The position numbers and the translations under genes are program-made. From Actinomycetota bacterium (GTDB taxonomy: Bacteria > Actinomycetota > Rubrobacteria > Rubrobacterales > Rubrobacteraceae), in contig SIRX01000038.1 in NCBI GenBank assembly GCA_004563715.1, positions 1-42,544 of the forward strand: a stretch of 42,544 bases of DNA. The letters are read 5' to 3'. Below are positions 1-42,544 of the stretch, in pieces. Position 1 is the stretch's first letter. Every line of letters begins with the position of its first letter. The notes under the pieces were generated by a model that was given only the letters and a program-made list of their open reading frames with translations, did not search any database and had not been told where the DNA came from.

Positions 1-693
1 CTCTACCTGCTTTCGCTGGTGGGGCTTGGGGGTTTTCTGGGGCTTTTGGCGCCGATGGTTCTGGCGATACCGCTGCCGGAGCTGGCGATAAACCTGCTCA
101 GCGACCGGCCCCAGATGGTGAACATCCGCTACCATTACTCGGCCCCGATCATCCCCTTCGTCTACGTCGCCTCCGCCGCCGGTATAGGGACCCTGATCCG
201 TGTTCTGCGGCGGGCCCGCTCCTGGCGGCGACGGCCGGTGGCCTGGGCTGGCCGTCTGGTCTCAGGCCCGGCGGTGCGCGAGAAGCTCCCGCTGGTGCTG
301 GCGATGGGCGTCTTCCTGCTCGGCGTGGAGATGGACTACCGGGCTGGTCCGCTGCCGGTGTTCAACTCCCCGGAGAACACAGCCTCGGTTATAGACCCGC
401 CGCCTCGGGAGCACCTGGAGACCTTGAACGAAGCGGTGGCTCTCGTGCCGGAGAACGCCCGGGTCTCTGCCACCAACACGGTTGGTCCCCACCTCGCCCA
501 CCGGCGCTACCTCTACCTGTTTCCGCTGGTCCAGGACGCCGAGTACGTGGTCGTCGACGAGGCCAACCCCAACTACGACACCTACGTCAACCCGGTGTTG
601 AACCTCCAGACCACGAAGCGGCTCCGGGAGAGCCCGGAGTACCGGGTGGCCTACGACCGTGGCGGGGTCGTGGTCTTCGAGCGGACCGGCTGA
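1..693 (+). CDS. DUF2079-type membrane protein, C-terminal part
   Basis: The reading frame is open from base 1, so the gene begins upstream of the window; a GTG at 19 is not a convincing start. The visible 230 residues begin with hydrophobic segments, followed by the stretch NLLSDRPQMVNIRYHYSAPI and another hydrophobic segment. This DRPQ...YHY region before the last membrane helices, followed by a soluble tail ending in a beta-rich domain, is what I remember of DUF2079 polytopic membrane proteins (GT-C-like fold, function unknown). The tail contains PENARVSATN and a final 'YRVAYDRGGVVVFER' strand, typical of the outward domain of GT-C-like proteins. It ends three bases before the convergent lipoprotein gene. 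Family assignment is from memory of sequence style, so moderate certainty. Confidence 0.7.
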   Translation, partial: LYLLSLVGLGGFLGLLAPMVLAIPLPELAINLLSDRPQMVNIRYHYSAPIIPFVYVASAAGIGTLIRVLRRARSWRRRPVAWAGRLVSGPAVREKLPLVLAMGVFLLGVEMDYRAGPLPVFNSPENTASVIDPPPREHLETLNEAVALVPENARVSATNTVGPHLAHRRYLYLFPLVQDAEYVVVDEANPNYDTYVNPVLNLQTTKRLRESPEYRVAYDRGGVVVFERTG

Positions 694-696
694 AGC

Positions 697-1305
697 TCAG
701 CCGCCGTTCTCCTCCGGGTTGGTGGAAGCGGGACCGAGCAGCTCCGGGTTCTCGTCCGCGAGATCCTGGGCCTCCTGGTAGGCGTTCTCGGCCTCCTGGT
801 AGCCGTCACCCGCCTCGGAGAGTAGCCTCTCGGCGTCTTCGCGGTTGTCCTCCAGCGTGGGGTCCTCCTGCAGCAGCTCGTAGAACTCTATCTCGCTGCT
901 CTCGGCGGAGATCTGGGCCGCCATCGCCTCGTCCAGCAGGCTGGCGTACTCCTGGATCGTCGGGTCTACGTCCAGGTCCTCTACCTCGCCGAGCGCCCCG
1001 CGGGCTTCTTCCAGTTCCGAGCGGGCCTCCCGCAGGCTGTCAGCCGCCGCGGCTATCTGCTCTCGCTCTTGCTGGAAGGCGTTTTCTTCATCGGCGTCGC
1101 CTTCACCGGACTCTATCTGTTCCTTGACCTCCTGGTAGGTGCTGCGGGTCTCCTCAAAGAGCTCGTTGTGCCGGGCGACGGATTCGTTGGCCGACGAGAT
1201 CACCTCGTTGGCCTGCTCGCGGGGGTCCTCGGCGAGGCCCGCGCAGCCGTACAGAAACACGGGTGAGAGCAGGATCACGACGAACGGCGTGAGACGGTTT
1301 ATCAT
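697..1305 (-). CDS. coiled-coil lipoprotein
   Basis: The protein starts with a short basic n-region, a hydrophobic stretch and a lipobox-like LYGC, so it should be exported and lipid-anchored (cysteine about residue 21). The mature part is acidic and almost wholly helical, with Glu/Ala/Gln heptad-like runs (for example EQIAAAADSLREARSELEEA), suggesting a long coiled coil. I place the start at the ATG at 1303-1305; a second ATG three codons upstream (1312-1314) is equally possible and would overlap the divergent gene at 1313. Longer readings in this frame would put 45 arginine/proline-rich residues ahead of the signal peptide and are unlikely. No catalytic motif is visible; the function is unknown. 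Confidence 0.72.
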   Translation of the reverse strand: MINRLTPFVVILLSPVFLYGCAGLAEDPREQANEVISSANESVARHNELFEETRSTYQEVKEQIESGEGDADEENAFQQEREQIAAAADSLREARSELEEARGALGEVEDLDVDPTIQEYASLLDEAMAAQISAESSEIEFYELLQEDPTLEDNREDAERLLSEAGDGYQEAENAYQEAQDLADENPELLGPASTNPEENGG

Positions 1306-1312
1306 ATGCGCC

Positions 1313-1762
1313 ATGAGTGAAGGAAGTCTACCGCCTTTCGGGAATCTCAAGTCTGGTTTTCTGCCTTTTTCGCTGATCAAACGCGCCGCGGACAGCTTTA
1401 GGGGCCGCTTTCGGAGACCGCAACCCGGAGGGAGGCCGGAGCCCGCCACCGAGCCCGGCCCCGAGCTCCGGTCCCGGGCGGCGGCCGTTATCCTGGAGTA
1501 CGCTGAGGCCCACCCCGCCCTCTTCGAGCGGGCCGAGCGGCTGCGCGCCCGGGCCGAACGCCTGGAGAGCGAGGGTACGCCGAGCGACAGCGCCTACAAC
1601 CGCGCCGAACGCGCCGAGGGCGAGGTGGAGGCCGGTCTCGCCGGCCTCCGCGAGTCCTTTGCGGAGGCCGGGACGGGAACCGGTAGAGCGGGGTACGTTG
1701 CCTTTGATAGGGAGGTCCAACTCCGCTACCCGGCCCTCAAGATGCCCGGCGGTTACGCTTAG
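1313..1762 (+). CDS. hypothetical protein
   Basis: An open frame of about 149 residues beginning at ATG 1313 (MSEGSLPPFG). The first 60 residues are basic and proline-rich, the rest is helical and charged (RAERLRARAERLESEG) and ends with the tail FDREVQLRYPALKMPGGYA. Third codon positions are strongly G/C, as in neighbouring genes, which favours real coding. The start codon lies head to head with that of the lipoprotein gene, leaving no room for separate promoters; translation may really begin further in. I do not recognise the family. Confidence 0.5.
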   Translation: MSEGSLPPFGNLKSGFLPFSLIKRAADSFRGRFRRPQPGGRPEPATEPGPELRSRAAAVILEYAEAHPALFERAERLRARAERLESEGTPSDSAYNRAERAEGEVEAGLAGLRESFAEAGTGTGRAGYVAFDREVQLRYPALKMPGGYA

Positions 1763-1776
1763 CCTTTCTTCCGGCC

Positions 1777-2232
1777 TCAACCGCCCGAGTTGAGGGCGTT
1801 CACGGCGTCCCGGGCCAGCTTGCGGGCCTGGGGTCCGGTCTTGGGGTTCAGGAACAGGAAAGCGGCGGCGCTGACCAGCACCAGCAGCAACAAGAGGCCG
1901 GACCCCCCGTCCTCCTTCACCTTCTCGCCCCGGACCCGCTTGGAGCCCGCCTGGGCGGCGCCGGTGGCGGCCTCAACCTGCTCGCGAAGCTTGTCGTCGT
2001 CCCAGAGCCGGGCGACGATCTCCCCGGGGCTCTCGTCCGAGACCTCCTCGTAGATCTTGTTCGCCGCCTCGATAAAGGTGCGGATGTTGTCCCGCAGGTC
2101 GTCGTCGTAGAGTAACCTCTCCGCCACGGGGCGGGCTTCGGCGAAAAAGGCGCTCAACGCCGCCACGGGGATGAACGAACGGGACTCGGCTTCCTCTCTG
2201 AGCTTCTCTGCCCGGCTCTTTCTGCCAAACAC
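1777..2232 (-). CDS. hypothetical protein with C-terminal membrane anchor
   Basis: About 151 residues. I choose the GTG at 2230-2232 because a GGAGGT lies four bases upstream on the minus strand; the longer reading to 2292 starts in unlikely sequence. The N-terminal 100 residues are charged and helical (FGRKSRAEKLREEAES, then RPVAERLLYDDDLRDNIRTF), followed by a linker and a single hydrophobic segment (GLLLLLVLVSAAAFLFL) and a short basic tail. The layout suggests a cytoplasmic helical domain tethered by one C-terminal membrane helix. Similar small 'DLRDNI...A..K.YE.' proteins occur in actinobacteria, but no function is known to me. It lies downstream of ileS on the same strand, with a gap of about 110 bases. 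Confidence 0.6.
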   Translation of the reverse strand: MFGRKSRAEKLREEAESRSFIPVAALSAFFAEARPVAERLLYDDDLRDNIRTFIEAANKIYEEVSDESPGEIVARLWDDDKLREQVEAATGAAQAGSKRVRGEKVKEDGGSGLLLLLVLVSAAAFLFLNPKTGPQARKLARDAVNALNSGG

Positions 2233-2344
2233 CTGGACCTCCACCTCTCTCTGGTTGCCTGTCAGGGGTCTTTCACCACTGCACCACATCATACCCGTTT
2301 TACCAGGTCCGTATCCTATGCTGGCCCGAAGCTAGCGCCAGAGC

Positions 2345-5300
2345 CTAATCTTGCCTGAGCTCTCCCAGCGGGTCCAGTCTCACCTCCAGCTCTTCACCGT
2401 CTACCCTGAGACGCTCGGCGTCCTGCGGGCCGCCGTCCAGCTTCAGGTCCCGGGCCAGGACCTCGGCCTTGAAGTACTCGCCCCACGGCCCCCCGAGCAG
2501 CCCGGAGACCCGCGGGCTGCCGGAGAGGCCCACGGAGATGCTCTCCTCGATCTCGAAGCCCTTTTCCCGGCGCAGGTTCTGCACCTTGTGGACCAGTTCC
2601 CGCACGAGCCCCTCGTCCAGGAGCTCCGGGCCGAGCTCCGTTGAGAGCGCCACGGAGAGGTCGCCCTCGCGCTCCACGGCGTAGCCCGCCCGCTCGCCGG
2701 GCTCCACGAGCAGCTCCTCGGGCGAGAGCGGGATCTCCTCTCCTTCCACCGTTACGGAGACGCCCTCTCCGGCGGCGGCCCGGGCCCCGACCTCCGGGGG
2801 AGCGGCGGCCAGCGCCTCCCGGATGCCCGGGACGAGCCGGCCGTACTTCGGCCCCACGACGGAGAGGTTCGGCTTCAGGTCGTAGGCCACCACGTCCTCG
2901 GCGCTCCCGAAGCACAGCTCCTTGACGTTCAGTTCGTCGAGGATGATGTCTTCTAAGAGCTTCGCTGCTTCATTGAACTCGGGAGCCTCGTTTGCGAACT
3001 CCTGAATCACCACGACCTCGCGTAGGGGCTGTCGGGTCTTTATGGCGGCAGCGTTGCGGGCTGCCCGGCCGAGGGACACAATTCGTCGTGCTACCCCCAT
3101 TTGCCATGAGAGTTCTGTGTACACTGTAAATTCGTAGGCTCCCGGCCAGGCGGCCAGGTGGACGCTCTCCGGGGCTTCTCTGTCCGCGTTTACGACCAGG
3201 TTCTGGTAGAGGACCTCGGCGACGAACGGGGTGAACGGGGCGGTGAGCTTCGCTACCGCCACCAGGCACTCGTAGAGGGTGGAGTGGGCGGCCCGCTTGT
3301 CGGTGTCGTCCTCGCCCTTCCAGAACCGGCGGCGGCTGCGCCGGACGTACCAGTTGGAAAGCTCGTCCACGAACTCCCCGATGGCCCTCCCGGCCGCCGT
3401 CACGTCGTAGGCGTCCATTTTTTCGGTGACGGTCCGCGCGGTGAGCTGCAGCTCGGAGAGGACCCAGCGGTCCATCAGGCTCCGCTCTGTGGGTGCGACG
3501 TAGTCCCTTGAGGGATTGAAGCCGTCTATGCGGGCGTAGGTGACGAAGAAGGAGTAGGTGTTCCAGAGGGTGAGGAGGTACTTGCGGACGGCCTCGTCTA
3601 CCTGCTCCTCGGAGAAGCGGCGCGGGTTGCCGGGGCTCGTGGCGGTGTAGAGCGCCCAGCGCAGGGCGTCGGCGCCCCGGCTCTCGAAGAGGTCCCAAGG
3701 GTTGACCACGTTGCCCCGGCTCTTGCTCATCTTCTTGCCCTCGGGGTCGAGGACGTGGCCGAGCACCAGGCAGGTCTTATAGGAGCTCTGGCCGAAGAGC
3801 ATGGTCGAGGCCGCGAGCAGCGAGTAGAACCAGCCCCGCGTCTGGTCCACCGCCTCGCAGATGTAGTCCGCCGGGAAGTTGCTGCGGAAATGCTCCTGGT
3901 TCTCGAACGGGTAGTGGTCCTGGGCGTAGGGCATGCTGCCGGAGTCGAACCAGGCGTCGAGGACCTCCGGCACCCGCCGCGCCTCCTCGCCGGTTTCGGG
4001 ATGCCGGAGGCGCACCGCGTCGATGTACGGGCGGTGGAGGTCGTCGGGGAGGGGGTCTATGGCGAGCCCGCGCAGCTCCTCGAGGCTACCGACCACCACC
4101 GTGTCGCCGGCCTCGGTGCGCCAGATCGGCAACGGCGTGCCCCAGTAGCGCTCCCGGCTGAGGGCCCAGTCCACGTTGTTGCGGAGCCAGTCGCCGAAGC
4201 GGCCCCACTTCACGTGCTCGGGGACCCAGTTGATCTTCTCGTTCTCCTCCAGCAGTTCATCCAGCACGGCGGTCGTCCGGGCGTACCAGGCTTTCTTGGC
4301 GTAGTAAAGGAGTGGCGTGCCGCACCGCCAGCAGTGGGGATAGGGGTGCTCGTACTCCTCGGCCCGGAAGAGGACACCCTTCTCGCGCAGCTCCTCCACG
4401 AGGCCGGGGTCGGCGTCCTTGACGAACTGTCCGGCGAACGGGCCGACCCGCCCGTCGAAGGTCCCGTCAGACCTCACGGGATGCAGGGTCGGCAGGCCGT
4501 AGCGCCTGCCGGTGCGGGCGTCGTCCTCGCCGTAGGCCGGCGCGGTGTGGACGAGACCCGTCCCCTCGGTGGTGGTCACGTAGTCGCCCAGGACGACGGT
4601 GAACAGGTTCTCGGACTCTTCTACAGGGACGTAGTCGAAGGGGCGGCGGTACTTCGTGCCCTCCAGCTTTCGGCCCTCGGTGATGGCCTGGACCTCATAG
4701 TTGCCTTCGCCGAGGACTTTGTCCAGCAGCTCGCGGGCCAGGATCAGGCGTTCTCCGTCTACCTCCACCGTGGCGTACTCGACGTTCGGGGCGGCGGCGA
4801 CGGCGGTGTTGGAGATGAGCGTCCAGGGGGTCGTGGTCCAGATAAGGAGGCTGGTGCCCGGCTCGTCTACGAGCGTCAGCTTGACGTAGACGCTCGGGTC
4901 CACCACGTCCTCGTAGCCCATGGCGACCTCGGCGGAGGAGAGGGAGGTCTGGTCGCGGGGACAATGGGCGGTGACCTTGTAGCCCTCGTAGAGGAGGTCG
5001 CGGTCGTAGAGCTCCTTGAGCGCCCACCAGACGCTCTCGATGTAGGTGTTCTCCAGGGTCCAGTAGGCGTTGTCCATGTCCGCCCAGAAGCCCATGCGGT
5101 CGCTCATGCTGCGCCAGTCCTCGACGTAGCGGAACACGGACTCGCGGCACAGGCGGTTAAACTCCTTGACGCCGTACTCCTCGATGTCGTTCTTGCCGGA
5201 GAGGCCGAGTTCCTTCTCCACCTCCAGCTCGACGGGCAGGCCATGGCAGTCCCAGCCTCCCTTGCGCTCGACCCGGAAGCCCTGCATGGTCTTGTAGCGT

Positions 5301-5506
5301 GGGATCAGGTCCTTAAAAGCCCGCGCGAGGACGTGGTGGAAACCGGGACGGCCGTTAGCCGTCGGCGGCCCCTCGTAGAACACGAAGGGTCTGTCTTCCG
5401 GCCGGCTCTCGACGGACTTCTGGAACGCCCTGGTCTGTTTCCAGAGCTCCATCACCTCGCGCTCCAGCTCCGGGAAGCTGACCTGGGGGCTTACTTTTTT
5501 GAACAT
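2345..5506 (-). CDS. ileS: isoleucine--tRNA ligase (long, actinobacterial form)
   Basis: Cytoplasmic class I aminoacyl-tRNA synthetase that charges tRNA-Ile with isoleucine and edits mischarged valine. The protein is 1053 residues, the usual size for the long IleS form. The HIGH-type signature appears as PTANGRPGFHH (residues 48-58), the variant seen in this form; the KMSKS loop (KKMSKSRGNV) is near residue 590. The editing domain (for example TTTPWTLISN, GTGLVHTAPAYGEDD) and the C-terminal anticodon-binding region are complete. ATG 5504-5506 begins MFKKVSPQVSF, a typical start. A long leader upstream on the minus strand carries a T-box and terminator, so expression should respond to uncharged tRNA-Ile. 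No frameshift or missing block is seen. Confidence 0.98.
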   Translation of the reverse strand: MFKKVSPQVSFPELEREVMELWKQTRAFQKSVESRPEDRPFVFYEGPPTANGRPGFHHVLARAFKDLIPRYKTMQGFRVERKGGWDCHGLPVELEVEKELGLSGKNDIEEYGVKEFNRLCRESVFRYVEDWRSMSDRMGFWADMDNAYWTLENTYIESVWWALKELYDRDLLYEGYKVTAHCPRDQTSLSSAEVAMGYEDVVDPSVYVKLTLVDEPGTSLLIWTTTPWTLISNTAVAAAPNVEYATVEVDGERLILARELLDKVLGEGNYEVQAITEGRKLEGTKYRRPFDYVPVEESENLFTVVLGDYVTTTEGTGLVHTAPAYGEDDARTGRRYGLPTLHPVRSDGTFDGRVGPFAGQFVKDADPGLVEELREKGVLFRAEEYEHPYPHCWRCGTPLLYYAKKAWYARTTAVLDELLEENEKINWVPEHVKWGRFGDWLRNNVDWALSRERYWGTPLPIWRTEAGDTVVVGSLEELRGLAIDPLPDDLHRPYIDAVRLRHPETGEEARRVPEVLDAWFDSGSMPYAQDHYPFENQEHFRSNFPADYICEAVDQTRGWFYSLLAASTMLFGQSSYKTCLVLGHVLDPEGKKMSKSRGNVVNPWDLFESRGADALRWALYTATSPGNPRRFSEEQVDEAVRKYLLTLWNTYSFFVTYARIDGFNPSRDYVAPTERSLMDRWVLSELQLTARTVTEKMDAYDVTAAGRAIGEFVDELSNWYVRRSRRRFWKGEDDTDKRAAHSTLYECLVAVAKLTAPFTPFVAEVLYQNLVVNADREAPESVHLAAWPGAYEFTVYTELSWQMGVARRIVSLGRAARNAAAIKTRQPLREVVVIQEFANEAPEFNEAAKLLEDIILDELNVKELCFGSAEDVVAYDLKPNLSVVGPKYGRLVPGIREALAAAPPEVGARAAAGEGVSVTVEGEEIPLSPEELLVEPGERAGYAVEREGDLSVALSTELGPELLDEGLVRELVHKVQNLRREKGFEIEESISVGLSGSPRVSGLLGGPWGEYFKAEVLARDLKLDGGPQDAERLRVDGEELEVRLDPLGELRQD

Positions 5507-5528
5507 GCCGCTCTTCCTCTCCGTACGT

Positions 5529-5586
5529 AAAAGCTCCCGTCCGCCGCGGACGAAGCTATGCCGCGCTCCGCCGCGGGGACGGGAGC
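5529..5586 (-). terminator. T-box-controlled intrinsic terminator
   Basis: Reading the minus strand, GCTCCCGTCC (5577-5586) pairs perfectly with GGACGGGAGC (5533-5542) and is followed by TTTT (5529-5532). The loop holds its own GC-rich inner helix. It ends some 25 bases before the ileS start, as expected for a T-box attenuator. Confidence 0.85.
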
Positions 5587-5867
5587 CGCACAGGAGGCCC
5601 TCGCGTTACCACCCCGCTTGCCCGGAGCCTCGCGACCCCGGACCGCTCTGCCGGTGCCGGGCCCGCCCGCAGGCTCGGCCCCCACCAGGCCGCTGTAACG
5701 GGCGGACCCGACCGATCTTACTAACGCCTGGGCCGCGTGCCCGCGCCCTTCGCTTTCAGCCAGCGGCTCGGGGAGGATCTTCGGGCCGCTTCCCGCGCCG
5801 GGCTCTCACCGTCCCCGGCTCGCTCTTGCGGGCGACGCGACCTTACTCGTTCCCGTCATCGCCTTCA
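5529..5867 (-). promoter_or_regulatory. T-box leader of ileS (tRNA-Ile sensing)
   Basis: Upstream of ileS, on the minus strand, lies a leader of about 340 bases. It contains a T-box core reading GGGGTGGTAACGCGAG (about 5599-5616), a close match to the conserved T-box sequence that pairs with the tRNA acceptor end. It is followed by a terminator hairpin with a U-run, so control is at transcription, not the translation-level version known from some actinobacterial ileS genes. Near the 5' end the sequence GATGACGGGAACGAGTA looks like the start of stem I, and an AUC triplet at 5776-5778 is a candidate isoleucine specifier. The core and hairpin are seen directly; the specifier assignment is inference. 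Confidence 0.9.
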
Positions 5868-5873
5868 GGCTGC

Positions 5874-5902
5874 TTTGTAGCGCCAACGGGCGTAGGTGTC
5901 AA
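5874..5902 (-). promoter_or_regulatory. ileS promoter (-35/-10)
   Basis: On the minus strand TTGACA (5897-5902), a 17-base spacer and TACAAA (5874-5879) form a near-consensus housekeeping sigma promoter. The predicted start near 5867 gives a leader of about 360 bases, long enough for the T-box. Confidence 0.8.
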
Positions 5903-6059
5903 GGCCCATACATAGCCATCGCGCGGTAATCCAGGTTCGACACCGGGATCGTAATGTTTTTGTAGGAGGTAAGAAGTCGGTCGGTAGTAGACTCAGTTAT
6001 ATCGAGGCGTCCCGGTTACGTGGCGCGAAGCTGCGGCGTACAGCATTGGAGAGCATATT

Positions 6060-7733
6060 TTGAACGTCAGGTTGAGAGCGTTTGCCGCCGGTGTTGCGGG
6101 AGCTATCATGGCGTTCGGCCTCGCGGAACTGGTTCACGGCGTCTACCAGCTCGTCCCGTCGGTTTTCGTGGCGCTGGCGCAGGCCATCATCCGGTTGACG
6201 CCGGGCAGCCTGGCGACGCAGATCATAGAGACCCTGGGCAAGGCCGGCGTCCCGGTCCTGGTCGGGTGCCTGGCGGCGGGGGCTCTGGCAGTCGCGGGCC
6301 TCCTGGCGTACCTGAGCCTCCGGAAGCCCCTGCTGGCCCTAGCGGGCGTCGGGGTGCTGGCGGGGGTGGCGGTCGCCGCCGCTTTCAACCAGCCGTTCGT
6401 CGATCCCGTCTTTACACCCCTTACGGTGGTTGGGGCGCTGGCCGCGGGCGCCACCGTCACGCGCCTCCTGCTTCGCGCCTCGGGCCTGCCGGACGTGGAG
6501 GCCGGGGTACCGGCGGCTGATAGTGGGTCTCCGGACGCCCGGTCGCCCGTGGTCAGGTCGAAGGAAGCCCACTCGGAGGGCGGGATGGCCTTCGGCCGCC
6601 GGAGCTTCCTGCTCTTGAGCGGCGGTGCCGCGGCCGCCGGCCTGGCCGCCGTGGGCGTGGGACGCGCGTTGGCCGGCGGGGAAGGGGCCGAGGTCTCCGG
6701 TACGCCGGGGTCTCACGACCTTTCCCGCCCACCCGGAGGCCCGGCCGGGGGTGCGGCTGGGGGCGGAACAACGCAGACGGCGCGGCACGATACCCTGCCG
6801 CCCCCACCCGCCACGGCTTCCATAGACGTAGAGGGGATGCCGCCCCTCATCACGCCGACTGAGGACTTCTACCTCATAGACACCGCGCTCACCTCGCCCC
6901 GGATAAACGTGGACCGGTGGTCGCTCACGGTCGGGGGCGCCGGGGTAGACAACCCTCTGGAGCTGTCCTACGGGGACCTGACCTCCATGCCGACCCGCGA
7001 GTCGGACGTCACGCTCTCGTGCGTCTCCAACGAGGTGGGGGGAGGTTTGATCTCTAACGGCCGGTGGACCGGGGTCCTGCTCTCCGACGTGCTCGAAGAA
7101 GCCGGCGTGAGCCCCGAAAAGATCGACCGCGCTTCCGAGCAGCTCGTGGGCCGCAGCGTGGACGGCTGGACGGCGGGTTTCAGGACGGAGCTGGCCTTTG
7201 ACGGCCGCGAGGCCCTGGTAGCGTTCGGCCTGAACGACGGCGAGCTACCAGTCAAGCACGGTTACCCGGTGCGCCTCGTGGTACCGGGGCTCTACGGCTA
7301 CGTCTCGGCCACCAAGTGGCTCACCGAGATCGAGCTCACCAACTGGGACTTCGACGCGTACTGGATCCAGCGCACCTGGGCCAAGGAAGGCCCGATCAAG
7401 ACCCAGTCCCGGATCGACACGGTGGGGGACGGCGAGCGTCTCTCTGCCGGCTCGGTCCCCGTGGGCGGCGTCGCCTGGGCGCCCCACCGGGGCATCTCGA
7501 TGGTCGAGGTCTCCACAGACGACGGGGAGACCTGGAACGAGGCCCGGCTCGCCGACCAGCTCGACGAAGATACCTGGCGCCAGTACGTCTACGAGTGGGA
7601 CGCCCGCCCCGGAGATCACACCCTCAAGGTGCGGGCCACCGACGGCGAGGGCCAGACCCAGACTTCCAGGCAGACACCGCCACACCCCTCCGGGGCGACC
7701 GGCTACCACGCTGTGAAAGTCTCCGTGACGTAA
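6060..7733 (+). CDS. membrane-anchored molybdopterin oxidoreductase (sulfite oxidase fold)
   Basis: A 557-residue protein. TTG 6060 is chosen because GGAGAG sits six bases upstream. Residues 1-140 hold about four hydrophobic segments. A twin-arginine-like motif (GRRSFLLLSGG, residues 179-189) with another hydrophobic stretch follows, suggesting that the catalytic part is exported folded. From about residue 255 the sulfite-oxidase/YedY-type molybdopterin domain begins (ITPTEDFYLIDTA, then LEGxx-like sheets), with the likely molybdenum ligand Cys321 in DVTLSCVSNEVGG. Near the C terminus, GVAWAPHRGISMVEVSTDDG matches the molybdenum-cofactor dimerisation domain. The family oxidises or reduces sulfite- or sulfoxide-like substrates; the substrate here is unknown. 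Such four-helix-plus-Mo-domain fusions are common in actinobacteria. It appears monocistronic. Confidence 0.9.
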   Translation: MNVRLRAFAAGVAGAIMAFGLAELVHGVYQLVPSVFVALAQAIIRLTPGSLATQIIETLGKAGVPVLVGCLAAGALAVAGLLAYLSLRKPLLALAGVGVLAGVAVAAAFNQPFVDPVFTPLTVVGALAAGATVTRLLLRASGLPDVEAGVPAADSGSPDARSPVVRSKEAHSEGGMAFGRRSFLLLSGGAAAAGLAAVGVGRALAGGEGAEVSGTPGSHDLSRPPGGPAGGAAGGGTTQTARHDTLPPPPATASIDVEGMPPLITPTEDFYLIDTALTSPRINVDRWSLTVGGAGVDNPLELSYGDLTSMPTRESDVTLSCVSNEVGGGLISNGRWTGVLLSDVLEEAGVSPEKIDRASEQLVGRSVDGWTAGFRTELAFDGREALVAFGLNDGELPVKHGYPVRLVVPGLYGYVSATKWLTEIELTNWDFDAYWIQRTWAKEGPIKTQSRIDTVGDGERLSAGSVPVGGVAWAPHRGISMVEVSTDDGETWNEARLADQLDEDTWRQYVYEWDARPGDHTLKVRATDGEGQTQTSRQTPPHPSGATGYHAVKVSVT

Positions 7734-7803
7734 CCCACCACGCCCCCAGCCTCGAAAACGCAGGGCCTTTCTCCGGAAAAGCCGGCCGTCCGGATAACGA
7801 GAA

Positions 7804-7849
7804 GCCGGGCCGTCTGCGGGAGGGGGGAGTCAGTGCAGAACGGCCCGGC
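7804..7849. other. strong hairpin downstream of the molybdoenzyme gene
   Basis: GCCGGGCCGTCTGC (7804-7817) pairs with GCAGAACGGCCCGGC (7835-7849), 14 pairs with one bulged base. The 17-base loop is purine-rich (GGAGGGGGGAGT). No U-run follows, so it is not a classic terminator; it could stabilise the mRNA 3' end or be part of a structured RNA. Confidence 0.55.
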
Positions 7850-7898
7850 AACGATGAGAAGTAACTCTACCTCCGCGTTGCCGGCCTCGCATCACCCA

Positions 7899-7924
7899 AA
7901 TGGGCTAATTTTTTCTAGCCCATT
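7899..7924. other. perfect 9-base inverted repeat
   Basis: AATGGGCTA (7899-7907) and TAGCCCATT (7916-7924) are exact reverse complements around the 8-base spacer ATTTTTTC. The T-run is inside the loop, not after the stem, so a terminator is unlikely. An operator for a dimeric regulator is one possibility. The palindrome GTACCGGTAC follows two bases later. Confidence 0.45.
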
Positions 7925-8270
7925 CGTACCGGTACATATGTCCTGAAGGCGTCCACGCCGCGAACGATTCTTCACGGTAACCGAGGGCCGCCGACAGGCC
8001 CGGTCCGAACTGTTGGCCGCAGCCGCGGCCCCGCGTAAGGGAATCCCGGCCGGTACGGACCACTGATTTTTCGGCCCGCAAGCGTGCAAAAGTCCCTCAC
8101 ATCCAGCCCAAAAACTCAACTTTGCTAACGGTGTACCTAAACTTTAGATACAGTACAAAAACGCAGAAACCGGGGCAATTCGGGCCGGGCAGGTTGGTTT
8201 GTAATCGAAGTGTTTCCGATATGTAACGTAACCGTAACTTCGCGGAAAGTTGTTTGTAACAGAGGACCGG

Positions 8271-8349
8271 TATAGTGTTGGTTAAACCAGGCCTCGACCG
8301 ACAGGACATTTCCCCCCTCCAGATTCCGTCGGTCGGGGCGGTTTCTTTT
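8271..8349 (+). terminator. terminator hairpin ahead of nfi; possible short RNA
   Basis: GCCTCGACCGAC (8291-8302) pairs with GTCGGTCGGGGC (8328-8339), twelve pairs with one G-U, and is followed by TTTCTTTT (8342-8349). This is a good intrinsic terminator on the plus strand. A -10-like TATAGT lies at 8271-8276, though no good -35 is seen at the proper distance, and a small inverted repeat (TGGTTAAACCA) falls between. The unit could be a transcript of about 70 bases, an attenuator for nfi, or a terminator of something longer. Confidence 0.5.
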
Positions 8350-8405
8350 CTCGTTTCCCGGGCGATTGGACGACCAGCGTTTCTCGATCGTGCTTTACTG
8401 GGGGC

Positions 8406-9101
8406 ATGAGGGTAGCCGGGTTGCACGACTTTGATCTCTCTCCCGCCGAGGCGCGGCGTCTGCAGGGGGAGTTGGCCTCCGGGGTGGTGGCGGGGCCGCC
8501 GCTGGACCTCGGTAGCGTGCGGTACGTGGCGGGGGCGGACGTCTCGACGGAAAAAGACGCCGCCTATGCAACGGTGGCGGTGCTCGGCTTTCCCGGGCTC
8601 TCGGTGGTGGAGGTCCAGGGGTTCGAGGCGCCGCTTGCGTTTCCCTACGTGCCGGGGCTGCTTGCTTTCCGAGAGGTGCCCTCGGTAGCCGGAGCGTTGG
8701 CGAAGGTGGAGTCGCCGGTGGACGCCGTGATCTTCGACGCCCAGGGGTTGGCCCACCCGCGGCGCATGGGCCTGGCCTCCCACATGGGTTTGTTTATCGA
8801 CGTGCCGGCGGTGGGGTGTGCCAAGAGCCGGCTGGTCGGCTCCTACGAGGAGCCGGCGCCGGAGAAAGGAAGCGCCACGGACCTTGTACACGGCGGCGAG
8901 GTCGTGGGACGGGTCGTGCGGACTCGGACGAACGTATCGCCCGTGTACGTCTCGGTGGGGAACAGGATAGATCTGGACAGCGCCGTGGACCTCGTCCTGG
9001 CCTGCAGCCCGAAGTATCGCTTGCCGGAGACCACCCGGCAGGCCCACGACGCCGCCAACCGCCTGCGGCGCGGAGAAGAGCCTGGTAAAGCCCTGTTCTG
9101 A
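8406..9101 (+). CDS. nfi: endonuclease V
   Basis: A DNA repair enzyme that cuts the second phosphodiester bond 3' of deoxyinosine (and in many species inosine in RNA). The 231 residues match the usual length. Seen are the first acidic metal ligand in VAGADVS (near residue 43), the wedge motif PYVPGLLAFREVP (about residues 80-92), the metal-binding and substrate region FDAQGLAHPRRMGLASHMG (about 117-135), and the later KSRLVG and SVGNRIDLDSAVDLV blocks. All main Endo V motifs are present, so it should be active. It starts at ATG 8406 with only a weak Shine-Dalgarno sequence. Its 3' end is 12 bases from the convergent coiled-coil gene. Confidence 0.95.
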   Translation: MRVAGLHDFDLSPAEARRLQGELASGVVAGPPLDLGSVRYVAGADVSTEKDAAYATVAVLGFPGLSVVEVQGFEAPLAFPYVPGLLAFREVPSVAGALAKVESPVDAVIFDAQGLAHPRRMGLASHMGLFIDVPAVGCAKSRLVGSYEEPAPEKGSATDLVHGGEVVGRVVRTRTNVSPVYVSVGNRIDLDSAVDLVLACSPKYRLPETTRQAHDAANRLRRGEEPGKALF

Positions 9102-9113
9102 ACGGCCCGGGCT

Positions 9114-9701
9114 TCAGCCTCTTTCGGAAGGCTTGCCGGTTTCCGGCGGTTCTTTATCGGGTGTTCCCCCTGTAGCGTGGCGGGACTCGTACTCCGACAT
9201 CGGCGGGACGGCGGTCTCGTCGAGTTTTGCCTGCTGCCTGTCGAGGGTCTCCGCGACGCCGGCCAGCCACCGCTTGCGTTCCTCCACGCACCGGGCGTAC
9301 TCGTCGAGCACCCGGGAGACGGCTTCCTTCAGTTCGCTGGAGGCCTCTTTCGTGTCGACCTCGACGGACTCCAGCCTGCGGGCAACAGCGTCCCGGTTTT
9401 TCTGGGCGCGAACCAGGTCCCGGGAGTTGCGCTTGCAGTCCCGCTCCAGCTCCCGGGCCTTCTCCTCGTCGCCCTCGGACATGGCGGCGTTCAGCCGACC
9501 CAGCAAGGCCACGCCTTCCATCTGGATCCCGCCGACCCGCTCGTCGGCTTCGGAGAGCGCGGTCCGCGCTTCGTCCCTGGTGCTCAACCTCCGCCGGAAC
9601 TCCTCGTGCAGCGCCTCGCAGCGTCTCTGGTAGTCCGCGAGCTCGCCCTCGATCTCGGAGAGCATCCGCTCTTCGGAAGACTTGCCCCACGAGAACATCA
9701 C
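9114..9701 (-). CDS. coiled-coil hypothetical protein
   Basis: About 195 residues, nearly all predicted helix with charged heptads from residue 10 to 160 (SEIEGELADYQRRCEALHEE, DEARTALSEADERVGGIQ). The last 30 residues are a disordered, Pro/Gly/Glu-rich tail. There is no signal peptide and no membrane segment, so it is probably cytoplasmic. The style recalls PspA- or DivIVA-like coiled-coil proteins but I see no diagnostic motif. It lies directly downstream of the first GNAT gene on the same strand (gap 36 bases), so it could share that transcript. Two adjacent ATGs begin it and no clear ribosome binding site decides between them. Confidence 0.65.
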   Translation of the reverse strand: MMFSWGKSSEERMLSEIEGELADYQRRCEALHEEFRRRLSTRDEARTALSEADERVGGIQMEGVALLGRLNAAMSEGDEEKARELERDCKRNSRDLVRAQKNRDAVARRLESVEVDTKEASSELKEAVSRVLDEYARCVEERKRWLAGVAETLDRQQAKLDETAVPPMSEYESRHATGGTPDKEPPETGKPSERG

Positions 9702-9737
9702 CCGGTGCCCGCCTCGTACAACGAAAGGTTGCCGAGA

Positions 9738-11006
9738 CTAGTCGTCATGGTTGGGCCGCTCGATCCAGTCCGGCAACTCCTGCCGCATCCAGAAGGTCGG
9801 CTCCCCGTCGCCGATGCTGTAGGCCCAGTTGGAGGCGTGGCGGGCCACCGCGTGCAGCCCGGGATCGCCGAACTTTGCCAGCAGCGAGTTGAGCCTCGTA
9901 TTGCGGTAGAAGAAGCCCATCCGCCTGAGGTCGCCCGTCCGGGCCGAGACCGCCGACTCGCGGAACCGGTAACGTACTATCTGGGCCCCTTCCTCCCGGA
10001 AAAAGCGGACCGCCGCCCGCAGCAGCGCCCGTGCCACGTCGCCCCGCTCCGGCAGCGTCGTCAGGTCCAGGATGTAGCCGTCTATGCCGTCGAAGGTGAC
10101 CACCAACACGGTGTAGCCGAGCAACTCACCGTTCTCTCTCACGGCCAGGGTCTTCACCGGGTGCTGGGGAGAGTCGGGGCCGTAGCGCCAGCGCAGAAAC
10201 GCCGCGTCCTTCTCTGGAATACAGGGGACGGCTGCGGCTACCCTCTCGAAGAGGGCGTCGAAGGCGTCGTCGAACTCCTCTACCACCTCGACCTCGAAGC
10301 TGCCCCCGAAAGCCCGCCCGAGGGCTTCGTCCACCCCCTGAAAGCCCGCGTTCAGCAAGCGCTTCGCCGGGGCTGGGAGCGGCAGGCGGGGCCGGGGCGG
10401 CAGGACTTCCGGCTCCTGGCCGTCGCCGGCGGGCGAATCTGTTGTGCCGCCGGTCTGCTGGCCGGGGTACCCCTGGGCGGCGGGCGTGGCGGGGTCCGGG
10501 AGGTTCAGCAGGCGGCGCAGCCGGGCGGGAAGCGGCGGCATCGGTATGCGGGAGGCGCTCAGCACCTTCGCCGCGTAGTGTAGCTGGCCCGCAACTTCGG
10601 CCCCCAGGCGCTCCTCGACCTTGATCGTGGCCGGCACCATGTCGCAGGCGACGCAGTTCTCGCAGGTGCGGAAGAACTTGCGCATCAGCGAGAGGGCGTA
10701 GAAGCCATAGTCCGGGTGGACCATGTAGTCGGTGGGCGTCTGGGCGATCACGCGCCGGCCGTTGATCCGGTAGTACTGGGGGAAGGTCGAGAGAAAGCCG
10801 ACCACCTCGCCCTCCGGCGTGATCGCCGCCCACCGGTAGACCTCGTCGGCGAGGGGGTGCTGCTCGTACCAGCGGTACACCGAGGTGTAGAAGTCGAAGT
10901 CGTGAACCTCGGGGTGGTAGGGGAAGGCGGTGACGCGCAGGCGCCCGATCTCTTTTTCGAGTGAGTAGTCCTCGATCTGCTGTATCGTGGCCTTCTTCTT
11001 TAACAC
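9738..11006 (-). CDS. GNAT-fold acyltransferase, copy 1
   Basis: About 422 residues. I place the start at GTG 11004-11006 because GGAGGT lies four bases upstream; a longer reading would run through the promoter. After an N-terminal strand region (DYSLEKEIGRLRVTAFPYHP), residues 40-125 carry a GNAT acetyl-CoA-binding core, with YMVHPDYGFYALSLMRKFF as motif A. A second half (about residues 225-400) is another GNAT-like domain (AFLRWRYGPDSPQHPVKTL, later YILDLTTLPERGDVARALL). A Pro/Gly-rich linker of about 50 residues separates the halves and is much shorter in the paralog at 16673-17740. The linker prolines and glycines suggest a flexible hinge. Substrate unknown; context suggests envelope modification. 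It has its own promoter (11050-11078). Confidence 0.8.
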   Translation of the reverse strand: MLKKKATIQQIEDYSLEKEIGRLRVTAFPYHPEVHDFDFYTSVYRWYEQHPLADEVYRWAAITPEGEVVGFLSTFPQYYRINGRRVIAQTPTDYMVHPDYGFYALSLMRKFFRTCENCVACDMVPATIKVEERLGAEVAGQLHYAAKVLSASRIPMPPLPARLRRLLNLPDPATPAAQGYPGQQTGGTTDSPAGDGQEPEVLPPRPRLPLPAPAKRLLNAGFQGVDEALGRAFGGSFEVEVVEEFDDAFDALFERVAAAVPCIPEKDAAFLRWRYGPDSPQHPVKTLAVRENGELLGYTVLVVTFDGIDGYILDLTTLPERGDVARALLRAAVRFFREEGAQIVRYRFRESAVSARTGDLRRMGFFYRNTRLNSLLAKFGDPGLHAVARHASNWAYSIGDGEPTFWMRQELPDWIERPNHDD

Positions 11007-11049
11007 CCGCACCTCCGCGCGTACAAAGCTTCTCCGAACTCGGGGGCAG

Positions 11050-11078
11050 AGTGTAAAGGAGAGCCCCGCGAAATCCAA
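11050..11078 (-). promoter_or_regulatory. promoter of GNAT copy 1
   Basis: On the minus strand TTGGAT (11073-11078), 17 bases, then TACACT (11050-11055). The -10 and following bases (TACACTCTG.CC....AGTTCGG) match those of the GNAT copy 2 promoter almost base for base, which supports both calls. Confidence 0.65.
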
Positions 11079-11105
11079 GAACGGCGCGGATCTGCAACGG
11101 AAGAC

Positions 11106-12194
11106 CTAATAGTAGACGTCGCCCTTTACTTTACGGTAGAGCCGGTAGTAGGTGGGCTCCAGCTGGTCCCACGCCGCCGCCCGCGCGGGGGCCACCGGCA
11201 GGTCCAGGCAACCCACGTAGTCCGCCATCTCTCCCCCGAACCCCGCCTTGAACTTGTAGACGCCGTACAGGGGGTGCTCCTCGTTCAGTTCTCCGGGGCC
11301 GGGTACGGCCATCATGTCGTAGCTCGTGACGCCGCGCTCCCGGGCCCACTTCATGATCTCCCACTGCAGCAGGTAACCGGGGTGGAGGCTCCGCTTTTTC
11401 TCCGTGGAGGCGCTCTGGAAGTACCAGCACTTCTCCCCGAAGGTGTAGACCAGCGCCCCGGCCAGCCGCTCTCCCTCGTGCCCGGCGAAGAACAGGTGCG
11501 CCCGGCCCGCGTCGTACATAGCCTGCCAGGCGGCGAACTGGTACTCCCGCGGCCGGTACCAGAACCCCTTGCGAGAGGCGGTGTTCTCGAACATCTCCCA
11601 GAAAACCTCGCGGGCCTCCGGGGAATTATCCTGAACGACCTCCACGCCCTCCCGGGCCGCCCGCCGCACCCCGTAGCGCGTGTCCTTTTTCATGCCCGCC
11701 ATCCGCGCCTCGTCCGGTGGCCTGAGGTCCACGAGCCAGGCGGTCTTGTGGTTTAGGTCCCAGCGGAACTTGCGAAACCCCAGCTCCGCCAGGAGCGCCG
11801 CCGCGGCGTGGCCTTTAGGGACCTCGGGCTCTATCTTGACGGTGTGGGTCTTATGGGCGGCGGCCACGGAGCGCACGCCCTCGAAGAACGCCCGCACCGC
11901 CGCCTCGTCCTCCCAGTTCAGCCACGGACCTTTAGGGCAGAACAGGAGCCTGCCGGGAACCGGGGCGGTGTTGTAGGCGAGCAGCTGTCCCGCGCCCACG
12001 ACCTCGCCGCCCTGCTCCATCACCACGCGCACCGGCTCCCAGCCGAGGCATCGCTTGAGCTCACCCCAGGCGTGGCTCTGGAAGAGGTGACCCCCGCCGG
12101 GGGTCCGGAGGAGCAGGCCGTCCCACTCCGCCGGCGTCGGGTCGCGGACCTCCCGGACCGTGTACGCCGTGGCCGACGTTGCGGGCTGGCTCAC
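11106..12194 (-). CDS. FemAB-family aminoacyl/acyl transferase, copy 1
   Basis: A 362-residue protein of the FemAB/FemX type (two tandem GNAT-like domains), the family that adds amino acids from aminoacyl-tRNA to lipid II side chains or, in other branches, acts in exopolysaccharide/PEP-CTERM clusters. Visible landmarks are LFQSHAWGELKR near the N terminus, the central KKDTRYGVRRAAREGVEV, the conserved LLQWEIMKWARERGVTSYDM and the C-terminal HPLYGVYKFKAGFGGE, the last a hallmark of the family. The start at GTG 12192-12194 has no clear Shine-Dalgarno sequence. It follows the decarboxylase gene by 30 bases on the same strand. About half of the residues appear shared with copy 2 by eye. The donor is unknown. 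Confidence 0.88.
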   Translation of the reverse strand: MSQPATSATAYTVREVRDPTPAEWDGLLLRTPGGGHLFQSHAWGELKRCLGWEPVRVVMEQGGEVVGAGQLLAYNTAPVPGRLLFCPKGPWLNWEDEAAVRAFFEGVRSVAAAHKTHTVKIEPEVPKGHAAAALLAELGFRKFRWDLNHKTAWLVDLRPPDEARMAGMKKDTRYGVRRAAREGVEVVQDNSPEAREVFWEMFENTASRKGFWYRPREYQFAAWQAMYDAGRAHLFFAGHEGERLAGALVYTFGEKCWYFQSASTEKKRSLHPGYLLQWEIMKWARERGVTSYDMMAVPGPGELNEEHPLYGVYKFKAGFGGEMADYVGCLDLPVAPARAAAWDQLEPTYYRLYRKVKGDVYY

Positions 12195-12224
12195 CGTGGG
12201 GTCCGGGCGGGGCTGGGCACGCTG

Positions 12225-13553
12225 CTAGAGCACCGCCTTCTGGCCGTTGAGCACGTCCTCGGGCTTGCCGGGGGGGCGCAGGAGGTGCGGCTCGCCCTGC
12301 CACACGAGCACCTCCGCGGGTTCCGGGTGGCTCAAAAAGCCCCGGTTGCTGGCGGAGAAGCCGTAGGCCCCGCTGTAGAACACCCCGAGGAGGTCGCCGA
12401 CCTCCGGCTCGGCGAGCGGGATGTTGGTGCCGAACATGTCCAGCGGCGTGCAGCAGGGGCCGGCCACCGCCGTACCCTCCTCGGCAGGCTCCGCCCCGGG
12501 CCGGCTCAGGTTCATCAGGGGGTATGCCTTGCGGAAGACCTGGCCCATGTTGCCGGTGGCGGTGAGGTGGTGGTTCATGCCGCCGTCGGTGACGGCGAAG
12601 GTCTTGCCCCGCATCCGCTTCACGTCCACCACGCGGGTGACGTAGAGGCCCGCGTCGGCGACCAGGTAGCGTCCCAGCTCGAAGATAAAGCGGCAGCCCT
12701 CCAAGCGCGCATCCGGGCGGTAGACGGCCTGGAGGTCCCGGAAGCCGGCGCCGAAGCGCTCCAGGTCGAACTCCTCCATCTTCTCGAAGTACGGCACCCC
12801 GAAGCCGCCGCCGAAGTCCACCATCTCCAGAGGACGCCCGGCGTGGTCGGCGGCCTCCAGGGCCACCTCGAAGATGTTGCGGCAGTGCTCCAGCAGGGCG
12901 TCCACGTCGAAGACCTGGGTAGCCGTGTAGATGTGGATGCCCCGCAGGATGAGCTGCGGGTAGTCGAGCACCTTCCGGACGGCCTCGCCCAGGTCCGCTT
13001 GGTCCATGCCGAACTGGCCGACCGTCCCGCCCATCCGCATCTGGGAGCCCATGAGTTGGGCGGCGGGGTTTATGCGCAGCCCGACCCCGACGCTGCTCCC
13101 CTCATCCTCCGCGACGGCGGCGAGGCGCTCGATCTCCCCCAGCGACTCCACGTTGACCGCGAAGATGCCCTCCCGCACGGCCCGCCGCAGCTCGTCTTCG
13201 GTCTTGGCGGGGCCGGCGAAGACGATGTCCTCGGGGGCGATGCCGGCGGTGCGGGCCACCACCAACTCGCCGGAGGAGGCCACCTCGCCGCCCGCGCCGC
13301 TCTGCGAGAGCAGCTGGCAGACGGCGACGCTCGGGTTCGCCTTTACGGAGTAGGAGACCTCGATGCCCTCGCCGAGCGCCTCCCGCACGCGGCGGACCCT
13401 CTCCAGGAGCATCTCGCCGTGGTAGAGGTAGAAGGGCGTCCCGTACAGCTCGACTATCCGGGAGATGGGGACGCCGCCGGGGGAGAACTCCACGCCGCCG
13501 TCCGCGTCGAAGCGCGCCGCCAGGGCGCGGGCCTTATCCTGCTGTGTAAGCAT
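12225..13553 (-). CDS. PLP-dependent decarboxylase, DAP/ornithine fold III type
   Basis: A 442-residue fold-type III decarboxylase related to diaminopimelate decarboxylase (LysA). The PLP lysine is K71 in VSYSVKANP; HIYTATQ, the phosphate-binding glycine loop FGGGFGVPYFEK, and the catalytic cysteine block GPCCTPLDMF are all present. The substrate-specificity region differs from true LysA, and the gene sits with an AMP ligase and an ACP rather than with lysine genes. This matches the branch seen in exosortase-associated clusters and in butirosin synthesis (BtrK), where an amino acid is decarboxylated while bound to a carrier protein. I infer that role here. The start lies within the last codons of the ligase gene (20-base overlap), indicating translational coupling. 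Confidence 0.88.
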   Translation of the reverse strand: MLTQQDKARALAARFDADGGVEFSPGGVPISRIVELYGTPFYLYHGEMLLERVRRVREALGEGIEVSYSVKANPSVAVCQLLSQSGAGGEVASSGELVVARTAGIAPEDIVFAGPAKTEDELRRAVREGIFAVNVESLGEIERLAAVAEDEGSSVGVGLRINPAAQLMGSQMRMGGTVGQFGMDQADLGEAVRKVLDYPQLILRGIHIYTATQVFDVDALLEHCRNIFEVALEAADHAGRPLEMVDFGGGFGVPYFEKMEEFDLERFGAGFRDLQAVYRPDARLEGCRFIFELGRYLVADAGLYVTRVVDVKRMRGKTFAVTDGGMNHHLTATGNMGQVFRKAYPLMNLSRPGAEPAEEGTAVAGPCCTPLDMFGTNIPLAEPEVGDLLGVFYSGAYGFSASNRGFLSHPEPAEVLVWQGEPHLLRPPGKPEDVLNGQKAVL

Positions 13554-15117
13554 TGCTGATCGTCTTCCTGTCTATCTTGCCGGAGCCGGTCTTCGGGAGG
13601 TCGTCCCGCACGAGGATCTCCTTCGGCACCATGTACGGTGGGCCGTTCTTTACGCAGTGCTCGCGAATCTGCTCCGCCGCCTCCTCCCCGCTGCCGTCCT
13701 TGAGCGAGACCGCGGCCACCACCTGCTGGCCGAGGTCCGGGTCGGGGACGCCGAAGGCGCACGCCTCCCGCACGCGGCCCGAGCCTATGATGAGGTCTTC
13801 GATCTCCTCGGGGCTCATGCGGTAGCCCTGGCTTTTGATCATGGCGTCCGCACGCCCGACGAGGTACAGGTATCCCTCCTCGTCCCTGTAGGCTAGGTCG
13901 CCGGAGTAGACGATCTTGCTCTCCGGTAGCTCCGGGGGGGCGAAGGGGTCCGGCCGGTACGCCTTGCGCGTGGCCTCCTCCTTGTCCCAGTAGCCCAGCG
14001 CCACCGTCGGACCCCGGTGCACCAGCTCCCCGACCTCGTTGGGGGCGCACTCCCGGCCGTTCTTGTCCACCACGTAGACCTCGGCGTTGGGGATGGCCTG
14101 GCCGATGCACCACTTCTCGGGGCTCACGCGGTCCAGCTCGTCCGGCGGCAGGTAGGTGGACCGGAACGCCTCGGTGAGGCCGTACATCAGGTAGATCTTC
14201 GTCTCCGGCAACAGCCGCCGCAGCTCTTCGAGGTTCGCGTAGGGGATGCGCCCGCCGGAGTTGGTGATGTAGCGCAGGTGCGCCAGGGGCTGCTCCCGGA
14301 GGCTCTTCGCGCTCCGCAACAGGAGCGTCCACAGCGGCGGCACCCCGGCGAGCCCCGTCGCCTCGTGGCGGCGCAGCCCTTTCAGCAGGTCTCCCGGCAG
14401 CCGGGAGTGCTGGAGGATCAGGGTGGCGCCTACGCGCAGGGAGCTGGTGAGCTGGTTCAGCCCGTAGTCGAAGCTGAACGGCAACGCCGCCAGGATGCGG
14501 TCCTCGGGCGTGTTCTCGACGTAGGTGGAGACGATCTGGGCGCCCACCACCAGGTTGCGCTGCGAGAACGCTACCCCCTTCGGCTGCCCGGTGGACCCGG
14601 AGGTGTAGAGGATGGTCCCCAGGTCTCCCTCCAGTACCGGCTGCTCCAGCCACGAGCCGCCGCCCTGGCCCAGGATCTTGTCCAGGCTCCGCAGGTTCTC
14701 CGCCGCCCCGTTCGCCGGCGGCTCGTCGCCCTTGTAGAAGGCGGTCTCCGCCAGGTCCGGCTCCAGGCTCTCCAGCTTCGCCTTGTCCCCGACGAGCACC
14801 CGCACGTCGCAGTCCTCGGCTATGTACTTCACCTGGGGCGGCTTGAGCAGCGGGTTGATGTTCACGAAGGCGGCGCCGACCTGGGAGGCCGCGAGCATCG
14901 CCACGACCGCCTCCCAGGACTTCTCCATGTAGATGCCGACCCGGCCACCCTTCCCGACCCCGGCGTCGAGCAGCGCGGCGCACAGGGAGCTGCTGGCGCG
15001 CGCCAGGTCCTCGTAGGTGTACTCGGCCTTGCCCTCCACGACGGCGACCTTCTCCGGGGTCCTCTCCGCCGCGTTGCGCAGCAGGTGGTGGAGGGCGAAC
15101 TCCGGATGCGGCGTCAC
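13534..15117 (-). CDS. AMP-forming acyl/aminoacyl-carrier-protein ligase
   Basis: A 527-residue ANL-superfamily adenylate-forming enzyme. It activates a carboxylic acid with ATP and loads it on a thiol, here probably the adjacent ACP. Motifs in order: P-loop-like TILYTSGSTGQPKGV (about residue 170), YLMYGLTEAFRSTYL (A5 region), VYSGDLAYRDEEGYLYLVGR (A7/A8), and KTGSGKIDRK with the catalytic lysine near the C terminus. It resembles the ligases annotated as exosortase A-system associated, and D-alanine activating enzymes. The start GTG 15115-15117 overlaps the ACP stop codon (GTGA), with GGAG upstream, so the two are co-translated. A much longer reading upstream would run through the ACP gene in another frame and is rejected. 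Confidence 0.92.
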   Translation of the reverse strand: MTPHPEFALHHLLRNAAERTPEKVAVVEGKAEYTYEDLARASSSLCAALLDAGVGKGGRVGIYMEKSWEAVVAMLAASQVGAAFVNINPLLKPPQVKYIAEDCDVRVLVGDKAKLESLEPDLAETAFYKGDEPPANGAAENLRSLDKILGQGGGSWLEQPVLEGDLGTILYTSGSTGQPKGVAFSQRNLVVGAQIVSTYVENTPEDRILAALPFSFDYGLNQLTSSLRVGATLILQHSRLPGDLLKGLRRHEATGLAGVPPLWTLLLRSAKSLREQPLAHLRYITNSGGRIPYANLEELRRLLPETKIYLMYGLTEAFRSTYLPPDELDRVSPEKWCIGQAIPNAEVYVVDKNGRECAPNEVGELVHRGPTVALGYWDKEEATRKAYRPDPFAPPELPESKIVYSGDLAYRDEEGYLYLVGRADAMIKSQGYRMSPEEIEDLIIGSGRVREACAFGVPDPDLGQQVVAAVSLKDGSGEEAAEQIREHCVKNGPPYMVPKEILVRDDLPKTGSGKIDRKTISNAYTAG

Positions 15118-15365
15118 GAGGTCTTGCTCTCCACAAGGGAGGCGATGCTCCTCACCGAGCCGAAGTTCTCCTCGTCCAGCTCGTCGTCCTCCACGACGAT
15201 GCCGAACCGGTCCTCCATAAACATGACCAGTTCCACCGTCTGGAGCGAGGTCAGGACGCCGTTCTCGATCAGGGGCTCGTCGTCGGAGATCTCGCGGTTC
15301 CCCGTTACGTTCTCCTGCAGCCACTCCCGGATCGCGGCGGCCGCCGTCTCGGTGTTTACGCTCAT
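15114..15365 (-). CDS. acyl carrier protein
   Basis: An 83-residue acidic carrier protein. The phosphopantetheine serine is S40 in ENGVLTSLQTVELVMFMED; the usual DSL is TSL here, a small departure from the consensus, but the helix II pattern is intact. The start at ATG 15363-15365 has GGGAGG about ten bases upstream; six residues ahead in frame are not needed. Together with the overlapping ligase and decarboxylase it forms an activation/loading/decarboxylation cassette. It could carry an amino acid (as BtrI does in butirosin synthesis) or another acid; the sequence cannot tell which. A 7-base palindrome upstream (15409-15426) may be regulatory. Confidence 0.9.
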   Translation of the reverse strand: MSVNTETAAAAIREWLQENVTGNREISDDEPLIENGVLTSLQTVELVMFMEDRFGIVVEDDELDEENFGSVRSIASLVESKTS

Positions 15366-15408
15366 AAGCTGTCTACCTCCCAAAAAATATCTAAACTTTG
15401 ACTCTAGC

Positions 15409-15426
15409 CGTGTAGGTTACTACACG
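15409..15426. promoter_or_regulatory. palindrome upstream of the ACP operon
   Basis: CGTGTAG-GTTA-CTACACG is a perfect 7-base inverted repeat with a 4-base spacer, 44 bases upstream of the ACP start, in an AT-richer gap between copy 2 of FemAB and the ACP gene. It may be an operator or an RNA hairpin in a read-through transcript. No clear -35/-10 is visible. Confidence 0.45.
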
Positions 15427-15466
15427 CCGCCGGGGGCTATGGTGGCGCGTCCGAGAGATTACCACG

Positions 15467-16576
15467 TTAGTAGTAAACGTCGCCCTTTGTCCTCTGGTGC
15501 AGGCGGAAGTAGGTCGGCTCGACCCGGTCCCACAACCGCGCGAGCCGGGGCTTTACCGGCAGGTCGAGGGTGCCCACGAAGTTGAGCATTTCGCCGCCGA
15601 AGCCCTCCTTGAACTTGTAGACGCCGTAGAGGGGATGGTCCTCGTTCAACTCCTCGGGTTTTGGTATGCCCCACATGTCATAGTAGGTGATGCCGCGGGC
15701 TTTGGCCCACTTCATGATCTCCCACTGCAGCAGGTTGGCGGGCGTGATCTTGCTCTTCTCCCGCGTCGAGACGCCGAGCATGTAGATGGCTTTGCGCCCG
15801 AAGGTGTAGACGAGGGCCGCCGCCGGGCGCGTCCCCTCGTGTTCGGCGAAGAAGAGGTGGCCCCGGCCGGCCGCATGAAGCTCCCTCCACACGGCGGCGT
15901 AGTAGCTGTAGGGCCGGCTCCAGAAGTCCTTGCGCTCCACCATCTCGCCGTGCATGCGCCAGAAGAGGTCCAGCGCCCCCCGAGAGTTGTCCTGCACAAC
16001 CTCCACGCCCTCCCGGGCCGCACGCCGCACCCCGTAACGCGTGCCCTTCTTCATGCCCGCCATCAACTCGTCTTCGGAGCGTCCTAGGTCCACCGCGAGC
16101 GTCGCCTTGTGGTTCACGTTCCACCGGAACCTCTGAAACCCCATCTCCCAGAGCAGCTTCTTCGTTTTCTCATCCTCTTCCGGGACCTCGGGCTCTATCT
16201 TTATGGTGTGGGCTTTGTTGGTGGCGGCTATAGAACGCACGCCCTCGAAGAACGCCCGCACCGCCTCCTCGTCGTCCCAAAGGAGCCACGGTCCCTTGGC
16301 GCAGTACAGCAGGCCACCGGGCACCAGCGGCGTGCTGTAGTAGAGGAACTGCCCCAGCCCCGCCACCGCGCCGTCCTTCTCCATGAGTACGCGCACGGGC
16401 TTCCAGCCGAAACGCCGCTTCAGCTCGCCCCACTCGTGACTCTGGAGGAGGTTGGCCCCACCGGGTGCGTTCTCGGCCCACTCGTTCCACCGCTCTGGAG
16501 ACGCGTCCGGCTTCTCCGCGACCGTGTAGCCCCCGATTACGGGAAAGCCGGTGTTCTGGGCGGCGGAGAAGGACAT
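15467..16576 (-). CDS. FemAB-family aminoacyl/acyl transferase, copy 2
   Basis: A 369-residue paralog of the transferase at 11106-12194. The two share LLQSHEWGELKRRFGWKPVR, IKIEPEVP, MAGMKKGTRYGVRRAAREGV, LLQWEIMKWAKARGITYYDM and the C-terminal HPLYGVYKFKEGFGGE, and both end KGDVYY. The start at ATG 16574-16576 has GAGGTAG upstream; 23 further in-frame residues are unlikely. It lies directly downstream of GNAT copy 2 (gap 96 bases), just as copy 1 and GNAT copy 1 are neighbours, so an ancestral GNAT-FemAB pair seems to have been duplicated around the ACP cassette. The acceptor is presumably an envelope precursor; this is inference from family. Confidence 0.88.
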   Translation of the reverse strand: MSFSAAQNTGFPVIGGYTVAEKPDASPERWNEWAENAPGGANLLQSHEWGELKRRFGWKPVRVLMEKDGAVAGLGQFLYYSTPLVPGGLLYCAKGPWLLWDDEEAVRAFFEGVRSIAATNKAHTIKIEPEVPEEDEKTKKLLWEMGFQRFRWNVNHKATLAVDLGRSEDELMAGMKKGTRYGVRRAAREGVEVVQDNSRGALDLFWRMHGEMVERKDFWSRPYSYYAAVWRELHAAGRGHLFFAEHEGTRPAAALVYTFGRKAIYMLGVSTREKSKITPANLLQWEIMKWAKARGITYYDMWGIPKPEELNEDHPLYGVYKFKEGFGGEMLNFVGTLDLPVKPRLARLWDRVEPTYFRLHQRTKGDVYY

Positions 16577-16672
16577 ATCTACCTCGTTGGCGTACGGCGC
16601 TTTCTGGAACGGAGCTAGTCTAGGAGCCGGAACACACCCCGTCAAGCTCGCCGGGGCGCGGCTGCCGGCGCG

Positions 16673-17740
16673 CTACACCATCCAGAAAGAGCCTTCGCCG
16701 TCTCCCAGGGTGTAAGCCCAGTTGGAGACGCGGCGGGCGGTTTTTTGCAGGCCGGGGTCTTCCAGCTTGACGAGCAGGTTGTTGCGCCGCACCCGGCGGT
16801 GAAAAAAGCCCAGCCGCCACATCTCGTCCGGCCGGGCCGAGGCCGGCGACTCCCCGTACCGGTAACGTACTATCTGGGCTCCCGCCCGGCGAAAGCGGCG
16901 GACCGCCGCCCGTAGCAGCGCCCGCGATACGTCCGGACGACCGGGAAGCGCCGTCAGGTCGAGTATGTAACCGTCCATGCCCCGCGTGATCTTGAGCACG
17001 GCGTAGCCGAGGAGGCCCGCGCCCCCTTTTACGCCGAGCACCGTAACCGGGTGCTGGGGGGAGCCGGGACCGTAGCGCCAGCGCAGGAAGGCCGCGTCCT
17101 TCTCGGGGATGCAGGGGACGGCTGCGGCCACCCTCTCGAAGAGGGCGTCGAAGGCGTCGTCGAACTCCTCGACCTCCTCGACCTCGGGGCCGCCGCCGAA
17201 AACCCGGCCCAGGGCTTCGTCAGCTACCCGGAGGCCGGCGTTCAGCGGACGGTGCAGCGGGGCGGGCACCGGTTTCGGAAAGCGGGAGACGTCCAGGACC
17301 TTCGCGGCGTTGCGCAGCTGGCCCGCAACCTCGGCCCCCAGGCGCTCCTCGACGCTGACCACGGCCGGCACCAGGTCGCAGGCGACGCAGTTCTCGCAGG
17401 CGCGGAAGAACTTGCGCATCAGCGAGAGGGCGTAGAAACCGTAGTCCGGGTGGACCATGTAGTCCGCGGGGGTGTGGGCGGCCACGCGCCGGCCGTTGAT
17501 CCGGTAGTACTGGGGGAAGGCCGAGAGGTGTCCCACCACCTCGCCCTCCGGCGTGATCGCCGCCCACCGGTGGACCTGGTCGGCGAGGGGGTGCTGCTCG
17601 TACCAGCGGTACACCGAGGTGTAGAAGTCGAAGTCGCGGACTTCGGGGTGGTTCGGGTAGGCGGTGACGCGCAGCTTTCCGACGCCTTCTTCGATCTCCC
17701 TCACCCCGTTCAGGGGCCTTACCGTGACCTTCGTCGCCAT
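16673..17740 (-). CDS. GNAT-fold acyltransferase, copy 2
   Basis: A 355-residue paralog of the protein at 9738-11006. Shared blocks include HPEVRDFDFYTSVYRWYEQ, ADYMVHPDYGFYALSLMRKF, EDAF-like DAFDALFERVAAAVPCIP and AAFLRWRYGPGSPQHPV. The linker between the two halves is about 50 residues shorter than in copy 1. The start at ATG 17738-17740 has GGAGGAG about 11 bases upstream. It is the first gene of a minus-strand run that continues with FemAB copy 2 and then the ACP/ligase/decarboxylase/FemAB genes. Acetyl-CoA or acyl-CoA donor binding is expected from the fold; an acyl-ACP donor is possible given the neighbours. Confidence 0.8.
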   Translation of the reverse strand: MATKVTVRPLNGVREIEEGVGKLRVTAYPNHPEVRDFDFYTSVYRWYEQHPLADQVHRWAAITPEGEVVGHLSAFPQYYRINGRRVAAHTPADYMVHPDYGFYALSLMRKFFRACENCVACDLVPAVVSVEERLGAEVAGQLRNAAKVLDVSRFPKPVPAPLHRPLNAGLRVADEALGRVFGGGPEVEEVEEFDDAFDALFERVAAAVPCIPEKDAAFLRWRYGPGSPQHPVTVLGVKGGAGLLGYAVLKITRGMDGYILDLTALPGRPDVSRALLRAAVRRFRRAGAQIVRYRYGESPASARPDEMWRLGFFHRRVRRNNLLVKLEDPGLQKTARRVSNWAYTLGDGEGSFWMV

Positions 17741-17810
17741 ATCGCGCCAACTCCTCCGCCGGGCCGGCGTCCGCCCGGCAGACCCGGCCTGTACCGAACT
17801 GTAAGGACAG

Positions 17811-17840
17811 AGTGTAAGGTAGCGGCCCGGCAAAGTTCAA
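17811..17840 (-). promoter_or_regulatory. promoter of GNAT copy 2 / envelope operon
   Basis: On the minus strand TTGAAC (17835-17840), 18 bases, TACACT (17811-17816). The bases from CCTTACACTCTG to AGTTCGG are conserved with the promoter of GNAT copy 1, suggesting co-regulation of both gene sets. Confidence 0.65.
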
Positions 17841-18046
17841 CAGACCGGGTTCCGGCCGGTGCCCGCCCTCGAGTGGTAACGCGCCGGAGCTCCGGAGGTG
17901 GCATCGGGGCAGAGTTTTTGGTTACATATCAGGGTTTCGTGCTGGAGTTCCGCGGAGGATGCAAAGATCAAACCTGTTACAGCAGAGGCGTGTGAGACGC
18001 GGCCTGTCAGGCGTGACCCGGTAGGCGCCGGTATGCCGGGTGCCTC

Positions 18047-19558
18047 GTGAAGCCCGCAGCGAGAAAACGGCGGAGCCGGCCGGCCGCCGTGCGACGCCGC
18101 CGGCGCCGTCGGCGCGGCCTCGCGCTCCTGGTGCTGGCCGTACTTTTCGCCGGCATCGCCTACGCCGCGGGGTATCTACCGGGGGGTGGAGACCATGCGG
18201 CGGAGGCCGGCTCCGGCGAGCCGGTACGCAAGGTCTCCCCGTTGGGTGAGCCGCTCTCCGGCAGAGAGGACCTCCCCGAGCCGCCGGACGCGATCAAGCT
18301 CAAGAGGACCCCAGCCTCCGCGGCCTACCTCGCGGTGGCCGGGGAGCTTCCCGACGTGGACCGGGAGAGCATAAAAGCCGTCTACCGGAGCGAGGACGAC
18401 CCCGACTGGGCCGCAGTACGGTTCGGCCTGGAGGACGAGGAGGGGGACCACGTCCTCTTTTTACAGAAGGAGGGGCGGGCTTGGGAGGTCCGACGGTCGG
18501 TGTTGACCGACGAGCCGGACTACCCGGAGAACGAGCAGGCCGTGCTCGGGGGCGTGCCCGAGGACCTCGCTGGCTCTCTCTACACCGTGGCGGAGGCTGA
18601 GAACGGGCTGCCGTCGGACTCCGCGCCCGTCGGCGAGCCGCCGGACCTGGAGGGCGTGCCGGACATGGGCCAACCCCGGTTTTCCGGGACCGAGCCGTTT
18701 CTGGAAGGCGTCCCGAGCGCCGAGCGCGGGCGGATAGAGAAAGGTCTCTCGGAGGTGCGTGAGGTCGTAGAGCGCTACGACGGCGTGGCCGGCGTCTACG
18801 TGCGGGACCTGGAGGGCGGCTGGGGCTACGGGGTGCGGCCCGACGAAGAGTTCTTCAGCGCCTCGGTAATAAAGGTGCCGATCATGATCGCCGTCTACCG
18901 CAAGATAGACGAGGGTGAGCTCTCCCTGTCGGACCGGTTCGAGACCGAGGAGTGGGACTGGGCCGCTGGTGCCGGCTGGCTGCAGTGGGAGGACCCCGGC
19001 GAGGTCTACAGCGTCTACGACTACCTGTGGATGATGATGACCCAGTCCGACAACGTGGCCACCAACGCCCTGTTGCGCAAGGTCGGCGGCATAGACTACG
19101 TCAACGAGGTCTCCCGCTCCCTGGGGACCGAGGACACGGTGCTCATGCAGAAGGTGACCAGCGAGCGGGGCGCGGTACCCGCCCTCGATAACCGGACCAC
19201 GACCCGGGACATGGTGGTCATGATGGAGAAGATCGCCGACGGCACGGCGGCGAGCCCCGAGAGCTCCCAGGACATGGTAGACCTCATGTTCCTCAACGTG
19301 CTCGACTCGTGGCTGGTGGACGGGCTGCCGTCCGAGACCCCGGTGGCCAACAAGTCGGGCTGGCTCTACCAGTGCTACAACGAGGTCGGCATCGTCTTCC
19401 ACGACGACCGGCCCTACGCGGTGTCGGTGCTCTCCAAGTACGGACCCGCGGACCCGGAGGCGGCCAAGCCGGACCTGACCGAGATCTCCGAGAGGTTATG
19501 GGACGTTCAGGACGGCGGAACGGAGGGGGGAGAGGAGCCGTCCGAGGAGGAAGGTTGA
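18047..19558 (+). CDS. class A beta-lactamase-fold serine hydrolase, membrane-anchored
   Basis: A 503-residue protein starting at GTG 18047. An arginine-rich N terminus (positive-inside) precedes one membrane segment (about residues 24-42), so the rest is outside the cell. After a low-complexity linker and a small alpha/beta region (residues 75-200), the beta-lactamase2 domain runs from about residue 235 to 480. It contains SVIK (S273, K276) as the SxxK catalytic pair, SDN in MMTQSDNVATNALL, and KSG in ANKSGWLYQ. All three active-site motifs of the family are intact. It could be a beta-lactamase or a peptidoglycan-directed hydrolase; being anchored and beside murJ favours a wall role. Its last 52 bases overlap the convergent murJ gene. 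Confidence 0.88.
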   Translation: MKPAARKRRSRPAAVRRRRRRRRGLALLVLAVLFAGIAYAAGYLPGGGDHAAEAGSGEPVRKVSPLGEPLSGREDLPEPPDAIKLKRTPASAAYLAVAGELPDVDRESIKAVYRSEDDPDWAAVRFGLEDEEGDHVLFLQKEGRAWEVRRSVLTDEPDYPENEQAVLGGVPEDLAGSLYTVAEAENGLPSDSAPVGEPPDLEGVPDMGQPRFSGTEPFLEGVPSAERGRIEKGLSEVREVVERYDGVAGVYVRDLEGGWGYGVRPDEEFFSASVIKVPIMIAVYRKIDEGELSLSDRFETEEWDWAAGAGWLQWEDPGEVYSVYDYLWMMMTQSDNVATNALLRKVGGIDYVNEVSRSLGTEDTVLMQKVTSERGAVPALDNRTTTRDMVVMMEKIADGTAASPESSQDMVDLMFLNVLDSWLVDGLPSETPVANKSGWLYQCYNEVGIVFHDDRPYAVSVLSKYGPADPEAAKPDLTEISERLWDVQDGGTEGGEEPSEEEG

Positions 19559-21135
19559 GCCTCCTCCCGGCCCAGGCGCCGTTTTAGCAGGGTGCCGACC
19601 CACTTCATCTCCCCCGCGCGGAGCAGGTAAGCCGCCCCGAGGTAGGTCCCCAGGGACAAGCTCCCGACCGCCGCGATGATCCCGGCCCGGCCGGCCGCCG
19701 TCGAGCCGGTCCCGAGGAGCGCCGTGCCCGTCCGGGCGGCGGCGTACATCACGGCCCCGGCGATGAGGATCTTGACCAGAGATTGCAGAAGCTGCCGGCC
19801 TCCGAGGCGCTTGGTCTCCCGGCGCATCATGGCCAGGGCGGCGAGGGCCAGCGTCGCGTTCGCCACCGAGAGCGCCAGCGCCACGCCGACGAGGCCGATG
19901 GTCTGCGACATGGCGTAGGCCAGGGCCACGTAGAGGACCAGCAGCGCGACGTTCAATATGGCGGGGGTCATCGTATTCTGCCGGGAGTAGAACGCCCGCA
20001 CGAGGAAGAAGTACACCCCGTAGCCGAGCAGGCCCACCGCGTAGGCGACGAGCAGCGCCGCCACGGTCCTGGTGGCCTCGGCGTCGAAGGCGAAGCGCTC
20101 GTAGAGCAGCCCGATCACCGGCTCGGCCAGCACCACCAGGCCGACGGTGGAGGGAACCGAGACGAAGGCTACCAGCCGCAGGCCGAAGGATAGGGTGTCG
20201 CGGTAGCCCCCGGCGTCCCGGCGGGAGAACTTCTCGGAGAGCTCGGGCATCAGGGCGGTCGCCACGGCCACGACGAAGACGCCGTAGGGGAGCGTAAAGA
20301 CGGCGAAGGCGTAACCGAGCTGGGCCACCGCCTGAAAGGAGCTGGCCAGGTAGTTGGCGTAGAACTGGACGCCGACCGAGGCCGCGACCAGCACGAGCAT
20401 CGGCCCCGCGAGCCGGGCGGCGGTGACGAGGGCCGGGTGCCCGACCTTCGGGCGCGGCGTGTAGCCGAGGCGCAACATGGTCGGGACCTGCACCAGCGCC
20501 ATCAGGACCGCGCCCACCGTGGCCCCGGAGGCGAGCGCGTAGATCGCCAGCCCGGAGCCGCGCGCGGCGAGGAACGCGTAGGCGATAAAGGAGGCGATGA
20601 CCGACAGGTTGTACAGCACGGGCGCGAAGGTGGGCAGGAAAAAGCGGCGGTGGGACTGGAGGACGCCGGTGGCGATGGTGCTGAGGCCGAAGAAGATCAT
20701 CTGCACCGCGAAGATGCGGAAGAGCAGCGTCGCCAGTTCCACCGTCTCCCGGGCCTCCGCTGGCGAGACGTTCTCGGCCTGCGACCAGGCCGTGGCCAGG
20801 TTCACCAGGGGCTCGGCGAAGATGATGCCCAGGAGCGCGACCGCGGCGAGCAGCGGCAACGCGAGGGTGAGGAGCGCGTTGATCAGGTCCCGGGCGTCCC
20901 GCTCTCCGTGGATGGTGAGCCGGTCCACCAGTATCGGGATGAAGATGGAGTAGAAGATGCCGCCCAGGAACAGCTCGTAGATCAGGTTCGGCAACAGCAC
21001 GGCTATGGCGTAGGCGTCGGCCACCAGCCCGGTCCCGAGCACGGCGGCCAGGGCCGCCACCCGCACGAAGCCCGTTATTCGCGAGAGGATCGTTGCAACG
21101 GAGATGGTTAGCATGGAGCGGAGGAGGGCTGCCAT
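19507..21135 (-). CDS. murJ: lipid II flippase MurJ
   Basis: A 542-residue polytopic membrane protein of the MOP superfamily that flips lipid II across the membrane for peptidoglycan synthesis. The N-terminal signature SMLTISVATILSRITGFVR is typical, as are VADAYAIAVLLPNLIYELFLGG and the many evenly spaced hydrophobic segments (about 14). Length is usual for the core MurJ; there is no extra cytoplasmic pseudokinase or C-terminal domain as in mycobacterial MviN. It lies back to back with a PASTA kinase (142 bases between starts); in mycobacteria MurJ is under PASTA-kinase control, so the pairing makes sense. Its 3' end overlaps the beta-lactamase-fold gene by 52 bases. Confidence 0.95.
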   Translation of the reverse strand: MAALLRSMLTISVATILSRITGFVRVAALAAVLGTGLVADAYAIAVLLPNLIYELFLGGIFYSIFIPILVDRLTIHGERDARDLINALLTLALPLLAAVALLGIIFAEPLVNLATAWSQAENVSPAEARETVELATLLFRIFAVQMIFFGLSTIATGVLQSHRRFFLPTFAPVLYNLSVIASFIAYAFLAARGSGLAIYALASGATVGAVLMALVQVPTMLRLGYTPRPKVGHPALVTAARLAGPMLVLVAASVGVQFYANYLASSFQAVAQLGYAFAVFTLPYGVFVVAVATALMPELSEKFSRRDAGGYRDTLSFGLRLVAFVSVPSTVGLVVLAEPVIGLLYERFAFDAEATRTVAALLVAYAVGLLGYGVYFFLVRAFYSRQNTMTPAILNVALLVLYVALAYAMSQTIGLVGVALALSVANATLALAALAMMRRETKRLGGRQLLQSLVKILIAGAVMYAAARTGTALLGTGSTAAGRAGIIAAVGSLSLGTYLGAAYLLRAGEMKWVGTLLKRRLGREEAQPSSSDGSSPPSVPPS

Positions 21136-21263
21136 GGGGGGATAGTACTAGAGGGCTTGGTAAAAGTCTCCGAGGGTTTTTCCGGGCGAAAGCGTCGGCG
21201 CGGGAACCTCGTCTCCCCCGGCGGGCGTGCCGGGTTAGCGGGTTTCGGGCAAGCCCGCCGGGG

Positions 21264-21269
21264 TATAAC
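21264..21269 (+). promoter_or_regulatory. -10 element, possibly leaderless kinase mRNA
   Basis: TATAAC ends nine bases before the kinase ATG (21278). Transcription would start at about 21276-21278, at or next to the start codon. No Shine-Dalgarno sequence precedes the ATG, consistent with leaderless translation. No good -35 is visible. Confidence 0.45.
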
Positions 21270-21277
21270 ATACGGTC

Positions 21278-23149
21278 ATGCAAGGGACCGTCGTAAACGA
21301 GCGTTACGTGCTCCGGGATTTTCTGGGCCGCGGGGGCATGGGGCAGGTGTACCGGGCGCACGACGAGCTTCTGGACCGGGAGGTGGCCCTGAAGCTGCTG
21401 GCCCCCCAGCACGCCGAGAACCCCTCCTTCGTGGAGCGCTTCCGGCGGGAGGTCAAGAACGCGGCGGCGCTCTCGCACCCCAACATCGTCTCGGTCTTTG
21501 ACGCGGGGGAGTCCGCCGGCGGCGTCCCCTACATGGCTATGGAGTACGTCGGCGGCGGCACGCTGGCGCAGAAGATCGACAAAGAAGGACCCCTCGACGC
21601 CCTGGAGGCGGCCGGGATAGCGCTCCAGGTAGCCCGGGCCCTGGAAGAGGCGCATTCGCGGGGCGTGATCCACCGGGACATAAAGCCCCACAACGTCTTT
21701 CTGGTCGAGGAGCTAGCCTCCACCGGCACCTCTTCTGCCGGGATCACGGGCGCCGATCCCGGTGGCCTGCCTCCGGGGAGCGTCAAAGTCGGGGACTTCG
21801 GCATAGCCCGGGCCGCCGCCGAGACCGCCATGACCGAGACGAGCCTGATCCTGGGCACCGTCCGCTACCTCTCGCCGGAGCAGGCGACCGGCGAGGCGGT
21901 AGGACCGGCCAGCGACCTCTACTCCCTGGGCGTCGTGCTCTACGAGATGCTGACCGGCGAGGTCCCCTTCGACGCCGAGAACCCCGTGGCCATAGCCATA
22001 AAGCACGTCTCCGAGCCGCCCCCGCCGCCGCGCCGGGAGAACCCGGGGGTTCCGGAGAACCTGCAGGCTATAACCCTCAACCTCCTCTCCAAAGACCCCG
22101 GGGACCGCTACGCGGAGGCCGGAGAACTTCTAGAAGACCTGGAACGGGTGGCCAGGGGGCTCCCGCCGGCCAGGCTGCCCGCCGAAGACGCCACGGAGGC
22201 CCTGGAGCGTCCCGGGTCTCCTCCGGCGAGGGGTGGGAAACACTTCGTCCCGGCCCGGAGGTCCCGGTTCCGGCGCCGGTTCGGCACGATGCTGGTCCTC
22301 GCCGGGGTCTTGGCGGCGCTCGCGGTGGCCGGGTCTACCGGGGGCCTCGCGGCGCTCACCGGGGCCTCTGGAGACCAGGAGGCCGCCCAACCGGTGGGAG
22401 GCGTGCAGGAAGTCCCGGAGCCTTCCGGGATCGAAGCCCCGGTAGTCCTGGTGGGCATACCGGACGTGGTAGGCGAGAGCCGGGAAGAGGCGGTGCAGAC
22501 CCTGGAGGACGCCGGTTTCGAGGCCGAGGTTGACGCGCAAGAGACCTCTGCCCGGGAAGAAGGAACCGTGCTGTCCCAGGCCCCCGAACCCGGCAACCGG
22601 GCCGAGCGTGGCTCGGAGGTCTCGATAACGGTCGCCGAAGCCCCGCCGGCCGTGCAGGTCCCAGACCTTACCGGCCTGAGCGTCGCCGAGGCGGAGGCCG
22701 CGCTCTCGGAGGCGGGCCTGGTTCTGGGAGAACAATCCCAGACGCCGAGCGGCACGATGCCGGCGGGCCTGATACTGGGCCAGAATCTCCAGGCCGGGGA
22801 GGAGGTGTCGGGCGGGAGCAGCGTGGACGTGACCGTCAGCTCGGGGCCGCCCGAGCCAGCGGCAACGCCGCAGCCGGCTCCGGTTCCGGAAGCCCCGGAG
22901 GAAGAACCCCAAGAGCCTCAAGCCGAAGAACCCCAGGAGCCTCGGGCCGAAGAGCCCCAGGAACCTCAAGCCGAAGAGCCCCAGCCCGAAGAGCCCCGGG
23001 GGGAGACGCCGGAGGACGCCGCTCCTCCTGGGGACGCCGGACCGGGTGACGACGCTTCGGAAAGCCCTGGGGAACCGGAGGCGGGTGGCCCGATCTCGCG
23101 GATGCCCGTCGAGCCCCGGGAGCCGAGAATGCCGGACGTTCTGCCGTAG
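21278..23149 (+). CDS. PASTA-domain Ser/Thr protein kinase
   Basis: A 623-residue Hanks-type kinase (PknB/PrkC-like). Kinase domain residues 10-290: glycine loop FLGRGGMGQVY, K39 in VALKLL, catalytic HRDIKPHN (132-139), DFG (173-175), LGTVRYLSPEQ activation segment. An insertion of about 23 residues rich in Ser/Thr/Gly lies between the catalytic loop and DFG, where most relatives have only a short turn. One membrane helix lies near residue 340. Outside are two PASTA repeats (about 393-453 and 455-520: IPDVVGESREEAVQTLEDAG and VPDLTGLSVAEAEAALSEAG), which bind muropeptides in this family. The tail is a Pro/Glu-rich repeat. It probably senses the wall and regulates growth; murJ is divergent. 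Confidence 0.93.
   Translation: MQGTVVNERYVLRDFLGRGGMGQVYRAHDELLDREVALKLLAPQHAENPSFVERFRREVKNAAALSHPNIVSVFDAGESAGGVPYMAMEYVGGGTLAQKIDKEGPLDALEAAGIALQVARALEEAHSRGVIHRDIKPHNVFLVEELASTGTSSAGITGADPGGLPPGSVKVGDFGIARAAAETAMTETSLILGTVRYLSPEQATGEAVGPASDLYSLGVVLYEMLTGEVPFDAENPVAIAIKHVSEPPPPPRRENPGVPENLQAITLNLLSKDPGDRYAEAGELLEDLERVARGLPPARLPAEDATEALERPGSPPARGGKHFVPARRSRFRRRFGTMLVLAGVLAALAVAGSTGGLAALTGASGDQEAAQPVGGVQEVPEPSGIEAPVVLVGIPDVVGESREEAVQTLEDAGFEAEVDAQETSAREEGTVLSQAPEPGNRAERGSEVSITVAEAPPAVQVPDLTGLSVAEAEAALSEAGLVLGEQSQTPSGTMPAGLILGQNLQAGEEVSGGSSVDVTVSSGPPEPAATPQPAPVPEAPEEEPQEPQAEEPQEPRAEEPQEPQAEEPQPEEPRGETPEDAAPPGDAGPGDDASESPGEPEAGGPISRMPVEPREPRMPDVLP
22901..22996 (+). repeat. 24-base coding repeat in kinase tail
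   Basis: Three and a half copies of a 24-base unit encode EEPQEPQA-type octapeptides, with silent and Q/R changes between copies. Such Pro/Glu repeats usually form extended, wall-spanning segments and vary in copy number between strains. Confidence 0.8.
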
Positions 23150-23251
23150 CATTTCGCCGTCTCCGGCGGGTGTAGAGCCGGGTTCGCGGCGGGCGGGCTG
23201 TAATGAATAGCTACTCATGTTGTTATGGTTTTGTAACCGGCTGGTGTTAAG

Positions 23252-23881
23252 ATGTCGGGCGTGCAGCGCGAGAGCTACAGAGTTTACAAGAGCCGTCGCC
23301 GCTGGGACACGCCTTCGAGCAAGCGTCGGAAATTCGGCAAGAGGGGTCTGATCGCCAGCGGGCTAGCCCTGATCCTGGTCGCGGCCGGGCTGGTGCTGAT
23401 GAACGTGCCGTTTTTGGGCGGTCCCCCCGGTGCGGCGCCGGTGCCCACCGACGACACGATGCGGCTCACGATACCCAAGATGCAGCGGGTCCAGGGCGTC
23501 CCGGTGTACACCGCGGCGGCCAACGACGAAAACAAGCTCGGCTCCGGCACCATCCATCTGGCGGGCACCGGCTTCCCGTGGGAGCCCGGGGCCAACGTGT
23601 ACATTGCGGGCCACCGGCTAGGCTACCCGAACACGAAGAGCTTCCTGGTCTTCTACGACCTGAACAAGCTGAAGGACGGCGATCGGGTGGTGCTCCGGGA
23701 CTCGGTCGGCACCCGATACATCTACCAGGTTTTCAACCGGTTCATCACCACCCCCGACGACATCTCCGTCACCGAGCCGGTGCCGGGCCGGAACATAGTC
23801 AGCCTGCAGACCTGCACGCTCCCGGACTACTCCCAGCGCCTGATAGTCCAGGCCGAACTGGTCGACAGCAGGCCCGCTTAG
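23252..23881 (+). CDS. sortase (class E/D-like transpeptidase)
   Basis: A 209-residue membrane-anchored sortase. A basic N terminus (about 30 residues) and one hydrophobic segment (residues 33-52) precede the beta-barrel. The catalytic triad residues are visible: H121 in YIAGHRLGYP, C188 in LQTCTLPDYSQ and R196 in QRLIVQ. Sortases cut a C-terminal sorting motif and join the protein to the wall or to pilins. The style (GSGTIHLAGTGFPWEPGANVYIAGH) resembles class E, common in actinobacteria; the class is not certain. No substrate with an LPxTG/LAxTG tail is present in the window. It lies 100 bases downstream of the PASTA kinase. Confidence 0.9.
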   Translation: MSGVQRESYRVYKSRRRWDTPSSKRRKFGKRGLIASGLALILVAAGLVLMNVPFLGGPPGAAPVPTDDTMRLTIPKMQRVQGVPVYTAAANDENKLGSGTIHLAGTGFPWEPGANVYIAGHRLGYPNTKSFLVFYDLNKLKDGDRVVLRDSVGTRYIYQVFNRFITTPDDISVTEPVPGRNIVSLQTCTLPDYSQRLIVQAELVDSRPA

Positions 23882-24010
23882 GCTGCTTGGAGTCAGGCCC
23901 GCCGGACCTCTCGGCGCGCCTTGCGATCCCGGCGGCGATCCGGGAGAATCCAGGTTACAGGAGGCTACCGGAGGGAGTCTGATATCCGCGCGAGCAAAGA
24001 AAAAGGCTTC

Positions 24011-24943
24011 GTGCAGCCCGATGCCGGCGGCGGTGTGGGCCGTGCGCTTCGGGTGAGAAAGCCGGCCGTAAGCCTCGGCCTGCTGGGCGCGATCCTGGCC
24101 GTCCTGCTGCTGGCGGGCTGTGGCGGGGAAGCCGATTCTTCGGCAGAGGGGCAGACGGGCGGAGCCGAGGAGACCCTCGAACAGACCGACGACCCGGCCC
24201 GGGAGGAGGCCGGGGCGGCCTCGGGCGAGGAACCCGCCGGGGTTACGCAGGACCCCGAGGAGCTACTGGCCCCCCAGGGTGCCGTCGTTACCGTGAGGCG
24301 CGTCGTAGACGGAGACACCATAATCGTGAGCCCGCCCGTCGAGGGCCGGACGGAGGTGGACCTGATCGGGGTCGACGCCCCCGAGACCGCGGACGCGGGC
24401 GAAAACGACCAGCCTTTCGGCCCCGCGGCGGCGAACTACGTCGCTTCTCAGGTCGAGGGCCGAAAGGTGGCGCTGGAGTTCGACGAGGTGGTAGAGGACG
24501 ATTCGGGGCGCCTGCTCGCCTACGTGCGGCTTCCGGGGGGCACGTTGTTCAACCGGGAGTTGATCCACCAGGGCTACGCCCAGGCGGTGAGATCCGGCCC
24601 GAACGCCGCGCACCGGGAGGAGCTAGCCGCCGCCCAGCGGGACGCCCGCGACGAGGGGCGGGGGTTGTGGGGCTTGCCGCCCGGCCAGCTCTGCCAGCTT
24701 GCGGACCGGGGCAACGGCATCGGCGGCGGTTGCGAGGACGTGCCGGCTTCTCAGCAGCAAGTCCCCGAGCCCGAGGACGAGGCGCCCGTAGCCGGGGTGC
24801 CGCCGCTACCCCCTGATGGAGACTACGACTGCGGGCACTTTGCCTCCCAGGAGCAGGCCCAGAGGGTCTTCGACGCCGAGCCGGGCGACCCGCACGAGCT
24901 GGACGAGGAAGGCAACGGGATCGCCTGCGAGTGGCTGCCGTAG
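24011..24943 (+). CDS. thermonuclease-like lipoprotein with excalibur domain
   Basis: A secreted SNase-fold nuclease. Start choice: GTG 24011 (AAGG five bases upstream) or GTG 24053 directly before the signal (RKPAVSLGLLGAILAVLLLAGC); I use the first. The lipobox LLAGC predicts lipid anchoring. After an acidic linker, the SNase domain contains VRRVVDGDTIIV (metal/catalytic Asp), DLIGVDAPE (catalytic Arg is absent in the usual RLIG place, here DLIG), GRLLAYVRLPGG and NRELIHQGYAQAV. The C terminus (about the last 40 residues) is an excalibur calcium-binding domain: DYDCGHFASQEQAQRVFD ... DEEGNGIACEWLP. A shared layout of SNase plus excalibur is common in Gram-positives. The L-for-R change deserves checking before calling it active. 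Confidence 0.87.
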   Translation: MQPDAGGGVGRALRVRKPAVSLGLLGAILAVLLLAGCGGEADSSAEGQTGGAEETLEQTDDPAREEAGAASGEEPAGVTQDPEELLAPQGAVVTVRRVVDGDTIIVSPPVEGRTEVDLIGVDAPETADAGENDQPFGPAAANYVASQVEGRKVALEFDEVVEDDSGRLLAYVRLPGGTLFNRELIHQGYAQAVRSGPNAAHREELAAAQRDARDEGRGLWGLPPGQLCQLADRGNGIGGGCEDVPASQQQVPEPEDEAPVAGVPPLPPDGDYDCGHFASQEQAQRVFDAEPGDPHELDEEGNGIACEWLP

Positions 24944-24978
24944 CCTCTTCGTGGGGCCTGTAAAGCGTCTCGATTCTA

Positions 24979-24996
24979 GCCGGTTTCCGAACCGGC
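24979..24996. terminator. hairpin between convergent genes
   Basis: GCCGGTT-TCCG-AACCGGC is a perfect 7-base stem with a 4-base loop, 35 bases after the nuclease gene and ahead of the convergent response regulator. There is no U-run, so it may be a weak or factor-dependent terminator. Confidence 0.4.
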
Positions 24997-25126
24997 AGGG
25001 GGGTCTTCCCTGTAATGCCGGGCCATTACCTCCTGGTAGTTTTGTGCGTACTAACAAGGCATTCCGTATTCGGGCCATGTTGGTCGGCAGGAGCTTGGCA
25101 GACCCCATCGAGTTCGAGGTGCTCCG

Positions 25127-25813
25127 TCACCAGGCCTGATCTTTGAAGCGGCCCGTTCTGCGAGCAAGGAGCGCGGCTTCCTTGCTGGTGTCCACCTCGA
25201 GCTTGTCCCGGGCGCTCGCGAGCTGGACCTTGACCGTTTCGCGAGACTTGTTTAGCCGCTTGGCGGCCTCTTTGTAGGATAGGCCGCGGTCGATCAGTGC
25301 TAGGGCTTCGATCTCACTGGAGGACAGGGCGCTGACCAGCTTTTCCTCTTCGGCCTCGCGTCTTATTCGGGCGTGGTACTTGGGCATGAGCTGCCGAACG
25401 CGGTCCGGGAACTCCTGCCGACCGGAAGAACACACGCCCCGGATTTTACGCTCCAGTTCGGGACCTTCGATGGTCTTGAGCAGGTACCCGCTGGCTCCGG
25501 ATTGAACCGCCTCGACGATGTACTCGTCGTTGTCGTAAGACGTCAGGATCAGCACCCGGGGAGGATCCGGTGTCTCCTCCATCAAGCGCCTCGTTGCTTC
25601 CAGCCCGCTCGTGCCGAACATCTCTATGTCCATCAAGATGACGTCGGCCTTCGCCTCGACGGCGAGTTCGACGGCCTTATCCGCGGTTCCTGCGTCTCCG
25701 ACAGGCAACAATCCGGGAGTGTCCTCCAACTCTCGTACCAACCCGTCCCGAAACCACTTGTGGTCGTCGGCTACGACGACGGTTATGTCTTCAGGCTCTT
25801 TCAAAATCCGCAC
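25127..25813 (-). CDS. NarL/LuxR-family response regulator
   Basis: About 228 residues. The receiver domain (residues 10-125) has the acidic pair DD in VVVADDHKWF, the phospho-acceptor D62 in VILMDIEM, and the conserved T/K positions (LILTSYD, SGYLLKTIEG). The C-terminal LuxR-type helix-turn-helix is LSSSEIEALALIDRGLSYKE followed by AAKRLNKSRETVKVQLASAR. It binds DNA once phosphorylated by its partner kinase, whose gene is directly upstream on the same strand. The start GTG 25811-25813 overlaps the kinase stop by about 13 bases; a TTG at 25802-25804 is an alternative. A longer reading to 26071 is antisense-like extension and is rejected. Its targets cannot be told. Confidence 0.9.
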   Translation of the reverse strand: MRILKEPEDITVVVADDHKWFRDGLVRELEDTPGLLPVGDAGTADKAVELAVEAKADVILMDIEMFGTSGLEATRRLMEETPDPPRVLILTSYDNDEYIVEAVQSGASGYLLKTIEGPELERKIRGVCSSGRQEFPDRVRQLMPKYHARIRREAEEEKLVSALSSSEIEALALIDRGLSYKEAAKRLNKSRETVKVQLASARDKLEVDTSKEAALLARRTGRFKDQAW

Positions 25814-27099
25814 CTGTCGGTCGGAGGAAGGGGTATGAGAACCCGCAGCCTGAATCCGCCGCCGGGACACGGCCCTGCCTCGAAAGAGCCGTTCAATGCC
25901 TCGACCCGCTGCGCGAGGTCCCGCAAACCCTTGCGGGATCCCGGCACGACCGCGGCGCTCCTCCCGGGTGCCGGGGCCTCGTTCTCGACGCTCACCTCTA
26001 GCTCGCTCTTTCTGGTCGCCACGGTCAGATGGGTGGGGGCTTGGGTAGCGTGACGCAGGGCGTTGTAGCATCCCTCCTGCGCCACGCCGTACGCCTCCTC
26101 CCTCAGAATACCGGGCAGGTCGTCGAAGTCGTCGGAGATGTCGGCCGAGACGGGCACCCCTTGGCGGTGGATCAGACGGAGGAACCCGTCGAGATCCGCC
26201 TTGTTGGGCGGGCGCATCTTCACCGGGTCCTCGGGCCGCCCAGCGAGCCAGTTGTTGATCTGTTCGTGCGCGGCACGCCCCACGGTTTCGATGTCCGATA
26301 GCGCTTGGTGGGCGAACTCGGGATCGGAGCCGAGAGTCTTTCTGGCGGCCGCGGCTTGCCTGACGATGCCGGTCAAAGCTCGCCCCACGGTGTTGTGCAG
26401 CATGCGACCGAGACGGTCGCTCTCAGCCATTCGGCGCAGGCGCTCTTGGAGTTCGACGATCTGTTCCGCAGGAGATGGCCCGAGTAGTTCCGGCGCCGTG
26501 TCCGCAAAGAGGCCGGCGGATAGTCCGTGCATCCAAACGCGCGCCAGGTACAGCAGTATCGTGACCGGAATCGCGGCCAACGCTAAGCATCGGACTACCG
26601 ACAGAAGAACATCGACAGTATCCGATGAATCAGCGGCCAAGAATCCTAGTGCCACGGCGAACGGTGGCATCAAGGCGATCATCGCGACTATCGCAAGCGT
26701 GAGCAGGCCGAAAAGCGACCGGAAAGCGAACCACAACGATGCCCGCCAGACGGTGTAACTGGGGGTCAATCTCAGGAACCTCCGCAAGCGCGAAGACGGA
26801 GGAGCATCGATCAAGCCGACGCTCGACGGCGCGGGTACCGACGTACCCAACATAGAATTGGTGATACCCCGATCCAGGTCTCGCAGCGGGCGGACAAAGC
26901 CGGAAGCGCAGACCAGCAAGGCCACGAGCGCGCAGGTGGCCAACCACGCCTCAACGGACCTCACGCCGAGGACGTCCAACGCCATCGGCGGCGCCGCGTA
27001 GCACAGACCGAGGACGCCGCCGGTGGAGAGGTACGCCAACTGAACCCCGGCGCTGCGCCAGGAGCTTTCGGTGAACACGGTGCGCGCGTAATCGATCAT
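25801..27099 (-). CDS. sensor histidine kinase, NarX/DesK-like
   Basis: A 432-residue membrane kinase paired with the response regulator. Four hydrophobic segments occupy residues 18-66 and 120-190, with no large extracellular domain, suggesting sensing in or near the membrane. The HisKA_3-like dimerisation helix has H235 in RLGRMLHNTVGRAL; the residue after His is Asn rather than the Asp usual in this class. The ATPase domain keeps the N box in QEGCYNALRHA (about 352-362) and a G box in GSRKGLRDLAQRVEALNG. The H-N change may alter kinase or phosphatase activity. The start ATG 27097-27099 follows a promoter-like gap with a long imperfect palindrome (27165-27191). Confidence 0.86.
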   Translation of the reverse strand: MIDYARTVFTESSWRSAGVQLAYLSTGGVLGLCYAAPPMALDVLGVRSVEAWLATCALVALLVCASGFVRPLRDLDRGITNSMLGTSVPAPSSVGLIDAPPSSRLRRFLRLTPSYTVWRASLWFAFRSLFGLLTLAIVAMIALMPPFAVALGFLAADSSDTVDVLLSVVRCLALAAIPVTILLYLARVWMHGLSAGLFADTAPELLGPSPAEQIVELQERLRRMAESDRLGRMLHNTVGRALTGIVRQAAAARKTLGSDPEFAHQALSDIETVGRAAHEQINNWLAGRPEDPVKMRPPNKADLDGFLRLIHRQGVPVSADISDDFDDLPGILREEAYGVAQEGCYNALRHATQAPTHLTVATRKSELEVSVENEAPAPGRSAAVVPGSRKGLRDLAQRVEALNGSFEAGPCPGGGFRLRVLIPLPPTDRCGF

Positions 27100-27164
27100 G
27101 TCCGCTAGTTTGCACCCTCGCGCGCCGGTGCGCTATACCCCACAGGGTTAAATTCTCATAACCC

Positions 27165-27191
27165 CAGAAGCCAAGAATATTTGGCCTTCTG
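27165..27191. promoter_or_regulatory. imperfect palindrome upstream of the two-component genes
   Basis: CAGAAG-CCAA (27165-27174) and TTGGCCTTCTG (27181-27191) are inverted repeats with one bulge around the AT-rich centre GAATAT, about 70-90 bases before the kinase start. It may be a binding site of the response regulator (autoregulation) or a hairpin marking the island edge. Confidence 0.45.
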
Positions 27192-27232
27192 CGGTGATGT
27201 TTTCGGCGGGGTCGCCCGGCTACTCTGCGAGC

Positions 27233-27463
27233 ATGACACCCGCCAGAACGAGTTCGCAGCGCGTCAACGAACCCCCGAACGGGTTGTTGGCGAGGAAGCG
27301 TGGCAGCGCTCTCCGCATCACCCGTTCGGATGATCCGGTTTTGGAGCCACCCACGCTTGCCGCAGTGTACGGGTTCGTCATCGAGTGTTACGCCAAGAAG
27401 ACCCGCCCGAACACCTCGAATGCACGTGAGGACTGGTCGATAAAGCGACGTGCGAAGAGATAG
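27233..27463 (+). CDS. possible small hypothetical protein
   Basis: An open frame of 76 residues from ATG 27233 (MTPARTSSQRVNEPP), basic, with a hydrophobic middle (LAAVYGFVIECYAKK). Third positions are moderately G/C-rich, but there is no good ribosome binding site and no recognised domain. It may be a genuine island gene, a remnant, or chance. Confidence 0.25.
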   Translation: MTPARTSSQRVNEPPNGLLARKRGSALRITRSDDPVLEPPTLAAVYGFVIECYAKKTRPNTSNAREDWSIKRRAKR

Positions 27464-27643
27464 CCCTCCTCAGGTGTCCGAGTCCTGCCTCCTCGTGCAG
27501 CGGACGCACCGTTCACGAGGAGCGTCCCGCAAGGTACGGGGGACCGGTGACGTTCGGGCACGCGGCTTGCTCGCCTTGTACGGGGGCACCCGCGTTAGTT
27601 CAGAAACCGAAAAGACTAGAACCGCAACATAGAGGAGCGTTTC

Positions 27644-29209
27644 ATGTACCAAGCGCAGCACGGCCCAGCCTACGACTTCGGCGTGTGGCTTGCCGAGCAC
27701 GGCCCCGACATCGTAGAGGGCATCACCGACCCCACCAACTTGCCGCTTCTCGCTGGCGGCGCCGCGCTCTCGGCCGCCGGGGGTGGCGCGGGCCTAAAGG
27801 TCGCCTCCGTGGGGCTGCGGGGGGCCCAACGCCTCTTCGCCAAGCCCGGCTACGTCTCACTGGGGTTCCGGCGGCGGGACGGGATCGACCGTTTCTTGAA
27901 CCCGCTCGTCCTTCTCTCCGCACGGGACCGCTCTATGGGTATGCAGCTCGTCGGCCCCACGGGCTCGGGCAAAACCTCCTTCGCCCTGCCCATCGCCGTG
28001 CAGGACCTGATGCGCGGACACAACGTACTGGTGATCGAGATCTTCGGCGACCTGGGTCTCTCGATTCTCCCCTACGCCGAGGCTTTGGGCGTTCCCGCGT
28101 TCGTGTCCGATCCTTCCGACCCCTCCTCGCTAGGGTGGAACCCTATGGCGGGTGGCAATAGGGAGGAGGTCGCGGACAGGATCGCGGCCGTTATGGAGTC
28201 CCTAACGGACAACCCCTTCTACCAAGAGTCCAACTACGCCGTCGCATACCACCTGACGTCGCTCGCCTGGGACTTCGCCGCCCAGCGCGGCGTGGACCCG
28301 GACCTGGAGCTCCTCGACGCGCTGATGCACGACCGCGACTTCGCCCTGGACGTGATGAGGGCGACGAAAACGAGCAAGAGGACCGAGACCTACCTGGAGA
28401 AGACCTACCTCGCCTGGAACGAGCGGGACCGGGACGAAAGGACGGGCAGCATGAAGAACCACCTCGCGAGGCTGCTCTCCAACGCGAAGGCCGCGCGGCA
28501 CCTCTGTCCCGCGGCGGGGGATCCGATCCTGGACCTCCGCGAGGCGCTATCTTTTCCGGGATCGTGCACCGTCATCCGCTTCCCCGCCGCGGTTCTCCGC
28601 GGGGCCGCGCGCACGGGCGCCGCCCTGGCCTTCCGCGCCGCGCAGGAGATAACCTACGAGCGCGCCGACGAGCCTCGCGCGGGCCAACGGCCCTTGTCCG
28701 CCATGTTCGACGAGATGCACACTCTGCTCGGGCACGGCACCAGGTTCTCCGTCGAATACACGCGCGATTGGATCACCCTCGTGCGCCACTGCGGCGTGAT
28801 GGTCTTGGGGGCTTTCCAGGGCTACGACCTCCTGCCCCAAGCCCTCGCCGGCACGGTGGAGACCAACCTCCGCAACCTGGCCGTCGCTGGGGGCCTGGGG
28901 CCCGCCGACCTGCGCAGGGTGCGGGACGCGCTGGGCACGGAGGAGGCCTACGTCGAGGACGAGCGCAGGACCCACGGTCCGAACGGCACGGTCCGATCCC
29001 GCGGCCGCCGCCTCATGGAGCAGCACCACTTCGCGGCCCACGAGCTCCAGAACCTCAGGCGAGGCCGGTGGGCCGTCAGGCTCCTCAAGAACGGCAACGT
29101 GCAGAAGCCGTACGTTGTCAAGGCGCCCAAGATGGCGTCCCCGGAGCGCGTCTCGCGCTCGTTCGCCGCCAGGCGGTCGAGGGCCCGCAGGCGGACGCCG
29201 CGGTGCTAG
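27644..29209 (+). CDS. VirD4/TraG-type conjugative coupling ATPase
   Basis: A 521-residue P-loop ATPase of the type IV coupling protein/FtsK-HerA kind, which drives DNA into a transfer channel. Walker A is GPTGSGKTSFALP (about residues 104-116); Walker B is SAMFDEMH (about 350); RFSVEYTRDWITLVRHCGVM and GAFQGYDLLPQALAGTVETN match the sensor/arginine region of the VirD4 branch. The N terminus has a weakly hydrophobic Ala/Gly-rich segment (residues 33-55) in place of the two clear membrane helices of classical VirD4. ATG 27644 has GAGGAG eight bases upstream. It is the first gene of an apparent three-gene unit with a zinc-finger protein and a replication-relaxation protein. No relaxase or VirB4 is present in the window. 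Confidence 0.85.
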   Translation: MYQAQHGPAYDFGVWLAEHGPDIVEGITDPTNLPLLAGGAALSAAGGGAGLKVASVGLRGAQRLFAKPGYVSLGFRRRDGIDRFLNPLVLLSARDRSMGMQLVGPTGSGKTSFALPIAVQDLMRGHNVLVIEIFGDLGLSILPYAEALGVPAFVSDPSDPSSLGWNPMAGGNREEVADRIAAVMESLTDNPFYQESNYAVAYHLTSLAWDFAAQRGVDPDLELLDALMHDRDFALDVMRATKTSKRTETYLEKTYLAWNERDRDERTGSMKNHLARLLSNAKAARHLCPAAGDPILDLREALSFPGSCTVIRFPAAVLRGAARTGAALAFRAAQEITYERADEPRAGQRPLSAMFDEMHTLLGHGTRFSVEYTRDWITLVRHCGVMVLGAFQGYDLLPQALAGTVETNLRNLAVAGGLGPADLRRVRDALGTEEAYVEDERRTHGPNGTVRSRGRRLMEQHHFAAHELQNLRRGRWAVRLLKNGNVQKPYVVKAPKMASPERVSRSFAARRSRARRRTPRC

Positions 29210-29268
29210 AGGGTGGAGGTTTCGCGGGGCACCGCGTCCTCGGCATCGCGTGGGGAGGGGGCCAACCC

Positions 29269-30252
29269 GTGAGCGTGGATGCCGAGGAACGGGCGAGGGA
29301 GAGGATAGCGCAGGTTTGCCGCTACTACCTCGGAACCCCGGTCGGACGGGAGGGCACGCGCCTGGTCTTCGCCTGCCCGAGCTGCCAAGGGGCCAGCTTC
29401 GCCGCGAACCTCGTGACGCGGAAGGCCGGCTGCTGGACCGGGCGTTGTCCGCCCGGCCGCTACGCGGACGCGCTGGAGCTCGTATCCCACTTCGACGGCC
29501 TAACGGATCCGCGAAAGATCCTGGAGCGCGCGGGCGAGATCCTGGCGCCGCGCGCGGTCGAGCCTCGGCGTTCCGGAGGCAATGCGACGACCGCGGACCT
29601 TGACGAGGCGAGGGACGGGCGCCACCAGGAAGGCCGCCCCGAAGACGGGGCGCACCGAGCCGGGGCGGTCTCGCGCGGGCTGGCACCCGAAAGCGCTTCG
29701 CCGGGGTCCGAAGGAGGCGCGGATGCGGTCGCAGTCGCCCGCGGCTCCGGCGACGCCGAGGCAGGGAGGTTGGCCAGGTCTTGCGACGAGGTTGGCGAGG
29801 ACGGGACGGGGGCTGAGGAGGGATGGTACGCGGCGCTCGCCGCCTCGGAGGGACTCCTTCCGAGGCCCGAGGTCTACCGGCCCGCAGGGGCTATGCGGCC
29901 GCTGCCTTCCTCGGTGGCGACGGGAGCCGAGCTCCTAGCCGCGCTCGTCGCCTTCGCGGTCGTGGCGGCCTGCCTCTGGGCGCTGATCGGTCACCTAGGT
30001 CCGACGCTCTCCACCAGCTTGCCCGGGGCGGCCGACATTATGGTCCGGCACAAGGCCGCGTGCGCCCTTTCGGCCGGGACGGCGACCTCGTTGGTCGCAT
30101 GGGCCTTCATGAGCGGTCGGCGTCGCGCGGAGAGGCGGCACCTCGGGGATGAGCGGGAGACGTCATCGGCGAAGACGACCGCCGCGGGATCTCGGCCCGC
30201 CTGGCCGACCGCGCGAGATTCACGGCCCGACGAGAGAGAGGAGAGAGGGTGA
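29269..30252 (+). CDS. CHC2-like zinc-finger protein with two membrane helices
   Basis: A 327-residue protein. GTG 29269 is supported by GGAGG about nine bases upstream; an open frame reaching further left overlaps the ATPase gene and is not real. The first 80 residues carry a CxxC-x15-C-x4-C zinc site (C36, C39, C55, C60; CPSCQGASF ... AGCWTGRCPPGRYADALELV), resembling the zinc-binding N terminus of DnaG-type primases, including the 'G..ADALELV' that follows. No TOPRIM or polymerase core follows. Instead there is a disordered acidic linker (about 100 residues) and two hydrophobic segments near residues 222-246 and 270-290, then a basic tail. It overlaps the next start (GTGA). Primase-like DNA binding tethered to the membrane is a guess. 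Confidence 0.7.
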   Translation: MSVDAEERARERIAQVCRYYLGTPVGREGTRLVFACPSCQGASFAANLVTRKAGCWTGRCPPGRYADALELVSHFDGLTDPRKILERAGEILAPRAVEPRRSGGNATTADLDEARDGRHQEGRPEDGAHRAGAVSRGLAPESASPGSEGGADAVAVARGSGDAEAGRLARSCDEVGEDGTGAEEGWYAALAASEGLLPRPEVYRPAGAMRPLPSSVATGAELLAALVAFAVVAACLWALIGHLGPTLSTSLPGAADIMVRHKAACALSAGTATSLVAWAFMSGRRRAERRHLGDERETSSAKTTAAGSRPAWPTARDSRPDEREERG

Positions 30253-31088
30253 GCATCAGGATCCAGGCGAGGGACGGCAGGGTGGCCGGGCACCTGTACA
30301 GGGCCAGAATGCTGACGACGCGGCAGCTCGCCGCGCTCGAGTTTGGCGGGAAGGTCGACGCGGCCCGGAGGCGTCTTTACGACCTCAACGGCGAGGTGGT
30401 GCAGAGCCTCGGGTTCAGCGTCGGCGCCGAACCGGGGGCGGGGGGGAGGGCCAAGAGCGGGGAGGGGATGGTCTGGCGGCTGAGCAGGGGGTACTTCGCG
30501 GCTTACGCTTGCAAAGACGTCGACCAACCGGACAAGAAGTACCCTGGGCCGCTGCGGGGTCGGGGCGACGTCGAGCACCTGATCGCGACGAACGAGATCT
30601 ACGTCCGCGTCGCGCCCGCTCTCGACGGAGGACGGGTCCCGGGCCTCCACCCGGAGGACTGGGGTTGGCTGTGCGAGCCCTTCTGCCACCGCCACTACCG
30701 GACCCGCTTCGGGCCCTTCAAGGTGACGCCCGACGCCGAGGTGAGGGTCTTCGGCACGATCTTCCTCGTCGAACGCCAGACGGCGGCAGCGCGCAAGAAA
30801 CCCGAGGCGATCCACGACAAGGTGTTCCGCTACCATCGCTACTCGAACTCCGAGCACCGGCGAGCAGAGACGGAGGACCTGGTCCTGGCCTGGGCCTGCG
30901 ACGCCGAGCGCGACGTCCGAGCGGCCCTCGACGCGGCCCTCGGCCACCCGACGAAGGGCCCGGCCGAGCTGCGGATGAGGGACCTAGATCGGGAGCGGAT
31001 GCCCCTCGTCGCCGGGACCCCCGAGGAGGTGGCGAACACCATCCTCGCCACCGCGAAGGGCCACGGCGCGCTGCCCGAGAGACGATAA
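30249..31088 (+). CDS. replication-relaxation family protein
   Basis: A 279-residue protein of the family called replication-relaxation (Pfam PF13814 from memory), found on actinobacterial and Firmicute mobile elements near coupling ATPases. The N-terminal winged-helix-like part is HLYRARMLTTRQLAALEFGG; the middle contains SGEGMVWRLSRGYFAAYACK and HLIATNEIYVRVAPAL; the later VRVFGTIFLVERQTAAARKK is the typical nuclease-like core ('ExxT'). It starts at GTG 30249 inside the stop of the previous gene, so translation is coupled. A role in plasmid or element replication/transfer is family knowledge, not shown here. Iteron-like repeats follow just downstream. Confidence 0.83.
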   Translation: MSIRIQARDGRVAGHLYRARMLTTRQLAALEFGGKVDAARRRLYDLNGEVVQSLGFSVGAEPGAGGRAKSGEGMVWRLSRGYFAAYACKDVDQPDKKYPGPLRGRGDVEHLIATNEIYVRVAPALDGGRVPGLHPEDWGWLCEPFCHRHYRTRFGPFKVTPDAEVRVFGTIFLVERQTAAARKKPEAIHDKVFRYHRYSNSEHRRAETEDLVLAWACDAERDVRAALDAALGHPTKGPAELRMRDLDRERMPLVAGTPEEVANTILATAKGHGALPERR

Positions 31089-31101
31089 TGGTCACGGCGT
31101 T

Positions 31102-31147
31102 TTCACGTGAACGCGGGCGTGAACCGGGCGTGAACGGGCGCTCACGC
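31102..31147 (+). repeat. iteron-like direct repeats; candidate replication or transfer origin
   Basis: Three copies of [AG]CGTGAAC begin at 31105, 31117 and 31128 (steps of 12 and 11 bases, about one helical turn), and an inverted TCACGC follows at 31142. The first copy is part of the perfect palindrome TTCACGTGAA (31102-31111). The array starts 14 bases after the replication-relaxation gene. Short, helically phased repeats beside a Rep-like gene are typical of iterons. Confidence 0.5.
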
Positions 31148-31425
31148 CCCGTGCGTCCTCGGTTGTTCGCCCCGCGCGGGACGATCCGGCCCAACAAAGC
31201 CGATCGCCGGCCGCCTTCGGGCGCGGGGCCGGGTTCTCGGGCCGCTTCGCCGTATAGGGGTTTTTGGATCCCCAGGAGTGTGGGGTGTCCGGGTCCCGTG
31301 TGCACGTGTCGATGGGTGGCCTTAGCGGGGTGCATCGCGAGATCGATGGGTCCCCCGGGTTTGTGGTCGACCTGCGTGTCGGACCAACCCTACAGACAGT
31401 ATCTTTCACCGATAGGAGGACTTTT

Positions 31426-31992
31426 GTGAGCGACGTCAGGAGCGAGACCGGCAGGGAGGCGGCGCACGACTTCGTCCACGTCCACGAGTTCGTCTCTGGC
31501 TTCAAGGTGTTCACCAAGCGCACCCGGGTGCGCGTCTTCGAGGGAGATGGGTTGCCCGTAGTCGTGTTCTCGTCCCCGGAGGACCCGAGCGAGTGCACCG
31601 TCCCGGACGTCGAGCTCATCGCCGCCGAGGTGATGCTGCGCCTGTACCCGAAGCGGGCCCTCCTCGCCAGCCCACGCACGCCCTGGTTCGAGCTCATCGA
31701 GCACCTTCCGAAGGGCTACGACCGCGTCCATTGGCCGATCTCCGAGCACCGCTGGCGGGACAACCTCTGCGAGGTGCGTTTCGACAGCTATCGCATCACG
31801 ATCGGGGGATGGCGGCCGGTGCTCAGGCCTCGTAAGGCCTTGCGGGAGAACACGAGGGCGCGCTACGGCGTCCGCCGCCTCGCCTTCGGACGTCCTACGT
31901 GGGGGCCACGTCTCACCCTCGAGGAGGTGGAGCGGCGGGTCGGCGCGAAGCTCGCGGACGCTTTCGACGAGGAGCCTTGGCCGCAGACGTGA
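31426..31992 (+). CDS. hypothetical protein of the mobile module
   Basis: About 188 residues. GTG 31426 is chosen since GGAGGA lies six bases upstream; the frame is open further left but without a site. The protein looks globular (VHVHEFVSGFKVFTKRTRVR, later LCEVRFDSYRITIGGWRPVL) with mixed alpha/beta character, no membrane helices and no motif I recognise. It lies between the iteron-like repeats and the non-coding block on the same strand as the module. Function unknown. Confidence 0.6.
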   Translation: MSDVRSETGREAAHDFVHVHEFVSGFKVFTKRTRVRVFEGDGLPVVVFSSPEDPSECTVPDVELIAAEVMLRLYPKRALLASPRTPWFELIEHLPKGYDRVHWPISEHRWRDNLCEVRFDSYRITIGGWRPVLRPRKALRENTRARYGVRRLAFGRPTWGPRLTLEEVERRVGAKLADAFDEEPWPQT

Positions 31993-32549
31993 GACGCCCC
32001 GAAGGTCGGTGGAGGCCAGGGCGCGTGGCGCGGTAGACCCGCGTCGGAGACCGAGGCCGTCGCACGTTACGCACAACGAGCGGGGGGCAGGTGGTCCCGA
32101 CGCTGGGTAACATGAGACGCTACCCGGAATCTTCCCGGCAGCGGTCGTGCGGAGACGTGACCTCATCCGACGGGCCCAGAGCTCCGCTTCGCTCCGCACA
32201 GGGCCCTCTGCCCGTCTTCCGCTGTGGGCGGAACGGGGAGGGCGGCAAGCTGACGCTCCCCGCCCCCGATTCGTCACCCCCCACGACCACCCGACTCCCA
32301 CCGTGGCGTACCGGGGACCTTGCGGGGGCGGACAGCGTAGCGGCGGCCGTCCCGGAGTCAAGGCACCCAAAAACTCGGCCTTGATGGCCGCCCTCCGGGT
32401 TTGCTCCGCAAAACTTTTCGGGGCCCGCCCTTGACACCGCTCCTGGCCGCCGCCCCATCGCCGTCAGCAAGGTTCCCGTTGGGGGGACCGGAAAAAGAAG
32501 CCCCGGCGGTGTGGGAGCACCCCGAGGCCCGGCACAAGGAGGGTATTCC
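31993..32549. other. structured non-coding block of about 560 bases
   Basis: No frame on either strand looks coding. The block is rich in inverted repeats: GGGCCC at 32172 and 32201 enclosing tandem GCTCCGC-like steps, and TCAAGGC/GCCTTGA (32358-32384, 13-base loop). A TTGACA lies at 32431-32436 but without a good -10. Dense secondary structure next to a conjugation/replication module could mean an origin (single-strand or transfer) or a structured leader of the SWIM gene; the sequence alone cannot decide. Confidence 0.45.
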
Positions 32550-32942
32550 TTGAGCGAGTCCAGTGTAGCGCAGGAGCGGCAACGCCGGCGCGTCGAGCGG
32601 ATGGCGCGGGAGCGGAGGGGTATCGTCCTCTACCGCGAGCGGGGCAAGGAGATCGAGCACGTGGAGGGCCGGATCTGGGTAGTCCCGTCGTGCTCCGGCG
32701 GGGGTGCCTACCTGGTGGATCTTCGCGCGGAGACGTGCGGGTGCCCGGACTTCGAGCACAGGGAGGAGAACTGCAAGCATATCTACGCCGCAGTTCTTGC
32801 CAGCGCCAAGAGCGCGAGCTGCGCGGGATGCGGGAAGAAGGTCCGCCGGCGCGAGCTGCGCGAGGTAGGGCCCGAGAACCTCACGTTCTTCGAGGACGAT
32901 GCGCTTTGCTCGCCGTGTGCCGTCTCCCACGGGGTCGCCTGA
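32550..32942 (+). CDS. SWIM zinc-finger protein
   Basis: About 130 residues starting at TTG 32550, with AAGGAGGG seven bases upstream. A SWIM zinc site (CxC-x9-CxH) is seen in CGCPDFEHREENCKHIYAAV (about residues 67-86), preceded by the usual strand YLVDLRAET. A second potential zinc site follows (CAGCGKK ... CSPCAVS). SWIM domains bind DNA or proteins and occur in transposases, helicases and small plasmid proteins; this stand-alone form is common on actinobacterial and halobacterial mobile elements. The next small gene begins one base after its stop codon. No enzymatic domain is present. Confidence 0.85.
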   Translation: MSESSVAQERQRRRVERMARERRGIVLYRERGKEIEHVEGRIWVVPSCSGGGAYLVDLRAETCGCPDFEHREENCKHIYAAVLASAKSASCAGCGKKVRRRELREVGPENLTFFEDDALCSPCAVSHGVA

Positions 32943-32943
32943 T

Positions 32944-33222
32944 ATGGTGGCTCTCATCCCCCCGGGCCGGGTCGCCGCCACGCCGGGGGCGCTGGAGGTC
33001 CTGCAGGCGACCGGCACGGACGCGCTCACCCTGCTGCGTCGCCACGCCGCCGGCGACTGGGGCGAGGTCCCACCCGAAGACGCCCGCGAGAACGAGAGGA
33101 GCGTCCGCAATGGCTGGCGTGTCCTGAGCTCCTACCCGATCGGGGAGTCAAGGGAGCGGATCTGGGTCATCACGGAGGCCGACCGCTCCTCGACGTGCAT
33201 CCTTCTTCCCGAAGACTACTGA
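32944..33222 (+). CDS. conserved small hypothetical, plasmid-type
   Basis: A 92-residue protein from ATG 32944, one base after the SWIM stop codon. It reads MVALIPPGRVAATPGALEV, then LLRRHAAGDWGEVPPEDARE and ends with WVITEADRSSTCILLPEDY. From memory this is a widespread small family on plasmids and genomic islands (pattern G.V..TPGA...L......LL.RH..GDWGE), with no known function. Compact, without membrane segment. Probably co-transcribed with the SWIM gene. Confidence 0.72.
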   Translation: MVALIPPGRVAATPGALEVLQATGTDALTLLRRHAAGDWGEVPPEDARENERSVRNGWRVLSSYPIGESRERIWVITEADRSSTCILLPEDY

Positions 33223-33294
33223 CGCGCCTCTTTCGCGCATGGCCACGCGATTGAGTGCGCCCAACAAAACCCTTCCGTCGGGTACGACGGGACC

Positions 33295-33430
33295 ATGCCG
33301 AAACCACTCGTGCCCGACGAACTATGGGCGATCGTCCAACCGCGCCTGGCAAGATCCGGACCGAGCATACTTACGGCTCCGATCCGAACCCGCCCAGCGG
33401 CTGATAGGTCTGCCGTGGCGGGGACGGCGT
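33295..33430 (+). pseudogene. IS5-like transposase remnant
   Basis: ATG 33295 opens MPKPLVPDELWAIVQPRLA, the standard start of many IS5-family transposases. After about 25 residues the similarity to that family dissolves into Arg/Ala-rich sequence with no catalytic DDE segment. I take it as a leftover 5' end of an insertion sequence; the end coordinate is approximate. Confidence 0.6.
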
Positions 33431-33644
33431 GCAGGGCGGGAGACGTCCGGAGAGGAGGTGATTGCGTTGGACGACGGAGAAGAATCCCGAGGAACACGCG
33501 GGCGCGGTCCGCCACCAGCGGACGGTTCGTCACGAAGGCGTGGGCCAGGCGCTCTCGTCGGACGACCGTAATAGAACGGGTCTGAGTACGGTAATGGTCG
33601 GTTAATCGACGGAGGGTTCAGGTTTGGTCCGGGACTCATCGGGA

Positions 33645-33671
33645 GGAGGATCAGAGCTAGATCCTCCTTTT
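33645..33671 (+). terminator. intrinsic terminator
   Basis: GGAGGATC (33645-33652), 7-base loop AGAGCTA, GATCCTCC (33660-33667), then TTTT. A and T just outside add a ninth pair. It would end transcripts coming from the SWIM/IS5-remnant side and insulate the antitoxin promoter. Confidence 0.75.
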
Positions 33672-33770
33672 GCAGCCGGCGCTTGGCGGAGGAGCCCGGA
33701 TTGTGCGGTGCTTTCCCCAATGCTGACAGGCGTATCTTCCGGCTGATCCGATTACCGACAACAGACGGGG

Positions 33771-33837
33771 TAGACAGGGCTGTTGCCTCAAAGTATACTG
33801 TTGCACATGCTGCGCAACACCACGGTTTCAGGCAACA
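33771..33837 (+). promoter_or_regulatory. AbiE-like pair promoter with four-site operator
   Basis: TAGACA (33771-33776), 17 bases, TATACT (33794-33799) is a near-consensus promoter. The expected transcript start is 33806-33807, exactly at ATG 33807, so the mRNA would be leaderless. Four hexamers lie in mirror symmetry: TGTTGC at 33781-33786 and 33799-33804, GCAACA at 33814-33819 and 33832-33837. Both pairs share one centre (33809), giving spacings of 18, 15 and 18 bases. Autoregulation by the antitoxin through inverted repeats is known for AbiE systems; that these are its sites is inference. Confidence 0.7.
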
Positions 33838-34895
33838 ACACGACGTCCGCGGCGGTGGACGAGTTGGGCAGGCGCCTTCCCGCCAGCTGGCGAGTGGGAG
33901 TGGAACTGCAGCCGGTTGTGGGTGATCGGCACGCGGATGCCTTTATCGAGGTTTGTGCCCCGGACGGGACGCGGGGAGTCTTCGTCGTGGAAGAGAAGGG
34001 CCGGTTGGAGCCGAAGGACGTACCGAGAACCGCGGATCTACTGGCGCGTTACGTACAATCGTATGATGGGGAGCGGGCGGCGCCGGTGGTCGTGGCCCCA
34101 TTCCTGAGTTCGCGTGCCCGGGAGCGGCTGGAGGAGCGCGGTGTCGGCTACGTAGATCTGACCGGCAACGTCCGTGTTGCCCTGGATCACCCGGCGCTCT
34201 TCGTCCAGGCGAGCGGCGCCGAGAGCGACCCGCGACGCGAGGAGCGGCCGGCGAGGACGCTCAAAGGGGCGAAGGCGGGGCGGGTGGTGCGCGCGCTCTG
34301 TGACTTCGCACCGCCCGTTGGTGTCCGGGAGCTTGCGGGTAGAGCCGAGGTTACCCCAGGGTATGTTTCGAGGGTGTTCACCTTATTGGAGAAGGAGGAC
34401 CTGATACAGAGGGAGCGCAAGGGGCCGGTCACCGACGCCGACTGGCGGGGTCTGATACGCCGATGGTCGGAGGACTACTCCCTGTTCGGCAGCAACCACA
34501 CGGCGTCCTACCTGGAACCCCGAGGACTTGGGGCCCTCATTCGCAAGCTCCGCGACTCGGACCTCCGGTACGCCGCGACGGGGTCTCTTGGCTCGTCTAA
34601 CGTCGCACCCATCGCCCCCGCCCGACTCGCGGTTCTCTTCGTGGACGACGCGGGCGACGCCGCCGGGCTACTCGGCCTGCGCCCGGCAGAGGCCGGGGCG
34701 AACGTGATCCTCGCCGAGCCGTTCGATCCCGTAGTTTACGAGCGACTCAGGCAGCACGAAGGGATCTCCTACGTGGCGCTCAGCCAGAACGCCGCCGACC
34801 TGCTCACCGGCCCCGGGCGCGGCCCCAGCGAGGCGGAAGAGCTGATGGACTGGATGGAGGAGAACGAGGGTGCCTGGCGAGAGCGTGCCTCCTGA
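33807..34895 (+). CDS. AbiEi-like antitoxin/regulator with nuclease-like N-terminal domain
   Basis: A 362-residue protein read from ATG 33807 (leaderless). Residues 35-135 look like a restriction-endonuclease-type fold: D44 in HADAFIEV, then EEK (62-64) after two strands, and VGYVDLTGNVRVAL. This D...ExK pattern is what PD-(D/E)XK domains show, though activity is unproven. A winged helix occupies about 158-205 (PPVGVRELAGRAEVTPGYVS, then RVFTLLEKEDLIQRE). The C-terminal 150 residues resemble the second domain of AbiEi-like antitoxins. The next gene overlaps by 26 bases and encodes a nucleotidyltransferase-type partner, so I read the pair as an AbiE-like (type IV) toxin-antitoxin. An alternative is a defence regulator of another kind. 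Confidence 0.72.
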   Translation: MLRNTTVSGNNTTSAAVDELGRRLPASWRVGVELQPVVGDRHADAFIEVCAPDGTRGVFVVEEKGRLEPKDVPRTADLLARYVQSYDGERAAPVVVAPFLSSRARERLEERGVGYVDLTGNVRVALDHPALFVQASGAESDPRREERPARTLKGAKAGRVVRALCDFAPPVGVRELAGRAEVTPGYVSRVFTLLEKEDLIQRERKGPVTDADWRGLIRRWSEDYSLFGSNHTASYLEPRGLGALIRKLRDSDLRYAATGSLGSSNVAPIAPARLAVLFVDDAGDAAGLLGLRPAEAGANVILAEPFDPVVYERLRQHEGISYVALSQNAADLLTGPGRGPSEAEELMDWMEENEGAWRERAS

Positions 34896-35709
34896 CCCGC
34901 TGTACGCGCTCGCCCGAGGGGTGTTGCTAGACGCCCTGGAAGCCCTGGGCAGCCAGAGGGGCGCCATCGTCCTCGTGGGCGCCCAGGCCATCTACCTGCA
35001 CACCGGCGCCGCCGAGTTCGCCGTGGCCGAGTACACCACCGACTCCGACCTCGGCATAGACCCCGGGGCTCTGAAAAACAGCCCCGAGCTCGAAGTGGCG
35101 CTAGGCGACGCCGGCTTCTCTCGCTCGGGCCAGCCGGGCACCTGGGTCGCTACCCGTCGGCTGGAAGGACGTCCCGTCACAGTGGACGTAGACCTGATGG
35201 TCCCGGAGGCGCTCGGGGGAGGGGGAAGGCGCGGCGCCCGACTACCGGAACCCCACGGCAACCGTGCCGCCAGGAAGGCGCGGGGCTTGGAAGCCGCCCT
35301 GGTGGACCGGGAGGAGAGGGAGATCGGCGCCCTCGACGGGCGGGACGCCCGCCGCTTCCGCGTGGCGGTCGCCGGGCCGGCGGCGCTCCTGGTGGCCAAG
35401 CTGCACAAGATCCACGAGCGGACCGGCGCGCCCGGCCGCGCCTCCGACAAGGACGCCCTCGATGTCCTCAGGCTCCTCCGGGCGGTGCCCACGGAGACCC
35501 TTGCCAGGGCGCTGGAACGGATCAGGAAAGACGAGCTATCGGCCGAGGTCACGGAGGAGGCGATCTCCTACCTCCGCGAGCTGTTCTCCTCGCCCGGCGC
35601 TCCCGGCTCAGCGATGGCCGCGAGGGACGCCTCGCCGCTAGAGCCAGAGGACGAGATCAAAGCGTCGTGCGCGTTCCTCAGCCAGGACTTGCTGAGGGTG
35701 CTGGAGTGA
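34870..35709 (+). CDS. AbiEii-like nucleotidyltransferase toxin
   Basis: A 279-residue protein of the nucleotidyltransferase (MNT/AbiEii-like) kind. GTG 34870 is preceded by GGAGGAG; it overlaps the antitoxin gene by 26 bases, typical of such pairs. The nucleotide-binding start is IVLVGAQAIYLHTGA (G37 at the GG/GS position), and the metal ligands D58 and D60 are seen in YTTDSDLGID; a third acid may be in VTVDVDLMV. A lysine-rich helix with LLVAKLHKIHER and SDKDALDVLRLLRAV follows, again typical of AbiEii. Relatives such as MenT block translation by adding nucleotides to tRNA; that activity is family knowledge. All key residues appear present. Confidence 0.8.
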   Translation: MPGESVPPDPLYALARGVLLDALEALGSQRGAIVLVGAQAIYLHTGAAEFAVAEYTTDSDLGIDPGALKNSPELEVALGDAGFSRSGQPGTWVATRRLEGRPVTVDVDLMVPEALGGGGRRGARLPEPHGNRAARKARGLEAALVDREEREIGALDGRDARRFRVAVAGPAALLVAKLHKIHERTGAPGRASDKDALDVLRLLRAVPTETLARALERIRKDELSAEVTEEAISYLRELFSSPGAPGSAMAARDASPLEPEDEIKASCAFLSQDLLRVLE

Positions 35710-35831
35710 ACCTGTCGCTTACCCGCACTTCTCGGACGCGGGACCAATTCGGGGAGCCCTCAAGGAGGGGTCCTCTAGAGCAGGCTCCATAATCATTGCC
35801 CCACAGCTCTCCGGTTGAGATCATGCTCGCC

Positions 35832-36823
35832 ATGAAACCCTACTCCGAAGACCTACGCGCCAGGATCGTCGCCGCCGTCGAGAGCAGCATGCCAAAGTCA
35901 GAGGCTGTCCGCCTTTTCGACGTCAGCCTCTCTTCGGTCAAACGCTACTGCAGGCTCGCGGCCCAACAGCAGCCACTCGCTCCCCGCAAGGGCGGCGGAA
36001 GACCTCCGAAGACAAGCGCCGCCCTAGCGAGGTTACTCGAAGAAGACGTGGGCAGGCGACCTTACGCCGCCGTTTGGGAACGGGTCGCCTTCCTGCGCGC
36101 CGCGAGCGGGGTGGAATTGTCGGTGTCCACTGTAAGGAGGCTGCTTCGCAGGCTCGGGTTCTCCCAAAAAAACGGAGCCTCCTGGGTGCCAGGCGAAGCC
36201 TGGAGCGCGACGAGTTCGTAAGGGCGGCCTGGAGGGTGGAGGTCTCCAAGAAGGTCACGGCCGAGCGCCTGGTGTTCGTGGACGAGATGGGCTCCAATAC
36301 CTCGCTTTCGCCGACCTACGGCTGGTCGAGGCTGGTTGAGGGTGGGTGAGCGCCTGCGAGCACAAGCACCGCGCAACTGGGGCAAGAACGTCACGCTCAT
36401 CGCCTCGATGGGCGCGGAGGGGATGGGACCGTCGGGGGACCGTCGGTGGCGGTGGAGGGAGCAACAACTGGGGCGGTCTTCGAGGCCTACGTCGAGCAGG
36501 CGCTCGCACCGAGCCTGCGTTCCGGGCAGGTGGTGGTCATGGACAACCTGTCTGCCCACAAGGGAGGGAGGGTGAGGGAGCTCGTCGAGGAGGCCGGATG
36601 CGAGCTTATATACCTGCCGTCCTACTCTCCCGATTTCAACCCCATCGTCAACCCCATCGAGGAGGCGTTCAGCGATATGAAGGGGCTGTTGAGGAAGGCC
36701 CAGGCCCGAACCCGCGAGGCGCTCATCGAGGCCATGGGAAGAGCCCTCCGAGCGGTGAGCGCCTCCGACGCCCGGGGCTTCTTCGGGCACAGCGGATACC
36801 GAGCTATGGTCCAACCGTTTTGA
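35832..36823 (+). pseudogene. IS630-family transposase, frameshifted
   Basis: The translated pieces are clearly IS630: MKPYSEDLRARIVAAVESSM with a helix-turn-helix (SKSEAVRLFDVSLSSVKRY-like), VFVDEMGSNTSLSPTYGW (first catalytic D), VVVMDNLSAHKG (second D) and SYSPDFNPIVNPIEEAFSDM (catalytic E). Three reading-frame changes are needed. The first falls on seven A residues (near 36166-36172) and is a -1 shift, which IS630 elements often use on purpose. The other two are tandem duplications: a 10-base one near 36320-36340 (GGCTGGTCGA/GGCTGGTTGA) and a perfect 11-base one near 36424-36445 (GGGACCGTCGG twice). Together they add 21 bases, but a stop at 36347-36349 lies between, so the element is dead. 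Ends not identified. Confidence 0.85.
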
Positions 36824-37245
36824 CTAACGCTTTAGACCTCGCTTTTTCATCTGAAACTGCAAAGCCCGTAGATAAAGCTATTTCACCCACAAGCGTGCAA
36901 AGAATTTGGTCGAAGGAACTTTCGGAAATGAGGGGACAGTCTCAAAATTCTCTGCTTCAGCCTACGCTACCCCGGTCGCGGAACGAGACGTAACTCCGCG
37001 TGACGGTCCGCAGGCCGCCCTCGATGGTCAGCCCCCGGCCCTTTGCCTTTCATCTGTACAGTAGAGGCCTGGTAGTGCGGCCAGCTTGCGCTCGCCGCTG
37101 CCGCGTTTTGTGTAGAGGTTCGAGATGTTAGACAATGGGACGGAGGTTGTCCTGGAGAGGGAGGCGCGCCGACCGTGCGCTGAGCGTATCCAGGGATGCG
37201 GTGAACCGACTAGAGTATCAATGCGAAGAACGAGAGGGTTTCAGA
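36824..37245. other. AT-richer gap between IS630 remnant and hsdM
   Basis: About 420 bases without a convincing gene. The first 140 bases (to about 36960) are notably AT-richer than the rest of the window (AAACTGCAAAGCCC, AAAGCTATTTCACCC), suggesting DNA of another origin. The rest is GC-rich; a weak promoter-like TTGTGT ... GACAAT lies near 37108-37137 and may serve hsdM. Confidence 0.4.
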
Positions 37246-39792
37246 TTGGCCGTCAAGAAATCCGAGTTGTACCGCTCCCTCTGGAGTAGCTGCGACGAAC
37301 TGCGGGGCGGTATGGACGCCAGCCAGTACAAGGATTACGTGCTGACGCTGTTGTTCGTCAAGTACGTCTCCGACAAGTACGCCGGGAAACCGAACGCCTT
37401 GATCGAGGTTCCCGAAGACGGGGGCTTCGACGCCCTGGTCCGGCTCCGGGGCGACAAGGAGATCGGCGATAAGACCAACAAGATCATCGCGAGTCTGGCC
37501 GAGGCCAACGGTCTGAAGGGCGTCATAGACGTCGCCGACTTCAACGACGACGACAAGCTCGGCTCGGGCCGGGAGATGGTTGAACGGCTCTCGCGCCTGA
37601 TCGGCATCTTCGCCAACCTGAACCTCTCTGCGAACCGGGCCGAGGGTGACGACCTATTGGGCGACGCCTACGAATATCTTATGCGCCACTTCGCCACCGA
37701 ATCCGGCAAGAGCAAAGGGCAGTTTTACACTCCGGCGGAGGTCTCTCGCGTCATGGCGCGGGTACTTGGTATCGGCCCTGATACGAGCCAGGACAAGTCA
37801 GTCTACGACCCTACCTGCGGGTCGGGTTCGCTGCTCTTGAAGGTGGCCGATGAAGCCCCGCGTAGCCTCACTATCTACGGTCAGGAGATGGACAACGCCA
37901 CCAAGGCGCTGGCGCACATGAACATGATCCTGCACGACGAGCCTTCGGCGGGGATCTGGAGGGGCAACACACTCGCCAACCCGTACTGGCGTAAGCCCGA
38001 TGGCAGCCTCAAGACCTTCGATTTCGCGGTCGCCAACCCGCCGTTTTCAGCCAAGAGCTGGAGCAACGGGCTGGACCCGGCGCACGACGAGTTTGGACGC
38101 TTCGAGCATGGCGTGCCGCCGGCCAAGAACGGCGACTACGCCTTTCTGCTGCACGTCATCAAGTCGCTCAAGAGCACCACCGGGAAGGGGGCGGTGATAC
38201 TTCCGCACGGCGTGCTGTTCCGCGGCCACGCGGAGGCGAACATCCGGCGCAACCTGGTCCGTCAGGGCTACATCAAGGGGATCATCGGCTTGCCGCCGAA
38301 CCTGTTCTATGGTACGGGCATCCCGGCCTGCATCGTGGTTATAGATAAAGAGCACGCCCACGCCAGACGCGGCATCTTCATGATCGACGCGAGCCGCGGC
38401 TTTATGAAGGACGGCCCCAAGAACCGCCTCCGCAGCCAGGACATCCACAAGATCGTGGACGTGTTCAACCGGCAGACGGAGTTGCCGCGCTACTCGCGCA
38501 CCGTCAGCTTCACGGAAATAGAGGCGAACGACTTCAACCTGAACATCCCGCGCTACATAGACTCCGGCGAGCCGGAGGACCTGCACGACCTGGGCGCGCA
38601 CCTGAACGGCGGCATTCCGGAGCGCGACGTAGACGCGCTGGCGGACTACTGGGAGGTCTTCCCGACCCTGCGGTGGACCCTGTTCGCCTCCGGCGACCGT
38701 CCGGGTTACGCTCGTCCTCGCGTTCCGGCCCCGGAGGTGCGGACCGCCGTCCTCGAATACCCGGAGTTCGACGCCTTCGCCCGTCACGTACAGGGCGTGT
38801 TCGACGGCTGGCGCGAAGCCCACGAGCCCACGCTGGAGGGACTGGACCGGGGCAGCGATCCGAAGGTCCTGATCCACGAGATCTCCGAGGACCTGCTGGC
38901 CCGGTTCGCGGAGGCGAAGCTGGTGAGCCGCTACGACGTTTACCAGCACCTCATGGACTACTGGGCCGAGGCGATGCAGGACGACGTGTACGCCATCGCC
39001 CAGGATGGGTGGGAGGTCGGTCGCGTTCGGCGGGTCGCCCACGAGGGGGAGACGCCCGACCTCGTCGTGAAGCAGGGCGGCAAGAACGTCAAATACGTGG
39101 GGGAGTTGATCCCGCCCCGGCTCGTGGTCGCGCGCTTCTTCGCCGAAGAGCGGGCGGAGGTGGACCGGCTCGCGGCAGAGGCGGATGCTGCGGCGCAGTC
39201 GAAGGCGGAGTTCGAGGAGGAGCATGGGGGAGAGGAGGGTGCGCTCGCCGGGCTGGAGGGCAAGAGCGGCATCCCGAAAGGCAACGTGCTGAACCGCGTG
39301 ATGGAGCTGCGGGACATGGCGCTTGAGTCGCTACCCATGTACACGCCTGAGTACGAGCAGGTAAAGGGGATAAAGCGCGCGACCTTCGGCACCGCGCCGT
39401 GGGAGAAGGGCGTACAGGATGACGGAGAGTTTTTCGCCGAGTTGGACGTACTCCACGACTACCTGCGGCTCGTGGACGCGGAGAAGCGGGCGAAGGATGC
39501 TTACAAGGAGGCCGTCGGCGCGCTGGACCGGGGCGTGATCTCCAAATACCCGGACCTGACTATCAGGGAGATAAAGACCCTCGTGGTGGACGACAAGTGG
39601 ATCGCCGCTACAGAGGAGGACGTGCGGGCCGAAGTCGAGCGCGTCGCCCAGACCCTCGCCGGACGGGTGAAGGCCCTAGAGGAACGCTACGCCGAGCCGC
39701 TACCGGCCCTCGTCGCCGAGGTGGAGAGCCTGACTGAGAGGGTGGAAGGACACCTGAGAGAAATGGACCACGCCCCATCCGCGCGCGTATGA
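37246..39792 (+). CDS. hsdM: type I restriction-modification DNA methyltransferase (M subunit)
   Basis: An 848-residue N6-adenine methyltransferase. TTG 37246 (MAVKKSELYRSLWSSC) is chosen: GAGAGGG is upstream and this is the family's normal beginning; the frame is open 37 codons further left. The N-terminal helical domain contains DELRGGMDASQYKDYVLTLL; KSKGQFYTPAEVSRVMARVL precedes the AdoMet motif DPTCGSGSLLL (about residue 188); the catalytic NPPF is at about 264. After residue 480 comes a long C-terminal extension with coiled coils (AEERAEVDRLAAEADAAAQS), making it much longer than E. coli HsdM (529) but usual for the long form. It ends ATGA overlapping hsdS. It should methylate adenine with HsdS giving specificity. 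Confidence 0.95.
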   Translation: MAVKKSELYRSLWSSCDELRGGMDASQYKDYVLTLLFVKYVSDKYAGKPNALIEVPEDGGFDALVRLRGDKEIGDKTNKIIASLAEANGLKGVIDVADFNDDDKLGSGREMVERLSRLIGIFANLNLSANRAEGDDLLGDAYEYLMRHFATESGKSKGQFYTPAEVSRVMARVLGIGPDTSQDKSVYDPTCGSGSLLLKVADEAPRSLTIYGQEMDNATKALAHMNMILHDEPSAGIWRGNTLANPYWRKPDGSLKTFDFAVANPPFSAKSWSNGLDPAHDEFGRFEHGVPPAKNGDYAFLLHVIKSLKSTTGKGAVILPHGVLFRGHAEANIRRNLVRQGYIKGIIGLPPNLFYGTGIPACIVVIDKEHAHARRGIFMIDASRGFMKDGPKNRLRSQDIHKIVDVFNRQTELPRYSRTVSFTEIEANDFNLNIPRYIDSGEPEDLHDLGAHLNGGIPERDVDALADYWEVFPTLRWTLFASGDRPGYARPRVPAPEVRTAVLEYPEFDAFARHVQGVFDGWREAHEPTLEGLDRGSDPKVLIHEISEDLLARFAEAKLVSRYDVYQHLMDYWAEAMQDDVYAIAQDGWEVGRVRRVAHEGETPDLVVKQGGKNVKYVGELIPPRLVVARFFAEERAEVDRLAAEADAAAQSKAEFEEEHGGEEGALAGLEGKSGIPKGNVLNRVMELRDMALESLPMYTPEYEQVKGIKRATFGTAPWEKGVQDDGEFFAELDVLHDYLRLVDAEKRAKDAYKEAVGALDRGVISKYPDLTIREIKTLVVDDKWIAATEEDVRAEVERVAQTLAGRVKALEERYAEPLPALVAEVESLTERVEGHLREMDHAPSARV

Positions 39793-41081
39793 GCGGGGAG
39801 ACGCCGGCAGTCCGGGAAGCCCTGCCCGTCTACGAGGTCGAAGTTCTCGAAACCGAGCGTGTGCCGCCAGGGTACAAGCAGACCGAGGTAGGGGTGATCC
39901 CGGAGGATTGGGAGATCGTGCCCGTTGGCAGCATGGGTGAGGTTGTGGCTGGCAAGGCGCTTGCAGCGAAGGCACCAGGGCTTCAGCGTCCTTATCTGCG
40001 TACTAAGAACGTCTTTGACGGGCGGATCGATATAGATGATGTGCTTTCTATGCCCATGACAGACGCCGAGTTTGAGCGTTACGAGTTGCGTGACGGTGAC
40101 GTGCTTCTAAATGAAGGGCAAACGCTGGAGTTGGTCGGCAGGTGCTCTATTTATCAGGGCGAGTACCCAGAACCTTGTGCAATTCAGAACCAGCTAATTC
40201 GTTTCCGGGCTCGAAGCCGCGTTTCCCCGATGTTTGCTGCACACCTCTTCAGATACTGCCAGAAAACTGGAGTGTTCGCCCAGATCGCACTGCAAACCAC
40301 TTCCGTGGCTCACCTCGGTGTAAGTCGTTTCCAGAAACTGAAGTTGGCGTGGCCGGTCTCGGAAGCCGAACAACGCGCCATCGCCGCCGCGCTGTCGGAT
40401 GTGGACGCCCTGATCTCTGCGCTGGACAGGCTGATTGCCAAGAAGCGTGTCGTCAAAACTGCCGCCATGCAGCAACTCCTTACCGGCAAGCAACGCCTGC
40501 CGGGGTTTAGTGGGGAGTGGGAAACGAGACGATTCGCAGATATTGTTTCACCTCGGCGAGAACGAGTAGATCCGAGAAAGTTAGGCTTCCACCAGTTTTG
40601 TGTCGAGTTGGAGCACATCGAATCGGGAACAGGGCGGTTGCTCGGTAGTACGAGTACGAGCGATCAGTCGTCGCTCAAGTCGGTATTCCAGATAGGTGAC
40701 GTGTTATTCGGCAAACTCCGTGCTTATCTTCGCAAATATTGGTTGGCAGATCGCTCGGGCGTTTGCTCGACCGAGTTTTGGGTTCTGTCGGCAAACCAAC
40801 GGCTGGTTACACCTGATTTTCTTTTCCAGATCGTAAGTATGGACAAGTTTGTCGAAACTGCCAGCACAGCTTATGGGACGCATATGCCGCGTGCTGACTG
40901 GAACGTAGTTCAAAACTATGAAGTAGATATACCGAGTCTCGAAGAACAAACTGCCATTGCCGCTGTCATCTCGGACATGGACGCGGAGATCGAGGCGCTG
41001 GAGGCCCGGCGGGAGAAGACGCGGCAAGTCAAACAAGGCATGATGCAGGAGCTTCTCACCGGGAAGACGCGGCTGGTGTGA
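39789..41081 (+). CDS. hsdS: type I restriction-modification specificity subunit
   Basis: A 430-residue HsdS, translated from the ATGA overlap with hsdM. Two target recognition domains (about 30-205 and 240-400) are each followed by a conserved helical repeat: AIAAALSDVDALISALDRLI ... QQLLTGKQRLPGF and AIAAVISDMDAEIEALEARR ... QELLTGKTRLV. This two-fold design reads the two halves of a split DNA site. Inside both recognition domains the base composition drops (for example about 40000-40330 and 40540-40960) compared with the conserved repeats, the usual sign of domain swapping. The recognised sequence cannot be deduced. Complete at both ends. Confidence 0.93.
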   Translation: MSGETPAVREALPVYEVEVLETERVPPGYKQTEVGVIPEDWEIVPVGSMGEVVAGKALAAKAPGLQRPYLRTKNVFDGRIDIDDVLSMPMTDAEFERYELRDGDVLLNEGQTLELVGRCSIYQGEYPEPCAIQNQLIRFRARSRVSPMFAAHLFRYCQKTGVFAQIALQTTSVAHLGVSRFQKLKLAWPVSEAEQRAIAAALSDVDALISALDRLIAKKRVVKTAAMQQLLTGKQRLPGFSGEWETRRFADIVSPRRERVDPRKLGFHQFCVELEHIESGTGRLLGSTSTSDQSSLKSVFQIGDVLFGKLRAYLRKYWLADRSGVCSTEFWVLSANQRLVTPDFLFQIVSMDKFVETASTAYGTHMPRADWNVVQNYEVDIPSLEEQTAIAAVISDMDAEIEALEARREKTRQVKQGMMQELLTGKTRLV

Positions 41082-42121
41082 GCGAGCCTTCCGCGACCAA
41101 CGCCGTGCTGATCGGCGACATCCGGCAACTGATCGACGCTGCCCGCCAGCGGGCGTCATCGGCGGTCAACGCCGAACTGACCCTGCTCTACTGGCAGGTG
41201 GGACGGCGGATCGGTCGGGAAGTCCTCCGTGGCGAGCGGGCGGAGTACGGCAGGCAGGTGATCTCTTCGCTGTCGCGACAACTCACCGTTGAATACGGCA
41301 CCGGGTGGAGCGAACAGCAACTTCGCCATTGCCTCCGCTTCGCGGAGACTTTCCCGGACGAAGAGATTCTCTACGCGGTGCGTAGAGAATTGTCTTGGAC
41401 CCACATAAGGACTCTGATCTACATAGACGATCCGCTCAAGCGGGACTTCTACCTGGAGATGTCCCGGATGGAGGGCTGGTCGTCCCGCCGGTTGCGAGAA
41501 CGCATAGATTCGATGCTGTTCGAGCGCAGCGCCATCTCCAAACAGCCGGAAAAGACCATCGGCCACGAGTTGGAACGGTTGCGTGCTACCGGACAGCCTT
41601 CTTCGGACTTGCTGTTCAAAGATCCCTACGTGCTGGACTTCCTCGGCCTGAACGACCGCTACCTGGAGAAGGACCTGGAAGACGCCGTTCTTCGCGAGTT
41701 GGAGCAGTTCCTTCTGGAGTTGGGTGCGGGGTTTACCTTCGTTGCCCGTCAAAAACGCATCCAGATCGACGACGACGATTTCTACATAGATCTGCTGTTC
41801 TACAACCGTAAACTCAAGCGGCTGGTAGCCGTGGATTTCAAACTGGGCAACTTCCGCGCTGAGTACAAGGGGCAGATGGAACTTTATCTTCGCTGGCTTT
41901 CCAAACATGAGCGGGAGCCGGGTGAAGAGTCTCCGCTAGGCATTGTGCTGTGCGCCGGCAAGAAGCAAGAGCAGATCGAACTTCTGGAGCTGGACAGAAG
42001 CGGCATCCACGTGGCGGAGTACCTGACCGTACTGCCGCCCCGCGAGACGCTGGAAGCCCGGCTGCATCAATCCATCGAAACGGCGCGCAAACGACTGGAA
42101 GGCAGGGAAGGCGGAGAATGA
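41078..42121 (+). CDS. YhcG-like PD-(D/E)XK nuclease (DUF1016)
   Basis: A 347-residue protein starting at GTG 41078 in the overlap with the hsdS stop. The N-terminal DUF1016 part reads LLYWQVGRRIGREVL, YGTGWSEQQLRHCLRFAETF and LSWTHIRTLIYIDDPLKRDF. The C-terminal nuclease part has FYIDLLFYNRKLKRLVAVDFKLG, where D and the D-F-K stand in the PD-(D/E)XK pattern, and later YKGQMELYLRWLSKHER. YhcG-like genes are often inserted within type I restriction operons; their job is not established, possibly an accessory nuclease or defence effector. Here it is translationally coupled to hsdS and takes the place where hsdR might be expected. Confidence 0.9.
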   Translation: MSEPSATNAVLIGDIRQLIDAARQRASSAVNAELTLLYWQVGRRIGREVLRGERAEYGRQVISSLSRQLTVEYGTGWSEQQLRHCLRFAETFPDEEILYAVRRELSWTHIRTLIYIDDPLKRDFYLEMSRMEGWSSRRLRERIDSMLFERSAISKQPEKTIGHELERLRATGQPSSDLLFKDPYVLDFLGLNDRYLEKDLEDAVLRELEQFLLELGAGFTFVARQKRIQIDDDDFYIDLLFYNRKLKRLVAVDFKLGNFRAEYKGQMELYLRWLSKHEREPGEESPLGIVLCAGKKQEQIELLELDRSGIHVAEYLTVLPPRETLEARLHQSIETARKRLEGREGGE

Positions 42122-42237
42122 TCGTGTTCGTCTCGCTAAAGGCGACGGGCCTGGCTAGAAGTACTCGCGGGGGCAAGCCAGCGCTGATGTAAACTCACAG
42201 GACGAGTCCTGAACGACAGAAGAACGGGGAGGTACTC

Positions 42238-42417
42238 GTGGCGGAAGCCTTGAAGAGCGCACCGGAGGGGAGGGTTACGCTGCACAATGTGGGTTGGGGG
42301 ACTTACGAACGGCTCGTGGAGGAAGACCTCGACCGCTCTGCGCCGCGTTTCTTCTACGACCGGGGAGAGCTGGAGATCGTGAGCCCGTCCTTCGAACACG
42401 AGCAGATCGCGAGGATC
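42238..42417 (+). pseudogene. Uma2-family endonuclease, truncated by an IS
   Basis: GTG 42238 with GGGGAGG upstream opens MAEALKSAPEGRVTLHNVGW and continues TYERLVEEDLDRSAPRFFYD to SPSFEHEQIARI, the standard start of Uma2 (DUF820) proteins, which are PD-(D/E)XK-like and abundant in cyanobacteria and some actinobacteria. After 60 residues the frame hits a stop formed by the end of an inserted IS3-type element. The catalytic core (normally about 180 residues) is missing in view. It may resume beyond the element outside the window. Confidence 0.8.
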
Positions 42418-42544
42418 TGACCTGCTCCCCGAAAACTGATCCAGTTACTATGAGAGTCCCACCGCCTTTATGGGCTACAAGGAGGACTCTCGATGAAGAA
42501 ATCCCGACATACCCCGGAGCAGATAGTGCGCATGCTGCGCCAGG
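42418..42544 (+). mobile_element. left end of an IS3-family insertion sequence
   Basis: TGACCTGCTCCCC at 42418 looks like an IS3-family terminal repeat and lies exactly where the Uma2 frame is broken. About 75 bases in, a typical IS3 OrfA begins. The right end lies outside the window, so the target duplication cannot be checked. Confidence 0.72.
42493..42544 (+). CDS. IS3-family transposase OrfA, N-terminal fragment
   Basis: ATG 42493 with AAGGAGGA seven bases upstream encodes MKKSRHTPEQIVRMLRQ before the window ends. This is the usual start of the IS3 OrfA helix-turn-helix protein (K.R.T.EQI...L). Confidence 0.8.
   Translation, partial: MKKSRHTPEQIVRMLRQ

Follow-up and report, generated by a model that had tools for sequence, protein, structure and literature searches.

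In several natural-product pathways, an amino acid is activated, loaded on a carrier protein and decarboxylated there by a PLP enzyme. In the biosynthesis of AFC-BC11 by Burkholderia, the stand-alone VinN-type adenylation enzyme, the carrier protein and the PLP decarboxylase of the AfcQ/AfcK/AfcP trio were shown in vitro to convert L-Asp into β-Ala-S-carrier, and the β-alanines are built into a lipopeptide (PMC12186527). VinN/VinL/VinO (vicenistatin) do the same with 3-methyl-Asp and, like FlvN (fluvirucin), provide a polyketide starter unit (PMC11284099), whereas BtrI/BtrJ/BtrK (butirosin) convert glutamate into GABA on an ACP for transfer to an aminoglycoside, with no GNAT of the family described below. 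A related ligase and decarboxylase (TIGR03098/TIGR03099) are associated with XrtA/PEP-CTERM clusters. On the other hand, as far as we know, the established routes to the interpeptide bridge of peptidoglycan add residues to the stem peptide either from aminoacyl-tRNA (Fem enzymes) or, for D-Asp, by an ATP-grasp ligase. β-Alanine has no tRNA, yet the murein of Sphaerobacter thermophilus was chemically shown to be of the A3β type, cross-linked via β-alanine (PMC3035262), and we could find no explanation for how this bridge is made.

Here, we analysed a stretch of 42,544 nt (the window) of contig SIRX01000038.1 (GCA_004563715.1) from a member of the Rubrobacteraceae. An initial annotation had described seven minus-strand genes in which duplicated GNAT-FemAB pairs bracket an ACP, an AMP-forming ligase and a decarboxylase, with overlaps between ACP and ligase and between ligase and decarboxylase. 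This observation holds: the seven genes, both overlaps, both duplications and the neighbours it named (murJ, a β-lactamase-fold protein, a PASTA kinase and a sortase) were all confirmed (Table 1).

Table 1. Genes of the cassette, in transcription order, and their neighbours (positions in the window; scores in bits, with Pfam gathering or TIGR03098 cut-offs).
Position	Strand	Feature	Supporting data
16673-17740	-	GNATa: predicted tandem-GNAT N-acyltransferase, proposed β-alanyl transferase	Sub-threshold Acetyltransf_9 hit only; AF2 model pLDDT 90.9, pTM 0.89; 63% identical to GNATb
15467-16576	-	FemABa: FemX-like transferase of the cassette type (optional member)	PF02388 128.7 (cut-off 24)
15114-15365	-	ACP (83 aa); presumed phosphopantetheine serine Ser40 in GVLTSLQTVEL (about 15246-15248)	PF00550 (PP-binding) 25.7 (20.8); best NCBIfam relatives are specialised ACPs
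13534-15117	-	AMP-forming ligase, VinN-type; GTG start overlaps the ACP stop (GTGA)	AMP-binding 273 (29.9); TIGR03098 596.9 (592.35)
12225-13553	-	PLP type-III decarboxylase, BtrK-like; overlaps the ligase by 20 nt	Orn_Arg_deC_N 139 (23.4)
11106-12194	-	FemABb: second FemX-like transferase (optional member)	PF02388 126.9 (24); 60% identical to FemABa
9738-~11012	-	GNATb: second tandem GNAT, longer linker between the two domains; start codon uncertain	PF00583 (Acetyltransf_1) 27.2 (20.7)
18131-19558	+	Class-A β-lactamase-fold protein, conserved neighbour	PF13354 197.8; beside the cassette in most Rubrobacteraceae loci with enough flank
19507-21135	-	MurJ lipid II flippase, conserved neighbour	PF03023 276.5; near the cassette in most Rubrobacteraceae loci with enough flank and in two Chloroflexota loci
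21278-23149		PASTA kinase
23252-23881		Sortase

By comparing gene maps across genomes, we found that the conserved unit comprises four genes, namely tandem GNAT, ACP, ligase and decarboxylase. This core recurs in more than 20 genomes of several phyla, including Sphaerobacter, other Chloroflexota, Rokubacteria and Archangium, so that it is more than a chance grouping and is not only actinobacterial. Non-conservation of the cluster, which had been set beforehand as an outcome against the initial interpretation, was therefore not observed for the core. In contrast, the bracketed seven-gene order does not recur, loci L038 and L056 coming nearest, and FemAB is optional, being missing from 8 of the 24 Rubrobacteraceae genomes that carry the cassette. 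A GNAT lies just upstream of the ACP in nearly all loci with enough sequence, the exception being locus L085, which has ACP-ligase-decarboxylase without an adjacent GNAT. GNAT and decarboxylase occur in exactly the same genomes, both in Rubrobacteraceae and relatives (10 of 41) and in the order of S. thermophilus (4 of 61; 1 in 521,855 if placed at random, ignoring kinship). Relatives of the cassette lie beside murJ, β-lactamase-like and VanW proteins in Rubrobacteraceae, and beside murE, murJ and femAB in Chloroflexota; murE, murJ and 3-4 femAB genes are found in locus L057, and murE and murJ in L085. A search with Rfam found nothing, and a scan for promoters and terminators gave nothing decisive.

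Next, we compared each protein with the described systems. Among solved structures, BtrK is the best match of the decarboxylase (E 6e-79, against 2e-55 for the next enzyme), ahead of every diaminopimelate (DAP) decarboxylase, and the CESGD motif of LysA is replaced by CTPLD, as in BtrK (CTPED). The decarboxylase falls below the TIGR01048 cut-off (277.2 vs 297.9 bits) and is a strong but sub-threshold relative of TIGR03099 (417.6 vs 478.45 bits). The LTSL motif of the ACP is kept in the Sphaerobacter and Rokubacteria ACPs. In the ligase, D213, S283 and R315 (numbering of the translation of 13534-15105) match VinN D230, S299 and R331. These three positions are kept throughout the family (S299 as S or T), but VinN K330 is F in this family and F231 is Y in the window and A or V elsewhere, with A in many Rubrobacter ligases, so the substrate may differ and Glu cannot be excluded. 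Proteobacterial TIGR03098-type ligases share the pocket, but the Rubrobacter/Sphaerobacter ligases form their own supported clade apart from them, and no GNAT of this family was found in the proteobacterial loci examined. Neither FemAB reaches the TIGR03019 cut-off (38.1 and 42.2 vs 260.35 bits), and no exosortase or PEP-CTERM gene was found among the window genes scanned with Pfam and NCBIfam. The FemABs also fall far below the NF047883 FemX equivalog cut-off (92.2 and 80.6 bits, the latter for FemABa, vs 500). The confident model of GNATa predicts a tandem GNAT fold, for which the best Foldseek hits were Eis-like and N-myristoyltransferase tandem GNATs at about 9-14% identity; N-myristoyltransferase transfers an acyl group from a thioester to an amine, the chemistry proposed here for GNATa, whose donor and acceptor are inferred only.

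The key link with peptidoglycan comes from S. thermophilus DSM 20745, which carries GNAT-GNAT-ACP-ligase-decarboxylase. Its genome has no canonical FemAB, and its two weak hits (about 38 bits) lie in an exopolysaccharide cluster, so something else probably adds its β-Ala. In Rubrobacteraceae, ordinary FemX (32-40% identical to FemABb) is found in 13/15 cassette-less but only 3/24 cassette-bearing genomes (Fisher 5.7e-6, not corrected for kinship), whereas cassette-type FemABs are found only in carriers (14/24 vs 0/15). Eight carriers, including the near-complete genomes G020 and G510, show no FemAB, while genomes G043, G015, G513 and Rubrobacter marinus have an ordinary FemX as well as the cassette. 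MurE keeps the same motif (TTDDAY, with one TTDDSY) in carriers and non-carriers, so the position-3 diamino acid is probably the same, and a change of this residue in carriers is not supported.

Taking these observations together, we favor, with moderate confidence, a carrier-protein-dependent route to the interpeptide bridge. In this view, the ligase would adenylate L-aspartate at its side-chain carboxylate and load it on the ACP, the decarboxylase would remove the α-carboxylate to give β-alanyl-S-ACP, and the tandem GNAT, in this organism with or beside the FemAB enzymes, would move the β-alanyl group to the free side-chain amine of the position-3 diamino acid (probably Lys here, Orn in Sphaerobacter) of a murein precursor before MurJ flipping, transpeptidases then cross-linking through it. 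The two FemABs may add further residues, for example L-Ala from tRNA, or share the transfer. Our analysis establishes the genes, their conservation, the exact co-occurrence of GNAT and decarboxylase, the murein-gene context, the match of the ligase pocket to VinN at three residues and the presence of the cassette in the one species with a chemically proven β-alanine bridge; by contrast, aspartate as substrate in this organism, its loading and decarboxylation on the carrier, the GNAT as transferase, the precursor as acceptor, any use of aminoacyl-tRNA by the FemABs and the presence of β-alanine in this wall are inferred. Thus, the peptidoglycan role is well supported, β-alanine is likely and the transferase step is inferred. 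However, S. thermophilus is the only identified carrier with a published β-alanine bridge. Our literature searches gave access to no wall analysis of a cassette-bearing Rubrobacter, whose order is described generally as L-Lys<-L-Ala (PMC3035278), and to no wall description of R. marinus, R. tropicus or Nitrolancea. In addition, Dictyobacter is reported to contain β-alanine (PMC12453558) while no large Chloroflexota genome was among the cassette carriers found, so another source of β-alanine may exist; decarboxylase homologues of 37-41% identity were also detected in 23 further Chloroflexota genomes.

The interpretation given in the initial annotation, in which an amino acid is loaded on the ACP, decarboxylated to an amine and moved by FemAB/GNAT enzymes onto an envelope precursor in an undescribed actinobacterial route, is only partly supported. 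Its comparisons with butirosin and XrtA clusters, decarboxylation on a carrier, a cell-wall role and the suggestion that the route is undescribed, for which our literature searches found nothing to the contrary, all agree with our data. Yet, the unit is the four-gene core rather than the seven-gene order, its distribution is wider than Actinobacteria, and the product is most likely not a free amine but a β-aminoacyl (β-alanyl) thioester from aspartate.

Other readings appear less likely. The FemABs, rather than the GNATs, could be the β-alanyl transferases, the GNAT modifying for example the carrier-bound product or the acceptor; FemABs are indeed bridge builders and the cassette-type ones are restricted to carriers, but the carriers without FemAB and the near-constant position of the GNAT upstream of the ACP make this unlikely. 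It is also unlikely, although not excluded, that L-Glu is loaded at its γ-carboxyl and decarboxylated to γ-aminobutyryl-ACP, giving a GABA-containing wall or bridge. BtrK acts on glutamyl-ACP and only some VinN pocket residues are kept, but S. thermophilus, with the same cassette and nearly the same pocket (SFDYGMN/TNSGG/MYGLTEAFRST, against SFDYGLN in the window), has β-alanine in its murein, and we found no report of GABA in such walls.

A role in exopolysaccharide or surface-glycan decoration, as might be presumed for XrtA/PEP-CTERM clusters, with the β-aminoacyl-ACP used to N-acylate an amino sugar, seems similarly doubtful. Although the ligase belongs to TIGR03098 and shares its pocket with proteobacterial members, and although the Rokubacteria and one Chloroflexota relative lie among what look like glycan genes, the separate ligase clade, the murJ, murE, femAB and β-lactamase-fold neighbours and the β-Ala proven in Sphaerobacter murein argue against it; a plain exosortase cassette was rejected on the TIGR03099 and TIGR03019 scores and the same clade. 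Very unlikely is a polyamine or DAP operon in which the decarboxylase acts on a free amino acid (DAP, Lys, Orn) and the ACP and ligase are incidental. Despite the LysA-like superfamily and the TIGR01048 match of 277 bits, the failure to reach the TIGR01048 cut-off, the CTPLD motif and the overlapping genes speak against this, and the genome has its own lysA on contig C78. Equally improbable is a secreted, antibiotic-like product containing an ACP-borne β-amino acid unit, since, even though the characterised relatives (BtrIJK, VinNLO, AfcQKP) make natural products, no PKS or NRPS modules were seen in the window genes scanned and the small operon is conserved beside murein genes through much of a family.

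While formation of carrier-bound β-amino acids is already known, its association with a tandem GNAT and murein genes is, as far as we could find, undescribed. We consider it somewhat more likely than not that this represents a new way to build peptidoglycan cross-bridges, in which a thioester route independent of tRNA and of ATP-grasp ligases has replaced the Fem route in part of the Rubrobacteraceae and in Sphaerobacter, and moves between phyla as a four-gene unit. Such a route would provide a complete and testable answer to how the β-alanine bridge of Sphaerobacter is made and would tie a natural-product chemistry to a core cell-wall step. It also suggests what the TIGR03098/TIGR03099 enzymes of XrtA clusters may make, since they share the ligase pocket, and it would predict the wall chemistry of many uncultured Rubrobacteraceae from their genes.

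Seven minus-strand genes encode, in this order, GNATa, FemABa, ACP, the ligase, the decarboxylase, FemABb and GNATb, and the observation made in the initial annotation therefore holds. Since they are separated by gaps of about 100 nt or less and two of the junctions are overlaps, these genes look like one operon. The two GNATs are 63% identical to each other and the two FemABs 60%. Upstream on the same strand lies murJ, with a class-A β-lactamase-fold gene in between on the other strand, followed by genes for a PASTA kinase and a sortase. The genome of this Rubrobacteraceae relative is 3.47 Mb and 99% complete. The coordinates of this cluster and of the other features that we located are collected in the table below.

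Features located in this analysis and their coordinates
Feature	Sequence	Coordinates	Strand	Remarks
GNATa, FemABa, ACP, ligase, decarboxylase, FemABb, GNATb	window	9738-17740	minus	Seven genes
Replic_Relax and weak TrwB-like genes	window	27644-31088		Suggest a mobile element nearby
Type I restriction-modification hsdM and hsdS genes followed by a DUF1016/YhcG-type nuclease	window	37135-42121		Partly in a lower-GC stretch
Second, VinN-like ligase (pocket ECKR) with its own ACP	L064 (Archangium contig)	7404-9221		Close to the cassette-type ligase
Weak FemAB-like genes inside an exopolysaccharide cluster	L110 (Sphaerobacter thermophilus, G074 C1)	4816-8187 (C1 about 1264815-1268186)		

By comparing the predicted proteins with family profiles, we found that the ligase passes TIGR03098 (596.9 vs 592.35 bits) and that the decarboxylase is a strong sub-threshold relative of TIGR03099. 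The best solved relative of the decarboxylase is BtrK, the glutamyl-ACP decarboxylase (6e-79), ahead of the next enzymes (2e-55 and weaker). In addition, the LysA motif CESGD reads CTPLD, and the genome has its own lysA. The ligase aligns to VinN through the pocket, with D230 corresponding to D213, S299 to S283 (S or T in the family) and R331 to R315, whereas K330 corresponds to F314. In VinN and AfcQ, the arginine is held to let the α-carboxylate bind so that the side-chain carboxylate is activated (PMC12186527, PMC11253843). Ligases from five proteobacterial, probably XrtA-type, loci (L073, L075, L082, L083 and L068) share the D / S-T / F-R pocket with this family, so that those clusters may also make β-alanyl-ACP from aspartate. 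Finally, the predicted structure of the GNAT is confident (pLDDT 90.9) and resembles Eis-like proteins and N-myristoyltransferase. In our reading of the alignment, neither GNAT domain keeps an intact R/Q-x-x-G-x-G/A CoA signature, which would suit a donor other than CoA.

Then, we examined fifty named loci, most of which were mapped, the low-GC ones only in part. The recurrent unit is GNAT-ACP-ligase-decarboxylase, found in Rubrobacteraceae (including Rubrobacter marinus SCSIO 52915), Sphaerobacter, other Chloroflexota, a Rokubacterium and Archangium. FemAB is variable, and the bracketed order of seven genes is special to this genome, with similar arrangements in two other loci (L038 and L056). 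The interpretation that accompanied the initial annotation is partly supported. The GNAT and the decarboxylase occur in exactly the same 10 of 41 genomes, and in an independent order in the same 4 of 61. In two Chloroflexota loci the unit sits with murE and murJ, and in one of them (L057) several femAB genes are there too. However, the Chloroflexota locus L085 lacks an adjacent GNAT. In Rubrobacteraceae, the unit sits with murJ, the β-lactamase-like gene and VanW/PG-binding proteins, VanW/PG_binding_4 proteins being frequent neighbors (L093 and L095). Ligases of the Rubrobacter/Sphaerobacter/Chloroflexota type form a supported clade apart from the proteobacterial ones, with Chloroflexota sequences nested beside that of the window, which suggests transfer between phyla. 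Loci from MAGs may nevertheless be misassigned: a Rubrobacter-like cassette with murJ (L041, JAUJMV010000017.1) lies in a 7.0-Mb bin labelled Thermomicrobiales, which is probably a mixed bin or reflects a recent transfer. We also found, in seven Chloroflexota loci (L097-L103) and further Chloroflexota genomes, decarboxylases that are 37-41% identical to this one and score above ordinary LysA, without a close cassette-type ligase in the DNA seen.

The link to cell wall chemistry comes from Sphaerobacter thermophilus (3,993,764 bp in two replicons of 2,741,033 and 1,252,731 bp), which carries GNAT-GNAT-ACP-ligase-decarboxylase. Its wall hydrolysate contains Glu:Orn:Ala:β-Ala in the proportions 1:1.1:1.2:1.6, and its murein is A3β with cross-linking via β-alanine (PMC3035262). 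We found no canonical FemAB in this genome, its two weak hits being those in the exopolysaccharide cluster. Since β-alanine is not a tRNA amino acid, an ACP route is chemically sensible, and the AfcQ/K/P trio has been shown to turn L-Asp into β-alanyl-carrier (PMC12186527). However, this is the one organism in which genes and chemistry are linked. In addition, β-alanine is reported in Dictyobacter, for which a search of sampled genomes of the phylum, among which Dictyobacter itself was not identified, gave no sign of the cassette.

To see whether the cassette replaces the ordinary route, we compared its distribution with that of FemX. Rubrobacterales were described as L-Lys<-L-Ala (PMC3035278), although another paper allows L-Lys or meso-diaminopimelic acid in the genus (PMC6834744). 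The ordinary FemX, which would make the L-Ala bridge, is present in 13 of 15 cassette-less but in only 3 of 24 cassette-bearing family members (Fisher p 5.7e-6), and in 11/12 vs 2/11 when only genomes at least 90% complete are counted (p 6e-4), both without correction for kinship. Some carriers keep FemX. MurE carries the same TTDDAY motif (TTDDSY in one) in both groups, so the acceptor amine is probably unchanged. In Thermomicrobiales, a femAB sits beside murE in the cassette-less genome G070 and in G043, while none was found near murE of S. thermophilus.

Taking these observations together, the genes, their conservation and their distribution are what our analysis establishes, while the substrate, the loading and decarboxylation on the carrier and the transfer to murein are inferred from sequence and by analogy with the characterized enzymes. 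A role in murein is the best supported part of this reading and appears very likely, β-alanine as the residue is likely although sequence alone does not settle Asp against Glu, and the GNAT is somewhat more likely than not to be the transferase. In the most likely scheme, Asp would be loaded through its β-carboxyl, decarboxylated to β-alanyl-ACP and passed by the GNAT to the side-chain amine of Lys/Orn in a murein precursor. In this view, the additional FemABs and the second GNAT of the window organism may lengthen or vary the bridge.
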